From: a virus
IMG/VR virus record: IMGVR_UViG_3300044647_001784
Coordinates: 22,297 to 86,296 of that record
Length of the DNA stretch: 64,000 bases
Direction: 5' to 3' (one strand)
The notes beneath the pieces are model-generated. The model searched no databases. It was not told where the DNA came from and saw nothing but the letters and a program-made list of their open reading frames with translations. This document shows positions 1-64,000 of this stretch, piece after piece. How positions within the stretch are numbered: position 1 is the stretch's first letter; each line of letters opens with the position of its first letter. The position numbers were made by a program, and so were the translations under genes.

Positions 1-1589
1 GTTGCTAATAAAGTATTCTGTAAGGCGGCTGCACCAATTGCAGAAGGTGGAGAGACATAAAGGTTGTCTGAAGAACCAGAGTAGTTTGTACTTATTATTG
101 GTGAGTAAATTACTTTAACTGCTTTAACTGAAGGCACAGTTTCTTTATTCATAGAAATTATATTAGGCAGATTTAATAATTTTTTTTCGCTTCTAAACTT
201 AAAACTAGCTTCTCTTGTTTTATCAAATAGGTAGTCTCTGGGATAGAACTGAAGTATGTCGTTGTTATCAAATGTAGCTATCATTTGAGTGTCTCTGCAT
301 AAATCCTGTATATGTTCCCAGACTGTCTTTGTGTCTTCTGTATACCAAAATAAAGGGACTATGGTAGCTGTATCGGCTAAGTCTGTGCTATCTTTATTAT
401 ATGTATTAAAATTATATGAATTAAATCCTATGCCGTCTAATAGCCTTCTAATAATAGCTTGTGATGGAGCATTTTGAATTACAATATCTGGAGCTAATAT
501 TTCTTGTAAAAATTTAGCTCCGTCTAGGCCTTGTATATCAATATCTCCAAACTCAGATAACATGAAGGAGTCCATATAAAATACTCCCTGAAAAATCATG
601 TCTGATCCTATTTTATTAAATGGCATTATCTTAACGTTTTTATACAAATTAATATTGTTTTTATTAAATGCCAAAGTTTTATCATACTCTACTCCCTTTT
701 TATCAAATCCCTCCAGGGATAATGACAAAGCATTTGCTGTTACTGATCCTACTGGAACAATTCCAGATGAGTCGTCGGAAGACATTTTTGAAGCCTGAAA
801 AGAAATTACTCTGTCAGAAACATCCTGTATGTATCTTGCTCCTATTTCAATAACTCCTAGGTATGAGTTTGCCTTGCTAATTGTGTTTACTGTTACAGTA
901 ATGTTCTTAATATCTACTGGAACTGATGGCGTTGTAAATTTTGTAGTTGACCATGAAGATGGGCTTGACCATAGTCCTCCGTTATAATAAAGTTGAAATA
1001 CTCCTGTATCACTACTCGATACAACTGTATTTGTAAATATAGTGGCTTCTACATCCTGATGGTTTTTTATTTTAATTGACCAACTGACTGGCTTTGAGTA
1101 TGAAGTCTCAAATTTAACAACTATAGTATTTGCTACAGCTGTTTTTACTACTGGATACTCTACAGTAATATTACAGTTAGGTAGAGAAAGGTTTTCTGCT
1201 GGGCCAGCCAAAAAGTATTTATACTGATTCTTTGCACTAGCAAAATAAAGTCTGGAAGGTAGCTCCTTTGAAACATTATATTTTGGTATGGCAACTGGTA
1301 CCATTTTGTTTAATAAAAAATAGCCTATGCCTGCAGAAGAAGGTCTTCTTGGATCTATTATATTTGTTAGCGGAAATAGTTTTTTATATGGGTAATATTC
1401 TTTTCCAGAAGTAGTAGTTTGTTTTATTTTAAGATCGCCTTCTGGATTTTCATCGGTTCCATTTGGCCCTCTTACTTTAGCACCTAAAATCAAATCGTTC
1501 ATATTATATTCTAGCCAGCATCCGCCCGACATTGAATAGGATACAGACTGATTAATTAAATTTAAGGTTGATGGGCTTACGGTTTGCAT
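1..1589 (-). CDS. Minor tail / baseplate-hub protein, partial (runs off left edge)
   Basis: The frame stays open from ATG at 1589 to the window edge, giving 529 residues without a stop, so the C-terminus is missing. It starts MQTVSPSTLNLINQ, and its ATG overlaps the TAA of the upstream gene (TAATG). The middle part, about residues 255-400, has short beta-rich segments (ISFQASKM, LSLEGFDKKGVEYD, IDIQGLDGAKFLQ) typical of gp27-like hub or tail-tip proteins. Its place just after the tape measure and a small tail protein fits a tail-tip or hub role. The family call rests on position and general character, not on a decisive motif. Confidence 0.7.
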   Translation of the reverse strand, partial: MQTVSPSTLNLINQSVSYSMSGGCWLEYNMNDLILGAKVRGPNGTDENPEGDLKIKQTTTSGKEYYPYKKLFPLTNIIDPRRPSSAGIGYFLLNKMVPVAIPKYNVSKELPSRLYFASAKNQYKYFLAGPAENLSLPNCNITVEYPVVKTAVANTIVVKFETSYSKPVSWSIKIKNHQDVEATIFTNTVVSSSDTGVFQLYYNGGLWSSPSSWSTTKFTTPSVPVDIKNITVTVNTISKANSYLGVIEIGARYIQDVSDRVISFQASKMSSDDSSGIVPVGSVTANALSLSLEGFDKKGVEYDKTLAFNKNNINLYKNVKIMPFNKIGSDMIFQGVFYMDSFMLSEFGDIDIQGLDGAKFLQEILAPDIVIQNAPSQAIIRRLLDGIGFNSYNFNTYNKDSTDLADTATIVPLFWYTEDTKTVWEHIQDLCRDTQMIATFDNNDILQFYPRDYLFDKTREASFKFRSEKKLLNLPNIISMNKETVPSVKAVKVIYSPIISTNYSGSSDNLYVSPPSAIGAAALQNTLLA

Positions 1590-2041
1590 TATACTTCTTC
1601 CAGTGCGATAGATAGGTCCCAAAATGCTTGTGCAGTGTCCGCCGCATTTTCTTTAACATTTCTTCTTACCATAGTTGCTGAGCATGAAGTAAATGAGGCA
1701 AGGAAAGTTTCTGTTCTTGTAGAATTATATGCAATTTTTACATTAAATGTGCCTTGTCCATGAGCACTTAAATAAAAGTTTTTTATATCTTCTGCTCCCC
1801 AGTATCCATCTACGGTCATAGAGGTGTATGAAGGGACCATGCTCCAGGAGGTAGAGACTGTCTTCTTATCGGCTATAAACAGCTTTCTAAGGCTTCCATT
1901 GGCCATCCTAGAAGTCTTCTCGAACCTTTGTGTTTCTACTACTATGGGGCTTCTGTTATGTTCAGTTAATGAATGGAAAACGCCAGCAGCGTCTTGCACA
2001 AACAAAGCTGCTCCTGCTGGTAAAACTAAAGCCGTTGCCAT
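1589..2041 (-). CDS. Small tail-tip protein (distal-tail position)
   Basis: This 150-residue protein starts on a TAATG overlap with the tape measure gene and ends on a TAATG overlap with the next tail gene, so the three are translationally coupled. No enzymatic motif is visible. It looks like a compact beta-rich structural protein (for example TFNVKIAYNSTRTETFLASF). In siphovirus tail operons the gene after the tape measure usually encodes a distal tail or tip component, and I infer that role from position. It is shorter than typical Dit proteins, so another tail-tip function is possible. Confidence 0.6.
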   Translation of the reverse strand: MATALVLPAGAALFVQDAAGVFHSLTEHNRSPIVVETQRFEKTSRMANGSLRKLFIADKKTVSTSWSMVPSYTSMTVDGYWGAEDIKNFYLSAHGQGTFNVKIAYNSTRTETFLASFTSCSATMVRRNVKENAADTAQAFWDLSIALEEV

Positions 2042-5000
2042 TATATATTCTTCCCCTGTCCAACCATTTTAACATTAACCTTAGCCTTTTGTCCAATAAC
2101 TGCTTCTGCTTTGCGAACAATTATATTGGATAGGGCCTCTACATCCATTCCATCAGATGCGTATATGTTTTGGTTAACAGTATAAGATGCTCCAGATGAA
2201 CCTTCCCCTCTTATGCCAAATGAAGGTCTATCAAAATTATATCTAGGCATTGCCGCCTCTGGATTAAATGGATTCATTGTAGCAGGTATTATAGACTCAT
2301 TTTTATGAATCAGAGCTAACATATCTTGTGGAACTACATTAATTCCATCTTTAAATTTAGGAACATTTAGTTTTCCATTACTAATATATCCGCCTGTAGC
2401 AGCGGATGTTGAATTATGTATAGCTGGCCAGATTCCTTCTAGCAGTGGTTTAAAAGATTTTCCATATTTTTCATACTGCTCTATAAATCTTTCAAGAGTA
2501 GAAGGCAAAAATTCATCAAGAACTCCATGGGTTTTTATAAGTTCTGATTTTGGCAATATATTTTTTAATAGCTTTATACGGTTTTCTGGGTCTAGCGTGG
2601 CAACAACGGCATGGAATGTGTCGGAATTTGTTAGCTTTCCGCCAGTATGAACAATGGTGTCCATTAACCATTTTGGACCACCTTTGCCATTTACGGCAAA
2701 TGCTTCGTTTAAATATTCTCCCTGGAATAATGATAGCCTGTCTATTAACGCTTTGCTAAGCCTTGCTACGCCTGGGACCCTTTCTCCAGCTAGCATATCC
2801 CTTGCTTCTTCTCTTGACATTTTTAAAACATCAATAAAATATTTTTCTACAGCCGCATAACCCTTTTTGTTTTGTGACCATAGAGAAGGAGCTCCGCCTC
2901 GCATGTCCCATACCTTTGACATGTCTTCTGGGACTCTAAATAAAGTTTTCCATAACGATCCGCCTTTTTCTGCATTTTTACCTACTGCATACTCTCTTGC
3001 CATTATTTTTTCTACAGTAGCAAATAAATCAAAATTAAATATGTTTCCGCTTAAAGAAACATTTTTAGAAGATGGAGTTAGTCTATTTAAAAGATCTTCT
3101 GGTAAGTTTCCTCCATGATAAAAATCTTGTTTAAAAAGTTCTTCTAATGAAAGGTCTAGCCCTAGGCCTGTGTCGGCTGTAGTTTTGCTCATATTCATCT
3201 TTTTTGCTGATCTTAGTGCTTGAATACTTCCTACGGGGGTATATCTGTAAAGAAAATCAGATATCATTTTTGGTGAAAATTTTAAAAGTTTCTGTGAGAT
3301 ATTTTCTTTTGAGAACATTGAAGTTAATTTACCAACTCCATTTTTTAATGGAGTCATGACTGGGTTTATAAATTTATTTTTCATTGCTGCTGCGGCCTCT
3401 CCCAATGCTTGCATGGGATGGAGTTTAGATGGAGGCAAGTTTGTAAACCAATCATCATCATTTGCAGGCCCTGGTGGAGCACCTGATCCGCTTCGCCTTG
3501 GTGGAGGTGGCCTATTAACTATATCTTCAAAATAAGACTTTCCAGTTGTTGATGTATAGTCAAAAGCATTTTTAAACTTGCGAATTAGACCTTCTGGTTT
3601 AAGGCCTATTGCTTTATATAAATTATTTTGAAGTGGCTTTACTTTACCTAAAGTGTTCCAGGTGACTAATTTTAACAGATCCTTTCCAAGAGACGGTATT
3701 TTGCTAAGCGCTCTAATTAAAGGTGCGCCAAGTGAAGATGACTGTTTTGCTACATTTGCTGTCGGATTTGCAAGTGCCGATCTGGCAGACCCCATTCCAA
3801 GAAAGTTGAGTGGGAAAAGTATTGAACTTAGAGTATCTCCTGATTCAGCCTGTCCAGCCATTTTTCTTAATATTGATCCAGCACCAAGAGCGTCTGCTTT
3901 GTTGTTTGATGTCATGAAAGATGGAAGCATTCCTGCTGCTTCTTTTTGAGATTTTGTTAGCTCTGATACATATCTTTGGAACCAATTTTGTTTTTCTGGA
4001 AGATTTCTTCCGTGCCTATGCCCAACTGGTCCACCCTTGTGGAACAACAGTGGGCCAAACCCATATGCACCGTTTCCAGAAAAGCCCATAGAGGCTCCAG
4101 ATCCTGCTAAACGCATTGGATCTTTATCAATACCCATTCCTGGACCACGATATTTACTTGGCTGCTCAGCCATCTGATGCCAGTAATCTGATTGTTGTGG
4201 TGTCTTTCCAGTAAATTTAAGTCCTGGAATTTCTGTTCCGCCCCAGATGTCTTTACCCTTTGAAGGATTGTATCTTAGCTCTCCCCACCTTCCAGTGCGT
4301 GGATCTCCAGTTGGCTTTCCGTTGCTCCAGTAATCTGGAAGATCAGGACGCCATGGGAAAAATGGAAGCTGCTGTTTTTGAGGCTTCTGTTTACCTACTG
4401 GGCCACCTTCTGCTCTTCTAAGGGCTTTGTGCAAAGAATCTACGGCGTCTGGTCCACCAGCTGCATCTACAGCCTTTGCACTAAATACATATTCTCCATC
4501 TGAAAGCATTGCTGGAATTGAATCTGATGTTGCGGTACCTGGACCAGATACTTTTCCGCCTTCATGTAAAGCGGGGCCCTTTGGAGCTGGCCCAGTCCAA
4601 ATTGGAGTTCCGCCAGTAGTATTTTGTCTATATCTTTGGCCATCAACTATAAATGTTTCTCCTGGCTGAAGGTCAAGTCTCTTTCTAATAGCGTCACGAG
4701 CTTGTGCATTCAGAACTTGTACTTTTTTGCCATCATACTCTTTAGTTTCTTTGCTGTCAGAATAATCACCAGTTACCTTAATGTTTTCTCTTAGTGCAGG
4801 TTTTCCATTTATTCCCTTGACTGCATCAACAACATCTTTTAGAGTTGCTCCGTCACCTAATGCTTTTACAAGAGCCGTATTTACTCCTGTAGCAGCACCA
4901 GATTTTGCTAGAAGCTCTAATGCGTTTTCATATGGGGCAATTGGAACCTTTTCTGTAACCAACATGCTGCCATTATAATATGTTCTTTCTTTATACTTTG

Positions 5001-8000
5001 GCATCGCTGCGCCAGTAGCAGCTTGCATTGCAGCTACAAATCCAGCAGACGCTTCTTTATTTTTCTTTGCGTAAGCCTCAACCGTTAATCCTGCTGCTGC
5101 AGCATTTCCATATAAAGCAGTCATAGAATCATTTACTTTTTTAATTGCTGCTTGTTGCTTATCGTATCTATCTTTTAACTTATCTAAACTTTCTGCAGCA
5201 ATTGCTGCTGCGTCTCCAAGCTTTTCTTGCTTGTTTGAAATAGCATCGGCGGCGGCCTTTAAAGGCTTAATTGCGGCTTCGGCAGCGGTATCTATTGCCT
5301 TCATCTGGGCATCTGTTTGCTGCTGTGAAGTTAGTGACTCTAAATCAATTCTTAGACTTTGTGCCTTTTCCGTATCTCCGACTGCCTCTGCATTTTGTAT
5401 CTCAAGTCTAACCTTTTCAATTTGTCTTCCAAGGTTTGCGTCCTCTTGTGCGGCAGATAATGCTTTCTTTCTTGCCTCTGCAAGCTTATTTATAGCCTCT
5501 ATTTGTTTATTAAGTGCTTTTAGTCTATCTCTATCAGATATTTGTTCTGCAACTGATTGTCCCTTAAGAGCTTTTGTATAATTCTTAATTTGCTTTTCTA
5601 GTTTATCAAGTGATGCGTACTGATCTTTTAATATTCCAACTCTGTTTTTTGCAACCACAGCATCAGATATTGCTGCAAACGAATCTGCAATAAGCTTTGT
5701 TTGAGCAGCATTTAATTGAGAAAGATCTCCATTAAATCCTTGGGCCTGTAATCTAATCTTTTGCCATACGCTTACTACAGTATCAGATCCATTAATCATC
5801 TTCTTTACTTCTGGATTTGCTTTTGCCATTTCATCAACTGTTTCTTGAGTAATGGCTGTGCGAGCCTCGCCAGACCTGTTAATTTTGTCTAGCATTATCT
5901 TTTCGGCTTCTGCGTATGTTAGAAGCTCTTTTTTACCACTTACATCTTTTGCTACTTCTCTTGCTCTCTTGGCCATCAAATCATTTATAGCAGTTTCAGT
6001 TGCAGTCAAAGCTGTGTTTAGTGACATAGCTCTTTCTTTGCTGCCCTGATCTCTTGTGTCCGCTCCAAAACTTGTTACAGCAGAAACTGCAGCACTTTGT
6101 GGATCTGTAATATTTTTAAACTTTGCATTACCAATTGTTGCAGTAATTGATTGATCTTTTTTATTTGAAAGCTGAAGCATGGTGAAAACCTTTTTAGTTG
6201 CTTCATCTGCAGACATGCCAGCTGCAATTAAAGACTCTTTAATTCTACGAACAGCATCTGGAACTTTTTCTGAAGGCTGTCTATCTAGAACTGCTATTTG
6301 CTCTGCAAATGTTTCTTTGACTTCCTTCTTAAGCTTTTTATACTCTGCAATTGTCATCTGGAATGGGGTTCCGCCATCCTTCATACTTTCATATACAAGC
6401 TTATTTGCAGCAGCTAGATCTTCTGAGTCCTGAATAGTATCTTTTATCTTTGACCCGAAATCAGTAAATCTAAGACCAGCTTTTTTAGCAGCCTCTGCGG
6501 TTAAACCAAAACTTTGTATGTTAAGTTCTTGTCCTCGTTTATAGTGTCCCCACATTTTGTATGCAGCATATCCTGCTGCAGCAACTGCAGCTAATGGCGC
6601 AACCAAGCCTGCTACTCCAGCGGCTGTTGCTGCAAGTCCTGCTTTTACAGCTCCTGCTGCAACTGCTTTACCAGCCATTGATGTAACTAATTTTCCAGCG
6701 CCTTGCATAATAGCTGGACCAGCCATCGACCCAACCATTGAGCCCATCATCATTCCATTTTGTCCACCAACAGCATTTCCTATTGCTCCACCTGCTGCCA
6801 TTCCGCCGATTGTTCCAACTAGCATTCCGCCAGCGCCACTACCAAAAGGTCTATCTGGATCTGCTCCCATTCCCTTGCTCTTTAGGAATTGCAATGGGTG
6901 CATCATTGCTGCAGTTGTATATTTTGCATTTGTTGAAAATGCTGTGCCTGCTCGTTTTGCTTTGCTTACACCTGAATCTTCTCCGAACGCAGCTGGTCCA
7001 TATGATTGCCCAACTCCAGCTGCGAGTGAGCCAGGAACACCATATGCTAATATTTGAGATCCGCCAGGGCTGTAAGTAGAAGTAAATCTTCTTACTGTCG
7101 AAGCAATTGAAGTTGAAGCTGCTGTAGATGTTGTTTTAATTGATGTTCCAAGTTTTTGAATACTTCCAGTTAATGCCATCATTGATGAATTAATTTCTGA
7201 GCCCATCATTCTGGCTCTAACAACTAATTTGTCGGATGAAATCTTTAGCCTACTAGCAATAGATCCTATTGCAGAATCTATAGCCTGGTTTGCTCTTTGA
7301 AGAGGCACTGATGGGACATAAGGCAATGATCCTTGAATAGTTGGAACGTTTGTTCTTACCCCTCCATTTCCAATTATTGTTGTTGTTCCAACAGATAGTG
7401 GGCCAGGCTTAGGTGGTGTTCCAACAACTGGCATTGGAGTTCTAGATGCAGCAAGGTTATTTAAATAGAGCTGTCCCATAGCTCTTTGGCTTGGGTCTCC
7501 TGATTTTAAAAGACGCTTTGCATGCTCTTTAGATGTAATCTGACTAACATCAGTAATCTTTTCACCATAAAAATCTTTACTTCGCTTAATTAATCCACCA
7601 AGTGCAAACTGTGGGATTATGTTGCCGCTTTGTAGCGGACTAAATATTTCTGGACCCTTTTCTCCAACTAAATAACTTTGACCTGGAGATACTGGTCCGC
7701 CCATTTCTCTTTCTCCGTCAATGCCGAATATCTTTTTCTTAAGCTCAGCTGTGATTGGAGTATCTTTTTTAGAGTCCCAATTTAAATATCTTCTTTTAAG
7801 TATGTCTCTATCAATTGGTGACAGCTGCTTAAAAGCAGATCTGTCTGAAATTAAGTCGCTTGCGGCTTTTCTAATAACAGCATCTAGTGAACTTGGCTCA
7901 AGCGCATTTCTTAAAGATCCGTCTGGACCCTTAACATATCCGTAAGGCTTTTCTTTAGCTAATGCTGCAGCGAATTTGTCATATAGAAGTTTTTGTGAAT

Positions 8001-11000
8001 ACGGTCTTAGTCCAGTACTTGCAAATAAAGTCTCTGCTGCTTTAATAGATAAAGAGCTAACTCCCCATGGAGCTGACTCATACATGCTAGGCTTTGGTGC
8101 ACCTGTTGGCCCAAACCCTGCACCAATTCTTCTCATTGCTAATGACTTTAGAACATTTATTATTCCTCCGCCATTAAATCCATTAAGCGGAGTTTTAAAT
8201 GAATTGTCGCTAAGAGATATAGCATGACCTCTCTGGCGTATTCTTAGCTCTGCTTCGTCTTTTAATTTCTTTAATGCTGCTGGTGTTAGTGCTTTAGGAG
8301 GAGAAACTTTTACAGCAGAGTGAATTCCATGAAACTCTTCCCAATTTACTCTTCTTCCTTCCTCTAATCTTTTTATCATTGCAGCATAAACTGCTGCCTC
8401 TGTTGGATTTAGGTCGCCAAACTTAGCAATTGTTTCTTTTAGTTTTGGAAGTACTTCATCAATTTCATCAATCATTTTTTGATGATACTGTTGTGGCGTC
8501 ATGCCTTTTGGAATATTAAGAGTTGCTTCTGCAAAGAATCTCTTAGCTCCGCCTTTTACTCCAAGTAAATTGATCCGTGCCATCTCTTGCATAGACGGCA
8601 TTTTGTCGATCCATTCTCCATCTTTCCATTCTCCATGGAATCTTCTCTTTCCAGAAGCTCTATCGTATACTCCATCTGTTCCTGTATCATTAACGTTTCT
8701 TCCAGATATGTTGTCTCTACTTAAATCTTTATCTCCTCTTAGGTTGGCAGCAACCAATTGTTTAAAGTAAGCTTTTTCATCAAACACCCCACTTTGAGTA
8801 GCAAAGGCTTTATCGTAAGGAGATTCAAGAACAATAAGTTTTCTTCTGCCAGCTGGATCTGTAGGGTCAATCATTGTTCTAATTTCTTGTGTAGGAGAGT
8901 GCATTTCATGCCCACCCCTTACAATCATTGTCGCACGTTGTTGTGAAAGGGCTGCGTCTTCATCCATTACTGGCTTAACAAATACTTTTGATCCGTCTGG
9001 CTTTATATATACTCCACCAATTCCTTCTACTGGGAAACTATGTCCAGTTGTAGGAGTATCAAGCTTACCGAAATTAGTTGGTGGCATTGTTGAATATTTA
9101 CCAGTTCTAACTCCAGCATCAATTTCTTCCATAGTAAGTCTAGCTTGTCTTTGTTTTTCTACCTGCTTAATACTTCTAGGCATTCCGAGGAATAATCTTC
9201 CGTAGTTAAACTTTCCAGGCTTTACTTTTCCTCCGACAATTCCGCCTGAATTTTTTCTCTCTACTACATTTCTTTGTAATTCTTTTAGTTTCGCAGCAGA
9301 TCCTCCTGCTGAAACTATACTTGAATCAATAAGCGGTATAAATGAATCAAAGGTTATGTCTCCCTTTTCATCTCCAATTTTCTTTGACTCTTTGCCCCTA
9401 AGAATAGCTTTAATCTTTTGGTCAATTTCTTTTTCTGTATCTGCCCATTTTTCTTGAGGAACTCCAGATTTACGCATCAGCCTATCGTACTTGCCAGTTC
9501 GACCCATGTTTCTATCTAAAAAGTCTTTAGCTAAAAGTGTGCCTTGGTTTGCCTGCAAGTTAGATTGAGCGTCATAGTCAACAGTGTATTTGCTAACATA
9601 TCTCTTTCCATTTATTACAACCGCTCTTGTTAAATGTGTTGCATGTATAATCTTGTTAAGGTCAAGAGGAGGTAATTCATTCTCAGCTAGTTTTTTAGCT
9701 AGTGCTCCTTTATTAGACTCTAGGTGTCCTGCTTCTATTGCAAATGCGTCCCTTCCTCTTGGTGCACCTCTTTCAGCAGCTTTTTTTGTAGTTTCTATAG
9801 AAGCAGAAAATTCTTCTATAACTTTTGCTGCTTTTCTTCTTTCAGATGGAGATAATGATCTCATGTAGTCATCTATAGCTGCATTTGTTGATGCGCCTCT
9901 AGTGACCCAAGTTCTTCCTCCATATGATCCTATAATTTGCGTATCTCTTCCACGTGGATCTAGTCTTGTTTTATTTTTTTGCTCTGCAAGTTCAGCTACT
10001 CGTTTTCTATATTCAGATATCTTATCTTTAAAAAGTGGTCTTATAGTAAGTGCAGGAACTCCATAACTAGATCTAGACAGCTTAATTTTTCCTCCAGCTG
10101 CATGCTGTGGAAGAGGAACTCCATTATTTGCTGCATCTACTGCTCTGAAAAGTTCTGGGTTATCTTGAATGCCTGGACCAAATACTGTTTCTTTTGGTGT
10201 AAGTAAAGCAGTTATGTTGCTTCCAGAATTATCATATGTAGATGGTGCAGCTGCAACCAGTGGAGCATTTCTTGGATCCATTGATGCAGATTGGTTTAAT
10301 ACATATCCTCCTAGTGGAACATCTCCCATTCTGTCATCATATGTTATAGATGCTGGACCAGTAACCTGAGTTTTATTTGGGCCAAACGATTCTATTTTTC
10401 CGCCAGTATTAAATCTAGGCTTTGTTGTATGAATACTATATCCAGCACCAGAAGTTCTAACTCCCAAACCTCTTGCAATTGCATCCACCATTTTTGCAGT
10501 TTCTGTTTTGTGGAAAAGCTCTTTCATATTAGACTTTCCAGTTGCGCTTACAACTGGCTGGCTAGTTAATGGTACTGTAGTTAAGCTAATAGTTCTTGCT
10601 TGAGCGGCGGCAACACCTTGTGCTGTTTGAACCATCATTGCTTCAACCTGAGCATTTAATGCAAATATTTTAGCTCTTGCGGCTTCTACAGTAATCTTTC
10701 CAGCCTGCAGTTGTTGAACTATCAATGCTGTTTCATCTGCAGCAAGGGTAGTTATTCTTGTCATTTGTGGTAGAAGTGCCTGGTAAGAATCTGCAAGCGA
10801 TGCTGTTATTGTTCCTGTTGCAGCAACTTCTGTCTTAAGTATTGCTAATTCTGCCTTTGATTGCATAGCAATTGCTGCAGTCATTGAGTGCCACTTGGCA
10901 GCTTCTGATGCAACTATTCCATTAGAAACTCCATTGACTGCAGTAACTCCATGAATTCTTGGAAGATCCTCGTGCATATATGTTTGTGGTGAATTTGAAA

Positions 11001-13119
11001 GTCTTAGATTTACTGGCTTAGGACCAGGAACTGTAGAGAATATTGTTTCATCTGCTCTTTGTTGAGGAGTCTTAGATCCAGTTGGTATAACATGTGACAT
11101 GTCTCTTGAGTATGGCCTACCTACAAGAGGATTGTCTTTGTCTACAATTCTTCCGCCGCCCGAAAGCACTGTGCTTCCTCCAACTGTAGAAATTCCATTG
11201 GATGTCGCAACTGTTGCGCTCATAGCACTTGCTTTTAATCTATCAAATGAGGCTGCTAAAGTAAGTACTGCATCTGAGAATGTAGCAGCCGCCTTAGTAT
11301 CGCTATAGAATGACTGCTCTACAGTTTTAGCAGCAGCAGATGCTGCCATTAATTCTGGTGTTAATAATTTAAATCCAGTTCCGCCCTTACCAATATTTTT
11401 AAGAGCTAATACTCCCTTAATTATGTATCCAAAGAAGTTTGCAAGCACACCAGTAAGCATGATGATAGGACCAGCAATTGCTGTAAGCCCGCCAATAAAT
11501 CCTAGTACTGCTTTAATTGGTGCTGGTAGATTCCCAATAAACTTTAAAATGCCATCAATAGCATTTAATACAAATGCACCAATTTTTAAGAACTGATCTC
11601 CAACTACAGCCAGTTCTGCCTTAACAGATTCGAGTGCTCTTCTGTATTTACCAGATGCAGACTCTGTAAGCGCTGTTAATTCTCGTGCTGAAATTGCAGC
11701 TAAGTCTTGTGTACTTGCTTTCATCAAGTCTAAGACTTGAAGAGTCTGGCTTCCTTCTTTACCTAAGTTTTCGAATAAAGCATTTATTCTAGCAAACTGG
11801 AACTTTCCAAATAGCTGCTCAATTGCTCTTGCTCTTTGTAATGGCTCAAGTGAATCTAATGAATCCTTTAATGCCATTATTGTGCCAGTTAAATTTCCAG
11901 CATTTTTATTTACAATGCCAGATAAGTCTATGCCAAACCCCATGAACATTTCTTTTGCAACCTTTGTGGGGTTGATAACAGATGCTAAAGCAGACTTTAA
12001 TGCGTTAGCACCTTCTGATGCATTAATTCCACCTTCACGCATAGCAGTTAAATAAAGTGCAAGGTCTTGTACATCTCCGCCCAAAGCCTGAACAACTGGT
12101 CCTGCTTTTGGAATAGCAGTTACTAAGTCATCTAGAGTAGTAGACGTCTGGTTTTCAACTGCGTTCAAGAAGTCAATAGACTCAGCAAGCTCCATCGTAT
12201 TTTGACCGAAGGCTGTCTGAATTGCAAGTGTGGCCTTCATGGCTTCTTGTCTATCTACTTCACCAAGAATTGCAAGTCTAGTTGTTTGTCTTGTAGAGTC
12301 TATAAGATCTGCGCCTTGTTTTCCAGTTGCAGCAATATCTGCTGCTAAAGCGATAGTCTCTGTAAAGTTTGCTCCTAGTCCAGAAGCTAATTCTCTAGAA
12401 ACTGCCATAACATCTTTGCGAACTTGAAGAAGATCAGCGCTTGATGTTGCAGTTAATCCTCCGTAAACTTTTGTTAAGCGAGTTAATTCTTGATCTGCTT
12501 CTTTAAATGCTTTTGCTGCAGCCATACCAAATGCTGCTAAAGGAACTGTAAGACCAACTGTTAGCTGTCTACCAGCCCACTGTGTATTCTTACCCCAGTT
12601 AATTAGCTGATTAGATCCATCCATCATAACCTTATTCATGATGGCTAGCTCTTGTCTTAGAAGCGCTGACTTATTCTTTGTAACGTCTAGTCCAGATTGA
12701 ACCATTACGTTGTATTGCATTAATCCTTGTGCATTTTTACCAATAGGCTGAATTATTGCATTCTCAAGCATAACCTGCTGCTTGGCTAAATCTCTAACTA
12801 GTGAGCTAGTCTTTTGTGTATGACCTTGCCAAGTTCTAAAGTATTGGCCAAGCTTCATTCTTCCGCTATCTAGGTTTTGACCAAACTTAGATACGTCTGA
12901 AGTTAATGTTACAAAGTGTCTAGAGAACTGACCAGTGGAGCGCATGGTTTCGTCAAACTGACGATTCATGACTCCAACCTGGCTAGTCAGATTCTTATTT
13001 AAACCAATTGTTGTAGCTTGGAGTTTTAAGAGTTGCTGAGTAACCGCTTGTAACTGCGCTGTTAGGCTAGAAAAATTAGCCGTCGCAGTTATGTTGGTTA
13101 CTATATTTTGATCTGCCAA
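2041..13119 (-). CDS. Giant tail tape measure protein with embedded globular domains
   Basis: At 3692 residues this is the largest gene. Residues about 200-540 match the TIGR01760/PhageMin_Tail core (ALAADIAATGKQG, LTAMREGGINASEGANALKS), followed by hydrophobic segments near 545-590. A glycine/alanine-rich hydrophobic stretch lies near 2085-2190, and coiled-coil helices around 2500-2650. Short modules with the pattern SDSIPAMLSDGEYV or LVGEKGPEIF recur near 920, 1820, 2865 and 3600, as is common in tape measures. Two stretches do not look like tape measure: a kinase-like segment near 1365-1490 and an ADP-ribosyltransferase-like segment near 3333-3380. If all residues counted as extended helix at about 0.15 nm each, the tail would be near 550 nm; the globular inserts make that an upper bound. 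Confidence 0.95.
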   Translation of the reverse strand: MADQNIVTNITATANFSSLTAQLQAVTQQLLKLQATTIGLNKNLTSQVGVMNRQFDETMRSTGQFSRHFVTLTSDVSKFGQNLDSGRMKLGQYFRTWQGHTQKTSSLVRDLAKQQVMLENAIIQPIGKNAQGLMQYNVMVQSGLDVTKNKSALLRQELAIMNKVMMDGSNQLINWGKNTQWAGRQLTVGLTVPLAAFGMAAAKAFKEADQELTRLTKVYGGLTATSSADLLQVRKDVMAVSRELASGLGANFTETIALAADIAATGKQGADLIDSTRQTTRLAILGEVDRQEAMKATLAIQTAFGQNTMELAESIDFLNAVENQTSTTLDDLVTAIPKAGPVVQALGGDVQDLALYLTAMREGGINASEGANALKSALASVINPTKVAKEMFMGFGIDLSGIVNKNAGNLTGTIMALKDSLDSLEPLQRARAIEQLFGKFQFARINALFENLGKEGSQTLQVLDLMKASTQDLAAISARELTALTESASGKYRRALESVKAELAVVGDQFLKIGAFVLNAIDGILKFIGNLPAPIKAVLGFIGGLTAIAGPIIMLTGVLANFFGYIIKGVLALKNIGKGGTGFKLLTPELMAASAAAKTVEQSFYSDTKAAATFSDAVLTLAASFDRLKASAMSATVATSNGISTVGGSTVLSGGGRIVDKDNPLVGRPYSRDMSHVIPTGSKTPQQRADETIFSTVPGPKPVNLRLSNSPQTYMHEDLPRIHGVTAVNGVSNGIVASEAAKWHSMTAAIAMQSKAELAILKTEVAATGTITASLADSYQALLPQMTRITTLAADETALIVQQLQAGKITVEAARAKIFALNAQVEAMMVQTAQGVAAAQARTISLTTVPLTSQPVVSATGKSNMKELFHKTETAKMVDAIARGLGVRTSGAGYSIHTTKPRFNTGGKIESFGPNKTQVTGPASITYDDRMGDVPLGGYVLNQSASMDPRNAPLVAAAPSTYDNSGSNITALLTPKETVFGPGIQDNPELFRAVDAANNGVPLPQHAAGGKIKLSRSSYGVPALTIRPLFKDKISEYRKRVAELAEQKNKTRLDPRGRDTQIIGSYGGRTWVTRGASTNAAIDDYMRSLSPSERRKAAKVIEEFSASIETTKKAAERGAPRGRDAFAIEAGHLESNKGALAKKLAENELPPLDLNKIIHATHLTRAVVINGKRYVSKYTVDYDAQSNLQANQGTLLAKDFLDRNMGRTGKYDRLMRKSGVPQEKWADTEKEIDQKIKAILRGKESKKIGDEKGDITFDSFIPLIDSSIVSAGGSAAKLKELQRNVVERKNSGGIVGGKVKPGKFNYGRLFLGMPRSIKQVEKQRQARLTMEEIDAGVRTGKYSTMPPTNFGKLDTPTTGHSFPVEGIGGVYIKPDGSKVFVKPVMDEDAALSQQRATMIVRGGHEMHSPTQEIRTMIDPTDPAGRRKLIVLESPYDKAFATQSGVFDEKAYFKQLVAANLRGDKDLSRDNISGRNVNDTGTDGVYDRASGKRRFHGEWKDGEWIDKMPSMQEMARINLLGVKGGAKRFFAEATLNIPKGMTPQQYHQKMIDEIDEVLPKLKETIAKFGDLNPTEAAVYAAMIKRLEEGRRVNWEEFHGIHSAVKVSPPKALTPAALKKLKDEAELRIRQRGHAISLSDNSFKTPLNGFNGGGIINVLKSLAMRRIGAGFGPTGAPKPSMYESAPWGVSSLSIKAAETLFASTGLRPYSQKLLYDKFAAALAKEKPYGYVKGPDGSLRNALEPSSLDAVIRKAASDLISDRSAFKQLSPIDRDILKRRYLNWDSKKDTPITAELKKKIFGIDGEREMGGPVSPGQSYLVGEKGPEIFSPLQSGNIIPQFALGGLIKRSKDFYGEKITDVSQITSKEHAKRLLKSGDPSQRAMGQLYLNNLAASRTPMPVVGTPPKPGPLSVGTTTIIGNGGVRTNVPTIQGSLPYVPSVPLQRANQAIDSAIGSIASRLKISSDKLVVRARMMGSEINSSMMALTGSIQKLGTSIKTTSTAASTSIASTVRRFTSTYSPGGSQILAYGVPGSLAAGVGQSYGPAAFGEDSGVSKAKRAGTAFSTNAKYTTAAMMHPLQFLKSKGMGADPDRPFGSGAGGMLVGTIGGMAAGGAIGNAVGGQNGMMMGSMVGSMAGPAIMQGAGKLVTSMAGKAVAAGAVKAGLAATAAGVAGLVAPLAAVAAAGYAAYKMWGHYKRGQELNIQSFGLTAEAAKKAGLRFTDFGSKIKDTIQDSEDLAAANKLVYESMKDGGTPFQMTIAEYKKLKKEVKETFAEQIAVLDRQPSEKVPDAVRRIKESLIAAGMSADEATKKVFTMLQLSNKKDQSITATIGNAKFKNITDPQSAAVSAVTSFGADTRDQGSKERAMSLNTALTATETAINDLMAKRAREVAKDVSGKKELLTYAEAEKIMLDKINRSGEARTAITQETVDEMAKANPEVKKMINGSDTVVSVWQKIRLQAQGFNGDLSQLNAAQTKLIADSFAAISDAVVAKNRVGILKDQYASLDKLEKQIKNYTKALKGQSVAEQISDRDRLKALNKQIEAINKLAEARKKALSAAQEDANLGRQIEKVRLEIQNAEAVGDTEKAQSLRIDLESLTSQQQTDAQMKAIDTAAEAAIKPLKAAADAISNKQEKLGDAAAIAAESLDKLKDRYDKQQAAIKKVNDSMTALYGNAAAAGLTVEAYAKKNKEASAGFVAAMQAATGAAMPKYKERTYYNGSMLVTEKVPIAPYENALELLAKSGAATGVNTALVKALGDGATLKDVVDAVKGINGKPALRENIKVTGDYSDSKETKEYDGKKVQVLNAQARDAIRKRLDLQPGETFIVDGQRYRQNTTGGTPIWTGPAPKGPALHEGGKVSGPGTATSDSIPAMLSDGEYVFSAKAVDAAGGPDAVDSLHKALRRAEGGPVGKQKPQKQQLPFFPWRPDLPDYWSNGKPTGDPRTGRWGELRYNPSKGKDIWGGTEIPGLKFTGKTPQQSDYWHQMAEQPSKYRGPGMGIDKDPMRLAGSGASMGFSGNGAYGFGPLLFHKGGPVGHRHGRNLPEKQNWFQRYVSELTKSQKEAAGMLPSFMTSNNKADALGAGSILRKMAGQAESGDTLSSILFPLNFLGMGSARSALANPTANVAKQSSSLGAPLIRALSKIPSLGKDLLKLVTWNTLGKVKPLQNNLYKAIGLKPEGLIRKFKNAFDYTSTTGKSYFEDIVNRPPPPRRSGSGAPPGPANDDDWFTNLPPSKLHPMQALGEAAAAMKNKFINPVMTPLKNGVGKLTSMFSKENISQKLLKFSPKMISDFLYRYTPVGSIQALRSAKKMNMSKTTADTGLGLDLSLEELFKQDFYHGGNLPEDLLNRLTPSSKNVSLSGNIFNFDLFATVEKIMAREYAVGKNAEKGGSLWKTLFRVPEDMSKVWDMRGGAPSLWSQNKKGYAAVEKYFIDVLKMSREEARDMLAGERVPGVARLSKALIDRLSLFQGEYLNEAFAVNGKGGPKWLMDTIVHTGGKLTNSDTFHAVVATLDPENRIKLLKNILPKSELIKTHGVLDEFLPSTLERFIEQYEKYGKSFKPLLEGIWPAIHNSTSAATGGYISNGKLNVPKFKDGINVVPQDMLALIHKNESIIPATMNPFNPEAAMPRYNFDRPSFGIRGEGSSGASYTVNQNIYASDGMDVEALSNIIVRKAEAVIGQKAKVNVKMVGQGKNI

Positions 13120-13122
13120 CTC

Positions 13123-13781
13123 TTACTCCTTTTTGTATCCGAGGCCAGCTCCGATACCAAATCCTGCGTCTGATGCAAACTGACCTTGTAGCGAAACAAC
13201 ATCTGATGCATCTGCAGTAATTCCAAGTGCTTTTCTTTTTACATCTTCAAAGCTCTTGGGTCTTTCTTCTTCGCCGCCATCAAGGTCTACACCTTGTATT
13301 GCAGCTAAGAACTTTCTTTTTTCTGACTCAGACTTTTGCATAGATGTAAAAGTTTGAATCAGTTCTGGCATTGAAAGATTATCTTCCAATTCCTCGTAAT
13401 TCTTATAGTTTCCTATTAGAAATACTTCTCCTTCTAAGGCAGCTAGATCTAGTTCTGACCAGCTAGAACCGCTGCTGCTAGCAAATTTGGATCGTCCATC
13501 TTAATGCCGCCGCATACTTCAAGGATACGATTAATTGTTGGTACATCTAATACGTCCTCGAATGCGTCTCTATCTGCAACTAATTCTGGAAGCTGCTTTT
13601 CTAGTGCTACTGCACAAGCATCAATAAGAATTGTTAAAGTTTCATCTTCTGTAGTTACTTCTGCTGTCTTACTAATAGCAGCCATAAACTTTCTAAGCTC
13701 TTTAATTGTTAAAGGCTTTAGCTTTACGTTTGCCCCGTTTTGTAGCTGAATTTCTTCTACATCATATACTGTTGTTGCCAA
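13123..13781 (-). CDS. Tail assembly chaperone, long form made by -1 frameshift
   Basis: This is the 219-residue fusion predicted if ribosomes slip back one base at AAATTTG (13482-13488) within the short chaperone gene. Codons 1-100 are shared. After the slip the reading frame continues through ASSSGSSWSELDLAALEG and YKNYEELEDNLSMPELIQ to a stop at 13123. The downstream frame has no stop between the slip site and 13123, and its only plausible independent start is a weak TTG at 13389. A G/GT pair of chaperones produced by frameshift just before the tape measure is a hallmark of long-tailed phages. The gene ends three bases before the tape measure ATG. Confidence 0.85.
13449..13781 (-). CDS. 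Tail assembly chaperone, short form
   Basis: This 110-residue protein (MATTVYDVEEIQLQNGANVK) is the zero-frame product. It carries a small N-terminal beta part (VKLKPLTIKELRKFM) and a helical remainder, as in lambda gpG-like chaperones. A strong AGGAGG ribosome-binding site precedes ATG 13781. It lies between the major tail protein and the tape measure, behind its own terminator and extended -10 promoter. It is expected to coat the tape measure before tail-tube polymerisation. Function is assigned from synteny and the frameshift signal. Confidence 0.85.
   Translation of the reverse strand: MATTVYDVEEIQLQNGANVKLKPLTIKELRKFMAAISKTAEVTTEDETLTILIDACAVALEKQLPELVADRDAFEDVLDVPTINRILEVCGGIKMDDPNLLAAAVLAGQN
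13482..13488 (-). promoter_or_regulatory. Programmed -1 frameshift slippery heptamer
   Basis: The minus strand reads A AAT TTG in zero frame at codons 99-100 of the short chaperone gene, a textbook X XXY YYZ heptamer. Slippage gives AAA TTT and enters the -1 frame, which is open for 119 more codons. The zero frame stops ten codons later. Confidence 0.85.
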
Positions 13782-13816
13782 TTTAAATCCTCCTAGGATC
13801 TCGTCTTAATTATTGT

Positions 13817-13825
13817 ATCATATCA
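13817..13825 (-). promoter_or_regulatory. Extended -10 promoter for tail chaperone and tape measure
   Basis: On the minus strand TGATATGAT gives an extended -10 (TG-N-TATGAT). A weak -35, TTGCTA at 13841-13846, sits 18 bp upstream and overlaps the edge of the terminator hairpin. It would start transcription about 30 bases before ATG 13781. Confidence 0.5.
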
Positions 13826-13843
13826 GAAATACCAATACAATAG

Positions 13844-13873
13844 CAAAACCCCCTAATTTCTTAGGGGGTTTTG
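13844..13873 (-). terminator. Intrinsic terminator after the major tail protein gene
   Basis: The perfect inverted repeat CAAAACCCCCTAA / TTAGGGGGTTTTG has a 4-base loop and a T-rich 3' arm. It lies immediately downstream of the major tail protein gene on the minus strand and would strongly reduce readthrough into the chaperone and tape measure genes. Confidence 0.9.
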
Positions 13874-13890
13874 TAATTAATTATTATTAA

Positions 13891-14655
13891 TTATACTGCT
13901 AGAACGCGGTCTACGATGAAACCATATTCTTGGCCGACCTTTGCGCCGTCTGGTAGCAAACGGAATGTAACTGGGAATGTTGATGCTGCGTTACGAGCCA
14001 AAGAGAACTGTGACTGTTGTACAGAAAGAACACGACGTGCATAGTATACACGCTCAGTTAGAGTTGCTTCAGATGTTGGTGCCTGACCTACTGCAATAAG
14101 TTGACGCTCTGTTGGCTGCTCACCAAGAGCTCCACCTGCAAGTCCAAGCTTGTCCTCTGCTGCTAAACCAGTAGCAACAGTCTGTCCTGTCATCTTAGGT
14201 ACTAATGTGCTTGAACGCTGACCGAATACTGCTAGAACGTTCTCAAGAGTACCTTCTGCCATTTCTGTTGCGATCATAACTTCCATTGACTCCTTGAAAA
14301 GCTTTGCTGTATCAAGAAGCTGATCTACTGTTACTGAACCGTATGATGGGTTGTATGTAACCTGAAGACCGTTATTTGTAAAACCTACGTTGCGATAAAA
14401 TGCACCCTTGTCATCAAGAGCTGGTGCTGTTGCGCCAGTTGCTGATGTTGCTACATCTACTGCATTCAAAGAATCAATGTATGATGTTGCTGACTTAAAT
14501 GCTGGTACTGTCTTGTTCTTGTTTGCTGCAAAAGCATTAAGAACTCCTGCTTCAGCATTTGGGACGTAATCTGAATCGGTAACATCTGTCACTGAAAGAA
14601 ACAGTGGTGATGCACCAACAAGTATGTTTTTTGCATTACCTGTAATTTGTGCCAT
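13891..14655 (-). CDS. Major tail protein (tail tube)
   Basis: This 254-residue protein begins MAQITGNAKNILVGASPLFLS. Its codon choice differs from the fibre genes, with more C/G-ending codons (for example cgacgtgc, cgctctgt), which the major capsid gene shares and which is typical of highly expressed virion genes. It is followed by its own strong terminator, which lets it be expressed far above the tape measure. It sits between the tail terminator and the chaperones, the usual place of the tube subunit. No sheath gene is adjacent, which supports a non-contractile tail. Confidence 0.85.
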   Translation of the reverse strand: MAQITGNAKNILVGASPLFLSVTDVTDSDYVPNAEAGVLNAFAANKNKTVPAFKSATSYIDSLNAVDVATSATGATAPALDDKGAFYRNVGFTNNGLQVTYNPSYGSVTVDQLLDTAKLFKESMEVMIATEMAEGTLENVLAVFGQRSSTLVPKMTGQTVATGLAAEDKLGLAGGALGEQPTERQLIAVGQAPTSEATLTERVYYARRVLSVQQSQFSLARNAASTFPVTFRLLPDGAKVGQEYGFIVDRVLAV

Positions 14656-14775
14656 GTTGTAAAACCTCCATTAAATAAATATATATATATTGACTTGCTG
14701 TATAACTTTAAATTAAGCTGGCTAGGCTCTTTTCCTCTTGGTATAATTTTATCTTACAATCAACTAAAAGGCAAA

Positions 14776-15282
14776 CTAGTCAAATCTACCCTTTGGGCCA
14801 ACTGTCCTAGAGTATTTGACCTCTATAATAACATCTGCCGCCAAGAAGCCTGCTAGCTCTGTAGATGGCTCTGTTGGGGACATCTCTAGTATAAGGGTGT
14901 TGTGGAATATGATCTTGTCTGTTGATCTTGATTTATTTAGGTCTCTGGCTGAATCGTCCATTCTTCTAAAAACATCCATCATCATGTTTCTGATTATATT
15001 GATTTCGGCAAAGTCCACTGAGTATATTGTAAAGGATATCTTCTCACAGCATATAAGCCAATTTTCTTCATAGGTGCTTCCAATCTTGTCATAAACAATA
15101 TGGGTCTTGCCGCTTAAGAATTGATTCATTTCTGGAGCCTGCTGAACTGGAATAATTGGAATTATAGATTCGCCAAGATTATCGCTATAGTAAGCATTTT
15201 GATCAATTATGTTATTTGACAAAAGCTCTTGCCAAAGATGTTTTCTTATCTCGTACATGGCGTCTATTCCATAATTAGTCAT
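14776..15282 (-). CDS. Probable tail terminator protein
   Basis: This 168-residue protein (MTNYGIDAMYEIRKHLWQEL) has the size and mixed alpha/beta pattern of siphovirus tail terminators. It ends immediately upstream of the major tail protein gene. Its start overlaps the stop of the preceding gene by one base, so it belongs to the neck operon. The assignment relies on gene order (connector genes, terminator, tube); no unique motif is visible. Confidence 0.6.
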   Translation of the reverse strand: MTNYGIDAMYEIRKHLWQELLSNNIIDQNAYYSDNLGESIIPIIPVQQAPEMNQFLSGKTHIVYDKIGSTYEENWLICCEKISFTIYSVDFAEINIIRNMMMDVFRRMDDSARDLNKSRSTDKIIFHNTLILEMSPTEPSTELAGFLAADVIIEVKYSRTVGPKGRFD

Positions 15283-16076
15283 TAAAATACTCCTCCGAAT
15301 TTTTCTGTTAGTGCCGCCTCGGCCTGTAGTCTAATTGTACCTGGACTAAAGGAATAACGCACCTTGGCAATAGATGAAGGAACTTTCATCGCTCTTTCAA
15401 ATTTAGCTCCGAATAGGTTCTGAAATCCAGACATCTTTATTGAGTTGCTAACCATTGGTCCGCTAAAATATCTACTATATGTTAAATCGAATTGATTTGT
15501 TGATGCTCTGCCTCCAGGGCTCTTTACTGTAACTGACTTACCCTTTGGCATAAAAACCTTTTCTCCATCAATTTCAAAAACTAATCTCTCAGCAGATTTT
15601 GGTCTAATTACAACTGGCATTCCTTTTTCCATAACAGCTGCTTTTCTTTCAAAAACATATCTACTTGTCTGCTCTCTATTTTTAGATGGGACCGAAGATT
15701 TTGAAATCTTAAACTCATAGTTAATTCTAAATGATAGCCCAACTCCGTCTAGCTGGTTTAATTTAAAAAGACGAGCAGTTGCTTGTCCTGTCTTATTCCA
15801 CTCATATACATGATGTAATGACTTTGGCTTTGTTCTGGCTTGCGAATCAATAAACAAACCAAAATCTTTTTCTATCTGATTAAATATTGTTGTCTTAAAT
15901 AGTCTTTGAAATGCCTTATTGGATTCTAGTCTGGCTGCAACATTAGCCTGATAGTAAAGAAATGCAGATATCTGTGCCACATTGCTATCTCTTAAAACTC
16001 CTGCTTGAGGTGCACCTACCATCAATCTCTCTAGACCAGAAGAAGCTTGAAGTAATGCTACTCCACTAGTCTCCAA
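15282..16076 (-). CDS. Neck / head-tail joining protein
   Basis: This 264-residue protein has no recognised catalytic motif. It contains a helical N-terminal half (FLYYQANVAARLESNKAFQRLF) and a beta-rich basic C-terminal half (YSRYFSGPMVSNSIKMSGFQ). It overlaps the previous gene by 11 bases and the next by one. In the order capsid, SAP-like protein, connector, this gene, terminator, it fits an HK97-gp10-like tail-completion protein, although it is longer than most of that family. Confidence 0.55.
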   Translation of the reverse strand: METSGVALLQASSGLERLMVGAPQAGVLRDSNVAQISAFLYYQANVAARLESNKAFQRLFKTTIFNQIEKDFGLFIDSQARTKPKSLHHVYEWNKTGQATARLFKLNQLDGVGLSFRINYEFKISKSSVPSKNREQTSRYVFERKAAVMEKGMPVVIRPKSAERLVFEIDGEKVFMPKGKSVTVKSPGGRASTNQFDLTYSRYFSGPMVSNSIKMSGFQNLFGAKFERAMKVPSSIAKVRYSFSPGTIRLQAEAALTEKFGGVF

Positions 16077-16494
16077 TTAACTGGCTCTCTGATCTTTTAG
16101 CAATTGAGTTGTAAGCCATTAAATTACCAAATGGGTCTGTTATTGGTGTTGAGCTTGTTATTTCAAATACTGTTGGAGTATCGTTTGGATAGTTCAATTC
16201 TATCCAAATTGGATTATTTGAGTTGTCTCTGATATTAGTTACTTTTTCTCTGTATGTCAATCTTGTTTCTGTTCTAATCTCAATAGTTTGATTGTCTACA
16301 TACTTAACAGAGATTGCTCTATTGTCCCCGCCTCTGCTTGTAGCAGAGTTTGTTATTATTCCTTTTGCAAAACAAGGTATAGTTCTTTGATATATCCAAG
16401 ACTTTTTAATTGCACCAGTGTTTGGATCCTGATAATCATCTTGAGCATAAACATCTATTTTCATGCTAAGAATAGAGTCTACGAGTCTGTTCAT
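16066..16494 (-). CDS. Head-closure / stopper-like protein
   Basis: This 142-residue protein begins MNRLVDSILSMKIDVYAQDDYQDPNTG. The pattern of a short helix, then a strand with aspartates and a DPNTGA turn, then strands around ETRLTYREKVTNI, resembles head-closure (stopper) proteins of siphoviruses such as the SPP1 gp16 group. It overlaps the connector gene by one base and the following gene by 11 bases. The call is by similarity of layout and length. Confidence 0.55.
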   Translation of the reverse strand: MNRLVDSILSMKIDVYAQDDYQDPNTGAIKKSWIYQRTIPCFAKGIITNSATSRGGDNRAISVKYVDNQTIEIRTETRLTYREKVTNIRDNSNNPIWIELNYPNDTPTVFEITSSTPITDPFGNLMAYNSIAKRSESQLIGD

Positions 16495-17474
16495 TATATC
16501 AAAACCATAGTGCTTAAGACATACTCAGACAGAAGCTGATCAGCGTAATTGTTTCCAGTTCCGCTAAATGTTGCAGTGTCATATTCAAACTGCCAGTCAA
16601 ATGTCTGTATGCTCTTTAAGTACTTGTTTCTCCAGTCTTTATCTTTAGAGAAGAAGTCTTTCATTAACTCTATGGTAGCTAACTCAACTTCATACGGTAC
16701 TTGATCCCAGCCATATCTTCCTTCAATTCTATAAGCTCCACCATTTACAAAAGACCCATTATTGTAGTCATTAATACTTGGAGGGACCATTCCGTTTGCT
16801 GTGTAAACTACATTATCTAATAAGCCAGACTTATTTACTTTTATTCCAAATCCACTAGAAGATATTTCTACTGGGACATTCCAATTATCAATATTATTTA
16901 TTCTATCAATAAGAAGTATGTCGTTTAGATGTATGGAATGTATCTCATTTATTTTGTGTGGCAATGGGAGAATTTCTGATCCAGTTGCGTATATCACATT
17001 TACATCATCATATAGATAAAACTCTTGTCCAGTGTAGCTTTCAATAAGTTTTCTTGCATATCTTTCTGCTGCTGCTAAATCTACAAATGTTTTGTAGTTG
17101 GGATCAGATTGATCAAAGCCAAACCCTAAAGCATCTGCAGCATTTGTTAAATCAACATATGGCTTTACAACATCAAGAAGATGCTCTTTAACTACACTTT
17201 CTTCATCTACTTCATATTCCCAAACTAGCCTCAATGTCCTTGGTCTATTCGTTAAGGATATTGGAGGGTATACCAAATATACGCCTCTATCTGTTTCTGC
17301 CTCTTCGGCAGTTTGGGTTAGAAGTAAAGTGTTTGGATTTATAGAAGGCTCTATTGATGGATCATTTGTTACATCATAAAATTTAACAGTAGGCAAAGAG
17401 TCTGCTTGAGCTATCCCGCCCTTCCAAAATACTCTTTGCTTTACTGGTGAGTTTGTTCCTACTATAATTTCCAT
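16494..17474 (-). CDS. Head-tail connector (adaptor) protein
   Basis: This 326-residue protein has two parts. Residues 1-110 are beta-rich (VKQRVFWKGGIAQADSLPTVKFYD), reminiscent of small baseplate or tail Ig-like domains. The remainder contains the adaptor signature of gp6/gp15-like connectors: a helix AERYARKLIESYTG and, near the end, a helix YEVELATIELMKDFFSKDKDWRNKYLKSI. The usual adaptor is about 100-200 residues, so the N-terminal domain is an extension. It follows the capsid and SAP-like genes in a tightly packed neck operon. Confidence 0.65.
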   Translation of the reverse strand: MEIIVGTNSPVKQRVFWKGGIAQADSLPTVKFYDVTNDPSIEPSINPNTLLLTQTAEEAETDRGVYLVYPPISLTNRPRTLRLVWEYEVDEESVVKEHLLDVVKPYVDLTNAADALGFGFDQSDPNYKTFVDLAAAERYARKLIESYTGQEFYLYDDVNVIYATGSEILPLPHKINEIHSIHLNDILLIDRINNIDNWNVPVEISSSGFGIKVNKSGLLDNVVYTANGMVPPSINDYNNGSFVNGGAYRIEGRYGWDQVPYEVELATIELMKDFFSKDKDWRNKYLKSIQTFDWQFEYDTATFSGTGNNYADQLLSEYVLSTMVLI

Positions 17475-17489
17475 TTGTTGCGTTTAAGC

Positions 17490-17885
17490 TTAGCCGTAAT
17501 ATTCCTGAACTTCCTTTGGTGTGGCTAAACGAAAACCCTCCTCTTTATCAAAAATTTGTTGAGCTGAATCTTTGTGCATTGCTACAAACGGATGGGTCTG
17601 AGTAAATGTATGTCCCATAATATCATATCTATGGTTTGCTCTTGTCATCATAACTAATACTGTATCCTCTGTGCGCTCTGCCTTTGGATCAAATACTGGT
17701 AGGACCTCAACCTCTTCTTTTGCATCTTCTACATCTTTAAGTGTTTTTTCATATACTGCATATGTAACACCTTCTTCTGCTAGTGCTGCAATTATATCCT
17801 GCTTGTTCTTAAGCCCGTCTGTTTCAACTGCAAACTCTTCTGCAATTGCCTTTAGATCCGCGACCTTTAATGTGTCAAAAGACAT
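17490..17885 (-). CDS. Small head-region protein with N-terminal SAP/Rho-N-like fold
   Basis: This 131-residue protein has an N-terminal LEM/SAP/Rho-N-like motif (LKVADLKAIAEEFAVETDG, then NKQDIIAALAEEG), a short helical unit often seen in small phage head proteins. The C-terminal half contains TVLVMMTRANHRYDIMGHTF and likely forms a strand-rich domain. It lies directly after the capsid terminator and has its own extended -10 promoter. A head-to-tail or DNA-contact role is inferred from the neighbourhood. Confidence 0.6.
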   Translation of the reverse strand: MSFDTLKVADLKAIAEEFAVETDGLKNKQDIIAALAEEGVTYAVYEKTLKDVEDAKEEVEVLPVFDPKAERTEDTVLVMMTRANHRYDIMGHTFTQTHPFVAMHKDSAQQIFDKEEGFRLATPKEVQEYYG

Positions 17886-17912
17886 TTAATACTCCTTTTT
17901 CTAGGTAAAACC

Positions 17913-17921
17913 ATTATAGCA
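17913..17921 (-). promoter_or_regulatory. Extended -10 promoter for the neck operon
   Basis: The minus strand reads TGCTATAAT, a consensus extended -10, about 28 bases before ATG 17885 and just past the capsid terminator. No good -35 box is present. AAAGGAG follows as the ribosome-binding site. Confidence 0.6.
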
Positions 17922-17937
17922 TTGTATAATTAAAATG

Positions 17938-17967
17938 AAAAGCCCCCAAATTTAATTGGGGGCTTTT
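17938..17967 (-). terminator. Intrinsic terminator after the major capsid gene
   Basis: The repeat AAAAGCCCCCAA / TTGGGGGCTTTT with a 6-base A/T loop forms a stable hairpin ending in a T run on the minus strand, directly downstream of the capsid stop codon. Confidence 0.9.
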
Positions 17968-17984
17968 CTGTGATTAATTCCTAA

Positions 17985-19034
17985 TTAGGAAGCAACCTTA
18001 ACGTTCTTTACAACGACCCAAGCGTCTGCCTGCTCGATTTGAACGCCAACACGAGTATACATTGTGTACTCGATTGAGTCCTTGCGTGGCCAGAAGAATC
18101 GGTAAACAGTTACGTCACGCTTAACACCAACAACAACGTTGTTAGGGAATGTTAAGTGAACATCTCCGTGTGATCCTGTAGCCTGTGCGTAATCGCCAGT
18201 CTGTGTCTCTGGAAGAAGTGGAACTTCAACGATTGGAATACCGAAAGCGTATGGAGCTACGTATCCTGCTGGTCCACCTAGAGGAGCTACATCTCCACGG
18301 ATGATGCCTGAAGCAATATCCTGTGGGTTAACATTCTGGATGTTTTGTGATGTTGCGTATAGGTAATCCTGGATCAAGTTAGATCCTGCAAGGAAGCGTA
18401 GGTCTGTGCGACGCTGCTTGTACTTACGTGGAAGTGCCTTAAGTGCTGAGTTAAATACAGCACGAGAAAGTCCTGCACCTGCTGCGTCTACGACGTGTGC
18501 ATTTGCCTTGGCCTTCTTTACAACACCGTCAAATGCCTTGTAAAGAGCATCTGATGAAAGTGCTGTGTTACCGTTAAGTAGAACGTCTTCAATATCGTTA
18601 CCAGCCTGAGTTGCCATCATACGTGCGATGTGGTCTTCTAGATCTGGACCTTCGATATTGTCTTCTAGTGACTCTGTTGAGAGCTCCCAGTCAAGACGTA
18701 GCTTCTTTGTTGTGAGAGAGATCTTTGAGAATGTGACTGCTGCGTTTGTGCCAGTGTTGTCACCTTCTGTTGCGAGCTTCATAAGCTTCTCGCCTACTCC
18801 GACTCTATCAATTTCTGTTGTGTCAGACTTCATTCTAACTGTACGTGCGACTTTTCCGATTACGGTTGCGTCGAACATATAGTCTAGGAAACGAGCTGAT
18901 TGCTCTGGGTTGAGAAGACCACCATTGCCATTTTCAGACGCAGTGTGAATTCCATCTCCACCAGTTGTTGATGCGAAAGTACCTGTAGCTGTTGTACCAG
19001 CTGCGATTGCTTTCTCTAATGTTTCATTACTCAT
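17985..19034 (-). CDS. Major capsid protein, HK97 fold
   Basis: This 349-residue protein follows the protease/scaffold gene and precedes a terminator. Its sequence has the layout of HK97-type capsid subunits: a short N-terminal arm, the segment LLNPEQSARFLDYMFDATVI, an E-loop-like beta region (EIDRVGVGEKLMKLATEGDN, KLRLDWELSTESLEDN), the A-domain helix DLEDHIARMMATQAGNDIED, and C-terminal strands HLTFPNNVVVGVKRDVTVYR. Codon choice is more G/C-ending than in surrounding genes, consistent with high expression. There is no long cleavable delta domain, and a separate scaffold-like region is present in the protease gene. Confidence 0.9.
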   Translation of the reverse strand: MSNETLEKAIAAGTTATGTFASTTGGDGIHTASENGNGGLLNPEQSARFLDYMFDATVIGKVARTVRMKSDTTEIDRVGVGEKLMKLATEGDNTGTNAAVTFSKISLTTKKLRLDWELSTESLEDNIEGPDLEDHIARMMATQAGNDIEDVLLNGNTALSSDALYKAFDGVVKKAKANAHVVDAAGAGLSRAVFNSALKALPRKYKQRRTDLRFLAGSNLIQDYLYATSQNIQNVNPQDIASGIIRGDVAPLGGPAGYVAPYAFGIPIVEVPLLPETQTGDYAQATGSHGDVHLTFPNNVVVGVKRDVTVYRFFWPRKDSIEYTMYTRVGVQIEQADAWVVVKNVKVAS

Positions 19035-19049
19035 ATTATTTCACCTACC

Positions 19050-20417
19050 CTAGTTAAATATTTCGTTTACGGAACCGAGGAAAGAACCGTTCCATTTTGA
19101 TTTGTTTACTGCTTGTACCGCAGACCCGCCGAGGTCTGAGGACTTCTTAATTGCTGTATCGCCTTCTACGGCATCTACACGCTTTTGAACACCATCAATG
19201 GTGCCCTTTATTTCTGTTACAGCTGCACTAAGTGCGCTGTGCTTTTCTGCTAATTCTGTGATTTGAGCATTTAAGCCCTTGCTAAAAGTCTCTACAGTTT
19301 CTTTGATTTCAGAAACCTGTAATGCATTTGCCTCTGTAGCCTTGCTAAGAGTATCTGCAAAGAATCCCTTTAGGTCTACTAACATTTTTGCAAAATCAGG
19401 CTCTTGTCCTTCAACTGCAGCTGACGCATCTGCGTCTACTGACTTAAAGACATCTACAGAAGCAGAGTCTGCATCTTCTGCTTTAGCAGCTGGTGCATCT
19501 TCGACGGCCTTGACGTTAGTCTCAACCATGGTCTCTTCAACGACGACAACTTCTTCAGCAGCTGGTGCTTCTGCAACTGGTGCTTCTGCAACTACTGGAT
19601 CTGTACCGTGTACGTTTAGTTTTTCCACTTCATTACCTCCTTGTGCGTTTGCCTGTTTTGCTATTGTTTGTGTTGCAGGCAACGTAACTCTTGACTTCTT
19701 GAATGAAGCAAGAACTTTATCTATCTCTTTTGATTTGTTTATGTCTGAGCTTTCAACCCATCCAATTAGCGTAGCCTCTTTACCAGTAACTGGAGATGAG
19801 TATGTCTTGTCTGTCGAGATGAAAACAGAGTCGCTATCTTCGCAATAAAAAATATTTTCTGTGACAACATCTGCTGCCATTCCTTTAAAAATAAGTTGAC
19901 CATTCATTTTTTCTATTGAAATAATATTGCACATTTCATTTGCTGGTGAATCTACAATTGAAAGTTCTACTAAGTCATATTCTTTAATAAAACGAACAGA
20001 CTCTCCTGTTGCCTTATTTATTTCATTATCTGAATCTTTAATCTTTCCGCCAATTGAAAAACCAGAAAGAGTTCCATCAAGAACCTTCTCCCAAGTATCC
20101 TGTGCGCCCTTTGATATGTATGAAGTTACATAAACTCCATTATAAAATTCTTTTGATTTTTGATCGTAGTAAGTCTCTGGCTTAAATGAAACTACTTTGC
20201 CAACTGCAAGTGGCTGATGCATCTCTCTAAGATTTCCTCTAAATGCTTCAAATGCCTTTAGGCTTGCTTCTGCTGTTACGACGTCACCAGTTTGATCTAC
20301 ATTATCTAGAGTTGCAAATCCAGACACGGTTCTATTCTCCCTGTTTACTTTTGTAAAAGGAACAGATAAATGAAGGTTTTGGCCGTCAGAAGACCACTGA
20401 CTTTTTTCTATGTTCAT
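19050..20417 (-). CDS. Prohead protease fused to scaffold-like C-terminus
   Basis: In this 455-residue protein, residues about 10-190 form a prohead protease domain of the XkdF/HK97-protease type: NRTVSGFATLDNVDQTGD, LREMHQPLAVG supplying the likely catalytic His, GFSIGGKI supplying the Ser, and VELSIVDSPANEMC. After about residue 255 the chain is rich in alanine, glutamate and valine, with a coiled-coil (LSKATEANALQVSEIKETVE) of scaffold character. The fusion suggests the protease is incorporated with the scaffold and cleaves it during maturation. It lies between portal and capsid, as expected. Confidence 0.85.
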   Translation of the reverse strand: MNIEKSQWSSDGQNLHLSVPFTKVNRENRTVSGFATLDNVDQTGDVVTAEASLKAFEAFRGNLREMHQPLAVGKVVSFKPETYYDQKSKEFYNGVYVTSYISKGAQDTWEKVLDGTLSGFSIGGKIKDSDNEINKATGESVRFIKEYDLVELSIVDSPANEMCNIISIEKMNGQLIFKGMAADVVTENIFYCEDSDSVFISTDKTYSSPVTGKEATLIGWVESSDINKSKEIDKVLASFKKSRVTLPATQTIAKQANAQGGNEVEKLNVHGTDPVVAEAPVAEAPAAEEVVVVEETMVETNVKAVEDAPAAKAEDADSASVDVFKSVDADASAAVEGQEPDFAKMLVDLKGFFADTLSKATEANALQVSEIKETVETFSKGLNAQITELAEKHSALSAAVTEIKGTIDGVQKRVDAVEGDTAIKKSSDLGGSAVQAVNKSKWNGSFLGSVNEIFN

Positions 20418-20470
20418 ATGCTTAATTTTATACTTATCTATCTAAAAAGGCAAATCGCAGTTGATTGGAT

Positions 20471-22054
20471 TTAGTCAACTCTGCTTCCGTCGCCTTTTGC
20501 ATTTCTTCCTTCTCCGACTTTATCGGAAGAGGCTGCGGATCTTTCTGAATCTCTGGCTCTAGTTTTCCCAGCCGTTGCTTTTTGGTCAGCTGCCTGCTGA
20601 GGCCTTAGATCTACCATTTCATCTCCGCCTTCCACTGGAATCATACCTTTTTTAATTCTAACTTCATTAGGGGTAATTACCTGCATTCTAAGATATCTTT
20701 CATCTATTTGAGATTGCGTGTCTTCATCAGTTAATGTCAGCTCTTCGAATTTAATTTTTAGGGCGTCAGTCTTTTCTTCAATTATTGCATTAATTCTTTT
20801 TTCTAGTCTCATTTGTGCTGGACGACAAACCTGCTCTTTAAATGTTTTGTCTGCGTCTCTTGCAACCGCTAAATTAACTCCTTCTGGAGTTCCAATTTTA
20901 TTAATTGGCACACGGTGAGCCAATAGTATTTCATCTCTATTAGATTGTCGATAAATATTAAATGATGATTCTTGAGCTCCAGCTTCAACTGGCTCCATTT
21001 TAAATTCAACCTTGTTGTCTGGAGTATCCGCTGGAAGCGGGATATAAAGTGATCTATGGTTTTTCCCCTTTAGTCCAACCTGGAAAAATTCTAGCAACTT
21101 TCTTTCTGACTCTGGAGAAAGTTTTGCTCCCTTTACTGTAATAATATATCTTGGTACCGCTTTATTCTCAAAGTAATCTAGGTTATATCTTCCAGCAAAT
21201 TCATTGCCAGCCAATGACATTTGTGCAGCAACAATATCTGGTATTCCATAATAGTTGTTCATCGGAGTATACTTCTTTAGATGAATGATTTCATTTGGAC
21301 GATCCTCAACATCACCAATTGGGTTGGGTGTATCTAAATCTCCAAAGTTTCTAAAAAATACAGCCTTGCCATAAAGCAGCTGCATGAATCCATCACGAAG
21401 TCTTCTTACTCTCATTGTCTTTGCTGGGATATGTCCAATATATCCTATATCTCCTGCTGTTGTTCTTCCAATTTCAATATAGCCATTACCTGTAGCTTCT
21501 AAATCAGTGTAAACTTTTATTAAAGTTTCAGTAAATGTATCTTCATCGTTAGTAGTGTCGAGCCACTCTTGTAGGTCCTGCTTTAACTTATTAAGCTTAC
21601 GTCTAGCTCTTTCTAATTGCTTTGTATCTGTTATTGCGTCTATAGCATCATTAGTTTTTCTAGTTTCAGTAAATGAGTACCCTAGTCCAACTATATTTGC
21701 TACCTTTGCATTGATTGCAGCATAGTTATAAGTTGATACCTCATAAATTTGAGACAAATACTCTAGGTTATATACTGGCTGCACAAGGTCGAACATAGCA
21801 TATCCAGTTACAGCCTGCTGAAGAAGATTCTGTTGTGTTGCTGCACCATCTTTACCAGTAAATGATTTTGCAAAATCTCTGTTTACTTTTCTTTTAAAAT
21901 TGGTGCCGAGCCCTCTTACTTTTTTAAGTTCATCTATTCCAATTGCAAACGGGTCAACATGCTCTTTTTCTTTCTTAAATGAAAAAAGATCTGAGCTATT
22001 TTTTACTGATACCTCATATGTATCTTCTGGGCCATCTTCTAAGAATTGTGTCAT
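20471..22054 (-). CDS. Portal protein
   Basis: The 527-residue length is typical. Recognisable parts of the phage portal family (PF04860) are SQIYEVSTYNYAAINAKVAN near residue 95, GNGYIEIGRTTAGDIGYIGH near 195, NNYYGIPDIVAAQMSLAG near 270, NLDYFENKAVPRYIITV, and HRVPINKIGTPEG near 390. The C-terminal 40 residues are basic, serine-rich and probably disordered. It forms the dodecameric ring at one capsid vertex through which DNA is packaged. The start overlaps the upstream small gene by 4 bases. The terminase genes that normally precede it are not in this window. Confidence 0.92.
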   Translation of the reverse strand: MTQFLEDGPEDTYEVSVKNSSDLFSFKKEKEHVDPFAIGIDELKKVRGLGTNFKRKVNRDFAKSFTGKDGAATQQNLLQQAVTGYAMFDLVQPVYNLEYLSQIYEVSTYNYAAINAKVANIVGLGYSFTETRKTNDAIDAITDTKQLERARRKLNKLKQDLQEWLDTTNDEDTFTETLIKVYTDLEATGNGYIEIGRTTAGDIGYIGHIPAKTMRVRRLRDGFMQLLYGKAVFFRNFGDLDTPNPIGDVEDRPNEIIHLKKYTPMNNYYGIPDIVAAQMSLAGNEFAGRYNLDYFENKAVPRYIITVKGAKLSPESERKLLEFFQVGLKGKNHRSLYIPLPADTPDNKVEFKMEPVEAGAQESSFNIYRQSNRDEILLAHRVPINKIGTPEGVNLAVARDADKTFKEQVCRPAQMRLEKRINAIIEEKTDALKIKFEELTLTDEDTQSQIDERYLRMQVITPNEVRIKKGMIPVEGGDEMVDLRPQQAADQKATAGKTRARDSERSAASSDKVGEGRNAKGDGSRVD

Positions 22055-22389
22055 GTTACTGATCCCCCTCGCAATACTGAATCTTTGTATTCGCCTATGT
22101 CAAGCGGGTCTGGTGTAAGTCCCCACTTAAGTCTTTGGTTTTGATATTCAAACTCTTCATCATCAATTTTTCTTCTTCCAGACAAAAACTTAGGCTGTCC
22201 CTCATAAATTCCATAGTGTCTTACTGCATCCGCCAGCAAAGCCATGCGGGCACGATTTCCTTTTTTAGAAGTTATTGAAAGAAAGTTGCCATCGTCGTCA
22301 CCAATCCAGCGTCCGTCTGGCATTTCCCATACGTATATTCCGAGAGTGGTTTCCTCGATTACCTGGCTTTTTTGGTTTAAGATGTCCAT
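22051..22389 (-). CDS. Unknown small protein coupled to portal
   Basis: This 112-residue protein (MDILNQKSQVIEETTLGIYVWEM) overlaps the portal gene by 4 bases, so the two are probably co-translated. It has a compact strand-rich N-terminal part with IYVWEMPDGRWIGDDDGNFL and a helical middle (ARMALLADAVRHYGI). I do not recognise the family. The position suggests a head-assembly accessory role, but nothing in the sequence proves it. Confidence 0.6.
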   Translation of the reverse strand: MDILNQKSQVIEETTLGIYVWEMPDGRWIGDDDGNFLSITSKKGNRARMALLADAVRHYGIYEGQPKFLSGRRKIDDEEFEYQNQRLKWGLTPDPLDIGEYKDSVLRGGSVT

Positions 22390-22474
22390 ATGTTAAACAG
22401 TTTATCATTATTCTTAGTAAAAGTCCAGTCTTGATGCCAGCCTGATACACTTTTGTTGCAAATTGTGCACCCTA

Positions 22475-24277
22475 CTAGTCAAATTGCCTTATGAAATATG
22501 GTGTTCCATCCTGACCATGGACACTTTCAGATATAGTTACTCCTGGGTCAGTTATAACCTTTGAGTTATCTGAGCAATAAAGCCTGTAGTTAGTTATTGC
22601 TTCTGCGGATGTAAATGCTTTCTCGTAAAAAGCTATGTTGTTATATAGGTTTGAAGTTCCATATTCTGTATCTAATTGATTTTGATTAAACTTAATATTT
22701 AAGGCTGGCTGATTTAATACAATTATAATATGATGGGCAACATCATTTAGCAAAAATGTCGATACATTAGTCTCTGATGTCCTATTTATACCATTTACGT
22801 ATATGGCAGAAATTCCAGCTTTTGTTATTAATCCGTTAGCCGCCCATTTAATTGATGAGGATGCTGAAGAAAATAATACATTTTGTCCACCCCTTGGAGT
22901 AAAAAACATCTCTATTGTTCTTGGCTGAATAGAAAGATCTACAGAAAACCCATGGCCAGAATGCATTGACAGTCCGTTGTATTTATTTTGCATTCTTACT
23001 GGGTAATTGTATTGTCCTACTGCATAGTCGTATGCTGAGTATATTTTTGATCCAGAATTATCTGCATAAAAATCTTTATTTGAATACATATCAATTTCTA
23101 ACTTATCAAAATAAGGTAGGTCAAAGGATGAATCTTGTGTAGTCATTGTTACCCTTATATCTAGTATTGGGCTTCCTGAGTTCTGGTTTTTGTTGTAGTA
23201 TGGCATCGGAGAATTATTTTTGCAAACTACCCATGGCTGATTTGGGATTTGTATTTCAACCAAAATATTATCTACATCCTGCCCATAGCAAATTCTAGAA
23301 GAAACAATATCTTCTGGATTTGATATATACAGTCTTTCTTGAAAAGAAAATGTTTTTGTTTCTACGGCATCTGTTTCTTCAAACTCAATTCTGTTATATT
23401 CTGAGTTATAATATGCATCTCCAGAAGCAAGTTCTTCTAGTGCTTTTATTCCAGGATACCTATATGAAATGTCTGGTCTTACTGATGCCGAGTTTAATGA
23501 AAAAAGAATTCCATTATTTGAATAAACAATTTGTGAGTACTTTGTCTCTTTGTATCCCGACAGATAATGATTTAATATTTTTGCTTCTTCTAGCTCATAG
23601 GCATATATTGCTGCTGAATCAACAATAAATTTTTTGCCTGAGTTGGCTGGTCCCAAGGATAGGTTTAAGCTTGAATTAGTAAATTTAAAGCTATCTACAA
23701 CTGGACTTTCAGAAACAATTTTTCCATCGACATAAAGTGAAATTGTATCTTTAGAAAACATACCTACAACATGCATAGCTTTATTTTTTGTAATCTTATG
23801 CCAAACCATCTGTGTTGGACTACATTTAAAAATAATATTTTCATTTTTATAGAATAGACCAATTGAATTGGCAGCATCTCCTAGAATAATATATTCGGCA
23901 TTGTCATCTTTGGCTGGACTAAACCATATTTCAAATGAGAATGGGCCATCTGGATTTCTATTCATACCAAGTCCTAGGGCTTTTAGGCTTATCTGTGCAT
24001 TTTCATTTATCTCTGTTCCTCTTACTCCCGCCCCAATAATAGGAAGAACTTCCATATCTGAGGTATTAATTGCATAGCCCTCCATTGAATTTCCAGTGTA
24101 ATCAATTATTGGTAGCCCGCTTACAGCAGCATATGATACGCCATTATCTTTTAAATCTTGATATGTTGAATATAGAGTTGTTAAATTGCTGTATACGCCA
24201 ACTTCTCCAGAACGAACTTCATCTAGTAAAAAAAATGCAACTGGATTATCTTTTAAGACAGTATATTTATATGACAT
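22475..24277 (-). CDS. LamG/concanavalin-A-like tail surface protein
   Basis: This 600-residue protein has two lectin-like jelly-roll segments. The first, about residues 110-245, includes FSFEIWFSPAKDDNAEYIIL and DTISLYVDGKIV, the typical strand-turn signature of LamG-like folds. The second, about 455-575, includes RTIEMFFTPRGGQNVLF and AFYEKAFTSAEAI. Such domains bind host-surface glycans on phage tails. It ends upstream of the portal gene and begins 3 bases after the collagen-like fibre gene, so it probably forms part of the same fibre system. Confidence 0.75.
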   Translation of the reverse strand: MSYKYTVLKDNPVAFFLLDEVRSGEVGVYSNLTTLYSTYQDLKDNGVSYAAVSGLPIIDYTGNSMEGYAINTSDMEVLPIIGAGVRGTEINENAQISLKALGLGMNRNPDGPFSFEIWFSPAKDDNAEYIILGDAANSIGLFYKNENIIFKCSPTQMVWHKITKNKAMHVVGMFSKDTISLYVDGKIVSESPVVDSFKFTNSSLNLSLGPANSGKKFIVDSAAIYAYELEEAKILNHYLSGYKETKYSQIVYSNNGILFSLNSASVRPDISYRYPGIKALEELASGDAYYNSEYNRIEFEETDAVETKTFSFQERLYISNPEDIVSSRICYGQDVDNILVEIQIPNQPWVVCKNNSPMPYYNKNQNSGSPILDIRVTMTTQDSSFDLPYFDKLEIDMYSNKDFYADNSGSKIYSAYDYAVGQYNYPVRMQNKYNGLSMHSGHGFSVDLSIQPRTIEMFFTPRGGQNVLFSSASSSIKWAANGLITKAGISAIYVNGINRTSETNVSTFLLNDVAHHIIIVLNQPALNIKFNQNQLDTEYGTSNLYNNIAFYEKAFTSAEAITNYRLYCSDNSKVITDPGVTISESVHGQDGTPYFIRQFD

Positions 24278-24280
24278 GTC

Positions 24281-25393
24281 TTAAATCTCTTCTAGTGCTT
24301 TAACTCTCGCTGTAAGCTCTTGTACTGCTTTAATTAATGGTGAAATAAATTGATCGTATCTTAATCCTTGCATAGAATCTTCTTCAGACATATCAATCTT
24401 TACCCAGCCAGCAAAGTCTTCTACTCCAGATTCATCTAAAGCTTCTTTTACTTGCTGAGCTATAAGTCCATAATGAGTTCTTGTTCCAGGAAGTGAAACT
24501 AAGTCTCCATCTACTAATTCTTTCCCGCCCTCAATAAATTTATATTTTACTGGATTTAAATTGTTTATAAAATCTAATCCTAAGTCGGAAGAAAAAATAT
24601 CTGTCTTTAGTCTTTCATCAGAAGTATTTATTGTTCCAGTGTTAGAGTATATAGTTTTCCAAAATCTATTTGATGCTACACCAGCACCCGCATCTATTGG
24701 CTGTCCTATTGAGTACAAGTTATTTGCAAGTGGGTACCAGTTTGAGTTTACTCCATATCCAGACGTTGTTGGAATATTTAATGAAATAGTTGTAGGTACT
24801 GGATCAATAGTTGCACTAGATCCAGGGATTCCTTGTGGGCCTTGTGCTCCAGTTAATCCAGTTGCGCCTCTAGGTATTGTAAAAGCAAATACAGCATTTG
24901 TAGCGGTTCCAGTATTTGTGACAGAAGCATTTGTTCCAGCTGCACCAGTTGTTGTTGTTCCAATTGCTAGTGTAGTTGGCCCTGGTATTCCTTGTGGTCC
25001 TGCTGGGCCAACAGGCCCTTGTGGTAAAACAAGATTTAAAGTTTGTGAGGGACTTGTGCCAGATATAGTTGCATCTGCATTTACACCAGACTCAACAGTT
25101 CCTATTGAAAGAACATTAGATGGTCCTGGGCCTCCAATTATTCCATCTACACCTCTAGGTAATGTTAAGTTTAATATTGCTGCTTCTGGTGTTCCTACAT
25201 TTACTACTGACGCTGGAGTTGATGCGCTAACAGTTGTTACAGAGCCTATCGTTAAAGTCCCTGAAGGCCCTTGTGGGCCAGGATGAGCATCTAGATAAGC
25301 ATCTACATCAGCAGCAAGGTACCCTAGGTCTCTAGGGACGTCTGGCGTGTCTGTATACTGCGGGTACCTAAACCCTTTTCCTGTTGTGCTCAT
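24281..25393 (-). CDS. Collagen-like tail fibre with S74 chaperone domain
   Basis: In this 370-residue protein, residues about 38-200 alternate collagen-like Gly-X-Y runs (GPQGPSG, GPVGPAGPQGIPGP, GATGLTGAQGPQGIPG) with three related beta segments of the form PRG or PQG preceded by NLTL/NLVL. Residues about 255-370 form a peptidase S74 intramolecular chaperone: TSDERLKTDI with the Ser-Asp cleavage motif, YGLIAQQVKEAL, LRYDQFISPLIKAVQEL. S74 domains trimerise fibres and then cut themselves off. Five oxygenase genes with prolyl-hydroxylase character sit directly upstream in the same direction, making this fibre a candidate substrate. Confidence 0.88.
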   Translation of the reverse strand: MSTTGKGFRYPQYTDTPDVPRDLGYLAADVDAYLDAHPGPQGPSGTLTIGSVTTVSASTPASVVNVGTPEAAILNLTLPRGVDGIIGGPGPSNVLSIGTVESGVNADATISGTSPSQTLNLVLPQGPVGPAGPQGIPGPTTLAIGTTTTGAAGTNASVTNTGTATNAVFAFTIPRGATGLTGAQGPQGIPGSSATIDPVPTTISLNIPTTSGYGVNSNWYPLANNLYSIGQPIDAGAGVASNRFWKTIYSNTGTINTSDERLKTDIFSSDLGLDFINNLNPVKYKFIEGGKELVDGDLVSLPGTRTHYGLIAQQVKEALDESGVEDFAGWVKIDMSEEDSMQGLRYDQFISPLIKAVQELTARVKALEEI

Positions 25394-25413
25394 TTTTTTA
25401 TTATACCACCTAT

Positions 25414-26064
25414 TTACTTAATATATACATGTGCTGGGCTCATGTATCTTGTCCCAGAAGTGATTGGCATAACTTCATGTACATAAGGCTGCTGTGATGG
25501 GAACATAATTAGACTTCCAGCCTTTGGCTTAATTGTAATGTTTTGATTAGGAAAATGAATTTCTCCGCCTTCATAATCGTCATTTACATAGGCTACCAAA
25601 GAAAATGCTAGAGTTGAATCTCCATCTTGCCCATCAAAATGTGGGCCCATGGACTGGCCCTGGTTCCACTTTTTAATTGGAACTTGGTTTAGCTCTAAAT
25701 TATATCTATTTTTATCCAGGTTATTTCCAGCTAAATATCTATCGGAACACATTTCAAATGCCATCAAAAAGCTATTTGCTATGTAAAGAGTTTTTTTATC
25801 AATTGCATCAGACCCAGTAGATTTTTTTAGATTAGATGAAAATATATTTTTTGTAGCCCCGTACACTATAGATTCATTATCGCTTGCTGTCCAGTTTTCC
25901 CACTTTGAAATTCTACTAAATGATGATGGCTCTAAATCTATCTCTTCTATAAAGTCCTTTAAGTACTCTGGAAAACTAAGTGCATTCTCCCAGTACCATA
26001 TATTTTTTTCTACAATCTGCAAATTAAACATTGTAAATTGCTTGAATATTGGCTCGCCTTCCAT
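25414..26064 (-). CDS. 2-oxoglutarate/Fe(II) oxygenase, prolyl-4-hydroxylase type
   Basis: This 216-residue protein carries a double-stranded beta-helix oxygenase with an intact active site: GPHFDGQDGD provides the HxD iron ligands, YVHEVMPI the distal His, and SGTRYMSPAHVY the Arg that binds 2-oxoglutarate. AYVNDDYEGGEIHFP is the conserved strand between them. It is the last of five such genes on this strand and ends 20 bases before the collagen-like fibre gene. I infer hydroxylation of a phage structural protein; a small-molecule or host-protein substrate is also possible. Confidence 0.85.
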   Translation of the reverse strand: MEGEPIFKQFTMFNLQIVEKNIWYWENALSFPEYLKDFIEEIDLEPSSFSRISKWENWTASDNESIVYGATKNIFSSNLKKSTGSDAIDKKTLYIANSFLMAFEMCSDRYLAGNNLDKNRYNLELNQVPIKKWNQGQSMGPHFDGQDGDSTLAFSLVAYVNDDYEGGEIHFPNQNITIKPKAGSLIMFPSQQPYVHEVMPITSGTRYMSPAHVYIK

Positions 26065-26065
26065 A

Positions 26066-26818
26066 TTAGCCCTCTACTTCTGATGCTGGATAAACTTCTC
26101 CACGTGGAGTTATTCTTAAACCTTTATTTCTATAGTCTTCCCATTCAATGGCTTCATCTGCCTGCATTGCTCTAACTTTAGCAAGCTCTTCAGCCCAGGC
26201 ATCTCTAACCTCTTGTGGGTAGTCACTCTCTTCTCTGTCATCCCAGAATGAGCCAAGTGTGTACCTGATTGATTTCTTAACTGTAGTAACTTCGTGCATA
26301 TTGTGGAATCCTCCAGCAAAAGTGACTAAGGTTCCAGTTTTCGGAACAATTGTAAGCCCATGCTTAAAGTTTAAAACTCCATCTTCAAAGTCATCATTTA
26401 AATAAAGAAATGTTGCATATCTGCTTCTAGTAAATGCTCCTGAAACTCCATCATTAGATGTATTGTCAGAATGCATATTGGCAAAAGCTCCTGGGGCCCA
26501 TCTTTGAGAATGCCAGCTAATTTGTGACATTTGTGCAGGATCTTTTCCAGCCATATCTGCTGTAACGTCAACTACTCTTTGTTTTAGAACTTGAAAAAAA
26601 TCTCCTGGGAGCCCATTAGCAATTGTATCTGGATCATTTAGCTCTGGAGTTCCTGATGAGTATGACTCATAGAATGAAATTGGCATCCATCTTAATTGAT
26701 CTTTTTCCATTTTAATTGCCAAAACTTTAATTATTGCTTGACATTCTTCTGGAGTAAGAAAGTTTTCATACTCAACTATATCCTCTTTATGTCTTTTAAC
26801 AATCATATTTCTTTCCAT
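26066..26818 (-). CDS. 2-oxoglutarate/Fe(II) oxygenase
   Basis: This 250-residue protein has an intact active site: NMHSDNTSND (HxD), NMHEVTTV (distal His) and KSIRYTLGSFWDD (2-oxoglutarate Arg), with LYLNDDFEDGVLNF between them. The C-terminal extension after about residue 200 is acidic and helical. Its start overlaps the stop of the upstream oxygenase by one base, so the pair is coupled. Similar genes occur in T4-like cyanophages and freshwater phages; substrates are generally unknown. Confidence 0.85.
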   Translation of the reverse strand: MERNMIVKRHKEDIVEYENFLTPEECQAIIKVLAIKMEKDQLRWMPISFYESYSSGTPELNDPDTIANGLPGDFFQVLKQRVVDVTADMAGKDPAQMSQISWHSQRWAPGAFANMHSDNTSNDGVSGAFTRSRYATFLYLNDDFEDGVLNFKHGLTIVPKTGTLVTFAGGFHNMHEVTTVKKSIRYTLGSFWDDREESDYPQEVRDAWAEELAKVRAMQADEAIEWEDYRNKGLRITPRGEVYPASEVEG

Positions 26819-27672
26819 TAGTACATTTCTCCATCTTCTGTTGGATTGTAAACCTCATACGGAACCTGAACTCCATCTTTAAAATAAATCATATTTCTTT
26901 TGTTTTCGTAATTAGTTCTTTCCATTTCCATCTTAGCCCATCTAAATGCACCAAATTTTCTTTGGTTGGCAAGCCACTCCTCTGTTCCGTTATGAGGAAC
27001 CATTATAAAGTTTCTTACAAAAAACTTCTCATTGGTGTTAATTGTTTTAACGCCATGGTAGTATGGCTCAGTAGAAGGGAATACTAAAATATCTCCTGCA
27101 GCTGGCTTATGGTTTATAAACTTGCCGTCTACGTAAAATTCTATGTCTCCGCCGTCATAATCATCATTGATATACATAGTACATGTAAGGTAAAATTTGC
27201 TTCCAGGCATATCTTTTTCTGAAGTAATATGGTCTGTATGATACTGCATTGTCATCTTATTTGATAGAGTATCTATTTTAGCGTTATACTTTGAGTAAGA
27301 ACATCCACTAAAATGCCAGCCTTCTGGAAGATCAACACCATGTCTTTCTACATAGTCTAAAAGAACTTTATTATAAGCTGCCTCTACTTCTTCAACAAAC
27401 TTTTTCTCTTTGATAAACATTTCGTCAGACAAAACTTCTGTAGAAACTTCTCGCATGTCTTTCTTTTGTGTGTATGTGCCAAAATGTGCCCAAGGATCCC
27501 ACGTCTTCAAAAAGTACTTCCCATCTGATGTTTTTTCAGACTCATTCATTGTTTGATACAGTTCTTGTGGATTAGATAGAACGTTTCTGTAGACATCAAT
27601 TTTAGGATGTAGCTCTATGTACTCTAAATTACTCATGGCTGTTTTTCTCCTGTATGTTTTCTTATCGTCCAA
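26818..27672 (-). CDS. 2-oxoglutarate/Fe(II) oxygenase with Lys at the usual Arg site
   Basis: This 284-residue protein has clear iron ligands: MQYHTDHITSEK (HxD) and YYHGVKTI (distal His), with YINDDYDGGDIEFY between them. The position that usually reads G-x-R-Y/F reads NEKFFVRNFIMV, so the co-substrate may be held by a Lys or by the nearby Arg. The start (ATG 27672) lies 40 bases inside the upstream oxygenase gene. A later ATG in frame (MSNLEYIELHP, 27636) would reduce this overlap and may be the true start. Confidence 0.8.
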   Translation of the reverse strand: MDDKKTYRRKTAMSNLEYIELHPKIDVYRNVLSNPQELYQTMNESEKTSDGKYFLKTWDPWAHFGTYTQKKDMREVSTEVLSDEMFIKEKKFVEEVEAAYNKVLLDYVERHGVDLPEGWHFSGCSYSKYNAKIDTLSNKMTMQYHTDHITSEKDMPGSKFYLTCTMYINDDYDGGDIEFYVDGKFINHKPAAGDILVFPSTEPYYHGVKTINTNEKFFVRNFIMVPHNGTEEWLANQRKFGAFRWAKMEMERTNYENKRNMIYFKDGVQVPYEVYNPTEDGEMY

Positions 27673-28319
27673 AAAAATGGCGAAGTAAATCTATTTCCAG
27701 ATTTTACTGGTCTTACCCCGTGAGTATAATTCATATCTCCTGGGAAAAAATATGCTGCTCCAGCAACAGGCTGGAACTCAATTCCATGTTGTGGGAAGTA
27801 AAGCTCTCCACCTTCATAATCATCGTTAAAGTAAAACAGTCCAGCTAAATCGTACCATGGGAAATTATTTGGTCTACCTTTTTCTGGGCCAGAGTGAAAT
27901 TCTTTGTCTGCATGAGGCTCTTGTCTTGCACCTACTGGCCAGCGAACAATAGCTGGACCAGTTTCTTGTGCATCTACGCTAAAAAATTTATCTACTTCTA
28001 TTTTTAATCTTGCTATCATGCTATAGATTAAATCTAATATTTCTGGATCAGAAGCCATAAGAGATGCATAGGTACAAACTCTATCTTCCCATACTGTGTG
28101 ATCATATAGCACAAGGCCGTCTGCATCTCTGCGTGTTTCAGTTATATCCCAAATTTTATTATTTTTTGCAAAGTCCATGAGTCTTTTTCTCTCATCTTCT
28201 GATAAGAAATTTCTTAGCTCTACAATGTTGTCTGAAGAGTTGCCAAAAAAACCAGAAGGTGTAATAGATTTAGGTGCATTGTTTTCCCAGTTATCTGCTA
28301 ATTTCATCTTTATCTCCAT
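27633..28319 (-). CDS. 2-oxoglutarate/Fe(II) oxygenase, prolyl-4-hydroxylase type
   Basis: This 228-residue protein has EPHADKEFHSG (HxD), NYTHGVRPV (distal His) and SGNRFTSPFFWT (2-oxoglutarate Arg). FYFNDDYEGGELYFP is the conserved inner strand. All active-site residues are present, so it should be catalytic. It overlaps both neighbouring genes (about 30-40 bases each), which marks a tightly packed operon. Confidence 0.85.
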   Translation of the reverse strand: MEIKMKLADNWENNAPKSITPSGFFGNSSDNIVELRNFLSEDERKRLMDFAKNNKIWDITETRRDADGLVLYDHTVWEDRVCTYASLMASDPEILDLIYSMIARLKIEVDKFFSVDAQETGPAIVRWPVGARQEPHADKEFHSGPEKGRPNNFPWYDLAGLFYFNDDYEGGELYFPQHGIEFQPVAGAAYFFPGDMNYTHGVRPVKSGNRFTSPFFWTIRKHTGEKQP

Positions 28320-29037
28320 AATTAATTATATCATTGCTTACCTTAAGCCTTATTGATTTTACCTGGTGAGAGCCTATTTTTCTCTTTAAATGATCAACTG
28401 CATCCCTATAAAAATTTGACCAATCTCCAGAATTATTTAACCCTTTTATTGTTTCCCTGTATTCATTTGGGTCAAATACATCATTGTATGGATTTTGGGG
28501 AAATTTTGAAATATCCTGAAAAACCATTTCAGAATTATTTAATGAGCTTAAATCTATTGGTAGTACTGCTACTACTGGGGTTCCTGCCTTAATGGTTATT
28601 ACTTCATTTGGCTTTGTTATCATCCAGGCAATAGGGAGTGGGCCAGTAAAAAAAGAACTACTCATAATTGTAGTAAACGGAACTGCACCATCAATAAATA
28701 AATTTGGAACTGGCATTGAAAGCAAGCTTAAGTTTGTATCTGTTTTAAAAACTAATCCGCTATTAAAACTAATAGTTCCATTTGCTCTTCCAGAATATGC
28801 ATATTTTTGTCCAGACAATATTTTTACGTGATCTGGGCTGCTATCAGAAATTCCATCCCATATAAAAGATATGTCTTCTGGAAAAGATATTCCCCAGCCA
28901 AGCTGGTTACTTAAACTAACTGGAAAGCATTTGTATGCATGAGATTCAAATGTGTTGTCCATCCACTCTCTTTTTGCAGATAATGGCTCAAGTATACCAA
29001 GTCCTTCTTTAGTTATAAATACTTCTATTTTATCCAT
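28291..29037 (-). CDS. DUF6065-like protein within the oxygenase cluster
   Basis: This 248-residue protein contains CFPVSLSNQLGWGISFPEDI and FIWDG, which I associate with the DUF6065 group found beside 2-oxoglutarate oxygenases in phages and marine bacteria. That memory is not checked. The middle part (FTTIMSSSFFTGPLPIAWMI and KAGTPVVAVLPID) reads like a beta-sandwich or cupin-like fold, but no HxD motif is present, so it is not an oxygenase of the neighbouring type. It overlaps the upstream oxygenase by 8 bases. A partner or substrate-binding role is plausible but unproven. Confidence 0.65.
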   Translation of the reverse strand: MDKIEVFITKEGLGILEPLSAKREWMDNTFESHAYKCFPVSLSNQLGWGISFPEDISFIWDGISDSSPDHVKILSGQKYAYSGRANGTISFNSGLVFKTDTNLSLLSMPVPNLFIDGAVPFTTIMSSSFFTGPLPIAWMITKPNEVITIKAGTPVVAVLPIDLSSLNNSEMVFQDISKFPQNPYNDVFDPNEYRETIKGLNNSGDWSNFYRDAVDHLKRKIGSHQVKSIRLKVSNDIINYGDKDEISR

Positions 29038-29734
29038 TTTGGTTTTTGCCAGTTGACAAATCTTCTTCTACCCATTTTGACCTCATTTGCATAAACTCTT
29101 GTCTATGAGCATGGTCATTGTAATCTAACATGGTTACTATTGAAAATTTCATTCCAGATTCAACTGGCATGGCTCTATGTGAAAATAAATATGTAGATGG
29201 GAATATATATAGGTCTCCAGCTTTAGGCTTAATGTCTAAGTTTAATTTAGGAAAATATAGGTTCCCTCCCTCATAGTCATCGTTTACATAAGCTACAAGA
29301 GATACTGTGGCGCTGTATGAAAACCCATGATCAGCATGCTCTTGAAAATGCTGTCCTTTGCCATATCTAATACAATTCATTACTTCCCAGTAATTCATTT
29401 TTACGTTATACATATTACAATAATCTTCTACTGCTGGTAACTGATGCTGCTTTAAATCCTGCCATAAATCTGAAACCAATGATTGTGTTTTAGATTGTGG
29501 ATTAGATATTTCTCCTACCTTAATATCTTCACAATCTCTGTAAGATGGTCTTTTTTCGCTATAACCAACAAATCCAAATGTCCATTCATATCTAGACTCT
29601 TTGTCTTCAATTGCAGACTGACCTATTACATTTAACCTATTTATTACGTCAATTTCTTTTTTAATTACATCTCTATACACCCAAACTCCTGGGAAAAGCT
29701 GTTCTTTAGAAGAAAAATTATATATGTTATTCAT
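29030..29734 (-). CDS. 2-oxoglutarate/Fe(II) oxygenase, first gene of the cluster
   Basis: This 234-residue protein has FQEHADHGFSYS (HxD), FSHRAMPV (distal His) and AYVNDDYEGGNLYFP between them. At the usual Arg position the sequence reads SGMKFSIVTML, so Lys replaces Arg, as in the gene ending at 26818. It is preceded by a good promoter (TTGACT, 18 bp, TATACT with TG) and by the terminator of the FN3/FFAPPG gene, so the oxygenase cluster is a separate transcription unit. Confidence 0.83.
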   Translation of the reverse strand: MNNIYNFSSKEQLFPGVWVYRDVIKKEIDVINRLNVIGQSAIEDKESRYEWTFGFVGYSEKRPSYRDCEDIKVGEISNPQSKTQSLVSDLWQDLKQHQLPAVEDYCNMYNVKMNYWEVMNCIRYGKGQHFQEHADHGFSYSATVSLVAYVNDDYEGGNLYFPKLNLDIKPKAGDLYIFPSTYLFSHRAMPVESGMKFSIVTMLDYNDHAHRQEFMQMRSKWVEEDLSTGKNQNG

Positions 29735-29741
29735 ACTATGA

Positions 29742-29771
29742 AGTATAGCATTTTTTAATTAGTAAAGTCAA
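29742..29771 (-). promoter_or_regulatory. Promoter of the oxygenase cluster
   Basis: The minus strand reads TTGACT, 18 bp, then TATACT, with TG one base before the -10 box. This is the best conventional promoter on the minus strand and lies about 8 bases before ATG 29734, so the leader is very short or absent. Confidence 0.65.
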
Positions 29772-29804
29772 TAAAGGACGGGAGATTTCTCTCCCGTCCT
29801 TTAT
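29771..29804 (-). terminator. Intrinsic terminator after the FN3/FFAPPG gene
   Basis: Arms ATAAAGGACGGGAGA and TCTCCCGTCCTTTAT form a perfect 15-bp stem with a 4-base loop. It works for minus-strand transcripts ending the gene at 29817. Confidence 0.88.
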
Positions 29805-29816
29805 TTGTGTTTTATA

Positions 29817-30650
29817 TTAAACTGCAAAGACTCCTGGTGCTCCGAATCCTGGCGGTGAGAAGAATCCTGGCGGTGCGAAGAATGCTGGCGGTGCGAAGAA
29901 TCCTGGCGGTGCGAAGAATGCTGGCGGTGCGAAGAATCCTGGCGGTGCGAAGAATCCTGGCGGTGCGAAGAATCCTGGCGGTGCGAAGAAACTTGGCGGT
30001 GCGAAGAATGCTGGAGGGAAGAATGGTGGTGCAAAGAATGACGGTGCTAATGTCGTAACAGTATTTGTGTTATTTGATGCTGCTGATCTTCCATTAGCAT
30101 TATCTGCATAAACATTGTAGTACTGAGATGTACTAGCTGTATCTGATATTGATATAGATAAGTTAGTTGTATTTCCAGTTGTTCCATCATTACCTTGAAC
30201 AAAGTAGTTGGTTATTGGCTTTCCACCTGTTGCAGGTGCTCCCCAGCTAACCGTATTTGCATTAACTCCAGCAGTTGCAGATGCGCTTGTTGGTGCAGCT
30301 GGCTTTGTTGTTGCTGTTGCTGATGCTGAATTAGAATCTGCTGATGTTCCATAAAGGTCAACTGCTTTTACTGTATAAGAGTAAGAAGTTCCACCAACTA
30401 GTCCAGTATTAGAGAAGGTAGTAGTAGGAGCACTTACTGTTCCTACCTCTACTCCACTTCTAAATATTTTGTATTGAGTTGGTGCATTTCCTGTTGCTGG
30501 TGCTGTCCATGACAGATTAATCATTCCATCGTTAAAGTTTCGTTGGTTATTAACGCCGTTCAAATGATCTGCTGCGGTTAGCCCAGTTGGTGCATTTGGG
30601 CCAATGAAGTTGTCTTGAGCTGATGCTCTTCTGCCTATATTTTTTGACAT
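29817..30650 (-). CDS. Fibronectin-III adhesin ending in FFAPPG repeats
   Basis: This 277-residue protein has two fibronectin type III domains (about residues 18-115, with INLSWTAPATGNAPTQYKIF, and 117-205, with VSWGAPATGGKPITNYFVQG). From about residue 207 there is a run of roughly ten FFAPPG / FFAPPA units, ending FGAPGVFAV. The repeat is an almost perfect 18-bp tandem in the DNA. The same repeat and the identical last nine residues close the 799-residue protein ending at 35840. Fibronectin domains are common on phage tails and heads as weak carbohydrate binders; the FFAPPG tail has no function known to me. Confidence 0.8.
   Translation of the reverse strand: MSKNIGRRASAQDNFIGPNAPTGLTAADHLNGVNNQRNFNDGMINLSWTAPATGNAPTQYKIFRSGVEVGTVSAPTTTFSNTGLVGGTSYSYTVKAVDLYGTSADSNSASATATTKPAAPTSASATAGVNANTVSWGAPATGGKPITNYFVQGNDGTTGNTTNLSISISDTASTSQYYNVYADNANGRSAASNNTNTVTTLAPSFFAPPFFPPAFFAPPSFFAPPGFFAPPGFFAPPGFFAPPAFFAPPGFFAPPAFFAPPGFFSPPGFGAPGVFAV
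29836..30020 (-). repeat. 18-bp tandem repeat encoding FFAPPG/FFAPPA
   Basis: On the plus strand the unit reads GGCGGTGCGAAGAATCCT, with G/C changes that swap Gly and Ala codons. About ten copies are present. It is a candidate for length variation by recombination with the related repeat at 35855-36020. Confidence 0.85.
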
Positions 30651-30670
30651 TTTATTCTCCTATTCCCCAA

Positions 30671-32962
30671 TTATGCTTTCAAGTCTCCAGCAAGTAACCA
30701 TGTATCTGTTGCTACCTTGGTTATTGTTGCTGATGAATATAATGCTCTTAGCTTTAGTCCTGGAGTTCTCAATATTGTAACTCCAGATGCTTCTGCAAAT
30801 ACTGCGTCTGCTCCAGCTGACTGGTAGAAGCTTATTGAAGTTCCTATTGGATAAGCTGTAGTTGCATTTGTAGGAACTGTAATTGTGTGTGCTCCAGAAA
30901 CTGGAATTAACTGATCTCTTAGCGCTAATCCACCTGTTGATAGATTGTATGCTCCAGCAATTGCTGTTCCAATTACAGTCCGTGAAGGAACGCCTTCCTT
31001 TGTCTGAGTTCCATCTGTAAACGCTACACCTGCTGCTGCAACCGTTACTGTTCCAGTAAATGTTGGTGAAGCAATTGGTGCTTTAGATGCAAGACTGGTA
31101 GTGACTGTTGTTGCAAAGTTTGCATCGTCACCTAGTGCTGCAGCAAGCTCATCAAGGGTGTTAAGGGCTGCTGGGGCTGCTGCAATTACTGCATTTACCT
31201 GAGCTGTTGCATCTGCAATTGCTTCTGACTTAGCAGTTGCTATTGCTGAAGCCTGTGCTGTGGATACTGGCTTTGATGCATCTGATGTATTATCAACATT
31301 TGCAAGGCCTACTGAAGACTTTGTAAGTGCTGCTACTGCATTTGCAACCTTTGTGTCTGCTGCTAATCCTGCTGCTGTAATTGCATCTGCTTCTGCAGTG
31401 TCTGCATAAGACTTTGTTGCAAGAAGTGCTGTATCTGCAATTCCATGAACATCAGTTGTATCTGATGCGTGATTTGAAAGAGCTGTTGCAGCTGATCCAA
31501 ACTGTGTTTGAATTGAAGATGTAACTCCATTTAGGTAAGTTATTTCTGTTGAATCAACATTACCTATGGTTGTTGACTCTGGCAAAACAACTAGACCTGC
31601 AAATGTTGGTCCACTTAGTGGTGCTTTGGCATCTAGTGCGTCTCCTAGTCCAGCAATCTTGGACTGTGCAATTTCTGCACCGTCAACAATTTTTGCATTT
31701 GTAATAGACTGAGCAGCAATCTTAGATTCTGTAACTGCATTGTTTGCAATTTTTGTTTCTGTTATGGCACCGTCTGCGATTTTACCATTAACTACTGCAT
31801 TGTCTTGAATTTTTTCGCTAGTTACTGAATCAACAGCTAACTTTACATCAGTTACAGAGCCAGTTGCAATTTTGTCAGTTGAGATAGAACTATCTGCAAC
31901 TTTATCGTTTGTTACTGAGTTGGTTGCCAATTTTTGTTCTGTTACAGAGCTATTTGCAATTTTTTGTGTTACCACAGCGTTTGCTGCAAGCTTTTCTTCT
32001 GTTACTCCTTGACTTTCAATTTTATCAGTTGTAACTGCACCGTTTGCAATTGAAGCAGATATAATTGATGAGACTGGAACATCAAGTGTTCCAGTAAATT
32101 CTGCGTTATTTATTGTTGCGCTAGATGTTGCTTCCAATCTTCCAAGGGCTAGTGTGTCTAAGGATCCTTGAGCAAAATTAACTACAGTGGTTGGAGTATC
32201 TGTAACTCCTTTGAAAAGCTTCCACTTGTCTGCTGATGCATCACGAACTAGTCCAGTGTGGTTTGCTACTCCAGTGTTATGGTTAGCAACAAATCCTAAG
32301 TCTAAAATGTTTGTTGTATTGTCTTTTCCAATTGATAGAAGTGCATCTTCAAAAGCAACATTTTGGGTATCAATAGTTGTGGTTGTTCCGCTTACAATTA
32401 AGCTACCATTAATAACTACGTTTTGAGCTGTTAGATCTCCCTCTGTTGAAATATGTGTTGTTAGGCCTGTTAGTTTTAGTTGAGCTTCTGGAACTTTAAC
32501 GTTTCCATCAAGTGAAGCAACTCCGTTTGCTATGCCTCTGTCACCTGTCTCTAGGTATCCTGACAATGAGCTATTTACTCCATTTACAGCAGCATCTGTG
32601 TAACCTTCTGCTGCTGAAATAGCTGCTTCTCTAGCTGCTGATGCTTCTGATGTTGCAAACGCTTTTGTAGAAATAACATTTGTATCTACAGTTATTGTTA
32701 TTGTGTTTGATCCATCATTATAGGTCTTTGTAAGACCTGCTCCCATTGAAAGAGCCTGATCTATAGCATCTTGTGAAATTTCACCAATTGCTGCTGTGTC
32801 GGCTGCTGCATATGAAAGAGCGGTCCATGTAGATGAACCATTACCGAATTTAAATTTATTAGTGTTTGTTTCAACACCCATTTCACCTGCAGCTAATACT
32901 GGATTTGCTGCGGTCCATTCTGAAGATAAACCTCTACGTACTTGAATTCTTACTGTTGACAT
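30671..32962 (-). CDS. Tail fibre with Mtd-N-like head and VT/KIA repeat stalk
   Basis: In this 763-residue protein, residues 1-45 (IQVRRGLSSEWTAANPVLAAGEMGVETNTNKFKFGNG) match the major-tropism-determinant N-terminal domain that anchors fibres. Residues about 285-440 contain repeats of the type VTEEKLAANAVVTQKIANSS, a beta-helical or trimeric stalk unit. A second repeat region with long alanine-rich helices follows, then a C-terminal beta domain (GAHTITVPTNATTAYPIGTSISFYQS), possibly the receptor-binding tip. Confidence 0.82.
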   Translation of the reverse strand: MSTVRIQVRRGLSSEWTAANPVLAAGEMGVETNTNKFKFGNGSSTWTALSYAAADTAAIGEISQDAIDQALSMGAGLTKTYNDGSNTITITVDTNVISTKAFATSEASAAREAAISAAEGYTDAAVNGVNSSLSGYLETGDRGIANGVASLDGNVKVPEAQLKLTGLTTHISTEGDLTAQNVVINGSLIVSGTTTTIDTQNVAFEDALLSIGKDNTTNILDLGFVANHNTGVANHTGLVRDASADKWKLFKGVTDTPTTVVNFAQGSLDTLALGRLEATSSATINNAEFTGTLDVPVSSIISASIANGAVTTDKIESQGVTEEKLAANAVVTQKIANSSVTEQKLATNSVTNDKVADSSISTDKIATGSVTDVKLAVDSVTSEKIQDNAVVNGKIADGAITETKIANNAVTESKIAAQSITNAKIVDGAEIAQSKIAGLGDALDAKAPLSGPTFAGLVVLPESTTIGNVDSTEITYLNGVTSSIQTQFGSAATALSNHASDTTDVHGIADTALLATKSYADTAEADAITAAGLAADTKVANAVAALTKSSVGLANVDNTSDASKPVSTAQASAIATAKSEAIADATAQVNAVIAAAPAALNTLDELAAALGDDANFATTVTTSLASKAPIASPTFTGTVTVAAAGVAFTDGTQTKEGVPSRTVIGTAIAGAYNLSTGGLALRDQLIPVSGAHTITVPTNATTAYPIGTSISFYQSAGADAVFAEASGVTILRTPGLKLRALYSSATITKVATDTWLLAGDLKA

Positions 32963-33023
32963 TATGCCACCCCTTTAATTTGATATATTGAAATTATAGC
33001 ATTAAAACGATTATACTTGAGCA

Positions 33024-33386
33024 TCATGCTACTAACGCTCCTGAATCAAAAGTTATTCCGAATTCAGATGTTGATGGCTCTCCGCCAGATATGAACTTGT
33101 TTGTTCCTGTTGGAGTTACACCGTTTGCCTGAATTATATATGTTGGTTGACCATCGTAATCAATAGCCAATCCTACGTCCATAAATGTAAGCATGTTAGC
33201 TTCATTTGGAATCTCTGAATATAAAGCAATAGGCTGCCAAGTTCCATCTATCTGAACCTTGAGCCTATTTGTTGTTGTATCAAAAGATATTGGGGCTGAC
33301 CCTAAAACTATGTCTGTGTCAAACGTCGCAGTGCCTGCTACATTTAACCCGTTCTTTACTCTAAAATTTTTATTTACTGTTGCCAT
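33024..33386 (-). CDS. Small fibre-associated protein
   Basis: This 120-residue protein begins MATVNKNFRVKNGLNVAGTATFDTDIVLGS. The start resembles that of the neighbouring 468-residue fibre (MATVVKNFRIKSGLIVEGNTG), so the two share an attachment module of about 20 residues. The middle has the short beta hairpin RLKVQIDGTWQPIALYSEI often found in fibre linkers. It is too short to be a fibre itself and may be an adaptor or a minimal fibre. Confidence 0.65.
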   Translation of the reverse strand: MATVNKNFRVKNGLNVAGTATFDTDIVLGSAPISFDTTTNRLKVQIDGTWQPIALYSEIPNEANMLTFMDVGLAIDYDGQPTYIIQANGVTPTGTNKFISGGEPSTSEFGITFDSGALVA

Positions 33387-33417
33387 TTAAGTTCACATAT
33401 CCCCTAATTGTTATTGT

Positions 33418-33440
33418 GGGGGATTTTTAAGGAATCCCCC
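33418..33440 (-). terminator. Possible terminator hairpin
   Basis: Arms GGGGGATT and AATCCCCC with a 7-base loop lie between two fibre genes. The minus-strand tail after the hairpin is A/T-rich but not a clean T run, so termination may be partial. Confidence 0.5.
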
Positions 33441-33455
33441 AAAACCTTTATTTAA

Positions 33456-34862
33456 TTATTTAAGAAGTGTTCCAGTTACTTTGATTGTTGAATCATTTAC
33501 TGGATCTACTCTTAGCTGAACATTTGCACCAGATACTGATGCTGTAATTGTGCCTCGTGCTCCATTAGTTCCAACGATTGCATACTCTGTAATTGCTACG
33601 TTGTCTGATGAATCTAGAGTTACTAGAATTTCTGATATTTCGTTGTGTGTTCCGTTGTCAATCTTAACAACAAACTTTCCTGAGCGGTAAGCCGCCTTTG
33701 GCCACTCGTATGCAGTTACAACAACTGATCCAAGTGATGTTGATGATGCTGCAATTTGCTTAGCCTCATCATTAATGTTTAATGCTGTGAATGCTGTAGT
33801 TCCATCTTGCTGTGCTGTATTAGCTGCTGCTGCTGTTGCTTCTGCTGCTGCTTGAGCGTCGTTAGCCTTAGATGTTGCATCTGCTGATGCAGTAGCTTCT
33901 GCTGCTGCTTGGGCTGCGTTAGCCTTAGATGTTGCATCTGCTGATGCTGTGGCTTCTGCTGCAGCCTGTGCTGCGTTAGCCTTAGATGTTGCATCTGCTG
34001 ATGCTGTGGCTTCTGCTGCAGCCTGTGCTGCGTTAGCCTTAGATGTAGCGTCTGCTGATGCATTTGAAGCGGCAGTTGCAAGACTTGCAGTTACATCTGC
34101 TGAATTAGCCTTTGTTGCTAATGCTGATGTAAGAGTTGTTGTGTAATTAGCGTCGTCATTTATTGCTGCTGCCAATTCATTTAATGTGTTAAGAAGAGCT
34201 GGTGCTCCATCTACTAATGAATCTACTGCATTTGAAATTGCTGTATTGCGGTTTGAAACCTCTGTTGATATTGCAGATGAAAGAGCTGATGCTGCAGTTG
34301 CTTCTGCTGCTGCTTGAGCGGCGTTAGCTTTTGTAGTAGCATCTGCTGCTGCTGCAGAGATTGCTGCAGACTGTGCTGCATTGGCCTTTGATGTTGCATC
34401 TGCTGATGCTGTAGCTTCTGCTGCTGCTTGAGCGGCGTTAGCCTTAGATGTTGCATCTGCTGCTGCAGTTGAAACTGAAGCTGCATCGCCTGATACTCTA
34501 AGTGCTGCTTCTGCGGCTACCTTAGTTGTAGCATCAGTTGCTGCTGCTGTAATTGCAGCTGACTGTGCATTTGAAGCTTTTGTGCTTGCATCAGTTGCTG
34601 CTGCAGAAATTGCTGCTGCTTCAGCTGCTGAAGCGGAACCGTATGAGTCAAATGTATTAGCATTTACTGTAAGGTTACCTGAACCATCTACAGAAAATAC
34701 TCCTGTATCTACTGACTTTACAAGTGTAGCTCCACCAACGAGGTTGAGAATATAGGAATCTCCACCTGTTTCTGTAAGTATATTTTGACCACCGATTGTA
34801 CCTGTGTTACCTTCTACAATGAGGCCTGATTTAATTCTAAAGTTTTTTACTACTGTTGCCAT
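33456..34862 (-). CDS. Alanine-rich coiled-coil tail fibre
   Basis: This 468-residue protein has an N-terminal attachment module shared with the gene at 33024, then about 300 residues dominated by a 19-20-residue unit SKANAAQAAAEATASADAT. Four nearly identical copies occur near residues 270-345 and more diverged ones earlier. The composition (Ala, Asp, Lys, Ser, Thr) predicts a long trimeric coiled coil, that is, a fibre shaft. The last 100 residues are beta-rich (KFVVKIDNGTHNEISEILVTLDSS). It shows no sign of enzymatic function. Confidence 0.8.
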   Translation of the reverse strand: MATVVKNFRIKSGLIVEGNTGTIGGQNILTETGGDSYILNLVGGATLVKSVDTGVFSVDGSGNLTVNANTFDSYGSASAAEAAAISAAATDASTKASNAQSAAITAAATDATTKVAAEAALRVSGDAASVSTAAADATSKANAAQAAAEATASADATSKANAAQSAAISAAAADATTKANAAQAAAEATAASALSSAISTEVSNRNTAISNAVDSLVDGAPALLNTLNELAAAINDDANYTTTLTSALATKANSADVTASLATAASNASADATSKANAAQAAAEATASADATSKANAAQAAAEATASADATSKANAAQAAAEATASADATSKANDAQAAAEATAAAANTAQQDGTTAFTALNINDEAKQIAASSTSLGSVVVTAYEWPKAAYRSGKFVVKIDNGTHNEISEILVTLDSSDNVAITEYAIVGTNGARGTITASVSGANVQLRVDPVNDSTIKVTGTLLK

Positions 34863-34891
34863 TTATATGACTCCTCTTACTGCTTTTTTTG

Positions 34892-35449
34892 TTATGCCTT
34901 TAATGCTGTTCTTACAAATCTTACTGCGATTTCACCAGAAACAGGGGTGACTCTTAAACTAATTATACCTGAATTTTCTTCAAAGGTATAAGTAAATAGG
35001 CTATTGTTTGTGTTTGATATGATGTTAGACTCTGATACTAGCATGTCTGATCCAGATTGTGTTGCCGTGATCTCAGATGCATAAACATCTGCTCCCCTTG
35101 TAACCTGAAGATTATATCTTACTGTTTTCCATGTATTTTTTGCAAATGAATCTACATTAGTTGCATTTTCAATTCCATAAACTGCAAGGTCGTTATTACC
35201 TTCTAGGCCAAGTAGCTCTATTACATTGTCTGTGCTGTTATCTAGGTCTCCTAGAATAGAAACTATATCGTTAATTTTATAGGTTAAAGAATCTGGATCT
35301 TGTGACCCATCTATTCCTACCTTTATTTGAAGAGCTTCAATTGCATCATTTGCATTTGCATGTTGCTCTGAATGTGATGGCGCTGATAATTGATCAGTGC
35401 CGTTTGGATTAATTAATTCGTCTAGATTGTTTGGATAATTGGTGGCCAT
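34892..35449 (-). CDS. Virion surface protein, fibre-type
   Basis: This 185-residue protein starts with ATNYPNNLDELINPNGTDQL and HSEQHANANDAIEALQIKVG, a helical anchor that I recognise from many phage fibre or decoration proteins. The C-terminal domain (about 95-185) is beta-rich and closely resembles the tip of the 468-residue fibre next to it (ATQSGSDMLVSESNIISNT, then SLRVTPVSGEIAVRF compared with NVQLRVDPVNDS). Paralogous tips beside each other suggest a modular fibre set. Confidence 0.7.
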   Translation of the reverse strand: MATNYPNNLDELINPNGTDQLSAPSHSEQHANANDAIEALQIKVGIDGSQDPDSLTYKINDIVSILGDLDNSTDNVIELLGLEGNNDLAVYGIENATNVDSFAKNTWKTVRYNLQVTRGADVYASEITATQSGSDMLVSESNIISNTNNSLFTYTFEENSGIISLRVTPVSGEIAVRFVRTALKA

Positions 35450-35519
35450 TGGCTACCCCCTTGTGTAAGTCTTGTTACTTAGTCAATTATATCCTACAAA
35501 TATTTATAATCCACCAAAT

Positions 35520-35756
35520 TTACCATTTATTTATAGGGCATTGAGCAGCAGAAAGCTTGGTTTTTAACTTCATTATACATCCGCATTTTTTGCATTGTGT
35601 AGTTAAGTCAATGAACTCTGGACAAGACCTACACACGCTATACCTTTGTTCTTGCAATTCATTTGGTGCAAAATCTGTGTTGGGGTTTAACAAATCCCAA
35701 GGCCTAGTGTCACCTAAGTTTTCTTTGTATTTTTCCCATGCACTTTTTTCTGTCAT
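35520..35756 (-). CDS. Small zinc-ribbon protein (Cys-rich)
   Basis: This 78-residue protein has YSVCRSCPEF, TQCKKCGCIMKLKTKLSAAQ and a final CPINKW. The CxxC, CxxCxC and CP-x-x-KW pattern is a small metal-binding module often found among structural genes of freshwater and marine phages. The N-terminal half (WEKYKENLGDTRPWDLLNPN) is also typical of that group. It lies between two fibre genes on the same strand. Its function is unknown; zinc binding is inferred. Confidence 0.75.
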   Translation of the reverse strand: MTEKSAWEKYKENLGDTRPWDLLNPNTDFAPNELQEQRYSVCRSCPEFIDLTTQCKKCGCIMKLKTKLSAAQCPINKW

Positions 35757-35839
35757 AGTTTAACTTTCTAGTGTTGTAAGCTTGTATTATAATTTTAACA
35801 TAATTTACATTAATATGTCAATGTAAGTTTTATATTTGT

Positions 35840-38239
35840 TTATACAGCAAATACTCCTGGTGCTCCGAATGCTGGCGGTGCGAAGAACTCTGGTGGCGCA
35901 AAGACTGGGTCTGGGTCTGGTTCTGGGAATGCTGGTGGTGTAAAGACTGGTTCTGGATCTGGATCTGGAAATGCTGGTGGTGAAAAGAATCCTGGTGGCG
36001 CAAAGAATGATGGTGGTGCAAATACAGCTGGTGCACATCCTGCTTGGGCTGCGGCTGCTAAAGCGGCAGAAGATGTTGATCGGTATCTCAATACTTCTCG
36101 TGCACTACTTGGACCTGAAATTACATCTGTTGGAATTGATGAAGCAGTATAAGGACCACTAACAGATGGACTTGAGCCATAATTTCCAGAGTTATTGTTA
36201 CACAAAGAATATCCTATATAATAAGTTACTGTTACTGGTGGTGTACATTCCTGAGTTTGTGTTTCAGTATATGCAGTGCATGATCCAGCATGATAGTTTG
36301 TTCTTGTTTTAGTTTGTGTTCCTTCAGAAGAACATGTGCTCCATGCGCTCCATGCACTTGGTGTTGGACATGAAATAAAATCACCGCAGCATTGCTGTCC
36401 AACGCTTATTGCATAAGTTGTAGAGTTACCAAGTAACTGTCTTCCAAGCTCAGCACAGGTATATGCTGCTGCATTTGTTATAGTTCCTGGACATGCTGGT
36501 TTTTCTTGTGGTGGTGGGAAATCTGGGGATGCTTGATACGTAAACTTATTTACTGTAATTGTAGGTATTGGAGATGAATTTACAATAGTTCCAGCAGCGG
36601 GGGATTGTGAAGAAACTAGTCCTTCTTTTGTATAATCAGTGGTGCCAACTGCTGTTCCTGCTGCAATGTTGTAACTTGATGTGCTAGAAGGATTATATGT
36701 TCCAACTAGGTTTGGGATTGTATATGTTGTGGGTACGCAAACTGGGGTTCTAGATACTCCTCCAGCAACCTGATTATTTATTCCTGGCTCATCAGCGTTG
36801 CAAGCTGCATTTAATCCTGTAAGAGCTGCGCTGCTATTTGCATAAGTTCCAGTTACTCCAGCCCCATTGCCGCAACAGGCCCAATATTGAACTGGTGAAG
36901 TAGGCTCTTCTGCTTCTTTTGTTGTAGATGCAACTGAGTTACTGCTATATGTTTTTGAGGTAGTATTTAAATCGGTAGTCAATACATAAACAGAAGATGT
37001 TATTGACTTGTTGTCATATTGAGTTGTGTCGCCTAGGCTTAATGTACTTCCAATTCCAAATGGTATGTTGACCCCATCCGCATACCATTCATGAATATAA
37101 GAATAAATTGAAGAAGAATTACTCCATGTTCCATTTGTTGATGTAAATGATCTTCCAGTTCCAGAAACTGTTGGTGCAACTTGATTTACTGGTAAAGGAA
37201 CTGATGGATATACTATAGGTAATCCTGGGAAAGAAGACCATGATGTTTCAGTAAATCTTGGAGCGGTTCCAGTTACAGTAATTGTGTATGATCCATATGT
37301 TGTTCCGCCAACCCCTATTCTTTCAATCCAATATGAGGTTTGAGAAGGACCTCCAGAAAAATATGAACTAGACTCCATATTACCGTTGTTATATACAATC
37401 CATTCTGTTGGCTGTATTAAATTTAAAGACCAAGACAGGGTTCCTCCATTTGAGCTTGAAGACATAGTCGTTGTAACTCCAGGCTTATTTGGCTTTACAT
37501 CAGAAACTGATGCATTAGCACCAATACCTTGAACTGTAGTTCCGCTAATATTAGATGTATTTAGTGGTCTTACTAATAACAAAAGTCCGCCGCTTCCATT
37601 TCCAGTATCTATCTCATATGTATTTACATCTCCAGTAAGCTGTATTTCTCCAGAAGCGGCACCTGAATATTGTATATAAAAATCATTTGCTCCAATTGGC
37701 TTTGTCCAATCTACTTTTATTACTCCATTTGATACTACAGATGCAGATACAACAGAAAGTTTTTGTGGACCTATTAATGGGCTCGGTAAAGTATAGACAT
37801 CTGGATCATTATCTCCAGCAGCATTTGTAGCTGTTACCTTACACCTTACAACATACCCAACATACTTTAAAGTTCTAGTAGAATTCCATTCGTCTTCATC
37901 TAATTGAAGTGTATTTGATGTCTTGCCTGTAATGTTTGACCAATTATATGAAGACCCAGTCCATGCTGCTTTTTGCCATTGATATTTAAATGAAGTTGGA
38001 GAATTTTCCCAGACACCGTTTGAAACAGAAACAGTTTCTTGTGCTGCATACCAGAAAGCTCCTCCTTGCAATGAAAGTATAGGAAGCTCTGTGTTTTTTG
38101 GTTTTAAGTCAAGTAGGGATTTCCATTCAGAACCATCCCATATATATGCCGCTTTAGATTCATTCCATGTGCTTCCATCATGAATCTGTACTTTTTTTAA
38201 AGGATTCCAACTGGAACCGTCAAAAATATTTAGCGGCAT
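35840..38239 (-). CDS. Multidomain adhesin with PASTA-like, TSP1-like and FFAPPG modules
   Basis: This 799-residue protein begins with three short repeats of the form IFDGSSWNPLKKVQ / IHDGSTWNESKAAY / IWDGSEWKSL. Ig-like and fibronectin-like domains follow (for example FKYQWQKAAWTG and VRCKVTATNAAGDND). Near 503-570 a PASTA-like unit has YTIPNLVGTYNPSST and SSQSPAAGTIVNSSP. Near 620-660 a thrombospondin type 1-like unit has WSAWSTCSSEGTQTKTR with several Cys. The last 65 residues mix FFAPPG and PDPDPEPVF repeats and end FGAPGVFAV, identical to the gene at 29817. It is probably a receptor-binding fibre. Confidence 0.78.
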   Translation of the reverse strand: MPLNIFDGSSWNPLKKVQIHDGSTWNESKAAYIWDGSEWKSLLDLKPKNTELPILSLQGGAFWYAAQETVSVSNGVWENSPTSFKYQWQKAAWTGSSYNWSNITGKTSNTLQLDEDEWNSTRTLKYVGYVVRCKVTATNAAGDNDPDVYTLPSPLIGPQKLSVVSASVVSNGVIKVDWTKPIGANDFYIQYSGAASGEIQLTGDVNTYEIDTGNGSGGLLLLVRPLNTSNISGTTVQGIGANASVSDVKPNKPGVTTTMSSSSNGGTLSWSLNLIQPTEWIVYNNGNMESSSYFSGGPSQTSYWIERIGVGGTTYGSYTITVTGTAPRFTETSWSSFPGLPIVYPSVPLPVNQVAPTVSGTGRSFTSTNGTWSNSSSIYSYIHEWYADGVNIPFGIGSTLSLGDTTQYDNKSITSSVYVLTTDLNTTSKTYSSNSVASTTKEAEEPTSPVQYWACCGNGAGVTGTYANSSAALTGLNAACNADEPGINNQVAGGVSRTPVCVPTTYTIPNLVGTYNPSSTSSYNIAAGTAVGTTDYTKEGLVSSQSPAAGTIVNSSPIPTITVNKFTYQASPDFPPPQEKPACPGTITNAAAYTCAELGRQLLGNSTTYAISVGQQCCGDFISCPTPSAWSAWSTCSSEGTQTKTRTNYHAGSCTAYTETQTQECTPPVTVTYYIGYSLCNNNSGNYGSSPSVSGPYTASSIPTDVISGPSSAREVLRYRSTSSAALAAAAQAGCAPAVFAPPSFFAPPGFFSPPAFPDPDPEPVFTPPAFPEPDPDPVFAPPEFFAPPAFGAPGVFAV

Positions 38240-38248
38240 TTGGTCTCC

Positions 38249-39895
38249 TTAGTATTGAATGTAGATGTCTCCAGCAGAGTTTCCGCTTGAAGGTGGTGTT
38301 ATATCTGTTCCATAAGTAATTTTATTAATATTTGATCCTGATATACCATTTGTGTATCCAGTAACAACAGTTCCGCCAAGTGCTATCGCTGTTCCATTTA
38401 TGGTAATTGAATTATTTTCAAGCATTGTATTTGATATTGCTGGCACAGCAGATGTTAATATCTTACCTGCTGAATCTAGACCAGCATACCCATTGCTTTG
38501 GTTTCTTTCATTTTCTGGCTGATATCCACCAAGTGAGTTTTCTATTCCTTCTATTGCCAAGTCAGTGTAATCATTAGCAGAGGCTAAAGTAGAAGCCAAA
38601 CCTGAAGTTAGGTTGATAGCTGTTGCATATCCAGATATTAATGCCCCTGCTGGTATTGTAACTGTACCAGTAAATGTAGGAGAGGCAATTGGTGCAAACC
38701 CTGCAATACTTGCTCCTTCTGGAATTGTTACTGTACCAGTAAATGTAGGAGAAGCAATTGGTGCCTTTAATCCAATTAAAGATGTTAAAGAAGAAGCTGC
38801 AGTTTGATCTTGTGCAATATAATCTGAAATCTCTTTAAGAGTATCAAATGCAGTTGGTGCAGAAGCAATAACTCCTTCAATAGCAGAGACTAAATCTGAA
38901 GATCTTGCTATTGTTTGTGGTATAACAGATTCTAATACCTTGCTATTTGAGTCCAAACCAGCAATTCCACCAGAAGAATTTCTATCTGAAACTGGAATGT
39001 AATTTGTTAATTCTGAAATTGGGACATAATTTGTTAAGCTAGTATTAACTTCTGTTCTTAAATCATCGACTGCTGTTAATGCAGATACAAGCACAGCTGT
39101 TCTAGCATTGTTTGTGGCTGAAATTGCTCTAGCATTAGTAAAATATAAATTGCTGCCTTCTGGAACGTCTGAAGTAGAAGATATGTTTGATATAGGCGGG
39201 ATAAAACCTGAAAGTGCTTCGTCTGTATATTCCTTGGCCCCAGCGACTTCTTGATCTACATAGCCTCTTGTTTGTGTAATAAGTGGATTTACTATGTTAT
39301 TAACTCTAGACTCTGTAAAATAAAGTCTTGTTCCTTCTTCTATATCAGATGTGCTTAAAGCATTTATTGATGCTACTGTAAATTCTTCAGCGTCTGCTTT
39401 AGCGGTAACAAGTGCGGCAGCAACTTTGTCTGTTGCATCTATTGCTGCAGCTAGTTTAGCTGCATTTACTTTTGTTGTAGAATCTTGTTTTGCTTCATCT
39501 AGTGCATCATCTGCAGATCCTATTGGGTCAAATAACCCTTGCACTGCATTGACTGCTCTAGGTTCTGAAAAATATAAATTTCCTGATTCTGTAATGTCAT
39601 TTGTTGTAATAGAAGACAAAGCATTTTGTATTGCAAGCAGAGCTTCGGAGTCTAATGAAACTTGATCTGGAAGCTGGGATAAAGGAATTTTGCCATCTGA
39701 ATTTAATGTAGCAACTCCGTTAGCCATTCCAGGTTTAAGGGCATAAGAAGTTATTGAGTTCCATCTTTGAGTTCCATTGCCTATTTTAAACTTAAGCGTG
39801 TCTGTTTCTATTCCTATTTCACCGTTCAAAAGCAATGGGTTATTTGCTGCCCAGTTTGCTGCAACATCTCTTCTTAATTGAATTTTATATGCCAT
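38249..39895 (-). CDS. Tail fibre with Mtd-N-like anchor
   Basis: This 548-residue protein starts MAYKIQLRRDVAANWAANNP, with LLLNGEIGIETDTLKFKIGNG completing the major-tropism-determinant N-terminal anchor. The shaft contains repeats SISALSTSDIEEG-like (NALSTSDIEEGTRLYFTESR, SNISSTSDVPEGSNLYFTNA) and the repeat IASPTFTGTVTIPEGA, both common in phage fibres. The C-terminus is short and beta-rich. It overlaps the gene at 39895 by one base, indicating a fibre operon. Confidence 0.8.
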   Translation of the reverse strand: MAYKIQLRRDVAANWAANNPLLLNGEIGIETDTLKFKIGNGTQRWNSITSYALKPGMANGVATLNSDGKIPLSQLPDQVSLDSEALLAIQNALSSITTNDITESGNLYFSEPRAVNAVQGLFDPIGSADDALDEAKQDSTTKVNAAKLAAAIDATDKVAAALVTAKADAEEFTVASINALSTSDIEEGTRLYFTESRVNNIVNPLITQTRGYVDQEVAGAKEYTDEALSGFIPPISNISSTSDVPEGSNLYFTNARAISATNNARTAVLVSALTAVDDLRTEVNTSLTNYVPISELTNYIPVSDRNSSGGIAGLDSNSKVLESVIPQTIARSSDLVSAIEGVIASAPTAFDTLKEISDYIAQDQTAASSLTSLIGLKAPIASPTFTGTVTIPEGASIAGFAPIASPTFTGTVTIPAGALISGYATAINLTSGLASTLASANDYTDLAIEGIENSLGGYQPENERNQSNGYAGLDSAGKILTSAVPAISNTMLENNSITINGTAIALGGTVVTGYTNGISGSNINKITYGTDITPPSSGNSAGDIYIQY

Positions 39896-40350
39896 TATGA
39901 ATTACCTCCATCGAGTGATGGTGCATCAAAGTCTTCCGACCCTCCGCCTCCCAAAATCTCTTCCTCTACTACTGTTGTTCCATCAAAAAGACCTGCATCA
40001 AACAATGTTTCTTCAACAAACGACGGGCTATTAAGATTACTACCAGGCAATCCTCCGTCATATCCAATTATCTCAGGTAAAACAAGTCCAGGAGTATTTG
40101 GATTATCAAGATTCTTAAAGTCAATTTGATTCTGTATATCTATTGTATGTACATCTCCATCAAATGTGTGGGTGTGCATATAGAATGGAGTTGGATCTGT
40201 ACTTGGAGGAGTAAGCTCTATCCAAGTAGTTCCATTGTGAACACGCAAGTTTTTTGTAGTAGTATTTATGTATACTTCTCCAACTTGCCCAAATGCTGGG
40301 TCTGTTGACAAGGCTAATAGCCTTAAAGGTACCAGCATCTGTCTAGACAT
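39895..40350 (-). CDS. Short fibre / baseplate surface protein
   Basis: This 151-residue protein has an N-terminal unit AFGQVGEVYINTTTKNLRVHNGTTWIELTPP, the strand-turn-strand anchor common to phage fibres that pairs with a W-x-E tip. The rest is rich in Asp, Gly and Pro and ends in an acidic, probably disordered tail (EEEILGGGGSEDFDAPSLDG). The start is two bases from the neighbouring gene. It may be an adaptor between baseplate and fibre. Confidence 0.65.
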   Translation of the reverse strand: MSRQMLVPLRLLALSTDPAFGQVGEVYINTTTKNLRVHNGTTWIELTPPSTDPTPFYMHTHTFDGDVHTIDIQNQIDFKNLDNPNTPGLVLPEIIGYDGGLPGSNLNSPSFVEETLFDAGLFDGTTVVEEEILGGGGSEDFDAPSLDGGNS

Positions 40351-40352
40351 GA

Positions 40353-41324
40353 TTAGCCTACTACAACTACTCTGTATTCTCCAGCTGATGGAGCGGATGC
40401 AAAGTTGATTGTTACTGAATTAGCATTTGGCCTAAGAACATCTGCCTCAACTTGTGCATATGGTACGGCAGCTTCAAATATTTGAACTGTCACATCTGTT
40501 GTTCCTAAATTGTGTGTAATTGTATAAGATGTTGCAGATGCGCCTAAAGTCTGTGCGAACTTTCTTGCAATATCATGATAGTTTGATCCATTATTTGTTA
40601 ATGTCCATTTATCGGATGTTTCGTTCCATAGTATTTCTACATCTGATTCTGTTCCACGCTCTACTACTACTCCAGCATCTGTTGTTGGAGTTCCAGTAAA
40701 ATTGCTGTTAAGCTTTACTTTATTATCTTCAATGTTAATCTGTGTTGTATTTACAGAATTAACAGTTCCTATTACATTTAAATTTCCGCCAACTTGTAAG
40801 TTGCCAGCTATCTCAACATTGTCTGGCAAACCAATTGTTACTGCAGCATTATGTCCGCTATTTGGTGAAACAGTAACTTCATTTGCTGTTCCAACAATTG
40901 TTTCTACATAATCACCAGTTGTTTGTTCATCAAGTGGTATGATTAAGTCTACTTCGCCTGCGTTTGTAAGTCTACCTTGTGCATCTACTGTAAATGTAGG
41001 AACTTTCGTTGTTGATCCATAATCTCCAGCTGATACCGATGTATCATCTAAATCTATTGTTGTTGTGCCAGTTGAATCATTATAAGATTTTGTTAGACCA
41101 ACTCCGCCATTTATATATGAACCAATAGCATCTTGAATGACTTCTAGTGAACCAGATGTAGAGATCCACTCTGTACCATTCCAGAAGTACATAATGTTGT
41201 CTTGAGAATTGTAATAAATTTGACCTGATACTGGACTCGATGGAGCAGAACCTAAGTTTTGAATTCTAGCATTGAGTAACTCATTCTTGTTTAGATCAAC
41301 GCTAACTAAAAATTTTCTTGCCAT
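40353..41324 (-). CDS. Tail fibre / baseplate surface protein
   Basis: In this 323-residue protein, the N-terminus LVSVDLNKNELLNARIQNLG and SGQIYYNSQDNIMYFWNGTEWIS form a fibre anchor of the family seen at the tails of many actinophages and cyanophages. The middle has NLQVGGNLNVIGTVNSVNTTQINIEDN, a beta-helix stalk, and NKWTL-type strands. The C-terminal 80 residues (YTITHNLGTTDVTVQIFEAA) resemble the NLGT module found at the ends of phage fibres. It is the third of a series of five related surface genes. Confidence 0.75.
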   Translation of the reverse strand: MARKFLVSVDLNKNELLNARIQNLGSAPSSPVSGQIYYNSQDNIMYFWNGTEWISTSGSLEVIQDAIGSYINGGVGLTKSYNDSTGTTTIDLDDTSVSAGDYGSTTKVPTFTVDAQGRLTNAGEVDLIIPLDEQTTGDYVETIVGTANEVTVSPNSGHNAAVTIGLPDNVEIAGNLQVGGNLNVIGTVNSVNTTQINIEDNKVKLNSNFTGTPTTDAGVVVERGTESDVEILWNETSDKWTLTNNGSNYHDIARKFAQTLGASATSYTITHNLGTTDVTVQIFEAAVPYAQVEADVLRPNANSVTINFASAPSAGEYRVVVVG

Positions 41325-41338
41325 TTTTTATCTCCTTT

Positions 41339-41776
41339 TTAGGACAGGTATGCTGTCCCCGAAAATGGCTGAGCCATTGTCAATGTTATTTGGTTAATAC
41401 TATTATAGTCTATTCCAGTTTCTAACAAGTCACCTGAACTTGACTTAACAGAAACATTAGGGTGAAATTGTAAATTATGGGTAATTGATACAGAATATAC
41501 TCCATTTACTGGGCCAGATATTTGGCTCATTTCCCAAGAGTACATATAGGAAACTTGCTTGTCTAAAATAAAGCTGCTGTCCACATCCCAAGAATCTGAG
41601 TCCAATGATTTTGGCCCCCAAAACCTTGTAGTTAATGTGTCAAAGTAAAAATCTCCTGGGGATCCTAATGAATTTGCTGGATTTCCTTCGCCACTTATTA
41701 TTGTTCTTCCAGGAGAGCCAGAAGCTCTTACTACTACTAGTGGATTATTTTCGGTTACTATTAGGCGGGTTGCCAT
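41339..41776 (-). CDS. Small fibre-tip-like protein
   Basis: This 145-residue protein ends with a domain (VYSVSITHNLQFHPNVSVKS, then GIDYNSINQITLTMAQPFSG) similar to the NLGT-type tip of the 323-residue fibre that follows it in transcription. The N-terminal half contains the anchor-like SPGDFYFDTLTTRFWGPKS. It overlaps its upstream neighbour by one base. It is presumably another surface component of the tail; no catalytic residues are visible. Confidence 0.65.
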   Translation of the reverse strand: MATRLIVTENNPLVVVRASGSPGRTIISGEGNPANSLGSPGDFYFDTLTTRFWGPKSLDSDSWDVDSSFILDKQVSYMYSWEMSQISGPVNGVYSVSITHNLQFHPNVSVKSSSGDLLETGIDYNSINQITLTMAQPFSGTAYLS

Positions 41777-42120
41777 TATAAGGTTACCGCCCTATTCAAG
41801 GTTAGATATCCTTCTAGAAGTCTTGTTATATTAACGCTTGGGTCAATTAATACTAAATCATACGCCGATTTTGGATAAAAAAGTTTTTTAGTTCTTTCTG
41901 ATGAAACTGAAATAGAAAGCTTTCCCAATGATGGAGTTATTGTAATACCGTCTTGATCAGTTAGAGTGAATGCTAATTTTTTTCCACCTTGAGTATCTCT
42001 TACTTGCATTTTAGCGGTGTGGTGATTTAATTGTATAGGGACATTATCTTCGTCTAAGTATTGAACTTCAAACGTAAATGTGGTGTTTTCGTCTACTTGA
42101 AAATTTTTTTGCGCTGCCAT
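41776..42120 (-). CDS. Baseplate upper-protein-like Ig domain (BppU-N type)
   Basis: This 114-residue protein is a single beta-sandwich: FQVDENTTFTFEVQYLDEDN, HTAKMQVRDTQGGKKLAFTL, KLSISVSSERTKKL, SAYDLVLIDPSVNITRLLEG. This order of strands matches small domains at the N-terminus of lactococcal BppU and many free-standing phage baseplate proteins. It is the first gene of the fibre series after the terminator at 42139, so it may attach the fibres to the baseplate. Confidence 0.65.
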   Translation of the reverse strand: MAAQKNFQVDENTTFTFEVQYLDEDNVPIQLNHHTAKMQVRDTQGGKKLAFTLTDQDGITITPSLGKLSISVSSERTKKLFYPKSAYDLVLIDPSVNITRLLEGYLTLNRAVTL

Positions 42121-42138
42121 TTTATACCCCTAAAGAGA

Positions 42139-42171
42139 AATGCCCTTACACTATTTTAGCATAAGGGCATT
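42139..42171 (-). terminator. Hairpin terminator with a promoter-like loop
   Basis: Arms AATGCCCTTA and TAAGGGCATT flank a 13-base loop. On the minus strand the hairpin lies after the holin gene. Its loop reads TGCTAAAAT, an extended -10 match, so the same element may both end one transcript and begin the fibre operon. Confidence 0.6.
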
Positions 42172-42187
42172 CCTAATTGACTAATAA

Positions 42188-42430
42188 TTACTTAGACTTA
42201 AATCCGAAGCTGTGGTCGCTAGGCGACAAAGCCTTCAAAATAACTGGGGCAATTGCTGCAAATCCAGCAGCTACTAAATCTTTTGGATCTGTATTTCCAG
42301 TCATGTAAAGAGCCATTGCTGCGGCTAAAAATGCTCTTCCGTAAGAGCCTAGTGCAGATAAAATTTGTTCTTGCATAGTTACTTTCCCGTCTTTATTTAA
42401 ATCAGCTTTATCAAAATTTTTGATAGCCAT
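42188..42430 (-). CDS. Putative holin with EF-hand calcium-binding loop
   Basis: ATG 42430 is chosen because GGAG lies at a proper distance upstream; an earlier in-frame ATG at 42481 has no such site. The 80-residue product begins MAIKNF. Residues 6-18 read DLNKDGKVTMQEQ, with D, N, D, G, V, T and E at canonical EF-hand positions 1, 3, 5, 6, 8, 9 and 12. Two hydrophobic helices follow (YGRAFLAAAMALYM and LVAAGFAAIAPVILKAL). Small size, two membrane segments and a charged C-terminus suggest a holin. The lysozyme-like gene lies 2.3 kb away on the other strand. Confidence 0.6.
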   Translation of the reverse strand: MAIKNFDKADLNKDGKVTMQEQILSALGSYGRAFLAAAMALYMTGNTDPKDLVAAGFAAIAPVILKALSPSDHSFGFKSK

Positions 42431-42496
42431 ATTATCATCTCCATTTGGGCGGTGTTGCCCATGAATTTTGGTTTTACCCAATACTTAATTCTACCA

Positions 42497-44431
42497 CTAG
42501 GCAGATATATCTACAAGTTCGCAATTTCCGTCTGAACTGCAAGCCAAGGTGGCGTTTGTTGAAGTTCCATCTTCTGTTTCATAAAAAGAGAGATCTTCCC
42601 ACCTAATATTCTTTGGCATTTTAGATAAAAGCTCTTCATATTCTTCTTTTGAAATTTCTTGATAAGGTGCTTGCTTATATGTATGCTCTGAGTGTGGCAG
42701 GAAAGAAATTCCAGATACTTCATCAAAATTCTTGTATACCCAAGCTCCTACTTCCATCCACTCTTCTTCTTTTACTGAAACAGTAATAGAAGGCTTATGC
42801 TCACACCAAGCTCTTTGATAAACAAGCCAAATATTTAAGTGGTCAATTGCAGTTAAATCATTTCTAACAATTGCACCTTCTGGTGCTTTTACTGGGAACG
42901 AAAATACATATGTTTCATTAGGCTTCATTACATCATCTTCTACTGGTATTCCAACTTCTTTTAGGAAAACAGAAATTGGATCTCCTTTTGAACCACGGAC
43001 TGTGCGAACATAATATGGTGAATGCCATGGATGCATTCCTGAAGATACCCCGACCAATTGAGATACTGTTCCAGAAGGTTTTACGCATGTAATAGCTGCA
43101 GACTCAGGAATTCCAATTTTTTCAGCCTCTTCTTTATTAGTTTCACGAGCATACTCTCTTAAAGACATCAAGTAAGCTTCTAAAGCAACTATATCCTTCT
43201 TGCCAGACATAAACTTGTGTCCAAATTGTCCTGTCAAAGAAACACCAAGAAGTCTCTCTTCTTCTGTGTTATCTTTCCATATTTTTCTTAGGTACTTAAA
43301 ATCTGTAAGAGTTGACTGCCAGGTTCCAAGTATTGTTGCAAGCCTTACTTTATTTGCAATATCTTCTTTGGTGTCTTTCTCACGCAATACTACTTCTGAA
43401 AGATTGCAAAACTGATACGGACGAAGGATAATTTCAGAGCAAGGGTTTGTACCATAATGAATATCTGGATCTCTACGACCAAACTTCGCTGCTTGTGCTT
43501 GAGCTGCGGCTACGTTGTAAATACCACGTTCACCAGACTTTGAATCATAAAGAGATTTCCACTCTGCAATAAACTGTTCCATTTCTGGCTTTCTTGAATA
43601 TGCAACTGAGTTATTAGATAATGCTCGTTGTGTATTACCTTCCCACCAATTACCAGCCTTTGCTTGAGCCATTTCAATATCATTAATGTTTGACAGAGAA
43701 ATCATTGCAGATCTTCTTACTCCACCAACAACTACCACTTCACCAATCTTACACATAATGTCATGACATTCAATTGGTTTAAGATTTCTACCTGCTGCAT
43801 TTTTAAACTTAGCAATAGTAAAGTCAAAAAGATTTACTAGGGGCTGAGGACCAGAAGATCTACCACCCATTGTTTTTAATCTTGCACCAGCAGGTCTAAC
43901 TTTAGTTACATCAATTGCTGGAATATGTCCTGTCCAAAGAAGTGCTAATAGTTCACGATATGCTTTTGCCCATCCTTGCTTTGAATCTTCGACAACAATA
44001 ATAGTATCCGACTTCTCTAGTTTTTCTGGGACGGCAGGAAGCTTATTAATATACTTGTACTCAACTGAGAATCCTACACCAGTTCCGCACATAAGTACAT
44101 ACATTGTTTCATCAAATGATCTAGGTGAATCAACTGGCAAGAAAGCACAATTGTATCCTGCTACATTATCTCTTTCAAGTGCTACGCCAGAAGTCATTAC
44201 AGATCTCATTGATGGCATAACATTTCGTTCAAATACAAACTCTTTTAATTCCGCAACAAGCTTCTCATTTGGAATGTAATTATGGTTTTCTTTTAAGTGA
44301 TTGGTCATGAAAGAAAAATATCTATCTACCGTTTCTCCCCATGTTTCTCTACGTCCTTCTGCTTCTACCCATTTAGCATATCTTGATAGTGCAATAAAGT
44401 TTTCATAAGGATTTTCAATAGTATTTTTCAT
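42497..44431 (-). CDS. nrdJ: Class II (adenosylcobalamin-dependent) ribonucleotide reductase
   Basis: This 644-residue protein is of the monomeric triphosphate reductase type (EC 1.17.4.2). It reduces ribonucleoside triphosphates to dNTPs using a cobalamin-generated thiyl radical. NPCSEI gives Asn329, Cys331 (radical site) and Glu333. The disulfide pair is Cys95 (AGYNCAF) and Cys342 (QFCNLSE); the 11-residue gap between Cys331 and Cys342 equals that of the Lactobacillus leichmannii enzyme. Two C-terminal Cys (LACSSDGNCELV, 631 and 637) would shuttle electrons from thioredoxin. RSAMISLSN and AITCVKPSGTVSQL are further family blocks. It needs no oxygen and no second subunit. It stands at the head of the minus-strand array. 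Confidence 0.93.
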   Translation of the reverse strand: MKNTIENPYENFIALSRYAKWVEAEGRRETWGETVDRYFSFMTNHLKENHNYIPNEKLVAELKEFVFERNVMPSMRSVMTSGVALERDNVAGYNCAFLPVDSPRSFDETMYVLMCGTGVGFSVEYKYINKLPAVPEKLEKSDTIIVVEDSKQGWAKAYRELLALLWTGHIPAIDVTKVRPAGARLKTMGGRSSGPQPLVNLFDFTIAKFKNAAGRNLKPIECHDIMCKIGEVVVVGGVRRSAMISLSNINDIEMAQAKAGNWWEGNTQRALSNNSVAYSRKPEMEQFIAEWKSLYDSKSGERGIYNVAAAQAQAAKFGRRDPDIHYGTNPCSEIILRPYQFCNLSEVVLREKDTKEDIANKVRLATILGTWQSTLTDFKYLRKIWKDNTEEERLLGVSLTGQFGHKFMSGKKDIVALEAYLMSLREYARETNKEEAEKIGIPESAAITCVKPSGTVSQLVGVSSGMHPWHSPYYVRTVRGSKGDPISVFLKEVGIPVEDDVMKPNETYVFSFPVKAPEGAIVRNDLTAIDHLNIWLVYQRAWCEHKPSITVSVKEEEWMEVGAWVYKNFDEVSGISFLPHSEHTYKQAPYQEISKEEYEELLSKMPKNIRWEDLSFYETEDGTSTNATLACSSDGNCELVDISA

Positions 44432-44734
44432 TTGTCGCCTTTTCTTCCGCCATACGGATTGATTAATTTTTAAGTGAAGTCTAAGTGTACCAAAGTTTTT
44501 TATAAAAGAAAAGAAAAATTATTTTTGTTGTTGTTTTTTAGTTAACTATAATATATAATACTTTATATATACATATATATAATATATGTTGATTTTTGTT
44601 GATTTGCTGACCCCCCGACCCCCCTATTGGAATTATACTATTTACATATTCTTTGTCAATAGCAAAACCATTTGACATGTTCTTTATTACAATGGTATGA
44701 TTATACTTCGCTATCTCTAAAGGAGGAAATGCCA
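44432..44734. other. Divergent intergenic region between nrdJ and the lysozyme-like gene
   Basis: About 300 bases separate the two divergent genes. The part near 44510-44600 is low-complexity T/A sequence with TTGTTGTTG and ATATAT runs. A C-rich tract, CCCCCCGACCCCCC, lies near 44614. A clear plus-strand promoter occurs at 44672. I see no riboswitch or gene here. Confidence 0.6.
44672..44701 (+). promoter_or_regulatory. Strong sigma-70-type promoter for the lysozyme-like gene
   Basis: TTGACA at 44672-44677 and TATGAT at 44696-44701 are separated by 18 bp. Transcription would start near 44708, giving a short leader containing AGGAGG at 44721. Confidence 0.8.
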
Positions 44735-45283
44735 ATGGAGAATATAAAAGAAAGTTTGAGTAGTGTTGTTCATCACTGGACAGCAATTGCAGTAGCAACA
44801 ATGTTTTTGTTTTCAAACAGCAATACTGTTGCACTAGCTCAAGCAGAAATAGTAAAACCAAAGACAGAAGTACAACTTAAGAAAGAAACCTTAGAAAAGT
44901 ACAGCAATACTGTTTATAAGCCTTCAGAAATGCTTACAGACGCAGAACTAATAGAACTGTTGTCTACAGTAGGATTTGAAGGAAAAGCCCTTAAAACGGC
45001 TTGGGCTATTGCAAAGCGGGAGTCTAACGGACGACCATTAGCTTACAATGGTAACAGAGCAACTGGAGACAGTTCTTACGGAATTTTTCAGATCAACATG
45101 TTGGGTAACCTCGGAGTAGATCGTAAAGAAAAATTTAACTTGAAGTCAAACGAGTCGTTGTTTGACCCAACTAAAAATGCAGAGATAGCGTATTACATGA
45201 CCAATGGCGGTACTGATTGGTCTGCTTGGAAGGGTTTAACCCCAAGAGCAATGGAATTTTATTTAAAATTTCCTGATAACTAG
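44735..45283 (+). CDS. Exported lysozyme-like (SLT-type) lysis protein
   Basis: ATG 44735 is chosen because AGGAGG lies 8 bases upstream; ATG 44729 is too close. The 182-residue product begins MENIKESLSSVVHHW. Residues about 15-37 (TAIAVATMFLFSNSNTVALAQA) form a signal peptide or signal anchor. The C-terminal 110 residues match the lysozyme-like transglycosylase fold: WAIAKRESNGRP with the catalytic Glu, GDSSYGIFQINM, and NAEIAYYMTNGGTDWSAW. It would cut peptidoglycan glycan strands outside the membrane. It is either the endolysin, exported by the host Sec system, or a wall-degrading entry or exit factor. Confidence 0.85.
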   Translation: MENIKESLSSVVHHWTAIAVATMFLFSNSNTVALAQAEIVKPKTEVQLKKETLEKYSNTVYKPSEMLTDAELIELLSTVGFEGKALKTAWAIAKRESNGRPLAYNGNRATGDSSYGIFQINMLGNLGVDRKEKFNLKSNESLFDPTKNAEIAYYMTNGGTDWSAWKGLTPRAMEFYLKFPDN

Positions 45284-45295
45284 AAAGGGTATATA

Positions 45296-45508
45296 GTGAA
45301 GATACAATATGTGTCTACGTATATAAACCTTTCTCTAGAAGGCCTTGTTCCTAAGCTTTTATGCCCACAGGATCAAGGTCTTCTATTTTGTAATGGGGAC
45401 GGGGAGTCGGAAATATATCTTTACTGTTTAGAGTGTAAATATAAAAACACTTTGGGTTTACAAAAGTATGACGATATAGTAAGATTAGTAGATGAACAAA
45501 CAAAGTGA
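45296..45508 (+). CDS. Small Cys-containing protein (zinc-ribbon-like)
   Basis: GTG 45296 lies 12 bases after the lysozyme-like gene, behind GAAAGGG. The 70-residue product contains LLCPQDQGLLFCNGDG and LYCLECKYKNTLGLQ, so four Cys (CP..C and CLEC) may bind zinc. Its family is unknown to me. It is co-transcribed with the lysozyme-like gene and the small genes that follow. Confidence 0.65.
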   Translation: MKIQYVSTYINLSLEGLVPKLLCPQDQGLLFCNGDGESEIYLYCLECKYKNTLGLQKYDDIVRLVDEQTK

Positions 45509-45599
45509 TTTTGAGTCATCCATACTTTCTGAAACAGATGCTATGGGAAGAGAAATTTGGTGGACAGATGCAGGAAGACCCTCAGATCCAACAAAATAA
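45492..45599 (+). CDS. Possible 35-residue peptide gene
   Basis: ATG 45492 begins MNKQSDFESSILSETDAMGREIW and ends DAGRPSDPTK at TAA 45597. It overlaps the end of the previous gene by 17 bases. Its composition looks like a real soluble peptide, and the next gene could restart right after its stop. The ribosome-binding site is weak, so confidence is moderate. Confidence 0.4.
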   Translation: MNKQSDFESSILSETDAMGREIWWTDAGRPSDPTK

Positions 45600-45600
45600 T

Positions 45601-45780
45601 TTGGAAGACAACCTTCCAATGGTCACATATATTATGCTACACAGAATATATGATTTGCTAAGCCTAATAGCTAGTAAAGTTGCGGATCCAAAAGAAGTAG
45701 AAAAAATGATTGAATACCATGAGGCGGGATATTTGTTAGGCCCAGTTCCGTCTTTTAACCCAGGAGAAGATAATGAATAA
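45601..45780 (+). CDS. Small helical protein of unknown function
   Basis: The reading frame is open from 45505. I place the start at TTG 45601, one base after the TAA of the preceding peptide; ATG 45619 is an alternative. The product includes MVTYIMLHRIYDLLSLIASKV and EVEKMIEYHEAGYLLGP, an amphipathic helical pair. It overlaps the next gene by 8 bases. I do not recognise it, and the exact N-terminus is uncertain. Confidence 0.55.
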   Translation: MEDNLPMVTYIMLHRIYDLLSLIASKVADPKEVEKMIEYHEAGYLLGPVPSFNPGEDNE

Positions 45781-45955
45781 ACAAGAGCTTTTAACATTTA
45801 TGATATTAGAATTTGAAAATGCAAACAAACAGGCAATGATTGGCAGCGGAATAACAGAGCAAGAAGCGGACAGCAAGAATGAGGAGTACAGGCTTTCTAT
45901 AAGCATGCTACTTGCACAGGTTGTAGACAAAATGTTCGAAAAAAATATACTCTAG
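45773..45955 (+). CDS. Small helical protein of unknown function
   Basis: ATG 45773 overlaps the previous stop. The 60-residue product (MNKQELLTFMILEFENANKQ) is predicted to be wholly helical and acidic, ending VVDKMFEKNIL. GAGAAGATAATG gives a weak ribosome-binding site. No motif allows a function. Confidence 0.6.
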   Translation: MNKQELLTFMILEFENANKQAMIGSGITEQEADSKNEEYRLSISMLLAQVVDKMFEKNIL

Positions 45956-46028
45956 ATATTGCTTTTTAAAAACAATTCTTGTACTATAGATTTACGCTAG
46001 TTGAGTCAATCCTGGCGTATGCATGAAA

Positions 46029-46078
46029 ATGCAAGTAAGCCCCTGGATCCGCCTCCAGGGGCTTACGCATGCTATAAT
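46029..46078 (+). terminator. Long perfect hairpin abutting an extended -10 promoter
   Basis: GTAAGCCCCTGGA (46035-46047) and TCCAGGGGCTTAC (46054-46066) form a perfect 13-bp stem with a 6-base loop; ATGC/GCAT extend it with a 2-base bulge. No T run follows. Instead TGCTATAAT (46070-46078), an extended -10, begins where the hairpin ends. It may terminate the lysozyme operon, insulate the next promoter, or act as an operator. Confidence 0.65.
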
Positions 46079-46087
46079 ATAGATATT

Positions 46088-46240
46088 ATGACAAGAGACT
46101 ACTTTGCAAAATATATGCTTAGCCCTCAATTTCAGCAGGACGAAAATAATAAAGAGGAGCATAAAAAAGTTTGTCAGAAATGTCGAGATGGAATTATTAA
46201 ATTTTACTTTAAAAAGATTATTGGGAGGAATAAAAAATAA
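46088..46240 (+). CDS. Small basic protein with a CxxC motif
   Basis: ATG 46088 follows the extended -10 at 46073-46078 by about 10 bases, so the transcript is nearly leaderless. The upstream open frame passes through the hairpin and is unlikely to be translated. The 50-residue product (MTRDYFAKYMLSPQFQQDEN) has CQKCRDG and a basic C-terminus FYFKKIIGRNKK. It overlaps the next gene by one base. Function unknown. Confidence 0.55.
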   Translation: MTRDYFAKYMLSPQFQQDENNKEEHKKVCQKCRDGIIKFYFKKIIGRNKK

Positions 46241-47100
46241 TGTTTTATGATAGAGAAGATTGTATCAAAGTTTCTTTTTTCCCCGATGATTATGGTACAC
46301 AGAGTGGAGTATTTTTATTTAAAGGGTTTTACACTGACGAAGAATGTAAAGTTGTAGAAGATGCTTTAAAAAACTACGACAAGGGAATGAAGCATAAAGA
46401 CACCCTTATAAGCTGGTATTCAGAGAAGGTTAGCCCAGTAATACCAGGACTTTTTGATCTTTGGGAAAAAGCAAGCGAGATGCTTTACCCAGACTATGTA
46501 ATACATCCTCAAGCAAACGTATTGATAATAACCCCAGAGATGAATGAAGGAATGTTTACGCATTCAGATTCTCCAGGTAAGGGAGAATGTCATAGACTTT
46601 CTCAGGTAGATGTATGGAAGACCTGTTGCGACTTAGACTTTGGCCTAGTTGCTTATTTTGGCGACTTTGAAGGCGGAGAAATATTTTATGTAAACATAGA
46701 TAAAGACGGAAACAGGAACCCAGCCGTAGATACGCAAAATAGATTATCTATAAAACCAGAAAGAGGCGACTTAGTTATACACGGAGCCTTTGATCCGCAT
46801 TCACATGGAGTTATGCCAGTTTCAAAAGGAAAGCGATATGCTTTTTCAAACTTTGTATTAAAGGCAGAAGATAACCCTGGTACATTTCATAATTATAAGA
46901 GCCCAGAGTATTATAGTGAGCTCGTAGATAGAGAGTCTCCAGACTTTAATGAGTTTATAAAAAAGTGGCTTAAGCCGCTGAAAGAAAATCCACAATTTAC
47001 TCCAGAAAGAATTAAAGAGTATCAAGCTTCAGGGCTAGAGGGAACAGAATTATCAGATAAGTTTATGGGTGAGTTCAAAGAGCACAAAGGAGAAAACTAA
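46240..47100 (+). CDS. 2-oxoglutarate/Fe(II) oxygenase
   Basis: This 286-residue protein has FTHSDSPGKGE (HxD), DPHSHGVMPV (distal His) and KGKRYAFSNFVL (2-oxoglutarate Arg), with AYFGDFEGGEIFYV between them. All expected ligands are present. An N-terminal helical domain precedes the beta-helix, and a C-terminal helical tail of about 60 residues follows it. ATG overlaps the upstream stop by one base, and the gene ends just before the next ATG. It is separated by 16 kb from the minus-strand oxygenase cluster. Confidence 0.85.
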   Translation: MFYDREDCIKVSFFPDDYGTQSGVFLFKGFYTDEECKVVEDALKNYDKGMKHKDTLISWYSEKVSPVIPGLFDLWEKASEMLYPDYVIHPQANVLIITPEMNEGMFTHSDSPGKGECHRLSQVDVWKTCCDLDFGLVAYFGDFEGGEIFYVNIDKDGNRNPAVDTQNRLSIKPERGDLVIHGAFDPHSHGVMPVSKGKRYAFSNFVLKAEDNPGTFHNYKSPEYYSELVDRESPDFNEFIKKWLKPLKENPQFTPERIKEYQASGLEGTELSDKFMGEFKEHKGEN

Positions 47101-47646
47101 ATGCTTAAAGAAATAAATACTGGTATATATTCCTGGAAAAATTATGTTCCTAAAAGCACACTAGACTACTATCAAAGCCTTTTAGACAATTTATCTGAAG
47201 ACAGCTGGTATATCCACTGTAATGTCGATGCTGGCGATATATCTGGAAAATTTTTAGATGGCAAGCTAAGTTTTGATATTGTAGAAAGGCCTTTTCTAAA
47301 TGAGCTTATAGATCTTTTTGGCCCAGATAAAATGTGGATATACTGCCATGGTAATTTTTTAAGGCTAAAGACTGGAGAAGGCTCAGGTAGAGAAGATAGT
47401 TATACAAAAATACTTAGTGGCTATGCTCCGTTTATTCAAAAAAAGATTGCAATATACATGAGTGAATTTTCTGGCGGTGAGATAGTTTTCCCTGAAATAA
47501 ATTTTGAATATAAGCCAGAGGCTGGAGAGCTTCTTGTGTTTGACATAGATAGTAAATTAGATCATTATACTAAACCTGTTACATCTGGAACTAGATACGT
47601 CTATATGGACTATGTAATTCAGCATCCAGGTTATTATATGCCTTAA
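47101..47646 (+). CDS. Degenerate 2-oxoglutarate-oxygenase-fold protein
   Basis: This 181-residue protein keeps the fold signature (YMSEFSGGEIVFPEINFEYK, EAGELLVFDIDS) and the distal part DHYTKPVTSGTRYVYMDY, with a likely His and Arg. Where the HxD iron ligands should be, the sequence reads LKTGEGSGREDSYTK, with no His. It therefore probably binds no iron in the usual way. It begins one base after the preceding oxygenase and may be its non-catalytic partner. Confidence 0.7.
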   Translation: MLKEINTGIYSWKNYVPKSTLDYYQSLLDNLSEDSWYIHCNVDAGDISGKFLDGKLSFDIVERPFLNELIDLFGPDKMWIYCHGNFLRLKTGEGSGREDSYTKILSGYAPFIQKKIAIYMSEFSGGEIVFPEINFEYKPEAGELLVFDIDSKLDHYTKPVTSGTRYVYMDYVIQHPGYYMP

Positions 47647-47889
47647 AGTGCGAAAAAAGTGCGCCGCGAGAGAAGCATATTTTAGTCAACTGTAATATAT
47701 GGTTTCACGTGGAACATATAATCCACATGCCCAACTATCTGAAATACCCCTTATAAAGCCCGTAGAGGCTCTCTAAGCCTTTACTAGGCTTTTGCCTACC
47801 CAAGGGCGGGAGAGGGCCAAAAAGTCCCTTTACGACGATATCTTTTATTGTCCCAAGTATAATCAATAGGACGTATATATATCAAGGTA
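47647..47889. other. Intergenic region between convergent operons
   Basis: The region holds a parS-like palindrome (47701), a short AAGCC...GGCTT hairpin with a TT tail near 47779-47796 that could end the oxygenase transcript, GGCGGGAGAGGGCC, and TTTACGACG near 47831. The last element also occurs in the gene-free right end of the window. No gene is visible. Confidence 0.5.
47701..47716. promoter_or_regulatory. parS-like 16-bp site
   Basis: The plus strand reads GGTTTCACGTGGAACA. Its complement, TGTTCCACGTGAAACC, matches the bacterial parS consensus TGTTNCACGTGAAACA at all but the last position. It is the only intergenic CACGTG palindrome I noticed. ParB-family binding is inferred. Confidence 0.5.
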
Positions 47890-48027
47890 TTATATAGACT
47901 CATCTTCGTCATCGACATCAAAGATATCTCTAATCCCGCCGATTTTTTCAATTATCTGAGAAAAGAATATACTTGCAGAAAAGAATAATAGCGTAGGTAT
48001 CATAACCATTTTAAGATACTTCTTCAT
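47890..48027 (-). CDS. Small membrane protein
   Basis: This 45-residue product begins MKKYLKMVMIPTLLFFSASI and has one transmembrane segment after a basic start, then an acidic tail DIFDVDDEDESI. AGGA precedes the ATG by 6 bases. It starts 8 bases after the end of the SGNH-like gene, in the same direction, so it is the last gene of that operon. A topology with the acidic tail outside or inside cannot be decided. Confidence 0.6.
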   Translation of the reverse strand: MKKYLKMVMIPTLLFFSASIFFSQIIEKIGGIRDIFDVDDEDESI

Positions 48028-48034
48028 ATATATC

Positions 48035-48709
48035 CTAGTCAACTGCAATTATGCTAAGTTTATCTGCGAACAATTTCCAGATCTTTGCCATATGCTCAGG
48101 CTTTAATCCATCTACTGGATGTGGAGCATCTGTATGAGTCATAGATGGAGTTAGCTCAGGTACCCCTAATGTATCTAAGATATCTTGTTGAGTAATTATT
48201 ACTTCAAATCCCGCTTCTTTTGAATACTTGTGTAATGCAGCCAAGAACTCTCTATTCTGATCTATTCGCTGCTCATGTGTGTAGTAAGGACTAATTCCTT
48301 CATGCTTTAGCAGCATCTCAGTAAACTGAGGCAATGGCTCTATAATCACAACACGAGAGTTAGGAAAGTTTAACTTAATATTGTCGATAAATGCTTTTAC
48401 TGTAGCATCTGCATTTTTATACTTAGGTAGAAATGTCCTAGTGTCAACATACCCCATCCATAAAGCCAATACTCCATCATCTTTAATTATTGAGAATGGT
48501 TGTGAGGTATGATTAACAGTTCTAGCAATTTCTACCCCAGAAGACATCTCGTCTTCTTCCCGCATTTGCTCAACACTAAATCCATGCATCTTCTTAGCAG
48601 CTTTAGGCCAAGGTATAAAAGTAACATCATGCTTTTCTGGATAGTAGTGCTCAATTGCTCTAGACAGATGACAATCACTAATCATATATACATTTTTCAT
48701 TTTATTCAA
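48035..48709 (-). CDS. SGNH/GDSL-hydrolase-like protein
   Basis: This 224-residue protein has a Rossmann-like alternation. VYMISDCHLSRAIEHYYP supplies a candidate block I Ser, VLALWMGYVDTR lies in the middle, RVVIIEPLPQF follows, and the C-terminal block DAPHPVDGLKPEHMAKIW contains the D-x-x-H pair expected of SGNH enzymes (Asp-Gly-Leu-Lys-Pro-Glu-His is one residue longer than usual). It could be a carbohydrate or lipid esterase. It overlaps the cupin-like gene by 8 bases. The catalytic assignment is tentative. Confidence 0.6.
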   Translation of the reverse strand: MNKMKNVYMISDCHLSRAIEHYYPEKHDVTFIPWPKAAKKMHGFSVEQMREEDEMSSGVEIARTVNHTSQPFSIIKDDGVLALWMGYVDTRTFLPKYKNADATVKAFIDNIKLNFPNSRVVIIEPLPQFTEMLLKHEGISPYYTHEQRIDQNREFLAALHKYSKEAGFEVIITQQDILDTLGVPELTPSMTHTDAPHPVDGLKPEHMAKIWKLFADKLSIIAVD

Positions 48710-49247
48710 ATACCTTTCCTACTGCAGCATATTGTTTTGTAAGAAAATCTTTTAGGATATTATTTTCCATAAAGATAATAGAAACCTTATTTTCTAAATT
48801 TTGTACAGAATGATCCTGATGTTTTTTGAACCATACAACGTCTCCAGCATTTAATATAAATTTTGTTTCAGAACCTTTTGTTGGATTGTCATACATAGTC
48901 CACTCTGATTTTCCCATGCATTGCCAATGTATTACATCAGCTTCATCTGAATGCCTAGTTGTTGGGCTACCACCACCAGCTCCTTCTAGAAGCAAAAGTG
49001 TAGTCTGTACATTATAGACACTAGAGCACTCTTTATAAAAATTATCTACAGTCTTATCTTCAAAAAAATATTGAGGAGCTATTTTCATAGACCCTAAAGG
49101 CTTTCCGTCCTCACTATTTGTTACATCTTCTTGTGTTTTATATGCTTTATAAAATAAAGAAATATCTGGTGGAGTTGCATAATTTCTAAAAATTATATGC
49201 TTATTTAACTCAAGTTCAGCAAGTGCTTCTTTAGATTTAATATTCAT
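48702..49247 (-). CDS. Cupin/JmjC-like protein
   Basis: In this 181-residue protein the core reads TTRHSDEADVIHWQCMGKSEW, then KFILNAGDVVWFKKHQDHSV. This gives an H-x-D and a distal His of a cupin (cupin_8/JmjC) barrel, with the typical G-D-V-x-W/F-x(4)-H turn. A 2-oxoglutarate-dependent hydroxylase or a metal-binding sugar-modifying role is possible. It lies between the sulfotransferase-like and SGNH-like genes, suggesting one pathway. Confidence 0.65.
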   Translation of the reverse strand: MNIKSKEALAELELNKHIIFRNYATPPDISLFYKAYKTQEDVTNSEDGKPLGSMKIAPQYFFEDKTVDNFYKECSSVYNVQTTLLLLEGAGGGSPTTRHSDEADVIHWQCMGKSEWTMYDNPTKGSETKFILNAGDVVWFKKHQDHSVQNLENKVSIIFMENNILKDFLTKQYAAVGKVFE

Positions 49248-49248
49248 T

Positions 49249-49863
49249 TTATAATCCTTTTGCGTCCAGATTAGCTTTTAGACCTGAGTAAATTTCCCAT
49301 GCCTCCCAGTTGTCCTGAGCATAAGATTTTTTTACTAGATCGTCTATAATTTTCCTTGCTTCTGTTGTTTCACGAGGCCTTCTGTTTCTATTATTTTTTA
49401 AATCAATTTGATAAAATATGTCTTTAATTAAAACTTCTTCAACAATAGGGCTAATGCCAAAGTATTCCGCAACTTCTTTTATAAACTGATTATGGTTTTG
49501 CGTAACAAATTCAAAGCTAAATAACTTTATGTTGTCTATTGCCTCTATATCTTTGAAAAAATTTATGTACTCTCTAGAATGAGAATCTATTGTTAAAACA
49601 ACAGCTTGAGTATCTTTTATATCGAGGAGTTCTGCTTTTTTGTTATCGAAGTCTCTGTGCCCAGATGTGTTAATCCATCTTTCTGCACCAGATGCAATAG
49701 CATCATATGGATTTCTAATAATTGCAATCTGCTTAGCACTTTCATCTATTTCTGATCGTATATGCTTGCCGCCAATTGCTCGTTCCTTAAATGCTATGTT
49801 GAGTGCCTCTACAGCAAAGTTCATCCCTGAGCCTGCTGGGCTTACTACTACTATTTTGTTCAT
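49249..49863 (-). CDS. Sulfotransferase-like P-loop protein
   Basis: This 204-residue protein begins MNKIVVVSPAGSGMNFAVEAL, which fits the 5'-phosphosulfate loop (normally PRSGTT-like) of sulfotransferases. AIIRNPYDAIASGAERW fits the 3'-phosphate motif (RNPYD..S). The C-terminal part is helical, with a basic segment NNRNRRPRETTEA that often contacts the cofactor. It would transfer sulfate from PAPS to a sugar or protein. It ends one base before the cupin-like gene and begins 27 bases after the tRNA. Confidence 0.65.
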   Translation of the reverse strand: MNKIVVVSPAGSGMNFAVEALNIAFKERAIGGKHIRSEIDESAKQIAIIRNPYDAIASGAERWINTSGHRDFDNKKAELLDIKDTQAVVLTIDSHSREYINFFKDIEAIDNIKLFSFEFVTQNHNQFIKEVAEYFGISPIVEEVLIKDIFYQIDLKNNRNRRPRETTEARKIIDDLVKKSYAQDNWEAWEIYSGLKANLDAKGL

Positions 49864-49889
49864 AATATTATTATACTCTTTTTATATTG

Positions 49890-49962
49890 TAGGGATACTG
49901 GGACTTGAACCCAGACTCTATTGTATATAAGACAAGTGCTTTCACCATTAAGCTATATCCCC
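49890..49962 (-). tRNA. tRNA-Ile (anticodon UAU)
   Basis: The minus strand folds into a 73-base cloverleaf: acceptor GGGGATA/TATCCCT (first pair G-U), D-stem GCTT/AAGC, anticodon loop CTTATAT, T-stem CTGGG/CCCAG with loop TTCAAGT, discriminator A. The anticodon is UAU and reads the AUA codon. CCA is not encoded. Phage genes here use AUA often, while high-GC actinobacterial genes rarely do. Confidence 0.85.
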
Positions 49963-50042
49963 TAGTTTGTATAGACTTGCAGAAGTATTCCGCATATACA
50001 TACTAGGATTGATATTACACCTATCCAAAATATAGTTTTCAT
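49962..50042 (-). CDS. 26-residue membrane peptide
   Basis: The product MKTIFWIGVISILVCICGIL is almost entirely one transmembrane segment, ending LQVYTN. Its ATG overlaps the stop of the Cys4 peptide gene (ATGA). Its TAG stop shares its G with the first base of the tRNA. Size and composition suit a small holin-like or membrane-disturbing peptide, but this is a guess. Confidence 0.5.
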   Translation of the reverse strand: MKTIFWIGVISILVCICGILLQVYTN

Positions 50043-50152
50043 TTTCCGCCCTTTATTAGCTTATTGATGCAACTAACGCAAAAGTTTTCTAGTACGCCTT
50101 TTGAGTTTAATCTTTCAACGTATTTTGGTCTATCACAGAAGTTGCATTTCAT
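50039..50152 (-). CDS. 37-residue Cys4 zinc-ribbon peptide
   Basis: The product MKCNFCDRPKYVERLNSKG then VLENFCVSCINKLIKGGK has two CxxC pairs about 20 residues apart, a clear miniature zinc ribbon. It begins near the presumed transcription start of an extended -10 (TG-A-TATACT at 50159-50164), so its mRNA may have no leader. It is the first gene of an operon with the membrane peptide and the tRNA. Confidence 0.6.
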   Translation of the reverse strand: MKCNFCDRPKYVERLNSKGVLENFCVSCINKLIKGGK

Positions 50153-50158
50153 AATTTA

Positions 50159-50167
50159 AGTATATCA
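50159..50167 (-). promoter_or_regulatory. Extended -10 promoter, probably leaderless
   Basis: The minus strand reads TGATATACT. The expected start, 7 bases after the hexamer, falls on the A of ATG 50152. Confidence 0.5.
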
Positions 50168-50296
50168 TATTTTTAGTTGACTGCTATTTGAGATCTTACA
50201 AAATGTTAATAAATTTTTAATATGTATGATACACATATTTGAAATGTCCGTTTTGTCTGCATAGTCCGCACATATGTTTAAGGGCTTGAGCGTGAG

Positions 50297-50372
50297 TGTG
50301 ATGGACCTCACAAAAGTTTTTTGACGACACGCCCGAGAAACGGGCATAAATGTCAGTCCCCCCTGCTATGCT
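50297..50372 (+). promoter_or_regulatory. Operon promoter P1: CRP-like operator plus TGTCAG-N10--10
   Basis: Operator TGTGATGGACCTCACA at 50297-50312. TGTCAG at 50351-50356, then 10 bases, then TATGCT at 50367-50372. The operator centre is 62.5 bp before the -10 box. A GCCCG-AGAAA-CGGGC hairpin and an inverted copy of GGGCGTGTCG (50325-50334) lie between them. The leader ends AAACGAAAGGGG before ATG 50409. Confidence 0.75.
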
Positions 50373-50408
50373 TAAGGTATAACAAAAACAAACGAAAGGG
50401 GTCACACA

Positions 50409-50564
50409 ATGACTCAACTAACCGAAACACTATTTAGCACTATCGTGCACGATTTCCACAATGGTGGCGTAAAGTCATCTTATGGATTAGATGCGTACAC
50501 ACGCAAGGAAATCCTTGCCTACCTTATCCGCTCTAAGGGTTGCGAGTGCATCAACTGTCTGTGA
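50409..50564 (+). CDS. 51-residue protein, first gene of the right-arm array
   Basis: ATG 50409 follows GAAAGGGG by 9 bases. The product MTQLTETLFSTIVHDFHNGG continues GVKSSYGLDAYTRKEILAYL and ends RSKGCECINCL, with three Cys in a C-x-C-x-x-C arrangement. Function is unknown. The stop codon lies inside the CRP-like operator of the next operon. Confidence 0.65.
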   Translation: MTQLTETLFSTIVHDFHNGGVKSSYGLDAYTRKEILAYLIRSKGCECINCL

Positions 50565-50624
50565 GGTAAATCACACGACACACCCTAGCAACCTCCCCAA
50601 TTTGTCAGCCCCATACGCTACAAT
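50560..50624 (+). promoter_or_regulatory. Operon promoter P2
   Basis: Operator TGTGAGGTAAATCACA at 50560-50575 overlaps the stop codon of the preceding gene. TGTCAG at 50603-50608, N10, TACAAT at 50619-50624. Operator centre to -10: 51.5 bp. The leader contains AACAACGAAAGG. Confidence 0.8.
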
Positions 50625-50656
50625 TACAACATAACAACAACGAAAGGTCAGAATAA

Positions 50657-50749
50657 ATGACACTAGATGAATACAAGGCGCTAGTAGAAGCGCAACGCAA
50701 GGAAAGCCTTGCACAAGCCCTATCCGCACTAACAAAAGAGGTTAAATAA
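50657..50749 (+). CDS. 30-residue peptide
   Basis: ATG 50657 lies 9 bases after AACGAAAGG. The product MTLDEYKALVEAQRKESLAQ ends ALSALTKEVK and is predicted to be a single helix. Its TAA overlaps the ATG of the next gene (TAATG). No function can be assigned. Confidence 0.6.
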   Translation: MTLDEYKALVEAQRKESLAQALSALTKEVK

Positions 50750-50931
50750 TGTCATACGCATACTCATACCAAACCAATAGCGTGTCTAAGTGGGATACTA
50801 TCCAAGAGGATGTCGCAGACCAATACACTTACCTTGATGAGGTAGATGAGGAACAACCTCCACTAGATGAATTCTATGATGAAGATTCTGAACAACTAGC
50901 ACAACTATTCGCACTAACATGGGAGAACTAA
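50749..50931 (+). CDS. Acidic 60-residue protein
   Basis: This gene is coupled to the previous one by TAATG. The product starts MSYAYSYQTNSVSKWDTIQE and is strongly acidic in the middle (YLDEVDEEQPPLDEFYDEDS). High Asp and Glu content could mimic DNA, as anti-restriction proteins do, but that is speculative. It ends LFALTWEN. Confidence 0.6.
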   Translation: MSYAYSYQTNSVSKWDTIQEDVADQYTYLDEVDEEQPPLDEFYDEDSEQLAQLFALTWEN

Positions 50932-50933
50932 CA

Positions 50934-51083
50934 ATGACTATCACTTACTCACTATGGGACGGGGCACAATTCCTCGGTTTCTTTACCGCTACTAGCGCAG
51001 ATGAAATGCTAAAGGTAGTAAGCGACTTACAAAAAGTTTCTAAAAATGTAGTAGCACATATGCGAAAGGTAGAACAGAACTAA
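50934..51083 (+). CDS. 49-residue protein of unknown function
   Basis: ATG 50934 follows the previous stop by two bases. The product MTITYSLWDGAQFLGFFTAT continues SADEMLKVVSDLQKVSKNVV. It looks like a small alpha/beta fold. Its TAA overlaps the next ATG. Not recognised. Confidence 0.6.
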   Translation: MTITYSLWDGAQFLGFFTATSADEMLKVVSDLQKVSKNVVAHMRKVEQN

Positions 51084-51274
51084 TGACAATAGAACTAGAT
51101 GACTACGGCTTAATGATTGACCTAGGTGATTTTCTCTATGTATCTCTATCATGGGCGTTTATTATTTTGACCGCCGTTATTCTTGTCGGTGCTAAGGTAT
51201 ACAATAAGATAAAGAGTAATAAGCAAGTAGCCCCTATCGGCTTTAACAATGATGATGATTGGATGACTAAATGA
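51083..51274 (+). CDS. Small membrane protein
   Basis: This 63-residue protein has one clear transmembrane segment, VSLSWAFIILTAVILVGAKV, after an acidic N-terminus, followed by a basic stretch YNKIKSNKQ. By the positive-inside rule the C-terminus faces the cytoplasm. It overlaps neighbours at both ends (TAATG, ATGA). Confidence 0.65.
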   Translation: MTIELDDYGLMIDLGDFLYVSLSWAFIILTAVILVGAKVYNKIKSNKQVAPIGFNNDDDWMTK

Positions 51275-51393
51275 ATCGCTTACTAACTACACTAGTGCAA
51301 CTATCTATCGCTATCCCCGCCCTATACATGATGAGGATCGTGTACCATGATTTCAAGGCAGAGATGCGAGAGATGTGGCAAGAATCACACTAG
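51271..51393 (+). CDS. 40-residue protein with N-terminal membrane segment
   Basis: ATG overlaps the previous stop (ATGA). The product MNRLLTTLVQLSIAIPALYM has a hydrophobic N-terminal segment followed by an amphipathic charged tail MRIVYHDFKAEMREMWQESH. It is the last gene of operon P2 and is followed by the GCGTGTCG element. Confidence 0.6.
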   Translation: MNRLLTTLVQLSIAIPALYMMRIVYHDFKAEMREMWQESH

Positions 51394-51397
51394 GGTA

Positions 51398-51484
51398 ACG
51401 GCGTGTCGCCTTGACAAAGGCGTCAGCTGCCCCTATCTTTTGTGGGGGGTTATCCACAGGTTAAGAAGGTCTGTGGAAAACCCC
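51398..51484. repeat. GCGTGTCG-TTGACA element and DnaA-box hairpin
   Basis: ACGGCGTGTCGCCTTGACA lies at 51398-51416, with TATCTT 17 bp after TTGACA, so it could itself be a promoter. Then GGGGTTATCCACAG (51446-51459) pairs with CTGTGGAAAACCCC (51471-51484), 13 bp with one mismatch. The left arm holds a perfect DnaA box TTATCCACA. Confidence 0.6.
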
Positions 51485-51492
51485 TGAAATTT

Positions 51493-51579
51493 TGTGAGAT
51501 TTATCACATAGGCTGAGCGTCTCACATCTTGGAATTACTCGCTAGTAAGTAGCCAAATGTCAGCCCCTTAGTGTAAAAT
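51493..51579 (+). promoter_or_regulatory. Operon promoter P3
   Basis: Operator TGTGAGATTTATCACA at 51493-51508. TGTCAG at 51558-51563, N10, TAAAAT at 51574-51579. Centre to -10: 73.5 bp. The segment between them (GAGCGTCTCA, GCTAGTAA) is repeated in P4. Confidence 0.8.
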
Positions 51580-51612
51580 TCCTACTATAACAACAACGAA
51601 AGGGGTCATACC

Positions 51613-51792
51613 TTGACCATACTAATCTCATCAGAGGTTTTAGAGAATAGAGAATTATCTAACTCTAATCCATACATGTATCAAAAAGCAAAAACTTATT
51701 TGCTATCATGCACAATTTGTGCGAATAACTATTTAGAAATTTTTGCAAAAGATGCAGACTTTACTAAATTTACTTGTGAGGAGTGCTGGTAA
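51613..51792 (+). CDS. 59-residue Cys4 protein with TTG start
   Basis: No ATG fits; TTG 51613 lies 9 bases after AACGAAAGGGG, giving MTILISSEVLENRELSNSNP. The C-terminal half has LLSCTICANNYLEIF and FTCEECW, two CxxC pairs that may bind zinc. It is the first gene of operon P3. Function unknown. Confidence 0.6.
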   Translation: MTILISSEVLENRELSNSNPYMYQKAKTYLLSCTICANNYLEIFAKDADFTKFTCEECW

Positions 51793-51794
51793 TC

Positions 51795-51944
51795 ATGGCA
51801 GTTTATGAGTTTAATGCTTTTATAAATGTAGAGGCTGAATCCTATGATGATGCTATTGATACATTTCAATTTCAATTAAAATACGGAATAAATCAAAATA
51901 ATGTTTATGTTGCCGACATAAGAGATTTGGAGTTAAGCGAATGA
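51795..51944 (+). CDS. 49-residue alpha/beta protein
   Basis: The product is MAVYEFNAFINVEAESYDDA then IDTFQFQLKYGINQNNVYVA. It has the strand-helix-strand pattern of tiny ferredoxin-like phage proteins in which a sensing strand is followed by AESYDDAI. It overlaps the next gene by 4 bases (ATGA). Confidence 0.6.
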   Translation: MAVYEFNAFINVEAESYDDAIDTFQFQLKYGINQNNVYVADIRDLELSE

Positions 51945-52135
51945 AATCAGATTTCGAAAAAGATTTAGAAATTAAAGAAAGTTTTATTGATTTACTAAAT
52001 GATGTTTATCCTACTGTAAAAATTGGTTATTCAACTTTTACACCCGCCGAAATTTTAGAATGTTGCGACCCAGTAGCATTTGCAATTGGTTTAGTAGAAC
52101 ACGCAGATTATTTAGCAGAAATGGAAAACGAATGA
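51941..52135 (+). CDS. 64-residue helical protein
   Basis: The product MKSDFEKDLEIKESFIDLLN continues VYPTVKIGYSTFTPAEILEC and ends acidic (LVEHADYLAEMENE). FTPAEILECCDPVAF resembles small helix-turn modules in other phages, but no DNA-binding role is clear. It overlaps both neighbours by 4 bases. Confidence 0.6.
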   Translation: MKSDFEKDLEIKESFIDLLNDVYPTVKIGYSTFTPAEILECCDPVAFAIGLVEHADYLAEMENE

Positions 52136-52230
52136 GCGACTTATTTGGATTTGAAAAAGCAATTCAGCTCGATCATCTTAGCGATGAACAAATAAATCAA
52201 TTAGAGGAAATTCTAAAAGATTATCAATAG
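52132..52230 (+). CDS. 32-residue peptide
   Basis: ATG overlaps the upstream stop (ATGA). MSDLFGFEKAIQLDHLSDEQ then INQLEEILKDYQ. Two short helices are separated by a turn. It is the last gene of operon P3. Confidence 0.55.
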   Translation: MSDLFGFEKAIQLDHLSDEQINQLEEILKDYQ

Positions 52231-52233
52231 ATA

Positions 52234-52374
52234 GCGGCGTGTCGCCTTGACAAACAGGGCGGCACCCCCACATATGCACGGGGTCGGGCGTGTCGTTATG
52301 AAGATGTTATAAAATCCCCCGAAATTTACGGCGTGTCGATTTGACAGGGTTATCCACAGATCTCGGGCGTGTCG
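52234..52374. repeat. Cluster of four GCGTGTCG elements with a DnaA box
   Basis: Copies lie at 52234-52252 (GCGGCGTGTCGCCTTGACA), 52286-52295, 52328-52346 (ACGGCGTGTCGATTTGACA) and 52365-52374. TTATCCACA lies at 52350-52358. This is the densest cluster of the element in the window. Confidence 0.65.
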
Positions 52375-52387
52375 TCCACAGGCTAAA

Positions 52388-52473
52388 TGTGATTACTATC
52401 ACACGGCTTGAGCGTCTCATTATTTGGATTTACTGGCTAGTAATTATCTTTTGTCAGTGCTATCCGCTATAAT
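52388..52473 (+). promoter_or_regulatory. Operon promoter P4
   Basis: Operator TGTGATTACTATCACA at 52388-52403. TGTCAG at 52452-52457, N10, TATAAT at 52468-52473. Centre to -10: 72.5 bp. The spacer parallels that of P3. Confidence 0.8.
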
Positions 52474-52504
52474 TGCTACTATCAACAAACGAAAGGCGGA
52501 CTCC

Positions 52505-52717
52505 ATGTCAGCAAATGTCTACACAATCGAAAGCCTACTTGTAGGAAAAATGTATCGCTCAAATTCTCTTACTGGAGAAATTATCTCAGCAGAAAAAAAT
52601 GATAGTGTCTGGTATGCAAATGCAGATACTTACAAAGTGCAGGTACGCCCAATTTATTCTGCACCGCTAAATCTAAAAGATACTTACCGCTATTTAGCCG
52701 TAAAAACTTCCGATTAA
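52505..52717 (+). CDS. 70-residue beta-rich protein
   Basis: ATG 52505 is chosen: it lies after AAACGAAAGGCGG, whereas earlier in-frame starts overlap the promoter. The product MSANVYTIESLLVGKMYRSN continues with strands SLTGEIISAEKNDSVWY and YKVQVRPIYSAPLNLKD. It probably forms a small barrel. Not recognised. Confidence 0.65.
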   Translation: MSANVYTIESLLVGKMYRSNSLTGEIISAEKNDSVWYANADTYKVQVRPIYSAPLNLKDTYRYLAVKTSD

Positions 52718-52806
52718 ATAAAATCGAAACAGGGGCAGTTTAGAGAGTGTTCTCGCCCAATGTCGTAAGTAAGAACTCTCACCAATTTTTTAACGAAAGG
52801 AAAACT

Positions 52807-52971
52807 ATGCTAAACATAATCGACAAAACCGATTTCTATGAAATCGCAGATGAGCAACACTTTTGCTGTGATGAAAGTCAGTTTAAGTATTACTGTATCG
52901 AACACCTAGAATTTATGGGTTGCTACTTTTGCGGATTTGACTATGACAAAGATTGCGAGGAACAACACTAA
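52807..52971 (+). CDS. Cys-rich 54-residue protein
   Basis: ATG 52807 follows AACGAAAGGAAAACT. The product MLNIIDKTDFYEIADEQHFC contains CCDESQFKYYCIEHLEFMGC and YFCGFDYDKDC, with seven Cys and two His, suggesting one or two zinc sites. It overlaps the next gene by one base. There is no new TGTCAG promoter, so it is transcribed from P4. Confidence 0.65.
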   Translation: MLNIIDKTDFYEIADEQHFCCDESQFKYYCIEHLEFMGCYFCGFDYDKDCEEQH

Positions 52972-53114
52972 TGGGATACATTGAGATTTTTAGAATGGAT
53001 CAAGACGGGGCGGGTTGGGTAGATTTATCCGAAGCCACCCCCGATGAACTATTTACTATTGAGGTTGGGCTACTTAATGAGGGAGCCTTATTCACTAGCC
53101 CCGAAGCCGACTAA
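52971..53114 (+). CDS. 47-residue acidic protein
   Basis: The product MGYIEIFRMDQDGAGWVDLS continues ATPDELFTIEVGLLNEGALF. It is coupled to the upstream gene by a one-base overlap. Its stop codon abuts the TGTCAG box of P5. Function unknown. Confidence 0.6.
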   Translation: MGYIEIFRMDQDGAGWVDLSEATPDELFTIEVGLLNEGALFTSPEAD

Positions 53115-53115
53115 A

Positions 53116-53137
53116 TGTCAGTGGGCTAGGCTATAAT
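53116..53137 (+). promoter_or_regulatory. Operon promoter P5 (no CRP-like site)
   Basis: TGTCAG at 53116-53121, N10 (TGGGCTAGGC), TATAAT at 53132-53137. The upstream space is coding and carries no TGTGA-N6-TCACA. The leader has AACAACAACGAAAGG. Confidence 0.75.
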
Positions 53138-53165
53138 AAGCAATAACAACAACGAAAGGAAAACT

Positions 53166-53291
53166 ATGATTAACTCAGTAATGACTATCGAGTGCGTGGA
53201 TTGCCACGGATACGGAATTATCTTTTTTGGTAATGATAACGACTATGATTGCGAGCCATGCGATTGCGTGGAAGAATTGGAGAACAACTAA
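53166..53291 (+). CDS. 41-residue Cys4 zinc-ribbon protein
   Basis: ATG 53166 follows AACGAAAGGAAAACT. The product MINSVMTIECVDCHGYGIIF ends NDYDCEPCDCVEELENN. CxxCxGxG resembles a DnaJ-type zinc knuckle, completed by CxxC. It overlaps the next ATG by one base. Confidence 0.65.
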   Translation: MINSVMTIECVDCHGYGIIFFGNDNDYDCEPCDCVEELENN

Positions 53292-53494
53292 TGTATAAAT
53301 TAACTTGTGCTTATGACGGACACGCTCCTCATTGGTCAGCAGAATACGAAAACGAATTTGGTGCATGGGAAAACTTTTTCTTATTCACCGATTGGGGATT
53401 TGCTAACGAATACTCAACTGTAAATATTTACACGCCAACAGGCAAATGCTATACAAAAGTTTTCTACAGAACAGGAATGGTATCAGTTAAATGA
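53291..53494 (+). CDS. 67-residue beta-rich protein
   Basis: ATG 53291 overlaps the TAA of the previous gene, which decides the start. The product MYKLTCAYDGHAPHWSAEYE continues GAWENFFLFTDWGFANEYST and VNIYTPTGKCYTKVFYRTG. It probably forms a small antiparallel sheet. Function unknown. Confidence 0.65.
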   Translation: MYKLTCAYDGHAPHWSAEYENEFGAWENFFLFTDWGFANEYSTVNIYTPTGKCYTKVFYRTGMVSVK

Positions 53495-53682
53495 TGACAC
53501 GAAAAGATTATGTCGCAACCGCTGAAATTCTAAAGTATGTAAGCGATAAAACTCACCCCGCTGTTTTTTCTAAAATGGTAAATGATTTTGCGGAGATGTT
53601 CGCAAAAGATAATGAGCGATTTGATGTAAAACGATTTCACGAAGCGAGTGGATACAATGTTCCAAAATTCACTTCGAGATAA
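53491..53682 (+). CDS. 63-residue actinophage-type protein (TRKDYV family)
   Basis: The product MMTRKDYVATAEILKYVSDK continues FSKMVNDFAEMFAKDNERFD and VKRFHEASGY. I recognise this as a small helical protein common in phages of Actinobacteria, usually beginning MTRKDY and ending in F-x-AxGY. Its function is not known. It overlaps the upstream gene by 4 bases. Confidence 0.7.
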   Translation: MMTRKDYVATAEILKYVSDKTHPAVFSKMVNDFAEMFAKDNERFDVKRFHEASGYNVPKFTSR

Positions 53683-53788
53683 AGTAAAACGCATTCAGGA
53701 ATTGCGCCGCAGTAATGCGGCGCAACCTGTTCGCAATAAAAAAAAATACACACGCAAAATAAAACATAAAAATAAATTTGACACTTAA
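53657..53788 (+). CDS. Possible 43-residue very basic peptide
   Basis: ATG 53657 lies inside the end of the previous gene. The product MFQNSLRDKVKRIQELRRSN ends in a lysine-rich run NKKKYTRKIKHKNKFDT. It could bind nucleic acid. A perfect 10-bp hairpin with a GTAA loop (53702-53725) lies within it, so the frame may be chance over a terminator. Confidence 0.4.
   Translation: MFQNSLRDKVKRIQELRRSNAAQPVRNKKKYTRKIKHKNKFDT
53702..53725. terminator. Perfect hairpin with GTAA tetraloop
   Basis: TTGCGCCGCA and TGCGGCGCAA pair perfectly around GTAA, a GNRA-class tetraloop. No T run follows, so it may be an RNA-processing or stability element rather than a classical terminator. Confidence 0.5.
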
Positions 53789-53834
53789 CGCAAAATCCCG
53801 CACATAGCTGCGGGGTCGGGCGTGTCGTTAAGGA

Positions 53835-53899
53835 CGTGATGTAAATCACCCTGGAATTTTGGGCGTGTTGTGGAAAATGTCAGTGGCCTATGGTATTAT
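53835..53899 (+). promoter_or_regulatory. Operon promoter P6
   Basis: A weaker operator CGTGATGTAAATCACC lies at 53835-53850. TGTCAG at 53878-53883, N10, TATTAT at 53894-53899. Centre to -10: 51.5 bp. GGGCGTGTCG at 53818-53827 precedes it. Confidence 0.75.
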
Positions 53900-53928
53900 T
53901 CTCTTAAATCAAACGAAAGGCTCATCCC

Positions 53929-54039
53929 ATGGATTTTTATGATGACTACTATGAAACAGATATGATACGCCCTGACGCTAAGTCATGCTATTGTACTAAC
54001 CATTCTATTTGTACTAATTGCACTAAGGGGTATAACTAA
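53929..54039 (+). CDS. 36-residue Cys-rich peptide
   Basis: ATG 53929 follows AAACGAAAGGCTCATCCC. MDFYDDYYETDMIRPDAKSC continues YCTNHSICTNCTKGYN, with four Cys and one His close together. It is coupled to the gp88-like gene by a one-base overlap (TAATG) and might deliver metal to it; that is a guess. Confidence 0.6.
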   Translation: MDFYDDYYETDMIRPDAKSCYCTNHSICTNCTKGYN

Positions 54040-54761
54040 TGACTAAACTAAAAAGATCTAATGATAGAAAGGTGGCTAACCTTGTCACAAAAAATGGAAA
54101 GCAAGCCGCAATTGCGAACACGTTCGGGCTCCCTGCAGGAAAGAATTATTCATGCCCTGGTGCCACTAGTATTTGTGAGAGTGTTTGCTACGCAGGAAAA
54201 CTCGAAAAGGTATTCCCAAGCGTTAAAGTAAATCTATTGCATAACTGGGAATTACTAAAAGACGCAGACGGTGAAACTATGGTGCGTCTACTTAATGAAA
54301 TGATAATTGACTTCAAGGCTGATTGTGTAAAGAAAGACGCACCTATGCTATTCCGTATCCACTGGGACGGAGACTTCTTCAATGATACTTATGCATATGC
54401 ATGGAAAATAGTTATTGATAAGCATGAGGATGTTCAATTCTGGGTTTATACTCGTGTAAAGTCTGCGGCGCTTATTCTTAAGGATGTATCTAATCTATCG
54501 CTATACTATTCAACGGATGATGATAATAAAGAAATCGCATTCGACTTAAAAACTAATTCAAAAATCCGCCTTGCTTATCTTGGTAAGACATTCGCTGCAA
54601 CCGAAGACACAATGAAAGAATTGACTGGTAAGCCTGGTGCTAAGTGTCCTGAGAATATGAAGAGTATTCCACTTATCTCTAGCAATGGGTCCGCCTGCGT
54701 ATCTTGTGGTCTATGCGTATATGGTAAAGCGGATATTAGATTTTCTGCGAGTAAAAAATAA
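54039..54761 (+). CDS. Actinophage gp88-family protein
   Basis: This 240-residue protein shows the family blocks of the mycobacteriophage gene product 88 domain (PF17338): NGKQAAIANTFGLPAGKNYS, CPGATSICESVCYAGK, FRIHWDGDFFNDTYAYAW, VQFWVYTRVKSAA, and a C-terminal Cys cluster (GAKCPENM, GSACVSCGLCVYG). The Cys arrangement suggests an iron-sulfur or zinc site. Its biochemical role is unestablished; it is frequent in phages of Actinobacteria. It overlaps both neighbours by one base and is transcribed from P6. Confidence 0.88.
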   Translation: MTKLKRSNDRKVANLVTKNGKQAAIANTFGLPAGKNYSCPGATSICESVCYAGKLEKVFPSVKVNLLHNWELLKDADGETMVRLLNEMIIDFKADCVKKDAPMLFRIHWDGDFFNDTYAYAWKIVIDKHEDVQFWVYTRVKSAALILKDVSNLSLYYSTDDDNKEIAFDLKTNSKIRLAYLGKTFAATEDTMKELTGKPGAKCPENMKSIPLISSNGSACVSCGLCVYGKADIRFSASKK

Positions 54762-54856
54762 TGTATGAGGTTATTGGTATGATTGGCGGATCTATGGTAA
54801 TTCTTATATCGCTCCTGCCAATTTTATTAGCTGCATATGTAATATCTAAATTGTAA
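54761..54856 (+). CDS. 31-residue membrane peptide
   Basis: MYEVIGMIGGSMVILISLLP continues ILLAAYVISKL, a single transmembrane segment. ATG overlaps the TAA of the gp88-like gene. Last gene of operon P6. Confidence 0.6.
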   Translation: MYEVIGMIGGSMVILISLLPILLAAYVISKL

Positions 54857-54939
54857 CAGCGTGTCGGCTTGACAATGTCAAGCTGGCCCGCAATGTTGCG
54901 GGGTTATCCACAGGTTTAAGGGGCTTATCCACAAGCCCC
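54856..54939. repeat. GCGTGTCG-TTGACA element, palindrome and DnaA-box hairpins
   Basis: ACAGCGTGTCGGCTTGACA at 54856-54874 overlaps the palindrome GCTTGACA-A-TGTCAAGC (54867-54883). CCCGCAA/TTGCGGG forms a hairpin at 54887-54902. TTATCCACA occurs at 54904-54912 and again at 54925-54933, the second as the loop of GGGGCTT/AAGCCCC (54920-54939), a likely terminator. Confidence 0.65.
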
Positions 54940-54947
54940 TGGAATTA

Positions 54948-55012
54948 TGTGAGATTTATCACAAGGCTCATGCGTAAATAGATTAGGTAATGTCAGTGGG
55001 CTATGTTATAAT
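54948..55012 (+). promoter_or_regulatory. Operon promoter P7
   Basis: Operator TGTGAGATTTATCACA at 54948-54963, identical to that of P3. TGTCAG at 54991-54996, N10, TATAAT at 55007-55012. Centre to -10: 51.5 bp. Confidence 0.85.
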
Positions 55013-55040
55013 TCTCTTATCCAACAACGAAAGGCAATAA

Positions 55041-55244
55041 ATGAAAATAGAACACAACCTAAAGTTTGTAACTGAGTTTGCAGACGGACACCCAATAACT
55101 GCACGGGTAATGGCACTTGATGAGTCAATGCGTACTGAAATGCTTGAAGGTATGCTAAAGGATTTAGTAGGCTCTCGCTTGCAACCAATTCTTGATGAAA
55201 TAAATGCCAATGGCTCATACGCAATTCTAAAGGTTGCTGAATAA
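55041..55244 (+). CDS. 67-residue protein of unknown function
   Basis: ATG 55041 follows AACAACGAAAGGCAATAA. The product MKIEHNLKFVTEFADGHPIT continues ARVMALDESMRTEMLEGMLK and has a mixed alpha/beta pattern. TAATG couples it to the next gene. Not recognised. Confidence 0.65.
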   Translation: MKIEHNLKFVTEFADGHPITARVMALDESMRTEMLEGMLKDLVGSRLQPILDEINANGSYAILKVAE

Positions 55245-55513
55245 TGGGAAGTGTAACAGCACTAGGTATTCAGGACAGTGTGTTAGATTTAGAAACACAA
55301 TTAGCCTATCACTTACAGGGTAATCACTATCCACCCGTTCCACTATCTATGGTACCAGTATGTATTCAGGCAATAGATTTTGCTTATGATGAAATGTGGG
55401 ATGAAACTATTGAAATGCCTGATGGTATTTCTTATAAGGGTGAAACATGTGCGCCAGTATGGGCGATCATCGAGGCTCACCACTTACACTTTTGGCTACC
55501 TGAAAGTGACTAA
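55244..55513 (+). CDS. 89-residue protein of unknown function
   Basis: The product MGSVTALGIQDSVLDLETQL continues PLSMVPVCIQAIDFAYDEMW and ends PVWAIIEAHHLHFWLPESD. It is acidic, with a possible metal pair EAHHLH near the end. The CRP-like operator of P8 begins inside its last codons. Confidence 0.65.
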   Translation: MGSVTALGIQDSVLDLETQLAYHLQGNHYPPVPLSMVPVCIQAIDFAYDEMWDETIEMPDGISYKGETCAPVWAIIEAHHLHFWLPESD

Positions 55514-55580
55514 GGTCACACAATAACTTTCTCAAATAATGAGATGGGGGTTGATAAATGTCAGCCCCCAATGCTACAAT
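55505..55580 (+). promoter_or_regulatory. Operon promoter P8
   Basis: Operator AGTGACTAAGGTCACA at 55505-55520, one base off consensus. TGTCAG at 55559-55564, N10, TACAAT at 55575-55580. Centre to -10: 62.5 bp. TTGATA at 55551 is a possible weak -35. Confidence 0.7.
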
Positions 55581-55608
55581 ACTACCCTACAAAGAAAAGA
55601 GGCAATAA

Positions 55609-55791
55609 ATGACAATACAAGATAAGTTGTATCAGGTTGGAGATTTATTCACTACCCTAAAGTCAAAAAAGACGGGCGTGATTAAAGAAATCCACCCACA
55701 AGCATCTGGCTCGGTGCGTGTGCTACTAGAAATGCCAACAAAGGAAACTCGCTGGACAACAGTATCAGCAAGCACCCTAGCAGGTAATTAG
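55609..55791 (+). CDS. 60-residue SH3-like protein
   Basis: The product MTIQDKLYQVGDLFTTLKSK continues KTGVIKEIHPQASGSVRVLL and EMPTKETRWTTVSASTLAG. The pattern of a G-D turn followed by strands is that of small SH3-like barrels common in actinophages. The leader has AAAAGAGG. Function unknown. Confidence 0.65.
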   Translation: MTIQDKLYQVGDLFTTLKSKKTGVIKEIHPQASGSVRVLLEMPTKETRWTTVSASTLAGN

Positions 55792-55815
55792 CATAGGGCA
55801 GGGGGGTCGCAGAAA

Positions 55816-55837
55816 TGTCAGACCCTCCTGCTATACT
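55816..55837 (+). promoter_or_regulatory. Operon promoter P9 (no CRP-like site)
   Basis: TGTCAG at 55816-55821, N10, TATACT at 55832-55837. The leader ACCAACGAAAG is the longest match (11 bases) to the antisense loop at 59995. Confidence 0.75.
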
Positions 55838-55876
55838 ACTCTAACAAACAACCAACCAACGAAAGAGAGAAAATAA

Positions 55877-56299
55877 ATGGCACGACAGAAAGCAATTAGC
55901 GTAAAGATAGCAACACCAAAGGTAATCAAGGCACTAGAAACTCGCTTGACAAAGTTAAATGCCGATTACGCATCACAAGAAGCCAACGAAGCAAAGCACG
56001 AAAAGGCTTTAGAAAAGTGGCGCAAAGAAGTAGGAAAGTTCGCTATGGCTAATTTTGCTAAGGCAGAAAACTTCCGCACAAACTATCGCTCATGGAATAA
56101 GACACTTAATGTTGATTTCGATTTAACAGTTAATGAGTCAGACTTTCCTAAAGAGCCTGAGAAGGACTACGAAGTTCTCCACCGCCACTCATACAATGAG
56201 ATGAAAGAGGAATTGGAAAACGCAATTCGTATTCTAAAGATGACAGATGAGGAAACAGTAAGCACAAGCACTTACAATGCTATTGCTCGTTATCTCTAA
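55877..56299 (+). CDS. 140-residue helical protein
   Basis: ATG 55877 follows AACGAAAGAGAGAAAATAA. The product MARQKAISVKIATPKVIKAL has a coiled-coil region (RLTKLNADYASQEANEAKHE, then KALEKWRKEVGKFAMANFA), and a C-terminal helix MKEELENAIRILKMTDEET. It resembles small coiled-coil proteins of other actinophages. No enzymatic motif is visible. Confidence 0.7.
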   Translation: MARQKAISVKIATPKVIKALETRLTKLNADYASQEANEAKHEKALEKWRKEVGKFAMANFAKAENFRTNYRSWNKTLNVDFDLTVNESDFPKEPEKDYEVLHRHSYNEMKEELENAIRILKMTDEETVSTSTYNAIARYL

Positions 56300-56370
56300 A
56301 TAATCCAACGACCTGAGTATGTCGCCAAACTGCTCTCCCTTTTGGGACAACTACTAACAAAGGTAATACA

Positions 56371-56598
56371 ATGCGGTTCAAGATAGAAATGTATGACGAA
56401 GTAAAACAAAACGACTTAACAATTTATTCTGATGAAGGCTATGACAATGAAAGCCTAAAGGAATTAGTTTTCTCAAACTTAAAAAGATTTGACGGAAATG
56501 TTAAGGCTTTTGTTTATGATCAAAAAAATAAAAAGAAAACATCAGCAGCGTTCTTTCCAATGGAAACAGTAAACTATGTAAAGTCCTTATCTAAGTGA
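56371..56598 (+). CDS. 75-residue protein of unknown function
   Basis: ATG 56371 lies after CAAAGG. The product MRFKIEMYDEVKQNDLTIYS continues NESLKELVFSNLKRFDGNVK and AFVYDQKNKKKTSAAFFPME, a beta-alpha-beta pattern. A strong hairpin (56604-56623) follows the stop. It is transcribed from P9. Confidence 0.65.
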   Translation: MRFKIEMYDEVKQNDLTIYSDEGYDNESLKELVFSNLKRFDGNVKAFVYDQKNKKKTSAAFFPMETVNYVKSLSK

Positions 56599-56603
56599 AA
56601 GGT

Positions 56604-56687
56604 GGGGCAGCTAATTCTGCCCCGCCCAAGCTTGGCCCGCAATAATGTGCGGGGTTTTCCACAGGTTTAAGAGGGCCTGTGGATAAC
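56604..56687. terminator. Three consecutive hairpins including DnaA-box arms
   Basis: GGGGCAG/CTGCCCC (56604-56623), CCCGCA/TGCGGG (56636-56653), and GTTTTCCACAGG/CCTGTGGATAAC (56654-56687). The third has a DnaA-box-like sequence in both arms (perfect TTATCCACA in the right arm, reversed). The first is the likely terminator. Confidence 0.65.
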
Positions 56688-56697
56688 GCCTGGAATT

Positions 56698-56773
56698 TGT
56701 GAGATTACTCACATGGATCAATTCGGACATATTGTAACTAATCATAGACAATGTCAGTGGGGTCTGTTATACT
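56698..56773 (+). promoter_or_regulatory. Operon promoter P10
   Basis: Operator TGTGAGATTACTCACA at 56698-56713. TGTCAG at 56752-56757, N10, TATACT at 56768-56773. Centre to -10: 62.5 bp. TAGACA at 56745 is a possible -35. Confidence 0.8.
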
Positions 56774-56803
56774 TACAACTAACTAAACGAAAGGTAAAAA
56801 TAT

Positions 56804-57811
56804 ATGGCTCACAATCTCGAAACCGAAAACGGCGAAGTTGCTTTTGCATTGCGTGGCGCACCTGCATGGCATAATCTTGCTAATCGTATCTTCACACAAG
56901 ATGAAGATGTTACTACTCAAATGATGTTAGATGAGGCAAAACTATCTAACTGGAATGTTCGTCTATCTCCATTGACCGACCACATCTCAGATACATGGAA
57001 TGATGTATCTAATGCTCAATTAGTTATTCGTGACAACCCATTCAATAGCGGAACTGATGTTCTTGCTACTGTTGGTAAGCGTTACAAGCCTGTGCAAAAT
57101 GAAGAATTGTTTGCATTCGCAGATGCAATTCATGATGCCAATGCTGATTGCCGTTGGGAATCTGCTGGCTCACTTCGTAGCGGTAAGGTTGTTTTTGGTA
57201 CTGTGGATATTCCTCGCACAATGGTGCTTGACCCACAAGGTGCAAATGATGAAACCAAGTTGTATCTAATTGTTTGGACATCACATGACGGGTCTGTTGC
57301 GGTTCAGGCTGCAGTTACCCCTGTTCGTGTAGTTTGCCAAAACACATTGAATCTTGCAATGCGTAATGCTAAGCAATCTTTCAAGATTCGTCACACGCAA
57401 TCTGTTGAAGGTCGCATTCAAGTAGCCCGCGAAACTCTTGGGCTTGCTCTTGGATACTTTGATGAATTTGAGAAAGAGGCTCAGGCTCTTTATTCTCAAT
57501 CAATTACTGATGCTGAATTCTCAAAGTTAATTCAGACAATTTATCCTAAGCCAGATAAAGATTCTGCTAAGGTTGCGCTAACTAAGTGGGAGAATAAGGT
57601 TGTCCTTCTTGACAATCTTTATCATAACTCACCAACTAACGCTAACATCAAGGGAACTAAGTGGGGTGCGTTCAATGCACTAACTGAACGCCTTGACTAT
57701 TATCGTTCAGGTCGCGGAAATTCTGAAACACTTATGGCTGGTGCATCAGGGTTTGACCCAATTCTTACCGCAGAAAAAAATAAAATTAAGAAATTAATTT
57801 CTGCGTTTTAA
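56804..57811 (+). CDS. DUF932 / phage-plasmid-like protein (TIGR03299)
   Basis: This 335-residue protein contains FALRGAPAWHNLANRIFTQD, GTDVLATVGKRYKPVQNEEL, LRSGKVVFGTVDIPRTM, SHDGSVAVQAAVTPVRVVCQ, NTLNLAMRNAKQSFKIRHTQ and LTERLDYYRSGRGNSETL, which together identify the DUF932 family widespread on phages and plasmids. The family has no settled function; roles near DNA replication or anti-restriction have been suggested. Codon choice is slightly richer in C/G than neighbours. It is alone in its operon and followed by tRNA-Asp. Confidence 0.9.
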   Translation: MAHNLETENGEVAFALRGAPAWHNLANRIFTQDEDVTTQMMLDEAKLSNWNVRLSPLTDHISDTWNDVSNAQLVIRDNPFNSGTDVLATVGKRYKPVQNEELFAFADAIHDANADCRWESAGSLRSGKVVFGTVDIPRTMVLDPQGANDETKLYLIVWTSHDGSVAVQAAVTPVRVVCQNTLNLAMRNAKQSFKIRHTQSVEGRIQVARETLGLALGYFDEFEKEAQALYSQSITDAEFSKLIQTIYPKPDKDSAKVALTKWENKVVLLDNLYHNSPTNANIKGTKWGAFNALTERLDYYRSGRGNSETLMAGASGFDPILTAEKNKIKKLISAF

Positions 57812-57858
57812 TAAATAAATTCCTGAGCATGAATAAAAACTGCTCACAATTTTTTCTA

Positions 57859-57932
57859 GGTCCATTAGCTCAGTTGGTTAGAGCGCTACCCTGTCACGGT
57901 AGAGGTCGACGGTTCAAGTCCGTTATGGATCG
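57859..57932 (+). tRNA. tRNA-Asp (anticodon GUC)
   Basis: A 74-base cloverleaf has acceptor GGTCCAT/ATGGATC, D-arm GCTCAGTTGGTTAGAGC, anticodon stem CTACC/GGTAG with loop CTGTCAC, and T-arm GACGG/CCGTT with TTCAAGT. Discriminator G. CCA is not encoded. Confidence 0.92.
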
Positions 57933-57964
57933 CAAATCGCCCGCAATATTTAGGGACAAAAAAG

Positions 57965-58031
57965 TGTGTTAAGTGTCACATAAAAAAATCCCTGGAATCT
58001 ATAGACAAATGTCAGTGGGACCCTGTATAAT
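57965..58031 (+). promoter_or_regulatory. Operon promoter P11, probably leaderless
   Basis: A weak operator TGTGTTAAGTGTCACA lies at 57965-57980. TGTCAG at 58010-58015, N10, TATAAT at 58026-58031. The expected start coincides with ATG 58039, and no AACGAAAGG leader is present. Centre to -10: 53.5 bp. Confidence 0.7.
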
Positions 58032-58038
58032 TCTCTAC

Positions 58039-58656
58039 ATGACCAACGAACTAGTATCAAGCGTATATACATTTGTCTGTGACCCAGATGAATGCGATTC
58101 TTTAATTCAATTAACATCATCTGATGGATTTGGTTTTCCTTCAGGTGTGACAGAACTCACATGCCCTTGCGGACGTAAGACCACCTTATTGTCAGTCGAG
58201 CATGCTACAATTACACCAACAACAACGGAAGAGGTAAAAATGGAAACAACTACAGACAATCACTACATGACACGAGAATTCCTTGAGTCACAGTTAGTAG
58301 ATAACAAAGCCCGCATTACACAGTTAGAAGAGCACATCCAGCGTATAACTCAGCGTGATTATGCAACTGCAGGAACTCTAAGCAAATTGCGTGATGACAT
58401 GAAGGTATTCACACTCGAAGGCCTTGATGACGAATCTCTTACAGAATTTCAAGCAGAAGAAATTGCTGGCATCTGTGGATTTGAACTAACAAATGAGTTT
58501 GAACTAGAAGTAACAGTTCTATATTCAATTACAGTTAATGCTCGTGATGAAGAGAGTGCACATAATCTAATTCATGATATTGATTTTGACACCGTGTCTT
58601 ATGACTCAGACGGTATTAGTTGGCTATCATCATCTGTAGATAGAATTGAGAACTAA
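58039..58656 (+). CDS. 205-residue protein with Cys4 N-terminus and internal second start
   Basis: ATG 58039 is chosen because it sits at the expected start point of P11; the frame extends upstream through the promoter. Residues 1-60 (MTNELVSSVYTFVCDPDECD, then LTCPCGRKTTLL) form a small Cys-rich unit. From about residue 68 the protein changes to METTTDNHYMTREFLESQLV, with a coiled-coil, then a beta-alpha domain (ELEVTVLYSITVNARDEESA). A full promoter-and-leader module lies inside the gene, so a 138-residue short form from ATG 58240 is also likely. Confidence 0.65.
   Translation: MTNELVSSVYTFVCDPDECDSLIQLTSSDGFGFPSGVTELTCPCGRKTTLLSVEHATITPTTTEEVKMETTTDNHYMTREFLESQLVDNKARITQLEEHIQRITQRDYATAGTLSKLRDDMKVFTLEGLDDESLTEFQAEEIAGICGFELTNEFELEVTVLYSITVNARDEESAHNLIHDIDFDTVSYDSDGISWLSSSVDRIEN
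58146..58211 (+). promoter_or_regulatory. Intragenic promoter P12
   Basis: Operator TGTGACAGAACTCACA at 58146-58161, a perfect half-site pair inside coding sequence. TGTCAG at 58190-58195, N10, TACAAT at 58206-58211. Centre to -10: 52.5 bp. The leader AACAACGGAAGAGG precedes ATG 58240. Confidence 0.75.
58240..58656 (+). CDS. Short form of the 205-residue protein
   Basis: The same reading frame from ATG 58240 gives 138 residues beginning METTTDNHYM. GGAAGAGG lies 6 bases upstream, and promoter P12 gives a leader of about 22 bases. It lacks the Cys-rich N-terminal unit. Both forms may be made, or the gene may be a fusion of two once separate genes. Confidence 0.55.
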   Translation: METTTDNHYMTREFLESQLVDNKARITQLEEHIQRITQRDYATAGTLSKLRDDMKVFTLEGLDDESLTEFQAEEIAGICGFELTNEFELEVTVLYSITVNARDEESAHNLIHDIDFDTVSYDSDGISWLSSSVDRIEN

Positions 58657-58976
58657 TGTTAAAAGAAGGAGAAAACATTGTTTACCTTAAATTAAGAATT
58701 CAAAATGAAATAAAAGATTTAAGTTTAAATCATCCTGAATTATTAGAAGAGTATAAGCAAGATGCAATTAAATCTATTTTTAATTCAGCTATCCTTAAAG
58801 AAACTTTGTCCGTTAAAGAGTTTAGGGATTTAGTGTCAACAGTACGACCTGATTTTTATGAGGGGTATACGATTGAAGATGCAGAAGCGGAATGGGAATC
58901 TATAAAAACAGGCATGATTATTGTTTCTCTTTTTGTTGTGATAGTTGGCGCTCTTATACTTAAGTGGGTGTTCTAA
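58656..58976 (+). CDS. 106-residue tail-anchored membrane protein
   Basis: The product MLKEGENIVYLKLRIQNEIK is helical and charged up to residue 85. It ends with one transmembrane segment, GMIIVSLFVVIVGALILKWVF, so it is probably tail-anchored with the bulk in the cytoplasm. It overlaps the upstream stop by one base and the next start by one base. Confidence 0.65.
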   Translation: MLKEGENIVYLKLRIQNEIKDLSLNHPELLEEYKQDAIKSIFNSAILKETLSVKEFRDLVSTVRPDFYEGYTIEDAEAEWESIKTGMIIVSLFVVIVGALILKWVF

Positions 58977-59179
58977 TGTACTTTGAACTTACCGCTCCAT
59001 CTCGTGTAGCCTTTGCGAGGGCCATTTGGGATGCAGAAATAACTGGACTAGACCCTGAAGCAATGAGTGCATTGACATTCAACATAGGAACTGGTAGTAT
59101 TGAGAAAGTAAGTAGGATTCGTGATAAGTATAACTTAATTGAATCTTATGTAAGCGACAGTAAAACTACAGGATACTAG
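58976..59179 (+). CDS. 67-residue protein of unknown function
   Basis: ATG 58976 overlaps the TAA of the previous gene and is preferred over GTG 58964. The product MYFELTAPSRVAFARAIWDA continues GLDPEAMSALTFNIGTGSIE and ends SDSKTTGY. No motif is recognised. Confidence 0.65.
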   Translation: MYFELTAPSRVAFARAIWDAEITGLDPEAMSALTFNIGTGSIEKVSRIRDKYNLIESYVSDSKTTGY

Positions 59180-59187
59180 GAGATAAA

Positions 59188-59334
59188 ATGTCAGACTATA
59201 AAGATGGTTTTGAAGATGGGTACAAGTTTGCCCGTGAAGAAATTATAGAAAAACTATCAGAGATTGATATCGCAGATATTGATACATGGATTCTTGATCG
59301 TCTATCTGACATGATAGAAGGCGGAACGCTATGA
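59188..59334 (+). CDS. 48-residue actinophage-type protein
   Basis: ATG 59188 follows AGGAGATAAA. MSDYKDGFEDGYKFAREEII continues EKLSEIDIADIDTWILDRLS. The DGFEDGYKFARE block is one I associate with small proteins of many actinophages. It is a helical hairpin; its function is unknown. It overlaps the next ATG (ATGA). Confidence 0.7.
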   Translation: MSDYKDGFEDGYKFAREEIIEKLSEIDIADIDTWILDRLSDMIEGGTL

Positions 59335-59528
59335 ACGAATGGGTTGGGTGCGATAAGTGTAACTCAGTAGTACCTGCAATGTATTTAATTAAAATGGTTA
59401 GCGGAGAGCTTTCTTTCTGTGGACACCACTTTAATAAGTTCAAGCCTAGTCTTGACAAAATCGCTTACGAAGTGATAGAATTAAACAAAAAGGAAGAAGT
59501 ACCTCAACTAGTAGAAATGGCGGAATAA
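59331..59528 (+). CDS. DUF7455-like zinc-ribbon protein
   Basis: The 65-residue product MNEWVGCDKCNSVVPAMYLI continues KMVSGELSFCGHHFNKFKPS. C-x-x-C, then a strand, then FCGHH is the pattern of the small DUF7455 zinc ribbons found in Actinobacteria and their phages. The helical tail IAYEVIELNKKEEV follows. Zinc binding is very likely; the partner is unknown. Confidence 0.75.
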   Translation: MNEWVGCDKCNSVVPAMYLIKMVSGELSFCGHHFNKFKPSLDKIAYEVIELNKKEEVPQLVEMAE

Positions 59529-59529
59529 A

Positions 59530-59931
59530 ATGGGAGATAGAGCAAACTTCGGATTTAAACAATCCAATGGAGAAACAATTGTGCTATACGGACACTGGGC
59601 TGGACATGGAATGTTAGAGCGCTTAGCAGATGCTGTTGAAGCAGCACGTTCTAGGTGGGGAGATGAATCATATGCTACCCGCATTGCGGTTTCGCATTTA
59701 GTTGGAGAACAATGGCAAGATACAACTGGATGGGGATTATCTGTTAATAACATCCTAGACAACGAGCACAAGATTCCTGTGATTGACTGGAATACACAAA
59801 CGTTTTCACTGCACGAAGAGGCGCCTTGGTCCGAGTCGACAGAATATAAGGTCCGTGGAATGCAAGACGAGCCCATATTCAAAATGACATTGGATTCATT
59901 TATTAATAAGTACTCAAGGGTTAATGCATAA
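59530..59931 (+). CDS. Actinophage protein of the MGDRANFGF family
   Basis: This 133-residue protein begins MGDRANFGFKQSNGETIVLY, then GHWAGHGMLERLADAVEAAR, SYATRIAVSHLVGEQWQDTT and GWGLSVNNILDNEHK. I recognise this conserved family from mycobacteriophages and other actinophages; it has no assigned function. The pattern suggests a compact alpha/beta fold with conserved G-H-W. It lies just upstream of the putative antisense RNA region. Confidence 0.8.
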   Translation: MGDRANFGFKQSNGETIVLYGHWAGHGMLERLADAVEAARSRWGDESYATRIAVSHLVGEQWQDTTGWGLSVNNILDNEHKIPVIDWNTQTFSLHEEAPWSESTEYKVRGMQDEPIFKMTLDSFINKYSRVNA

Positions 59932-59940
59932 TTAATCTAA

Positions 59941-60067
59941 GGGTGCCCCTATAGTCATTAATGGCCAGGGGTTAAATAAAGCAGAGTTCTTTTACTTTCG
60001 TTGGTGAACCTCTAGCAGCCTATGTAAAACCCCAGTTATGGAATAAGCCCCTACAGCTGGGGTTTTT
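59941..60067 (+). ncRNA. Putative antisense small RNA against the shared AACGAAAGG leader
   Basis: Hairpin 1: CCCCT (59946-59950) with AGGGG (59967-59971). Hairpin 2: AGAGTTC (59983-59989) with GAACCTCT (60006-60013, one bulged C), loop TTTTACTTTCGTTGGT. Hairpin 3: AAAACCCCAG (60026-60035) with CTGGGGTTTT (60057-60066), then T. Loop bases CTTTCGTTG (59995-60003) are exactly complementary to CAACGAAAG in most right-arm leaders. No clear promoter is visible, so it may be processed from the upstream mRNA. Confidence 0.45.
60026..60067 (+). terminator. Intrinsic terminator
   Basis: AAAACCCCAG and CTGGGGTTTT pair over a 21-base loop, followed by a T run. It ends transcripts from the operon at 58039-59931 or the putative small RNA. 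Confidence 0.8.
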
Positions 60068-60136
60068 GCATGGCCCGCAAAAGACTAAGGGTAATATATT
60101 TCTTTTACGGTGTCAATATGAAATCGCCTGGAATTT

Positions 60137-60219
60137 TGTGATCTTGACCACATGCATACAAAATGTGGTGTGAAACACACCCAAATAGTATTCCATTTGT
60201 CAGTGGTCCAATGTATAAT
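60137..60219 (+). promoter_or_regulatory. Operon promoter P13
   Basis: Operator-like TGTGATCTTGACCACA at 60137-60152. A second palindrome, GTGTG-AAA-CACAC, lies at 60168-60180. TGTCAG at 60198-60203, N10, TATAAT at 60214-60219. Centre to -10: 69.5 bp, slightly off the common spacing. Confidence 0.7.
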
Positions 60220-60246
60220 TATCACATATCAACGAAAGGATATAAA

Positions 60247-60981
60247 ATGCCAAATTGGGTATTTAATGGATTAACAATTGAAGGTAATCCTGAGCAAGTA
60301 AAATCTTTAATCAAGCAGATGAATAAGCCATTTGTTTATTCTATTACTGCATTAGGTGATTTATCATATGATGTCAAGCAGACTAAGTATATTAATCCTA
60401 TCTTTGCTTTTCATAATATCTATAACTATAGAGATGCTGGTATTACTGATGAGGTATATCATGGACAGCCTCCTCGTTCCACCGATTTTTCTCAGGCAAT
60501 GAAGTTTGAAACCAATGACTGGTACAACTTTAATGTGCGTGAGTGGGGAACCAAGTGGGATGTTGCTGTAGCAGAGGATAATAAGTATCCTGATACAACT
60601 ATTGAAGAAGCAGAAAATGGCGAGAACTATGTAGTTCATTACAATTTTAATACTGCATGGTCACGACCTCTTGGCGCTATTGAAAAACTATCTGCACAAT
60701 ACCCAACACTACTCTTTACTTTATCATATGAGGAAGAGACAGGTTGGGGTGGAGAAATGGAATTCCTCCGTGGTGAAGTTATCTCAGAATCAGAATACGA
60801 TAATATGTGCCGTGATTGTGATGCAACTGACCAAATGGAATACTGCGAGAATGACTGCGGTGAAATCTGTAGCAACTGCAACTGGCTTGGCGAGGCAGAC
60901 CTAGAGGCTGTCGCAATTTGTCAGACCCATAAGATATACTTAGACACTAAAGTACCCGAATATAGAAAGGCGGAAGCATAA
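60247..60981 (+). CDS. YubB-ferredoxin-like domain protein
   Basis: ATG 60247 follows AACGAAAGGATATAAA; earlier in-frame codons lie in the promoter. The 244-residue product begins MPNWVFNGLTIEGNPEQVKS, the hallmark start of the YubB/DUF1281 ferredoxin-like family seen on plasmids and phages. YNFNTAWSRPLGAIEKLSAQ and SYEEETGWGGEMEFLRGE are further family blocks. The C-terminal part has a Cys cluster (MCRDCDATDQMEYCENDCGE, then ICSNCNW) likely to bind zinc, an addition to the usual domain. Confidence 0.82.
   Translation: MPNWVFNGLTIEGNPEQVKSLIKQMNKPFVYSITALGDLSYDVKQTKYINPIFAFHNIYNYRDAGITDEVYHGQPPRSTDFSQAMKFETNDWYNFNVREWGTKWDVAVAEDNKYPDTTIEEAENGENYVVHYNFNTAWSRPLGAIEKLSAQYPTLLFTLSYEEETGWGGEMEFLRGEVISESEYDNMCRDCDATDQMEYCENDCGEICSNCNWLGEADLEAVAICQTHKIYLDTKVPEYRKAEA
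60919..60940 (+). promoter_or_regulatory. Intragenic promoter P14
   Basis: TGTCAG at 60919-60924, N10, TATACT at 60935-60940, inside the end of the YubB-like gene. The leader ATAGAAAGGCGG precedes ATG 60981. No CRP-like site was seen. Confidence 0.55.
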
Positions 60982-61193
60982 TGGAAGCATTTACAGATAC
61001 AGTAGGAGAACATATCCTTGGAGCAATTCAAGTAGATATTGAGCAACATCTCTTTGAACAATGGAACAGCAAAAATTTAGATGAGGGTAGCGATTATGCT
61101 GAATATATGTTCATGCAATTTGCTCCTGATAGCCTAAAGCAATCATACAATGAGTATTATGGCTATATTGAGGGAGATGAGTTTCTATTATGA
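60981..61193 (+). CDS. 70-residue acidic protein
   Basis: The product MEAFTDTVGEHILGAIQVDI continues EQHLFEQWNSKNLDEGSDYA. The start overlaps the previous TAA by one base, and GAAAGGCGG lies about 10 bases upstream. It is helical and acidic. Function unknown. Confidence 0.65.
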   Translation: MEAFTDTVGEHILGAIQVDIEQHLFEQWNSKNLDEGSDYAEYMFMQFAPDSLKQSYNEYYGYIEGDEFLL

Positions 61194-61336
61194 TTACATC
61201 ACAAGAACTACTTGACTATATGTATGATGACAACTTAAGTCATTTTGACGACAGAGACACATCAGATGATTGTGATTGTTATATTCACATAACACTTAAT
61301 ACTATGCTTAAATACATGGAGGCAATAGAATGTTAG
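61190..61336 (+). CDS. 48-residue acidic peptide
   Basis: ATG overlaps the previous stop (ATGA). MITSQELLDYMYDDNLSHFD continues DRDTSDDCDCYIHITLNTML. High Asp content and C-x-C are noteworthy, but no family is recognised. It overlaps the next gene by 7 bases. Confidence 0.6.
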   Translation: MITSQELLDYMYDDNLSHFDDRDTSDDCDCYIHITLNTMLKYMEAIEC

Positions 61337-61506
61337 GATATACTAAAACAGATATAGATGAAATGGGGAATGCTATGCATGACGCCAAGCTTTTCTATAT
61401 TCTTAAATCAGATATCGTTCGTGTTGATGAAGATCCAATTGTGGACGGGCTACTAAAAGCACAAGACTTTCTACAGGGCTTATGGGCAGAAGGGTACTTT
61501 GACTAA
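61330..61506 (+). CDS. 58-residue protein of unknown function
   Basis: The product MLGYTKTDIDEMGNAMHDAK continues LFYILKSDIVRVDEDPIVDG. It is a helical protein of a kind common in actinophage early regions. AATAGAATG gives a poor ribosome site, and coupling with the upstream gene is likely. Confidence 0.6.
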   Translation: MLGYTKTDIDEMGNAMHDAKLFYILKSDIVRVDEDPIVDGLLKAQDFLQGLWAEGYFD

Positions 61507-61742
61507 TGAAGTTTGGCGATGCTATGGTTCTTGCTCTACTTATTCAAATCCCGTTGATTCCCGTGGTTGCTTTTGTTGATTGGATTAATGCCCCTGATAA
61601 ACCAGATAAAGTAGTTTGTTATTATCAGGGAGGGTTTGGACATTTTGATGACCCAACTGTACACAAATACACAACAATTGGAAACTGTTCAATAACTCAT
61701 AAACAAAGATACTTTCTGAAAAAGGAGATAATTAATGACTAA
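61506..61742 (+). CDS. 78-residue membrane-anchored or exported protein
   Basis: MKFGDAMVLALLIQIPLIPV gives an N-terminal transmembrane or signal segment. The remainder contains PDKVVCYYQGGFGHFDDPTV and IGNCSITHKQRY, with two Cys that might form a disulfide outside the cell. TAATG couples it to the previous gene. Confidence 0.65.
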   Translation: MKFGDAMVLALLIQIPLIPVVAFVDWINAPDKPDKVVCYYQGGFGHFDDPTVHKYTTIGNCSITHKQRYFLKKEIIND

Positions 61743-61944
61743 GTCATCTTATTTCCTGGAGTATATGAAGTTACATCTAATTAGTCTTAATCAAGATTGG
61801 GAAGATTCTAAAAATAGCGTACCTTTAAATGAAGATGAATATGACCCTTCAGATGATTACTATGTAGGAGCAACTGAGGCTGTTGAACATTTATTGTCAG
61901 TGGCTACTGATATAATGAATTCTTCTAACGAAAGGTATGAATAA
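61735..61944 (+). CDS. 69-residue helical protein
   Basis: The product MTKSSYFLEYMKLHLISLNQ continues DDYYVGATEAVEHLLSVATD. It resembles small actinophage proteins with a G-A-T-E-A-x-E-H helix. Promoter P15 lies within its last 17 codons. It overlaps upstream by 8 bases and downstream by one. Confidence 0.65.
   Translation: MTKSSYFLEYMKLHLISLNQDWEDSKNSVPLNEDEYDPSDDYYVGATEAVEHLLSVATDIMNSSNERYE
61895..61916 (+). promoter_or_regulatory. Intragenic promoter P15
   Basis: TGTCAG at 61895-61900, N10 (TGGCTACTGA), TATAAT at 61911-61916, followed by TCTAACGAAAGG. The whole module is retained inside coding sequence, just before ATG 61944. Confidence 0.7.
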
Positions 61945-62147
61945 TGAATATAACATCTAGAGAAGTTACTTATCGTTCCGCCGTTGAACAAATCTTTTTT
62001 GAGGACGGGACAGAATTGGTAATCACAGTCGGTGCTCCTGCCGAAGGCGGAGGAGATATCGATATTAAATATGATTGGGTAGAAGGAAAGCCTGATTGGG
62101 CAAACAACTTAAATGAATCAACACTAGTGAACTATGAGGTAATCTAA
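61944..62147 (+). CDS. 67-residue beta-rich protein
   Basis: The product MNITSREVTYRSAVEQIFFE continues DGTELVITVGAPAEGGGDID and IKYDWVEGKPDWANNL. A small beta-sheet protein. AACGAAAGG lies 10 bases upstream. Not recognised. Confidence 0.65.
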   Translation: MNITSREVTYRSAVEQIFFEDGTELVITVGAPAEGGGDIDIKYDWVEGKPDWANNLNESTLVNYEVI

Positions 62148-62419
62148 TGAATGCAGAAGACATTGGGCTCCCACCTCATTTGCAACGCATGGTCAATGCA
62201 GGTGTTAGTGGATTAGATATAATGCACGGAGAACTAAAGAATCTAATGTTAATTGCTGAGCAAGACCTAGCAAGCGCATTAGAACAGGAGGAATTGTCTG
62301 AAGAGGCAATGGATTCCATGGTCCGCACAGAATGTGAAGGGCGCCTAGACATGCTAGTAGAACTATATAATCTAACATACCAACTATCATTTGCGATTGG
62401 AGCACGGGATGAAGCCTGA
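62147..62419 (+). CDS. 90-residue helical protein
   Basis: The product MNAEDIGLPPHLQRMVNAGV continues SGLDIMHGELKNLMLIAEQD and LEQEELSEEAMDSMVRTECE. Strongly helical and acidic, possibly a helical bundle. One-base overlap at the start and an 11-base overlap at the end. Confidence 0.65.
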   Translation: MNAEDIGLPPHLQRMVNAGVSGLDIMHGELKNLMLIAEQDLASALEQEELSEEAMDSMVRTECEGRLDMLVELYNLTYQLSFAIGARDEA

Positions 62420-62723
62420 CGATAAAGATAAACTAAACAAATGTTTAGAGATTCTAGACAGCACTGACTTAGGTCTATCATTAGTTTGGTTGTGGACATG
62501 GTCGACAATTGACAATATCTTAAATGATGACAACTACAAGGCCAAGGTAACCAAGGACCAGATGTGGGACCACCTCTGCGAGGCTGTGGAGGCTGGCCAA
62601 GGGTTCTCTTTGGAGTGGGGAGCAGAACAACATCAAGAAGAAGTTTTAGACTGGATGTTAAACAGGGACTACATCGTAGACCCCGAAGATGAAGATGAGG
62701 AGGACGAAGATGAAGATGAGTGA
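62409..62723 (+). CDS. 104-residue acidic protein
   Basis: ATG 62409 is preferred to TTG 62391 because it lies 8 bases before the upstream stop and needs less overlap. The product MKPDDKDKLNKCLEILDSTD continues LGLSLVWLWTWSTIDNILND and ends in a run of Asp and Glu. I recognise W-x-W-S-T-I-x-N and the acidic tail from actinophage proteins of unknown function. Confidence 0.65.
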   Translation: MKPDDKDKLNKCLEILDSTDLGLSLVWLWTWSTIDNILNDDNYKAKVTKDQMWDHLCEAVEAGQGFSLEWGAEQHQEEVLDWMLNRDYIVDPEDEDEEDEDEDE

Positions 62724-62850
62724 TGACTATATTAATGATCAATTAAACAAGGCTCAACAATTGCTATGGGGTGGCAGCGAAACTGAAAACATCGAAGCCC
62801 ATAACATTATATCTAAACTAATTAAAGACAGAATAGAACAAGTTTCATAA
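62716..62850 (+). CDS. 44-residue peptide
   Basis: Two ATGs, 62710 and 62716, are possible; GACGAAGATGAAG lies just upstream. The product MSDDYINDQLNKAQQLLWGG continues SETENIEAHNIISKLIKDRI. A helical peptide, the last gene before a change of promoter type. Confidence 0.5.
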   Translation: MSDDYINDQLNKAQQLLWGGSETENIEAHNIISKLIKDRIEQVS

Positions 62851-62878
62851 GGGCAGAAAAAATGGTTTACGGCGACTA

Positions 62879-62907
62879 TTTACAATTCCGTGGAAAGTTG
62901 CTATAAT
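62879..62907 (+). promoter_or_regulatory. Sigma-70-type promoter with extended -10
   Basis: TTTACA at 62879-62884, 17 bp, TATAAT at 62902-62907 with TG before it. TGTCAG is absent, so this operon probably belongs to a different control class. Confidence 0.75.
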
Positions 62908-62941
62908 TAACAAAACAACTATCTCTTGAAAGGGGATTAAA

Positions 62942-63091
62942 ATGACAACAAAGCGTGAATATCTAAAGCAGCAGGGCATTACAGTTGGTGTGCGTGGGCG
63001 CTTCTCAGGAGCAGCCAAGGTAGCTCTAGCTGAGGCGGAGGCCAAGGGCGTTAAGTTTACTGCAGAGGCACCTGTCAAAAAGGCGAAGTAG
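62942..63091 (+). CDS. Lsr2-tail-like DNA-binding peptide
   Basis: This 49-residue basic peptide begins MTTKREYLKQQGITVGVRGR and continues FSGAAKVALAEAEAKGVKF. The pattern of a helix, a G-x-x-V-G turn, RGRF and a second helix resembles the C-terminal DNA-binding domain of the actinobacterial silencer Lsr2, whose RGR motif contacts the minor groove of A/T-rich DNA. It lacks the Lsr2 oligomerisation domain, so it could compete with host Lsr2. It is followed by a strong terminator. Confidence 0.7.
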   Translation: MTTKREYLKQQGITVGVRGRFSGAAKVALAEAEAKGVKFTAEAPVKKAK

Positions 63092-63100
63092 TTCTGGGAC

Positions 63101-63144
63101 GGGAGTCAGGGCTTCGTTGGTCCTTGACTCCCTCCTTTATTTTT
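63101..63144 (+). terminator. Intrinsic terminator
   Basis: GGGAGTCA (63101-63108) pairs with TGACTCCC (63125-63132), followed by TCCTTTATTTTT. Its right arm contains TTGACT, the -35 of the next promoter. Confidence 0.85.
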
Positions 63145-63152
63145 GGTACAAT
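63124..63152 (+). promoter_or_regulatory. Sigma-70-type promoter overlapping the terminator
   Basis: TTGACT at 63124-63129, 17 bp, TACAAT at 63147-63152. The -35 box lies in the terminator stem. Confidence 0.6.
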
Positions 63153-63177
63153 CAATAGTTAAAGAACAGGGGCGGAC

Positions 63178-63453
63178 ATGGCAAAGACATCATCAATCGA
63201 AACAAAGGCGGCAGAAAAAGTACTGGAGGCTATGGATAGTCATTGGTTTAATCCAACTATCATGGCACGGGAATTAGTCAATGGTTGTGGCTATTATACT
63301 CAATCTAAGGTAATGGAACTAGTAGTAGAAATTATCAAACAAACGGCGGGACAGTTTGATAATGCGTGGGAAGAAGGGGTTACATCAGAAGCCCTATTCA
63401 TGGCAGATAGACTAAATGACTACATTGCTAACTTTGAACCAATAGAGGCATAG
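63178..63453 (+). CDS. 91-residue actinophage-type protein
   Basis: The product MAKTSSIETKAAEKVLEAMD continues SHWFNPTIMARELVNGCGYY and TQSKVMELVVEIIKQTAGQF. Predicted to be helical; the block HWFNPTIMARELVN suggests a winged-helix or small helical regulator. AGGGGCGG lies 7 bases upstream. It is the last gene in the window. Confidence 0.7.
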   Translation: MAKTSSIETKAAEKVLEAMDSHWFNPTIMARELVNGCGYYTQSKVMELVVEIIKQTAGQFDNAWEEGVTSEALFMADRLNDYIANFEPIEA

Positions 63454-63458
63454 CCAAC

Positions 63459-63512
63459 ATATAGATCAAGACCGAAAGGATATATTTATCTAAGTATTAC
63501 TCTTGATCATAT
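63459..63512 (+). ncRNA. Hairpin displaying an RBS-leader copy with no gene
   Basis: ATATAGATCAAGA (63459-63471) and TCTTGATCATAT (63501-63512) form a 12-bp stem with one bulged A. The 29-base loop starts CCGAAAGGATATATTT, sharing CGAAAGGATATA with the real leader of the gene at 60247. No start codon follows. Confidence 0.4.
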
Positions 63513-63517
63513 AGCCC

Positions 63518-63560
63518 AAGATATCCATAGGATCTACACAGGTCCTGTGGATATCTTTTT
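63518..63560 (+). terminator. Intrinsic terminator
   Basis: AAGATATCCATAGGA pairs with TCCTGTGGATATCTT (14 of 15), followed by TTT. The right arm contains TGTGGATAT, a degenerate DnaA-box-like sequence. Confidence 0.85.
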
Positions 63561-63919
63561 ATGTATGGGCATGTGGGCAAAATTATCCGTTTACGACCAA
63601 GCTTAAAAAATCGCTGGAATATTTGGCAGAATATAATAAAATGAATATAATATCTATTAAAACATATAATGAATTAGGCATAATATAGCCAGAATCTGTC
63701 AGAATTTATATCAAAATTTTATATAAAATATGTTGACAATGTGGGCCAAATATGCCTTTTACGACGCTATTGACAAATTCGCTGGAATATGCGCTATGTC
63801 TCATATAAGTCCATATGGCCCTATTGACATTACGACCATCATTATGATAAGCTCAATTACATAGTAATGTTTATCTTAGTATAACTATAGTATATGGATC
63901 TGAATCTATAGTATATATT

Positions 63920-63949
63920 CTCCACTATACTCCACTTTACTCCACATTA
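63920..63949. repeat. Three tandem 10-bp repeats
   Basis: CTCCACTATA, CTCCACTTTA and CTCCACATTA follow each other without gaps. The 10-bp period would place each CTCCAC on the same helix face, as iterons do. Confidence 0.7.
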
Positions 63950-64000
63950 GAAGCCTTCTAGAGGCTCATACAAGGGAGATAAAGGGGAGGGGGATATAGG

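Follow-up and report, generated by a model that had tools for sequence, protein, structure and literature searches.

The stretch of viral DNA analysed here, 64,000 nucleotides in length and referred to as the window, raised the question of which regulators act on a series of TGTCAG promoters, most of which are preceded by the sequence TGTGA-N6-TCACA. This sequence is the consensus for CRP at class I promoters in E. coli and for the actinobacterial GlxR/Crp proteins. We consider it probable that the early promoters of a clade of freshwater actinophages are built on a host PafBC promoter combined with a class I Crp-type site. The promoters of this phage family appear to copy the DNA damage promoter of the recA type found in the host, and the virus may read two host signals.

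The promoter array and its operators

A scan of the window for TGTCAG-N10-TANNNT gave 15 matches, as compared with 0.78 expected, all of them on the + strand and spanning 50.3-61.9 kb. The preliminary description had numbered 13 of these promoters, all of which were present. The exact operator occurred seven times (0.15 expected; none of 100 shuffled sequences reached seven), in every case upstream of a TGTCAG promoter, and scoring of the whole 86,296-base record revealed no exact sites beyond these seven. When up to two mismatches were allowed, the window contained 27 sites, not above the 34.4 expected by chance, so that single weak sites count for little alone.

The promoters, identified by pattern match and assigned to the RecA-NDp type discussed below, are all on the + strand, while the operators are given without strand. 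Exact operators were located at 50297..50312 upstream of promoter 1 (50351..50372, TGTCAG-N10-TATGCT), separated by a gap of 38 bases with the operator center at approximately -74.5; at 50560..50575 upstream of promoter 2 (50603..50624; gap 27, center about -63.5); at 51493..51508 upstream of promoter 3 (51558..51579; gap 49, center about -85.5); at 52388..52403 upstream of promoter 4 (52452..52473; gap 48, center about -84.5); at 54948..54963 upstream of promoter 7 (54991..55012; gap 27); at 56698..56713 upstream of promoter 10 (56752..56773; gap 38); and at 58146..58161 upstream of promoter 12 (58190..58211; gap 28). Operators with one mismatch preceded promoter 8 (55559..55580; operator 55505..55520, gap 38), promoter 11 (58010..58031; operator 57965..57980, gap 29) and promoter 13 (60198..60219; weak operator 60137..60152, gap 45, off phase), and a weak operator with two mismatches preceded promoter 6 (53878..53899; operator 53835..53850, gap 27). 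An alternative weak site for promoter 13, also with two mismatches, was found at 60164..60179 (gap 18, in phase). Promoters 5 (53116..53137), 9 (55816..55837), 14 (60919..60940, scored as lacking an operator over 80 bases) and 15 (61895..61916) had no operator with one mismatch or fewer within 110 bases. Thus, operators were present at 11 of the 15 promoters, consistent with the 10 or 11 reported previously.

The distances from the operator center to the first base of the -10 box that had been reported, 51.5 (promoters 2, 6 and 7), 52.5 (promoter 12), 53.5 (promoter 11), 62.5 (promoters 1, 8 and 10), 69.5 (promoter 13), 72.5 (promoter 4) and 73.5 (promoter 3), were all correct when recomputed from the coordinates. 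With a start seven bases after the -10 box, the centers had been placed near -63, -74 and -85, close to the E. coli class I positions; the values obtained here, -63.5, -74.5 and -84.5 or -85.5, agree with that estimate but lie approximately 3 bp further upstream than the E. coli positions.

The array encloses a gene of the GP88 family (PF17338; 54039..54761, + strand) and a DUF932 gene (56804..57811, + strand), located 3' of promoter 10, whose product shares about 51% identity with proteins of Streptomyces phages. A PHROGs scan of ten early proteins gave no match for six, while the other four matched families of unknown function. We interpret the region as the putative early arm of an actinophage from fresh water.

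The TGTCAG element and the RecA-NDp promoter

The consensus of the actinobacterial RecA-NDp promoter is tTGTCRgtg-8nt-TAnnnT (PMC5656591), and published work has described a PafBC motif at -26, sigma adaptation and activation by single-stranded DNA. The phage element TGTCAG-N10-TAnnnT matches this promoter, the target of ssDNA-activated PafBC, in both core and spacing, as judged from the sequence. The observations of the preliminary description held; the RecA-NDp/PafBC character of the TGTCAG promoters was not recognised. The promoters of mycobacteria and other actinobacteria share with those of the phage the TGTCRG core, the 10 bases to TAnnnT and often a TG extension, whereas the phage differs in having an array of 15 promoters in one region, -10 boxes that are close to the consensus and, at most of the promoters, an upstream operator. 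A study cited in PMC5656591 names ClgR as recognising the RecA-NDp promoter, so PafBC may not act alone.

The spacing was strictly conserved in IMG/VR, where the pattern with TG-N-TATAAT and ACGAAAGG at a spacing of 10 was found in at least 120 stretches, while the same pattern at spacings of 9 and 11 gave no matches. A decoy scan with a reversed box likewise gave at least 120 stretches, and a count of stretches therefore has no discriminating power. The decoy was set apart by having one match per row in each of the 80 rows listed, and a single 59-base spacing was common to 44 of them (hand count); this group probably represents a single element from a different family of phages.

The candidate hosts were 34 of 37 genomes of 1.2-1.5 Mb, three (G014, G175 and G191) having been left out by hand, and they are presumed hosts on the basis of size, GC and gene content. 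Two further genomes with a GC near 0.6 (G131 and G206) were left out of the recA and exact operator counts, leaving 32. Of the 30 recA loci taken from these 32 genomes, 18 had the RecA-NDp element upstream of recA (17 TGTCAG, 1 TGTCGG), directly followed in all 18 by an SOS box, and 12 lacked the element. Pattern counts over genomes were uneven: 23 versus 0 for the reversed control in Sanguibacter, only a mild excess (212 versus 164) in the 34 small genomes together, and no enrichment in Nocardia seriolae (3 versus 7). Tandem WYL genes resembling pafBC were present in 32 of the 34 small actinomycete genomes; one further genome had two copies on different contigs and one had none. On the basis of their pairing and domain, these WYL pairs are called putative PafBC.

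The -10 boxes of the phage are closer to TATAAT than those at candidate-host recA, so the dependence on PafBC could be weaker. The stronger -10 box also bears on another interpretation, that TGTCAG is the element of a sigma factor or a MotA-like activator encoded by the phage and that the likeness to RecA-NDp arose by convergence. A sigma-70 factor is indeed encoded by two cultured phages of Nanopelagicales that belong to a different family (PMC10202952). This interpretation seems to us quite improbable, given that the core, the exact spacing and, often, the TG or TGG extension are the same as in the candidate-host recA and Sanguibacter matches, that spacings of 9 and 11 are absent in IMG/VR and that no phage factor is needed. 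The 15 co-directed promoters would belong to the RecA-NDp class used by actinobacteria in the response to DNA damage. In the mechanism that we propose, single-stranded DNA would activate host PafBC, which would occupy TGTCAG at about -26 and allow the housekeeping RNA polymerase to initiate without a -35 element.

Helical phasing of the operators

The operators had been described as lying on one face of the helix upstream of the TGTCAG promoters, with enrichment at that location and a 10.5-bp phasing put forward for checking, and both were borne out. In the window, the seven exact sites were phased at 10.5 bp with a Rayleigh R of 0.97 (Monte Carlo p = 4e-5), and all 11 sites gave R = 0.81 (p = 2e-4). 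The site at 60137 misses the comb, while the two-mismatch site at 60164 fits it.

A larger set of TGTCAG promoters was collected from IMG/VR without reference to the operator, and the counts that follow apply to the matches listed. The set leaves out 16 stretches already known from the operator scan and is therefore biased against operators. An exact operator was found at 143 of the 576 promoters, while 39 of the 94 promoter-bearing stretches had none. The 80 bases preceding a promoter contained 163 of the 204 exact sites, as compared with 9.5 expected. Of the 143 sites, 122 fell on a one-turn comb with gaps of 18, 28, 38, 48 and 60, but 20, about one in seven, were half a turn off and lie on the opposite face, so that the placement on a single face holds for most of the operators and not for all.

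Crp-family proteins repress some genes, and the operators might accordingly be repressor sites that silence the early genes in certain conditions. Sites of that kind commonly overlap the core promoter, whereas the sites here are upstream of it, with centers near -54 to -96, and are mostly phased, and only one of the 204 exact sites was within 80 bases downstream of a promoter (among the matches listed). We regard repression as very doubtful.

It could also be argued that the phasing has no functional meaning and was inherited from a few duplicated promoter cassettes, as 161 of the 236 sites belong to one similarity cluster and 129 of the 138 loci with at least three promoters and an operator have genes in common with the window phage, making them essentially one clade. 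Nevertheless, the gaps inside the largest cluster are themselves one turn apart (27/28, 37/38, 47-49 and one at 59), besides an additional group of 23 at 33/34, and the remaining clusters give the same comb, which makes inheritance alone scarcely credible as an explanation. When the sites were reduced to 51 similarity clusters, the phasing had R = 0.68 near 10.3 bp (p of about 5e-5, the lowest value that 20,000 simulations can give), while for all 236 sites the R for a 5-bp period, 0.77, exceeded the 0.70 obtained for 10.25 bp. We conclude that the operators are genuine, that most of them share one face of the helix and that they are tied to TGTCAG promoters across a phage clade.

The operator-binding protein and a proposed two-input promoter

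The preliminary description proposed that the early operons are wired to a host cAMP-type regulator of the Crp/GlxR type. The inner bases of the operator are Crp-like, with G or T at position 6 and A or C at position 11. The Rex operator is TGTGAA-N4-TTCACA, and Rex was ruled out because A at position 6 with T at position 11 occurred in only one of 319 operators. The operator sequence therefore fits Crp and not Rex. One Crp gene was present in 33 of the 34 candidate-host genomes; the recognition helix was RETVNK in the 20 loci examined, and the helix (ASRETVNKALADF) had the same sequence as in 3h3u (M. tuberculosis Crp), the nearest chain with a solved structure. In the phage sequence, a Crp-type helix-turn-helix (HTH_Crp_2) was absent from the record to which the window belongs, no Crp was found in 22 viral records (fragments) retrieved with the pattern, and a profile built from candidate-host Crp detected none in 227 viral stretches (2.1 Mb). 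Neither Crp nor PafBC encoded by the phage was found, no HTH_Crp_2 or WYL gene occurring in the phage sequence examined, which consists of fragments.

The part of the proposal that did not gain support concerns the host chromosome. The exact operator was not enriched in the candidate hosts (4 sites in 32 genomes versus 8 for the reversed control), nor was there a clear excess of one-mismatch sites in 16 of those 32 genomes (263 versus 244). With exact sites this rare and one-mismatch sites near the control, no chromosomal Crp regulon with TGTGA-N6-TCACA is visible, and the role of Crp stays an inference. These counts are also in accord with the RecA-NDp/PafBC promoters being correctly assigned while the operators bind a factor other than host Crp, for example a phage regulator from another family or some other host protein. 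At 86 kb, as compared with about 133 kb in its relatives, the phage record probably lacks part of the genome, and the early proteins without an assigned function would leave room for such a regulator. On the other hand, the inner bases are Crp-like, the recognition helix of the solved chain is kept in candidate-host Crp, and a phage-encoded Crp-type factor was absent from the sequences surveyed above. A non-Crp factor is, in our judgment, rather unlikely.

At most promoters the site further upstream lies on a whole-turn comb with centers near -54, -64, -74, -85 and -96. If Crp is the binding protein, the bound host Crp dimer could help recruit RNA polymerase via the alpha subunit, by analogy with class I activation. 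Binding and activation by PafBC and Crp are inferred here from the sites. The operator, its upstream placement and the steps of about one turn are shared with class I Crp promoters of E. coli and with actinobacterial GlxR/Crp sites, but those promoters have a -35/-10 core, while that of the phage is putatively of the PafBC type.

The Streptomyces Stanwilliamsviridae (Jay2Jay, StarPlatinum, EGole, Coruscant and Wofford) resemble the window phage in having a DUF932 homologue in the early arm and a homologous ribonucleotide reductase. They differ in that the early 11.5 kb of these five phages has ordinary-looking TTGAC/TAnnnT promoters (TTGACN-N15-19-TAnnnT, 20 leftward and 0 rightward), no operator that is exact or has one mismatch, and no leftward TGTCAG-N10-TANNNT. 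Tentatively, and with slightly less than even confidence, we suggest that the freshwater clade swapped the ordinary early promoters of its Streptomyces-infecting relatives for host PafBC promoters, to which it joined Crp sites of class I. The result would be a promoter with two inputs, sigma-adapted RNA polymerase from below and, from above, phased Crp. The early genes would then follow the single-stranded DNA that arises when the phage enters or replicates, or when host DNA is broken down, together with the cellular cAMP or energy state.

Other phages are already known to make use of a regulator of their host. One report describes CtrA binding sites concentrated in promoter regions of alphaproteobacterial phages (PMC9437464), likewise host-regulator sites in phage promoters; these phages use another regulator, while the window phage seems to combine two host inputs per promoter. 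Phages linked to LexA, such as GIL01 (PMC4551915), couple their transcription to the host DNA damage response, as proposed here, although LexA is a repressor, whereas PafBC activates transcription in response to single-stranded DNA. Phage use of PafBC was not found in the literature searched, which comprised open-licence papers. If the proposal is true, a promoter that joins sigma adaptation to phased Crp would represent a composite of a new kind, giving a testable account of how a clade of freshwater actinobacterial phages may begin infection and several hundred natural promoters in which to study the action of an upstream activator when the -35 region is taken by PafBC.

A scan of host chromosomes for the full operator and promoter composite returned 33 stretches that by eye were mostly chance matches, and the composite was rejected as a chromosomal feature. 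Two of the stretches, L148 and L136, resemble contigs of phages within MAGs. At three high-GC actinobacterial loci (L144, L153 and L158), a composite with a gap of 33 was located 5' of a gyrB-like gene, an observation limited to one gene and left out of the counts.

Phased operators and RecA-NDp-type promoters

The window contained 15 TGTCAG-N10-TANNNT promoters and seven exact TGTGA-N6-TCACA operators, both far over chance (0.78 and 0.15 expected, respectively). The preliminary description had placed operators upstream of these promoters at distances differing by about one helical turn; every distance was correct by recomputed coordinates, and both the enrichment and the non-random phasing were confirmed. 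Weak operators should be read cautiously, since 27 with up to two mismatches were found in the window versus 34.4 expected.

An IMG/VR scan for an operator, 24-54 bases and TGTCAG matched at least 120 stretches, and the 120 listed had 301 operator-promoter pairs (275 without repeats) with gaps, the bases from operator to TGTCAG, peaking at 28, 33/34, 38, 48/49 and 59/60. A second scan, whose pattern comprised only the promoter and a ribosome-binding site, also matched at least 120 stretches; 16 of the 120 listed were already in the first set and were left out, and the 104 new stretches had 576 promoters, spread over 94 stretches. Among these listed matches, an exact operator lay within 80 bases of 143 promoters, in 55 stretches, and a one-mismatch operator was found at 132 others. 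The new stretches had 204 exact operators. A promoter followed within 80 bases for 163 of them, versus 9.5 expected, while one operator lay downstream of a promoter at no greater distance. The gaps of the 143 were 18-19, 27-29, 37-39, 47-49 or 60 in 122 cases, 33/34 in 20 and 21 in one. Over 51 similarity clusters, the phasing gave R = 0.68 near 10.3 bp with p about 5e-5, the simulation floor. When clusters were not collapsed, a 5-bp period outscored 10.25 bp (R 0.77 versus 0.70) because of the half-turn class at gap 33/34, which is real. None of the 132 one-mismatch operators in the listed matches of the second set had this gap. About one exact operator in seven is on the opposite helix face at gap 33/34 in related phage loci (for example, stretches L024, L029 and L039).

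The same promoters have a further feature that is weightier than their operators. The mycobacterial LexA/RecA-independent damage promoter is described as tTGTCRgtg-8nt-TAnnnT, i.e. TGTCRG, 10 bases, TAnnnT (PMC5656591), and a study cited there reports its recognition by ClgR. The promoter is named RecA-NDp, the motif of PafBC (PMC6789036, PMC8223512), and extends to other actinobacteria (PMC8223512); PafBC is described as having a -26 motif, sigma adaptation and ssDNA activation (PMC11804915). The phage promoters match RecA-NDp in core and spacing. Across 576 promoter copies from the first IMG/VR set, the commonest sequence was AAA-TGTCAG, T or A, CC or GG, with a -10 end of TGC-TATAAT. The promoter scan pattern had no IMG/VR matches with a spacing of 9 or 11, versus at least 120 stretches with 10. 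Native matches numbered 23 in Sanguibacter versus none for the reversed pattern, 24 versus 3, 27 versus 9 and 10 versus 1 in three freshwater actinobacterial MAGs, and 3 versus 7 for the reversed pattern in Nocardia seriolae, where there was no enrichment.

Regulators in candidate hosts

Candidate hosts were 34 of the 37 genomes listed at 1.2-1.5 Mb, out of 394 in the class of Sanguibacter; their size and GC suggest that most are probably Nanopelagicales. A single Crp above the cut-off was present in 33 of the 34 and tandem WYL genes in 32, with two on separate contigs in one more. After these counts G131 and G206 (GC near 0.6) were dropped, leaving 32 genomes, from which 30 recA loci were fetched. 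A RecA-NDp element lay directly 5' of the SOS box at 18 loci (17 TGTCAG, one TGTCGG; e.g. TGTCAGTGGCGCCTGCTACCTT) and was absent at 12. Genome-wide, the pattern was in mild excess in the 34 candidate hosts (212 versus 164 control).

The proposal that the phage is wired to a host Crp-type regulator was partly supported. A 199-residue stretch of candidate-host Crp matched the solved chain 3h3u, which we take to be M. tuberculosis Crp (E 6.5e-75), and ASRETVNKALADF is common to both. Of 319 distinct operators, 81% had G or T at position 6 and 91% had A or C at position 11. Rex was rejected as the operator's protein; its form, with A at position 6 and T at position 11, occurred in one of the 319. 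What did not stand was operator enrichment in candidate-host chromosomes: exact operators numbered 4 versus 8 control in 32 genomes and one-mismatch operators 263 versus 244 in 16, which count against a Crp regulon in these hosts. No Crp or WYL genes were found in the partial phage record or in 227 viral stretches (2.1 Mb), and a further search of 22 viral records retrieved through the pattern also gave no Crp; as the sequences searched were fragments, absence of phage copies is not proven.

In three high-GC actinobacterial MAG stretches (L144, L153, L158), operator-33-TGTCAG-N10-TAGGTT lies ahead of a gene that by eye resembles gyrB, a composite that is possibly native.

With ssDNA present, PafBC on TGTCAG would recruit sigmaA-RNAP, and a Crp dimer could bind with its centre near -54, -64, -74, -85 or -96, as counted from predicted start sites, from where it could make contact with the free alpha C-terminal domains. 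This predicted register is shifted upstream by about 3 bp relative to the class I positions of E. coli, which would fit an arrangement with PafBC inserted between sigma domain 4 and the DNA.

Early region and Streptomyces relatives

The parent viral record has 86,296 bases, the window being bases 22297-86296. Ribonucleotide reductase and a DUF932 protein of this phage were about 65% and 51% identical, respectively, to those of Streptomyces phages, and the five relatives fetched were all Stanwilliamsviridae, in which the DUF932 homologue is in the left terminal arm. From likeness to that arm, the + strand genes beyond 50 kb of the window are putatively early.

The first 11.5 kb of the five relatives had no exact or one-mismatch operators, no leftward TGTCAG-N10-TANNNT and one rightward (Wofford), whereas TTGACN-N15-19-TAnnnT occurred 20 times leftward and never rightward. 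The early promoters thus appear, from these sequences, to have changed in the window's clade, in agreement with the initial search described in PMC9380542, which suggested no conservation of the PafBC motif in S. venezuelae.

Other elements near the promoters

A tRNA-Asp(GTC) gene (57859-57933) lies within the promoter array, a little upstream of promoter 11 (58010..58031, +). TTATCCACA, which we take to be the DnaA-box consensus, occurs at 51450, 52350, 54904 and 54925 (+) and 56686 (-), five copies at 50-58.2 kb and none elsewhere in the window. In related phages, 85 of 546 promoters have it in the 160 bases that precede them; it may be a replication signal or provide a third input from the host. 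All eight window copies of GCGTGTCG / CGACACGC are at 50.3-54.9 kb: 50325 (-), 51401, 52237, 52288, 52331, 52367, 53820 and 54859 (+). Among 109 carriers in related phages, CGACAC started exactly 26 bases 5' of TGTCAG 49 times, and candidate-host recA also has a CGACAC shortly before its TGTCAG box. Between operator and promoter in related phage loci, AATGTCCG (e.g. L014, L029, L043, L075) and GAGCGTCTCA (e.g. L007, L015, L027, L029) recur. A decoy scan with the reversed box (L162-L241) returned a 59-base TGTGA-N6-TCACA...CTGACA element common to 44 of the 80 listed rows by hand count, on contigs that probably represent another phage family.
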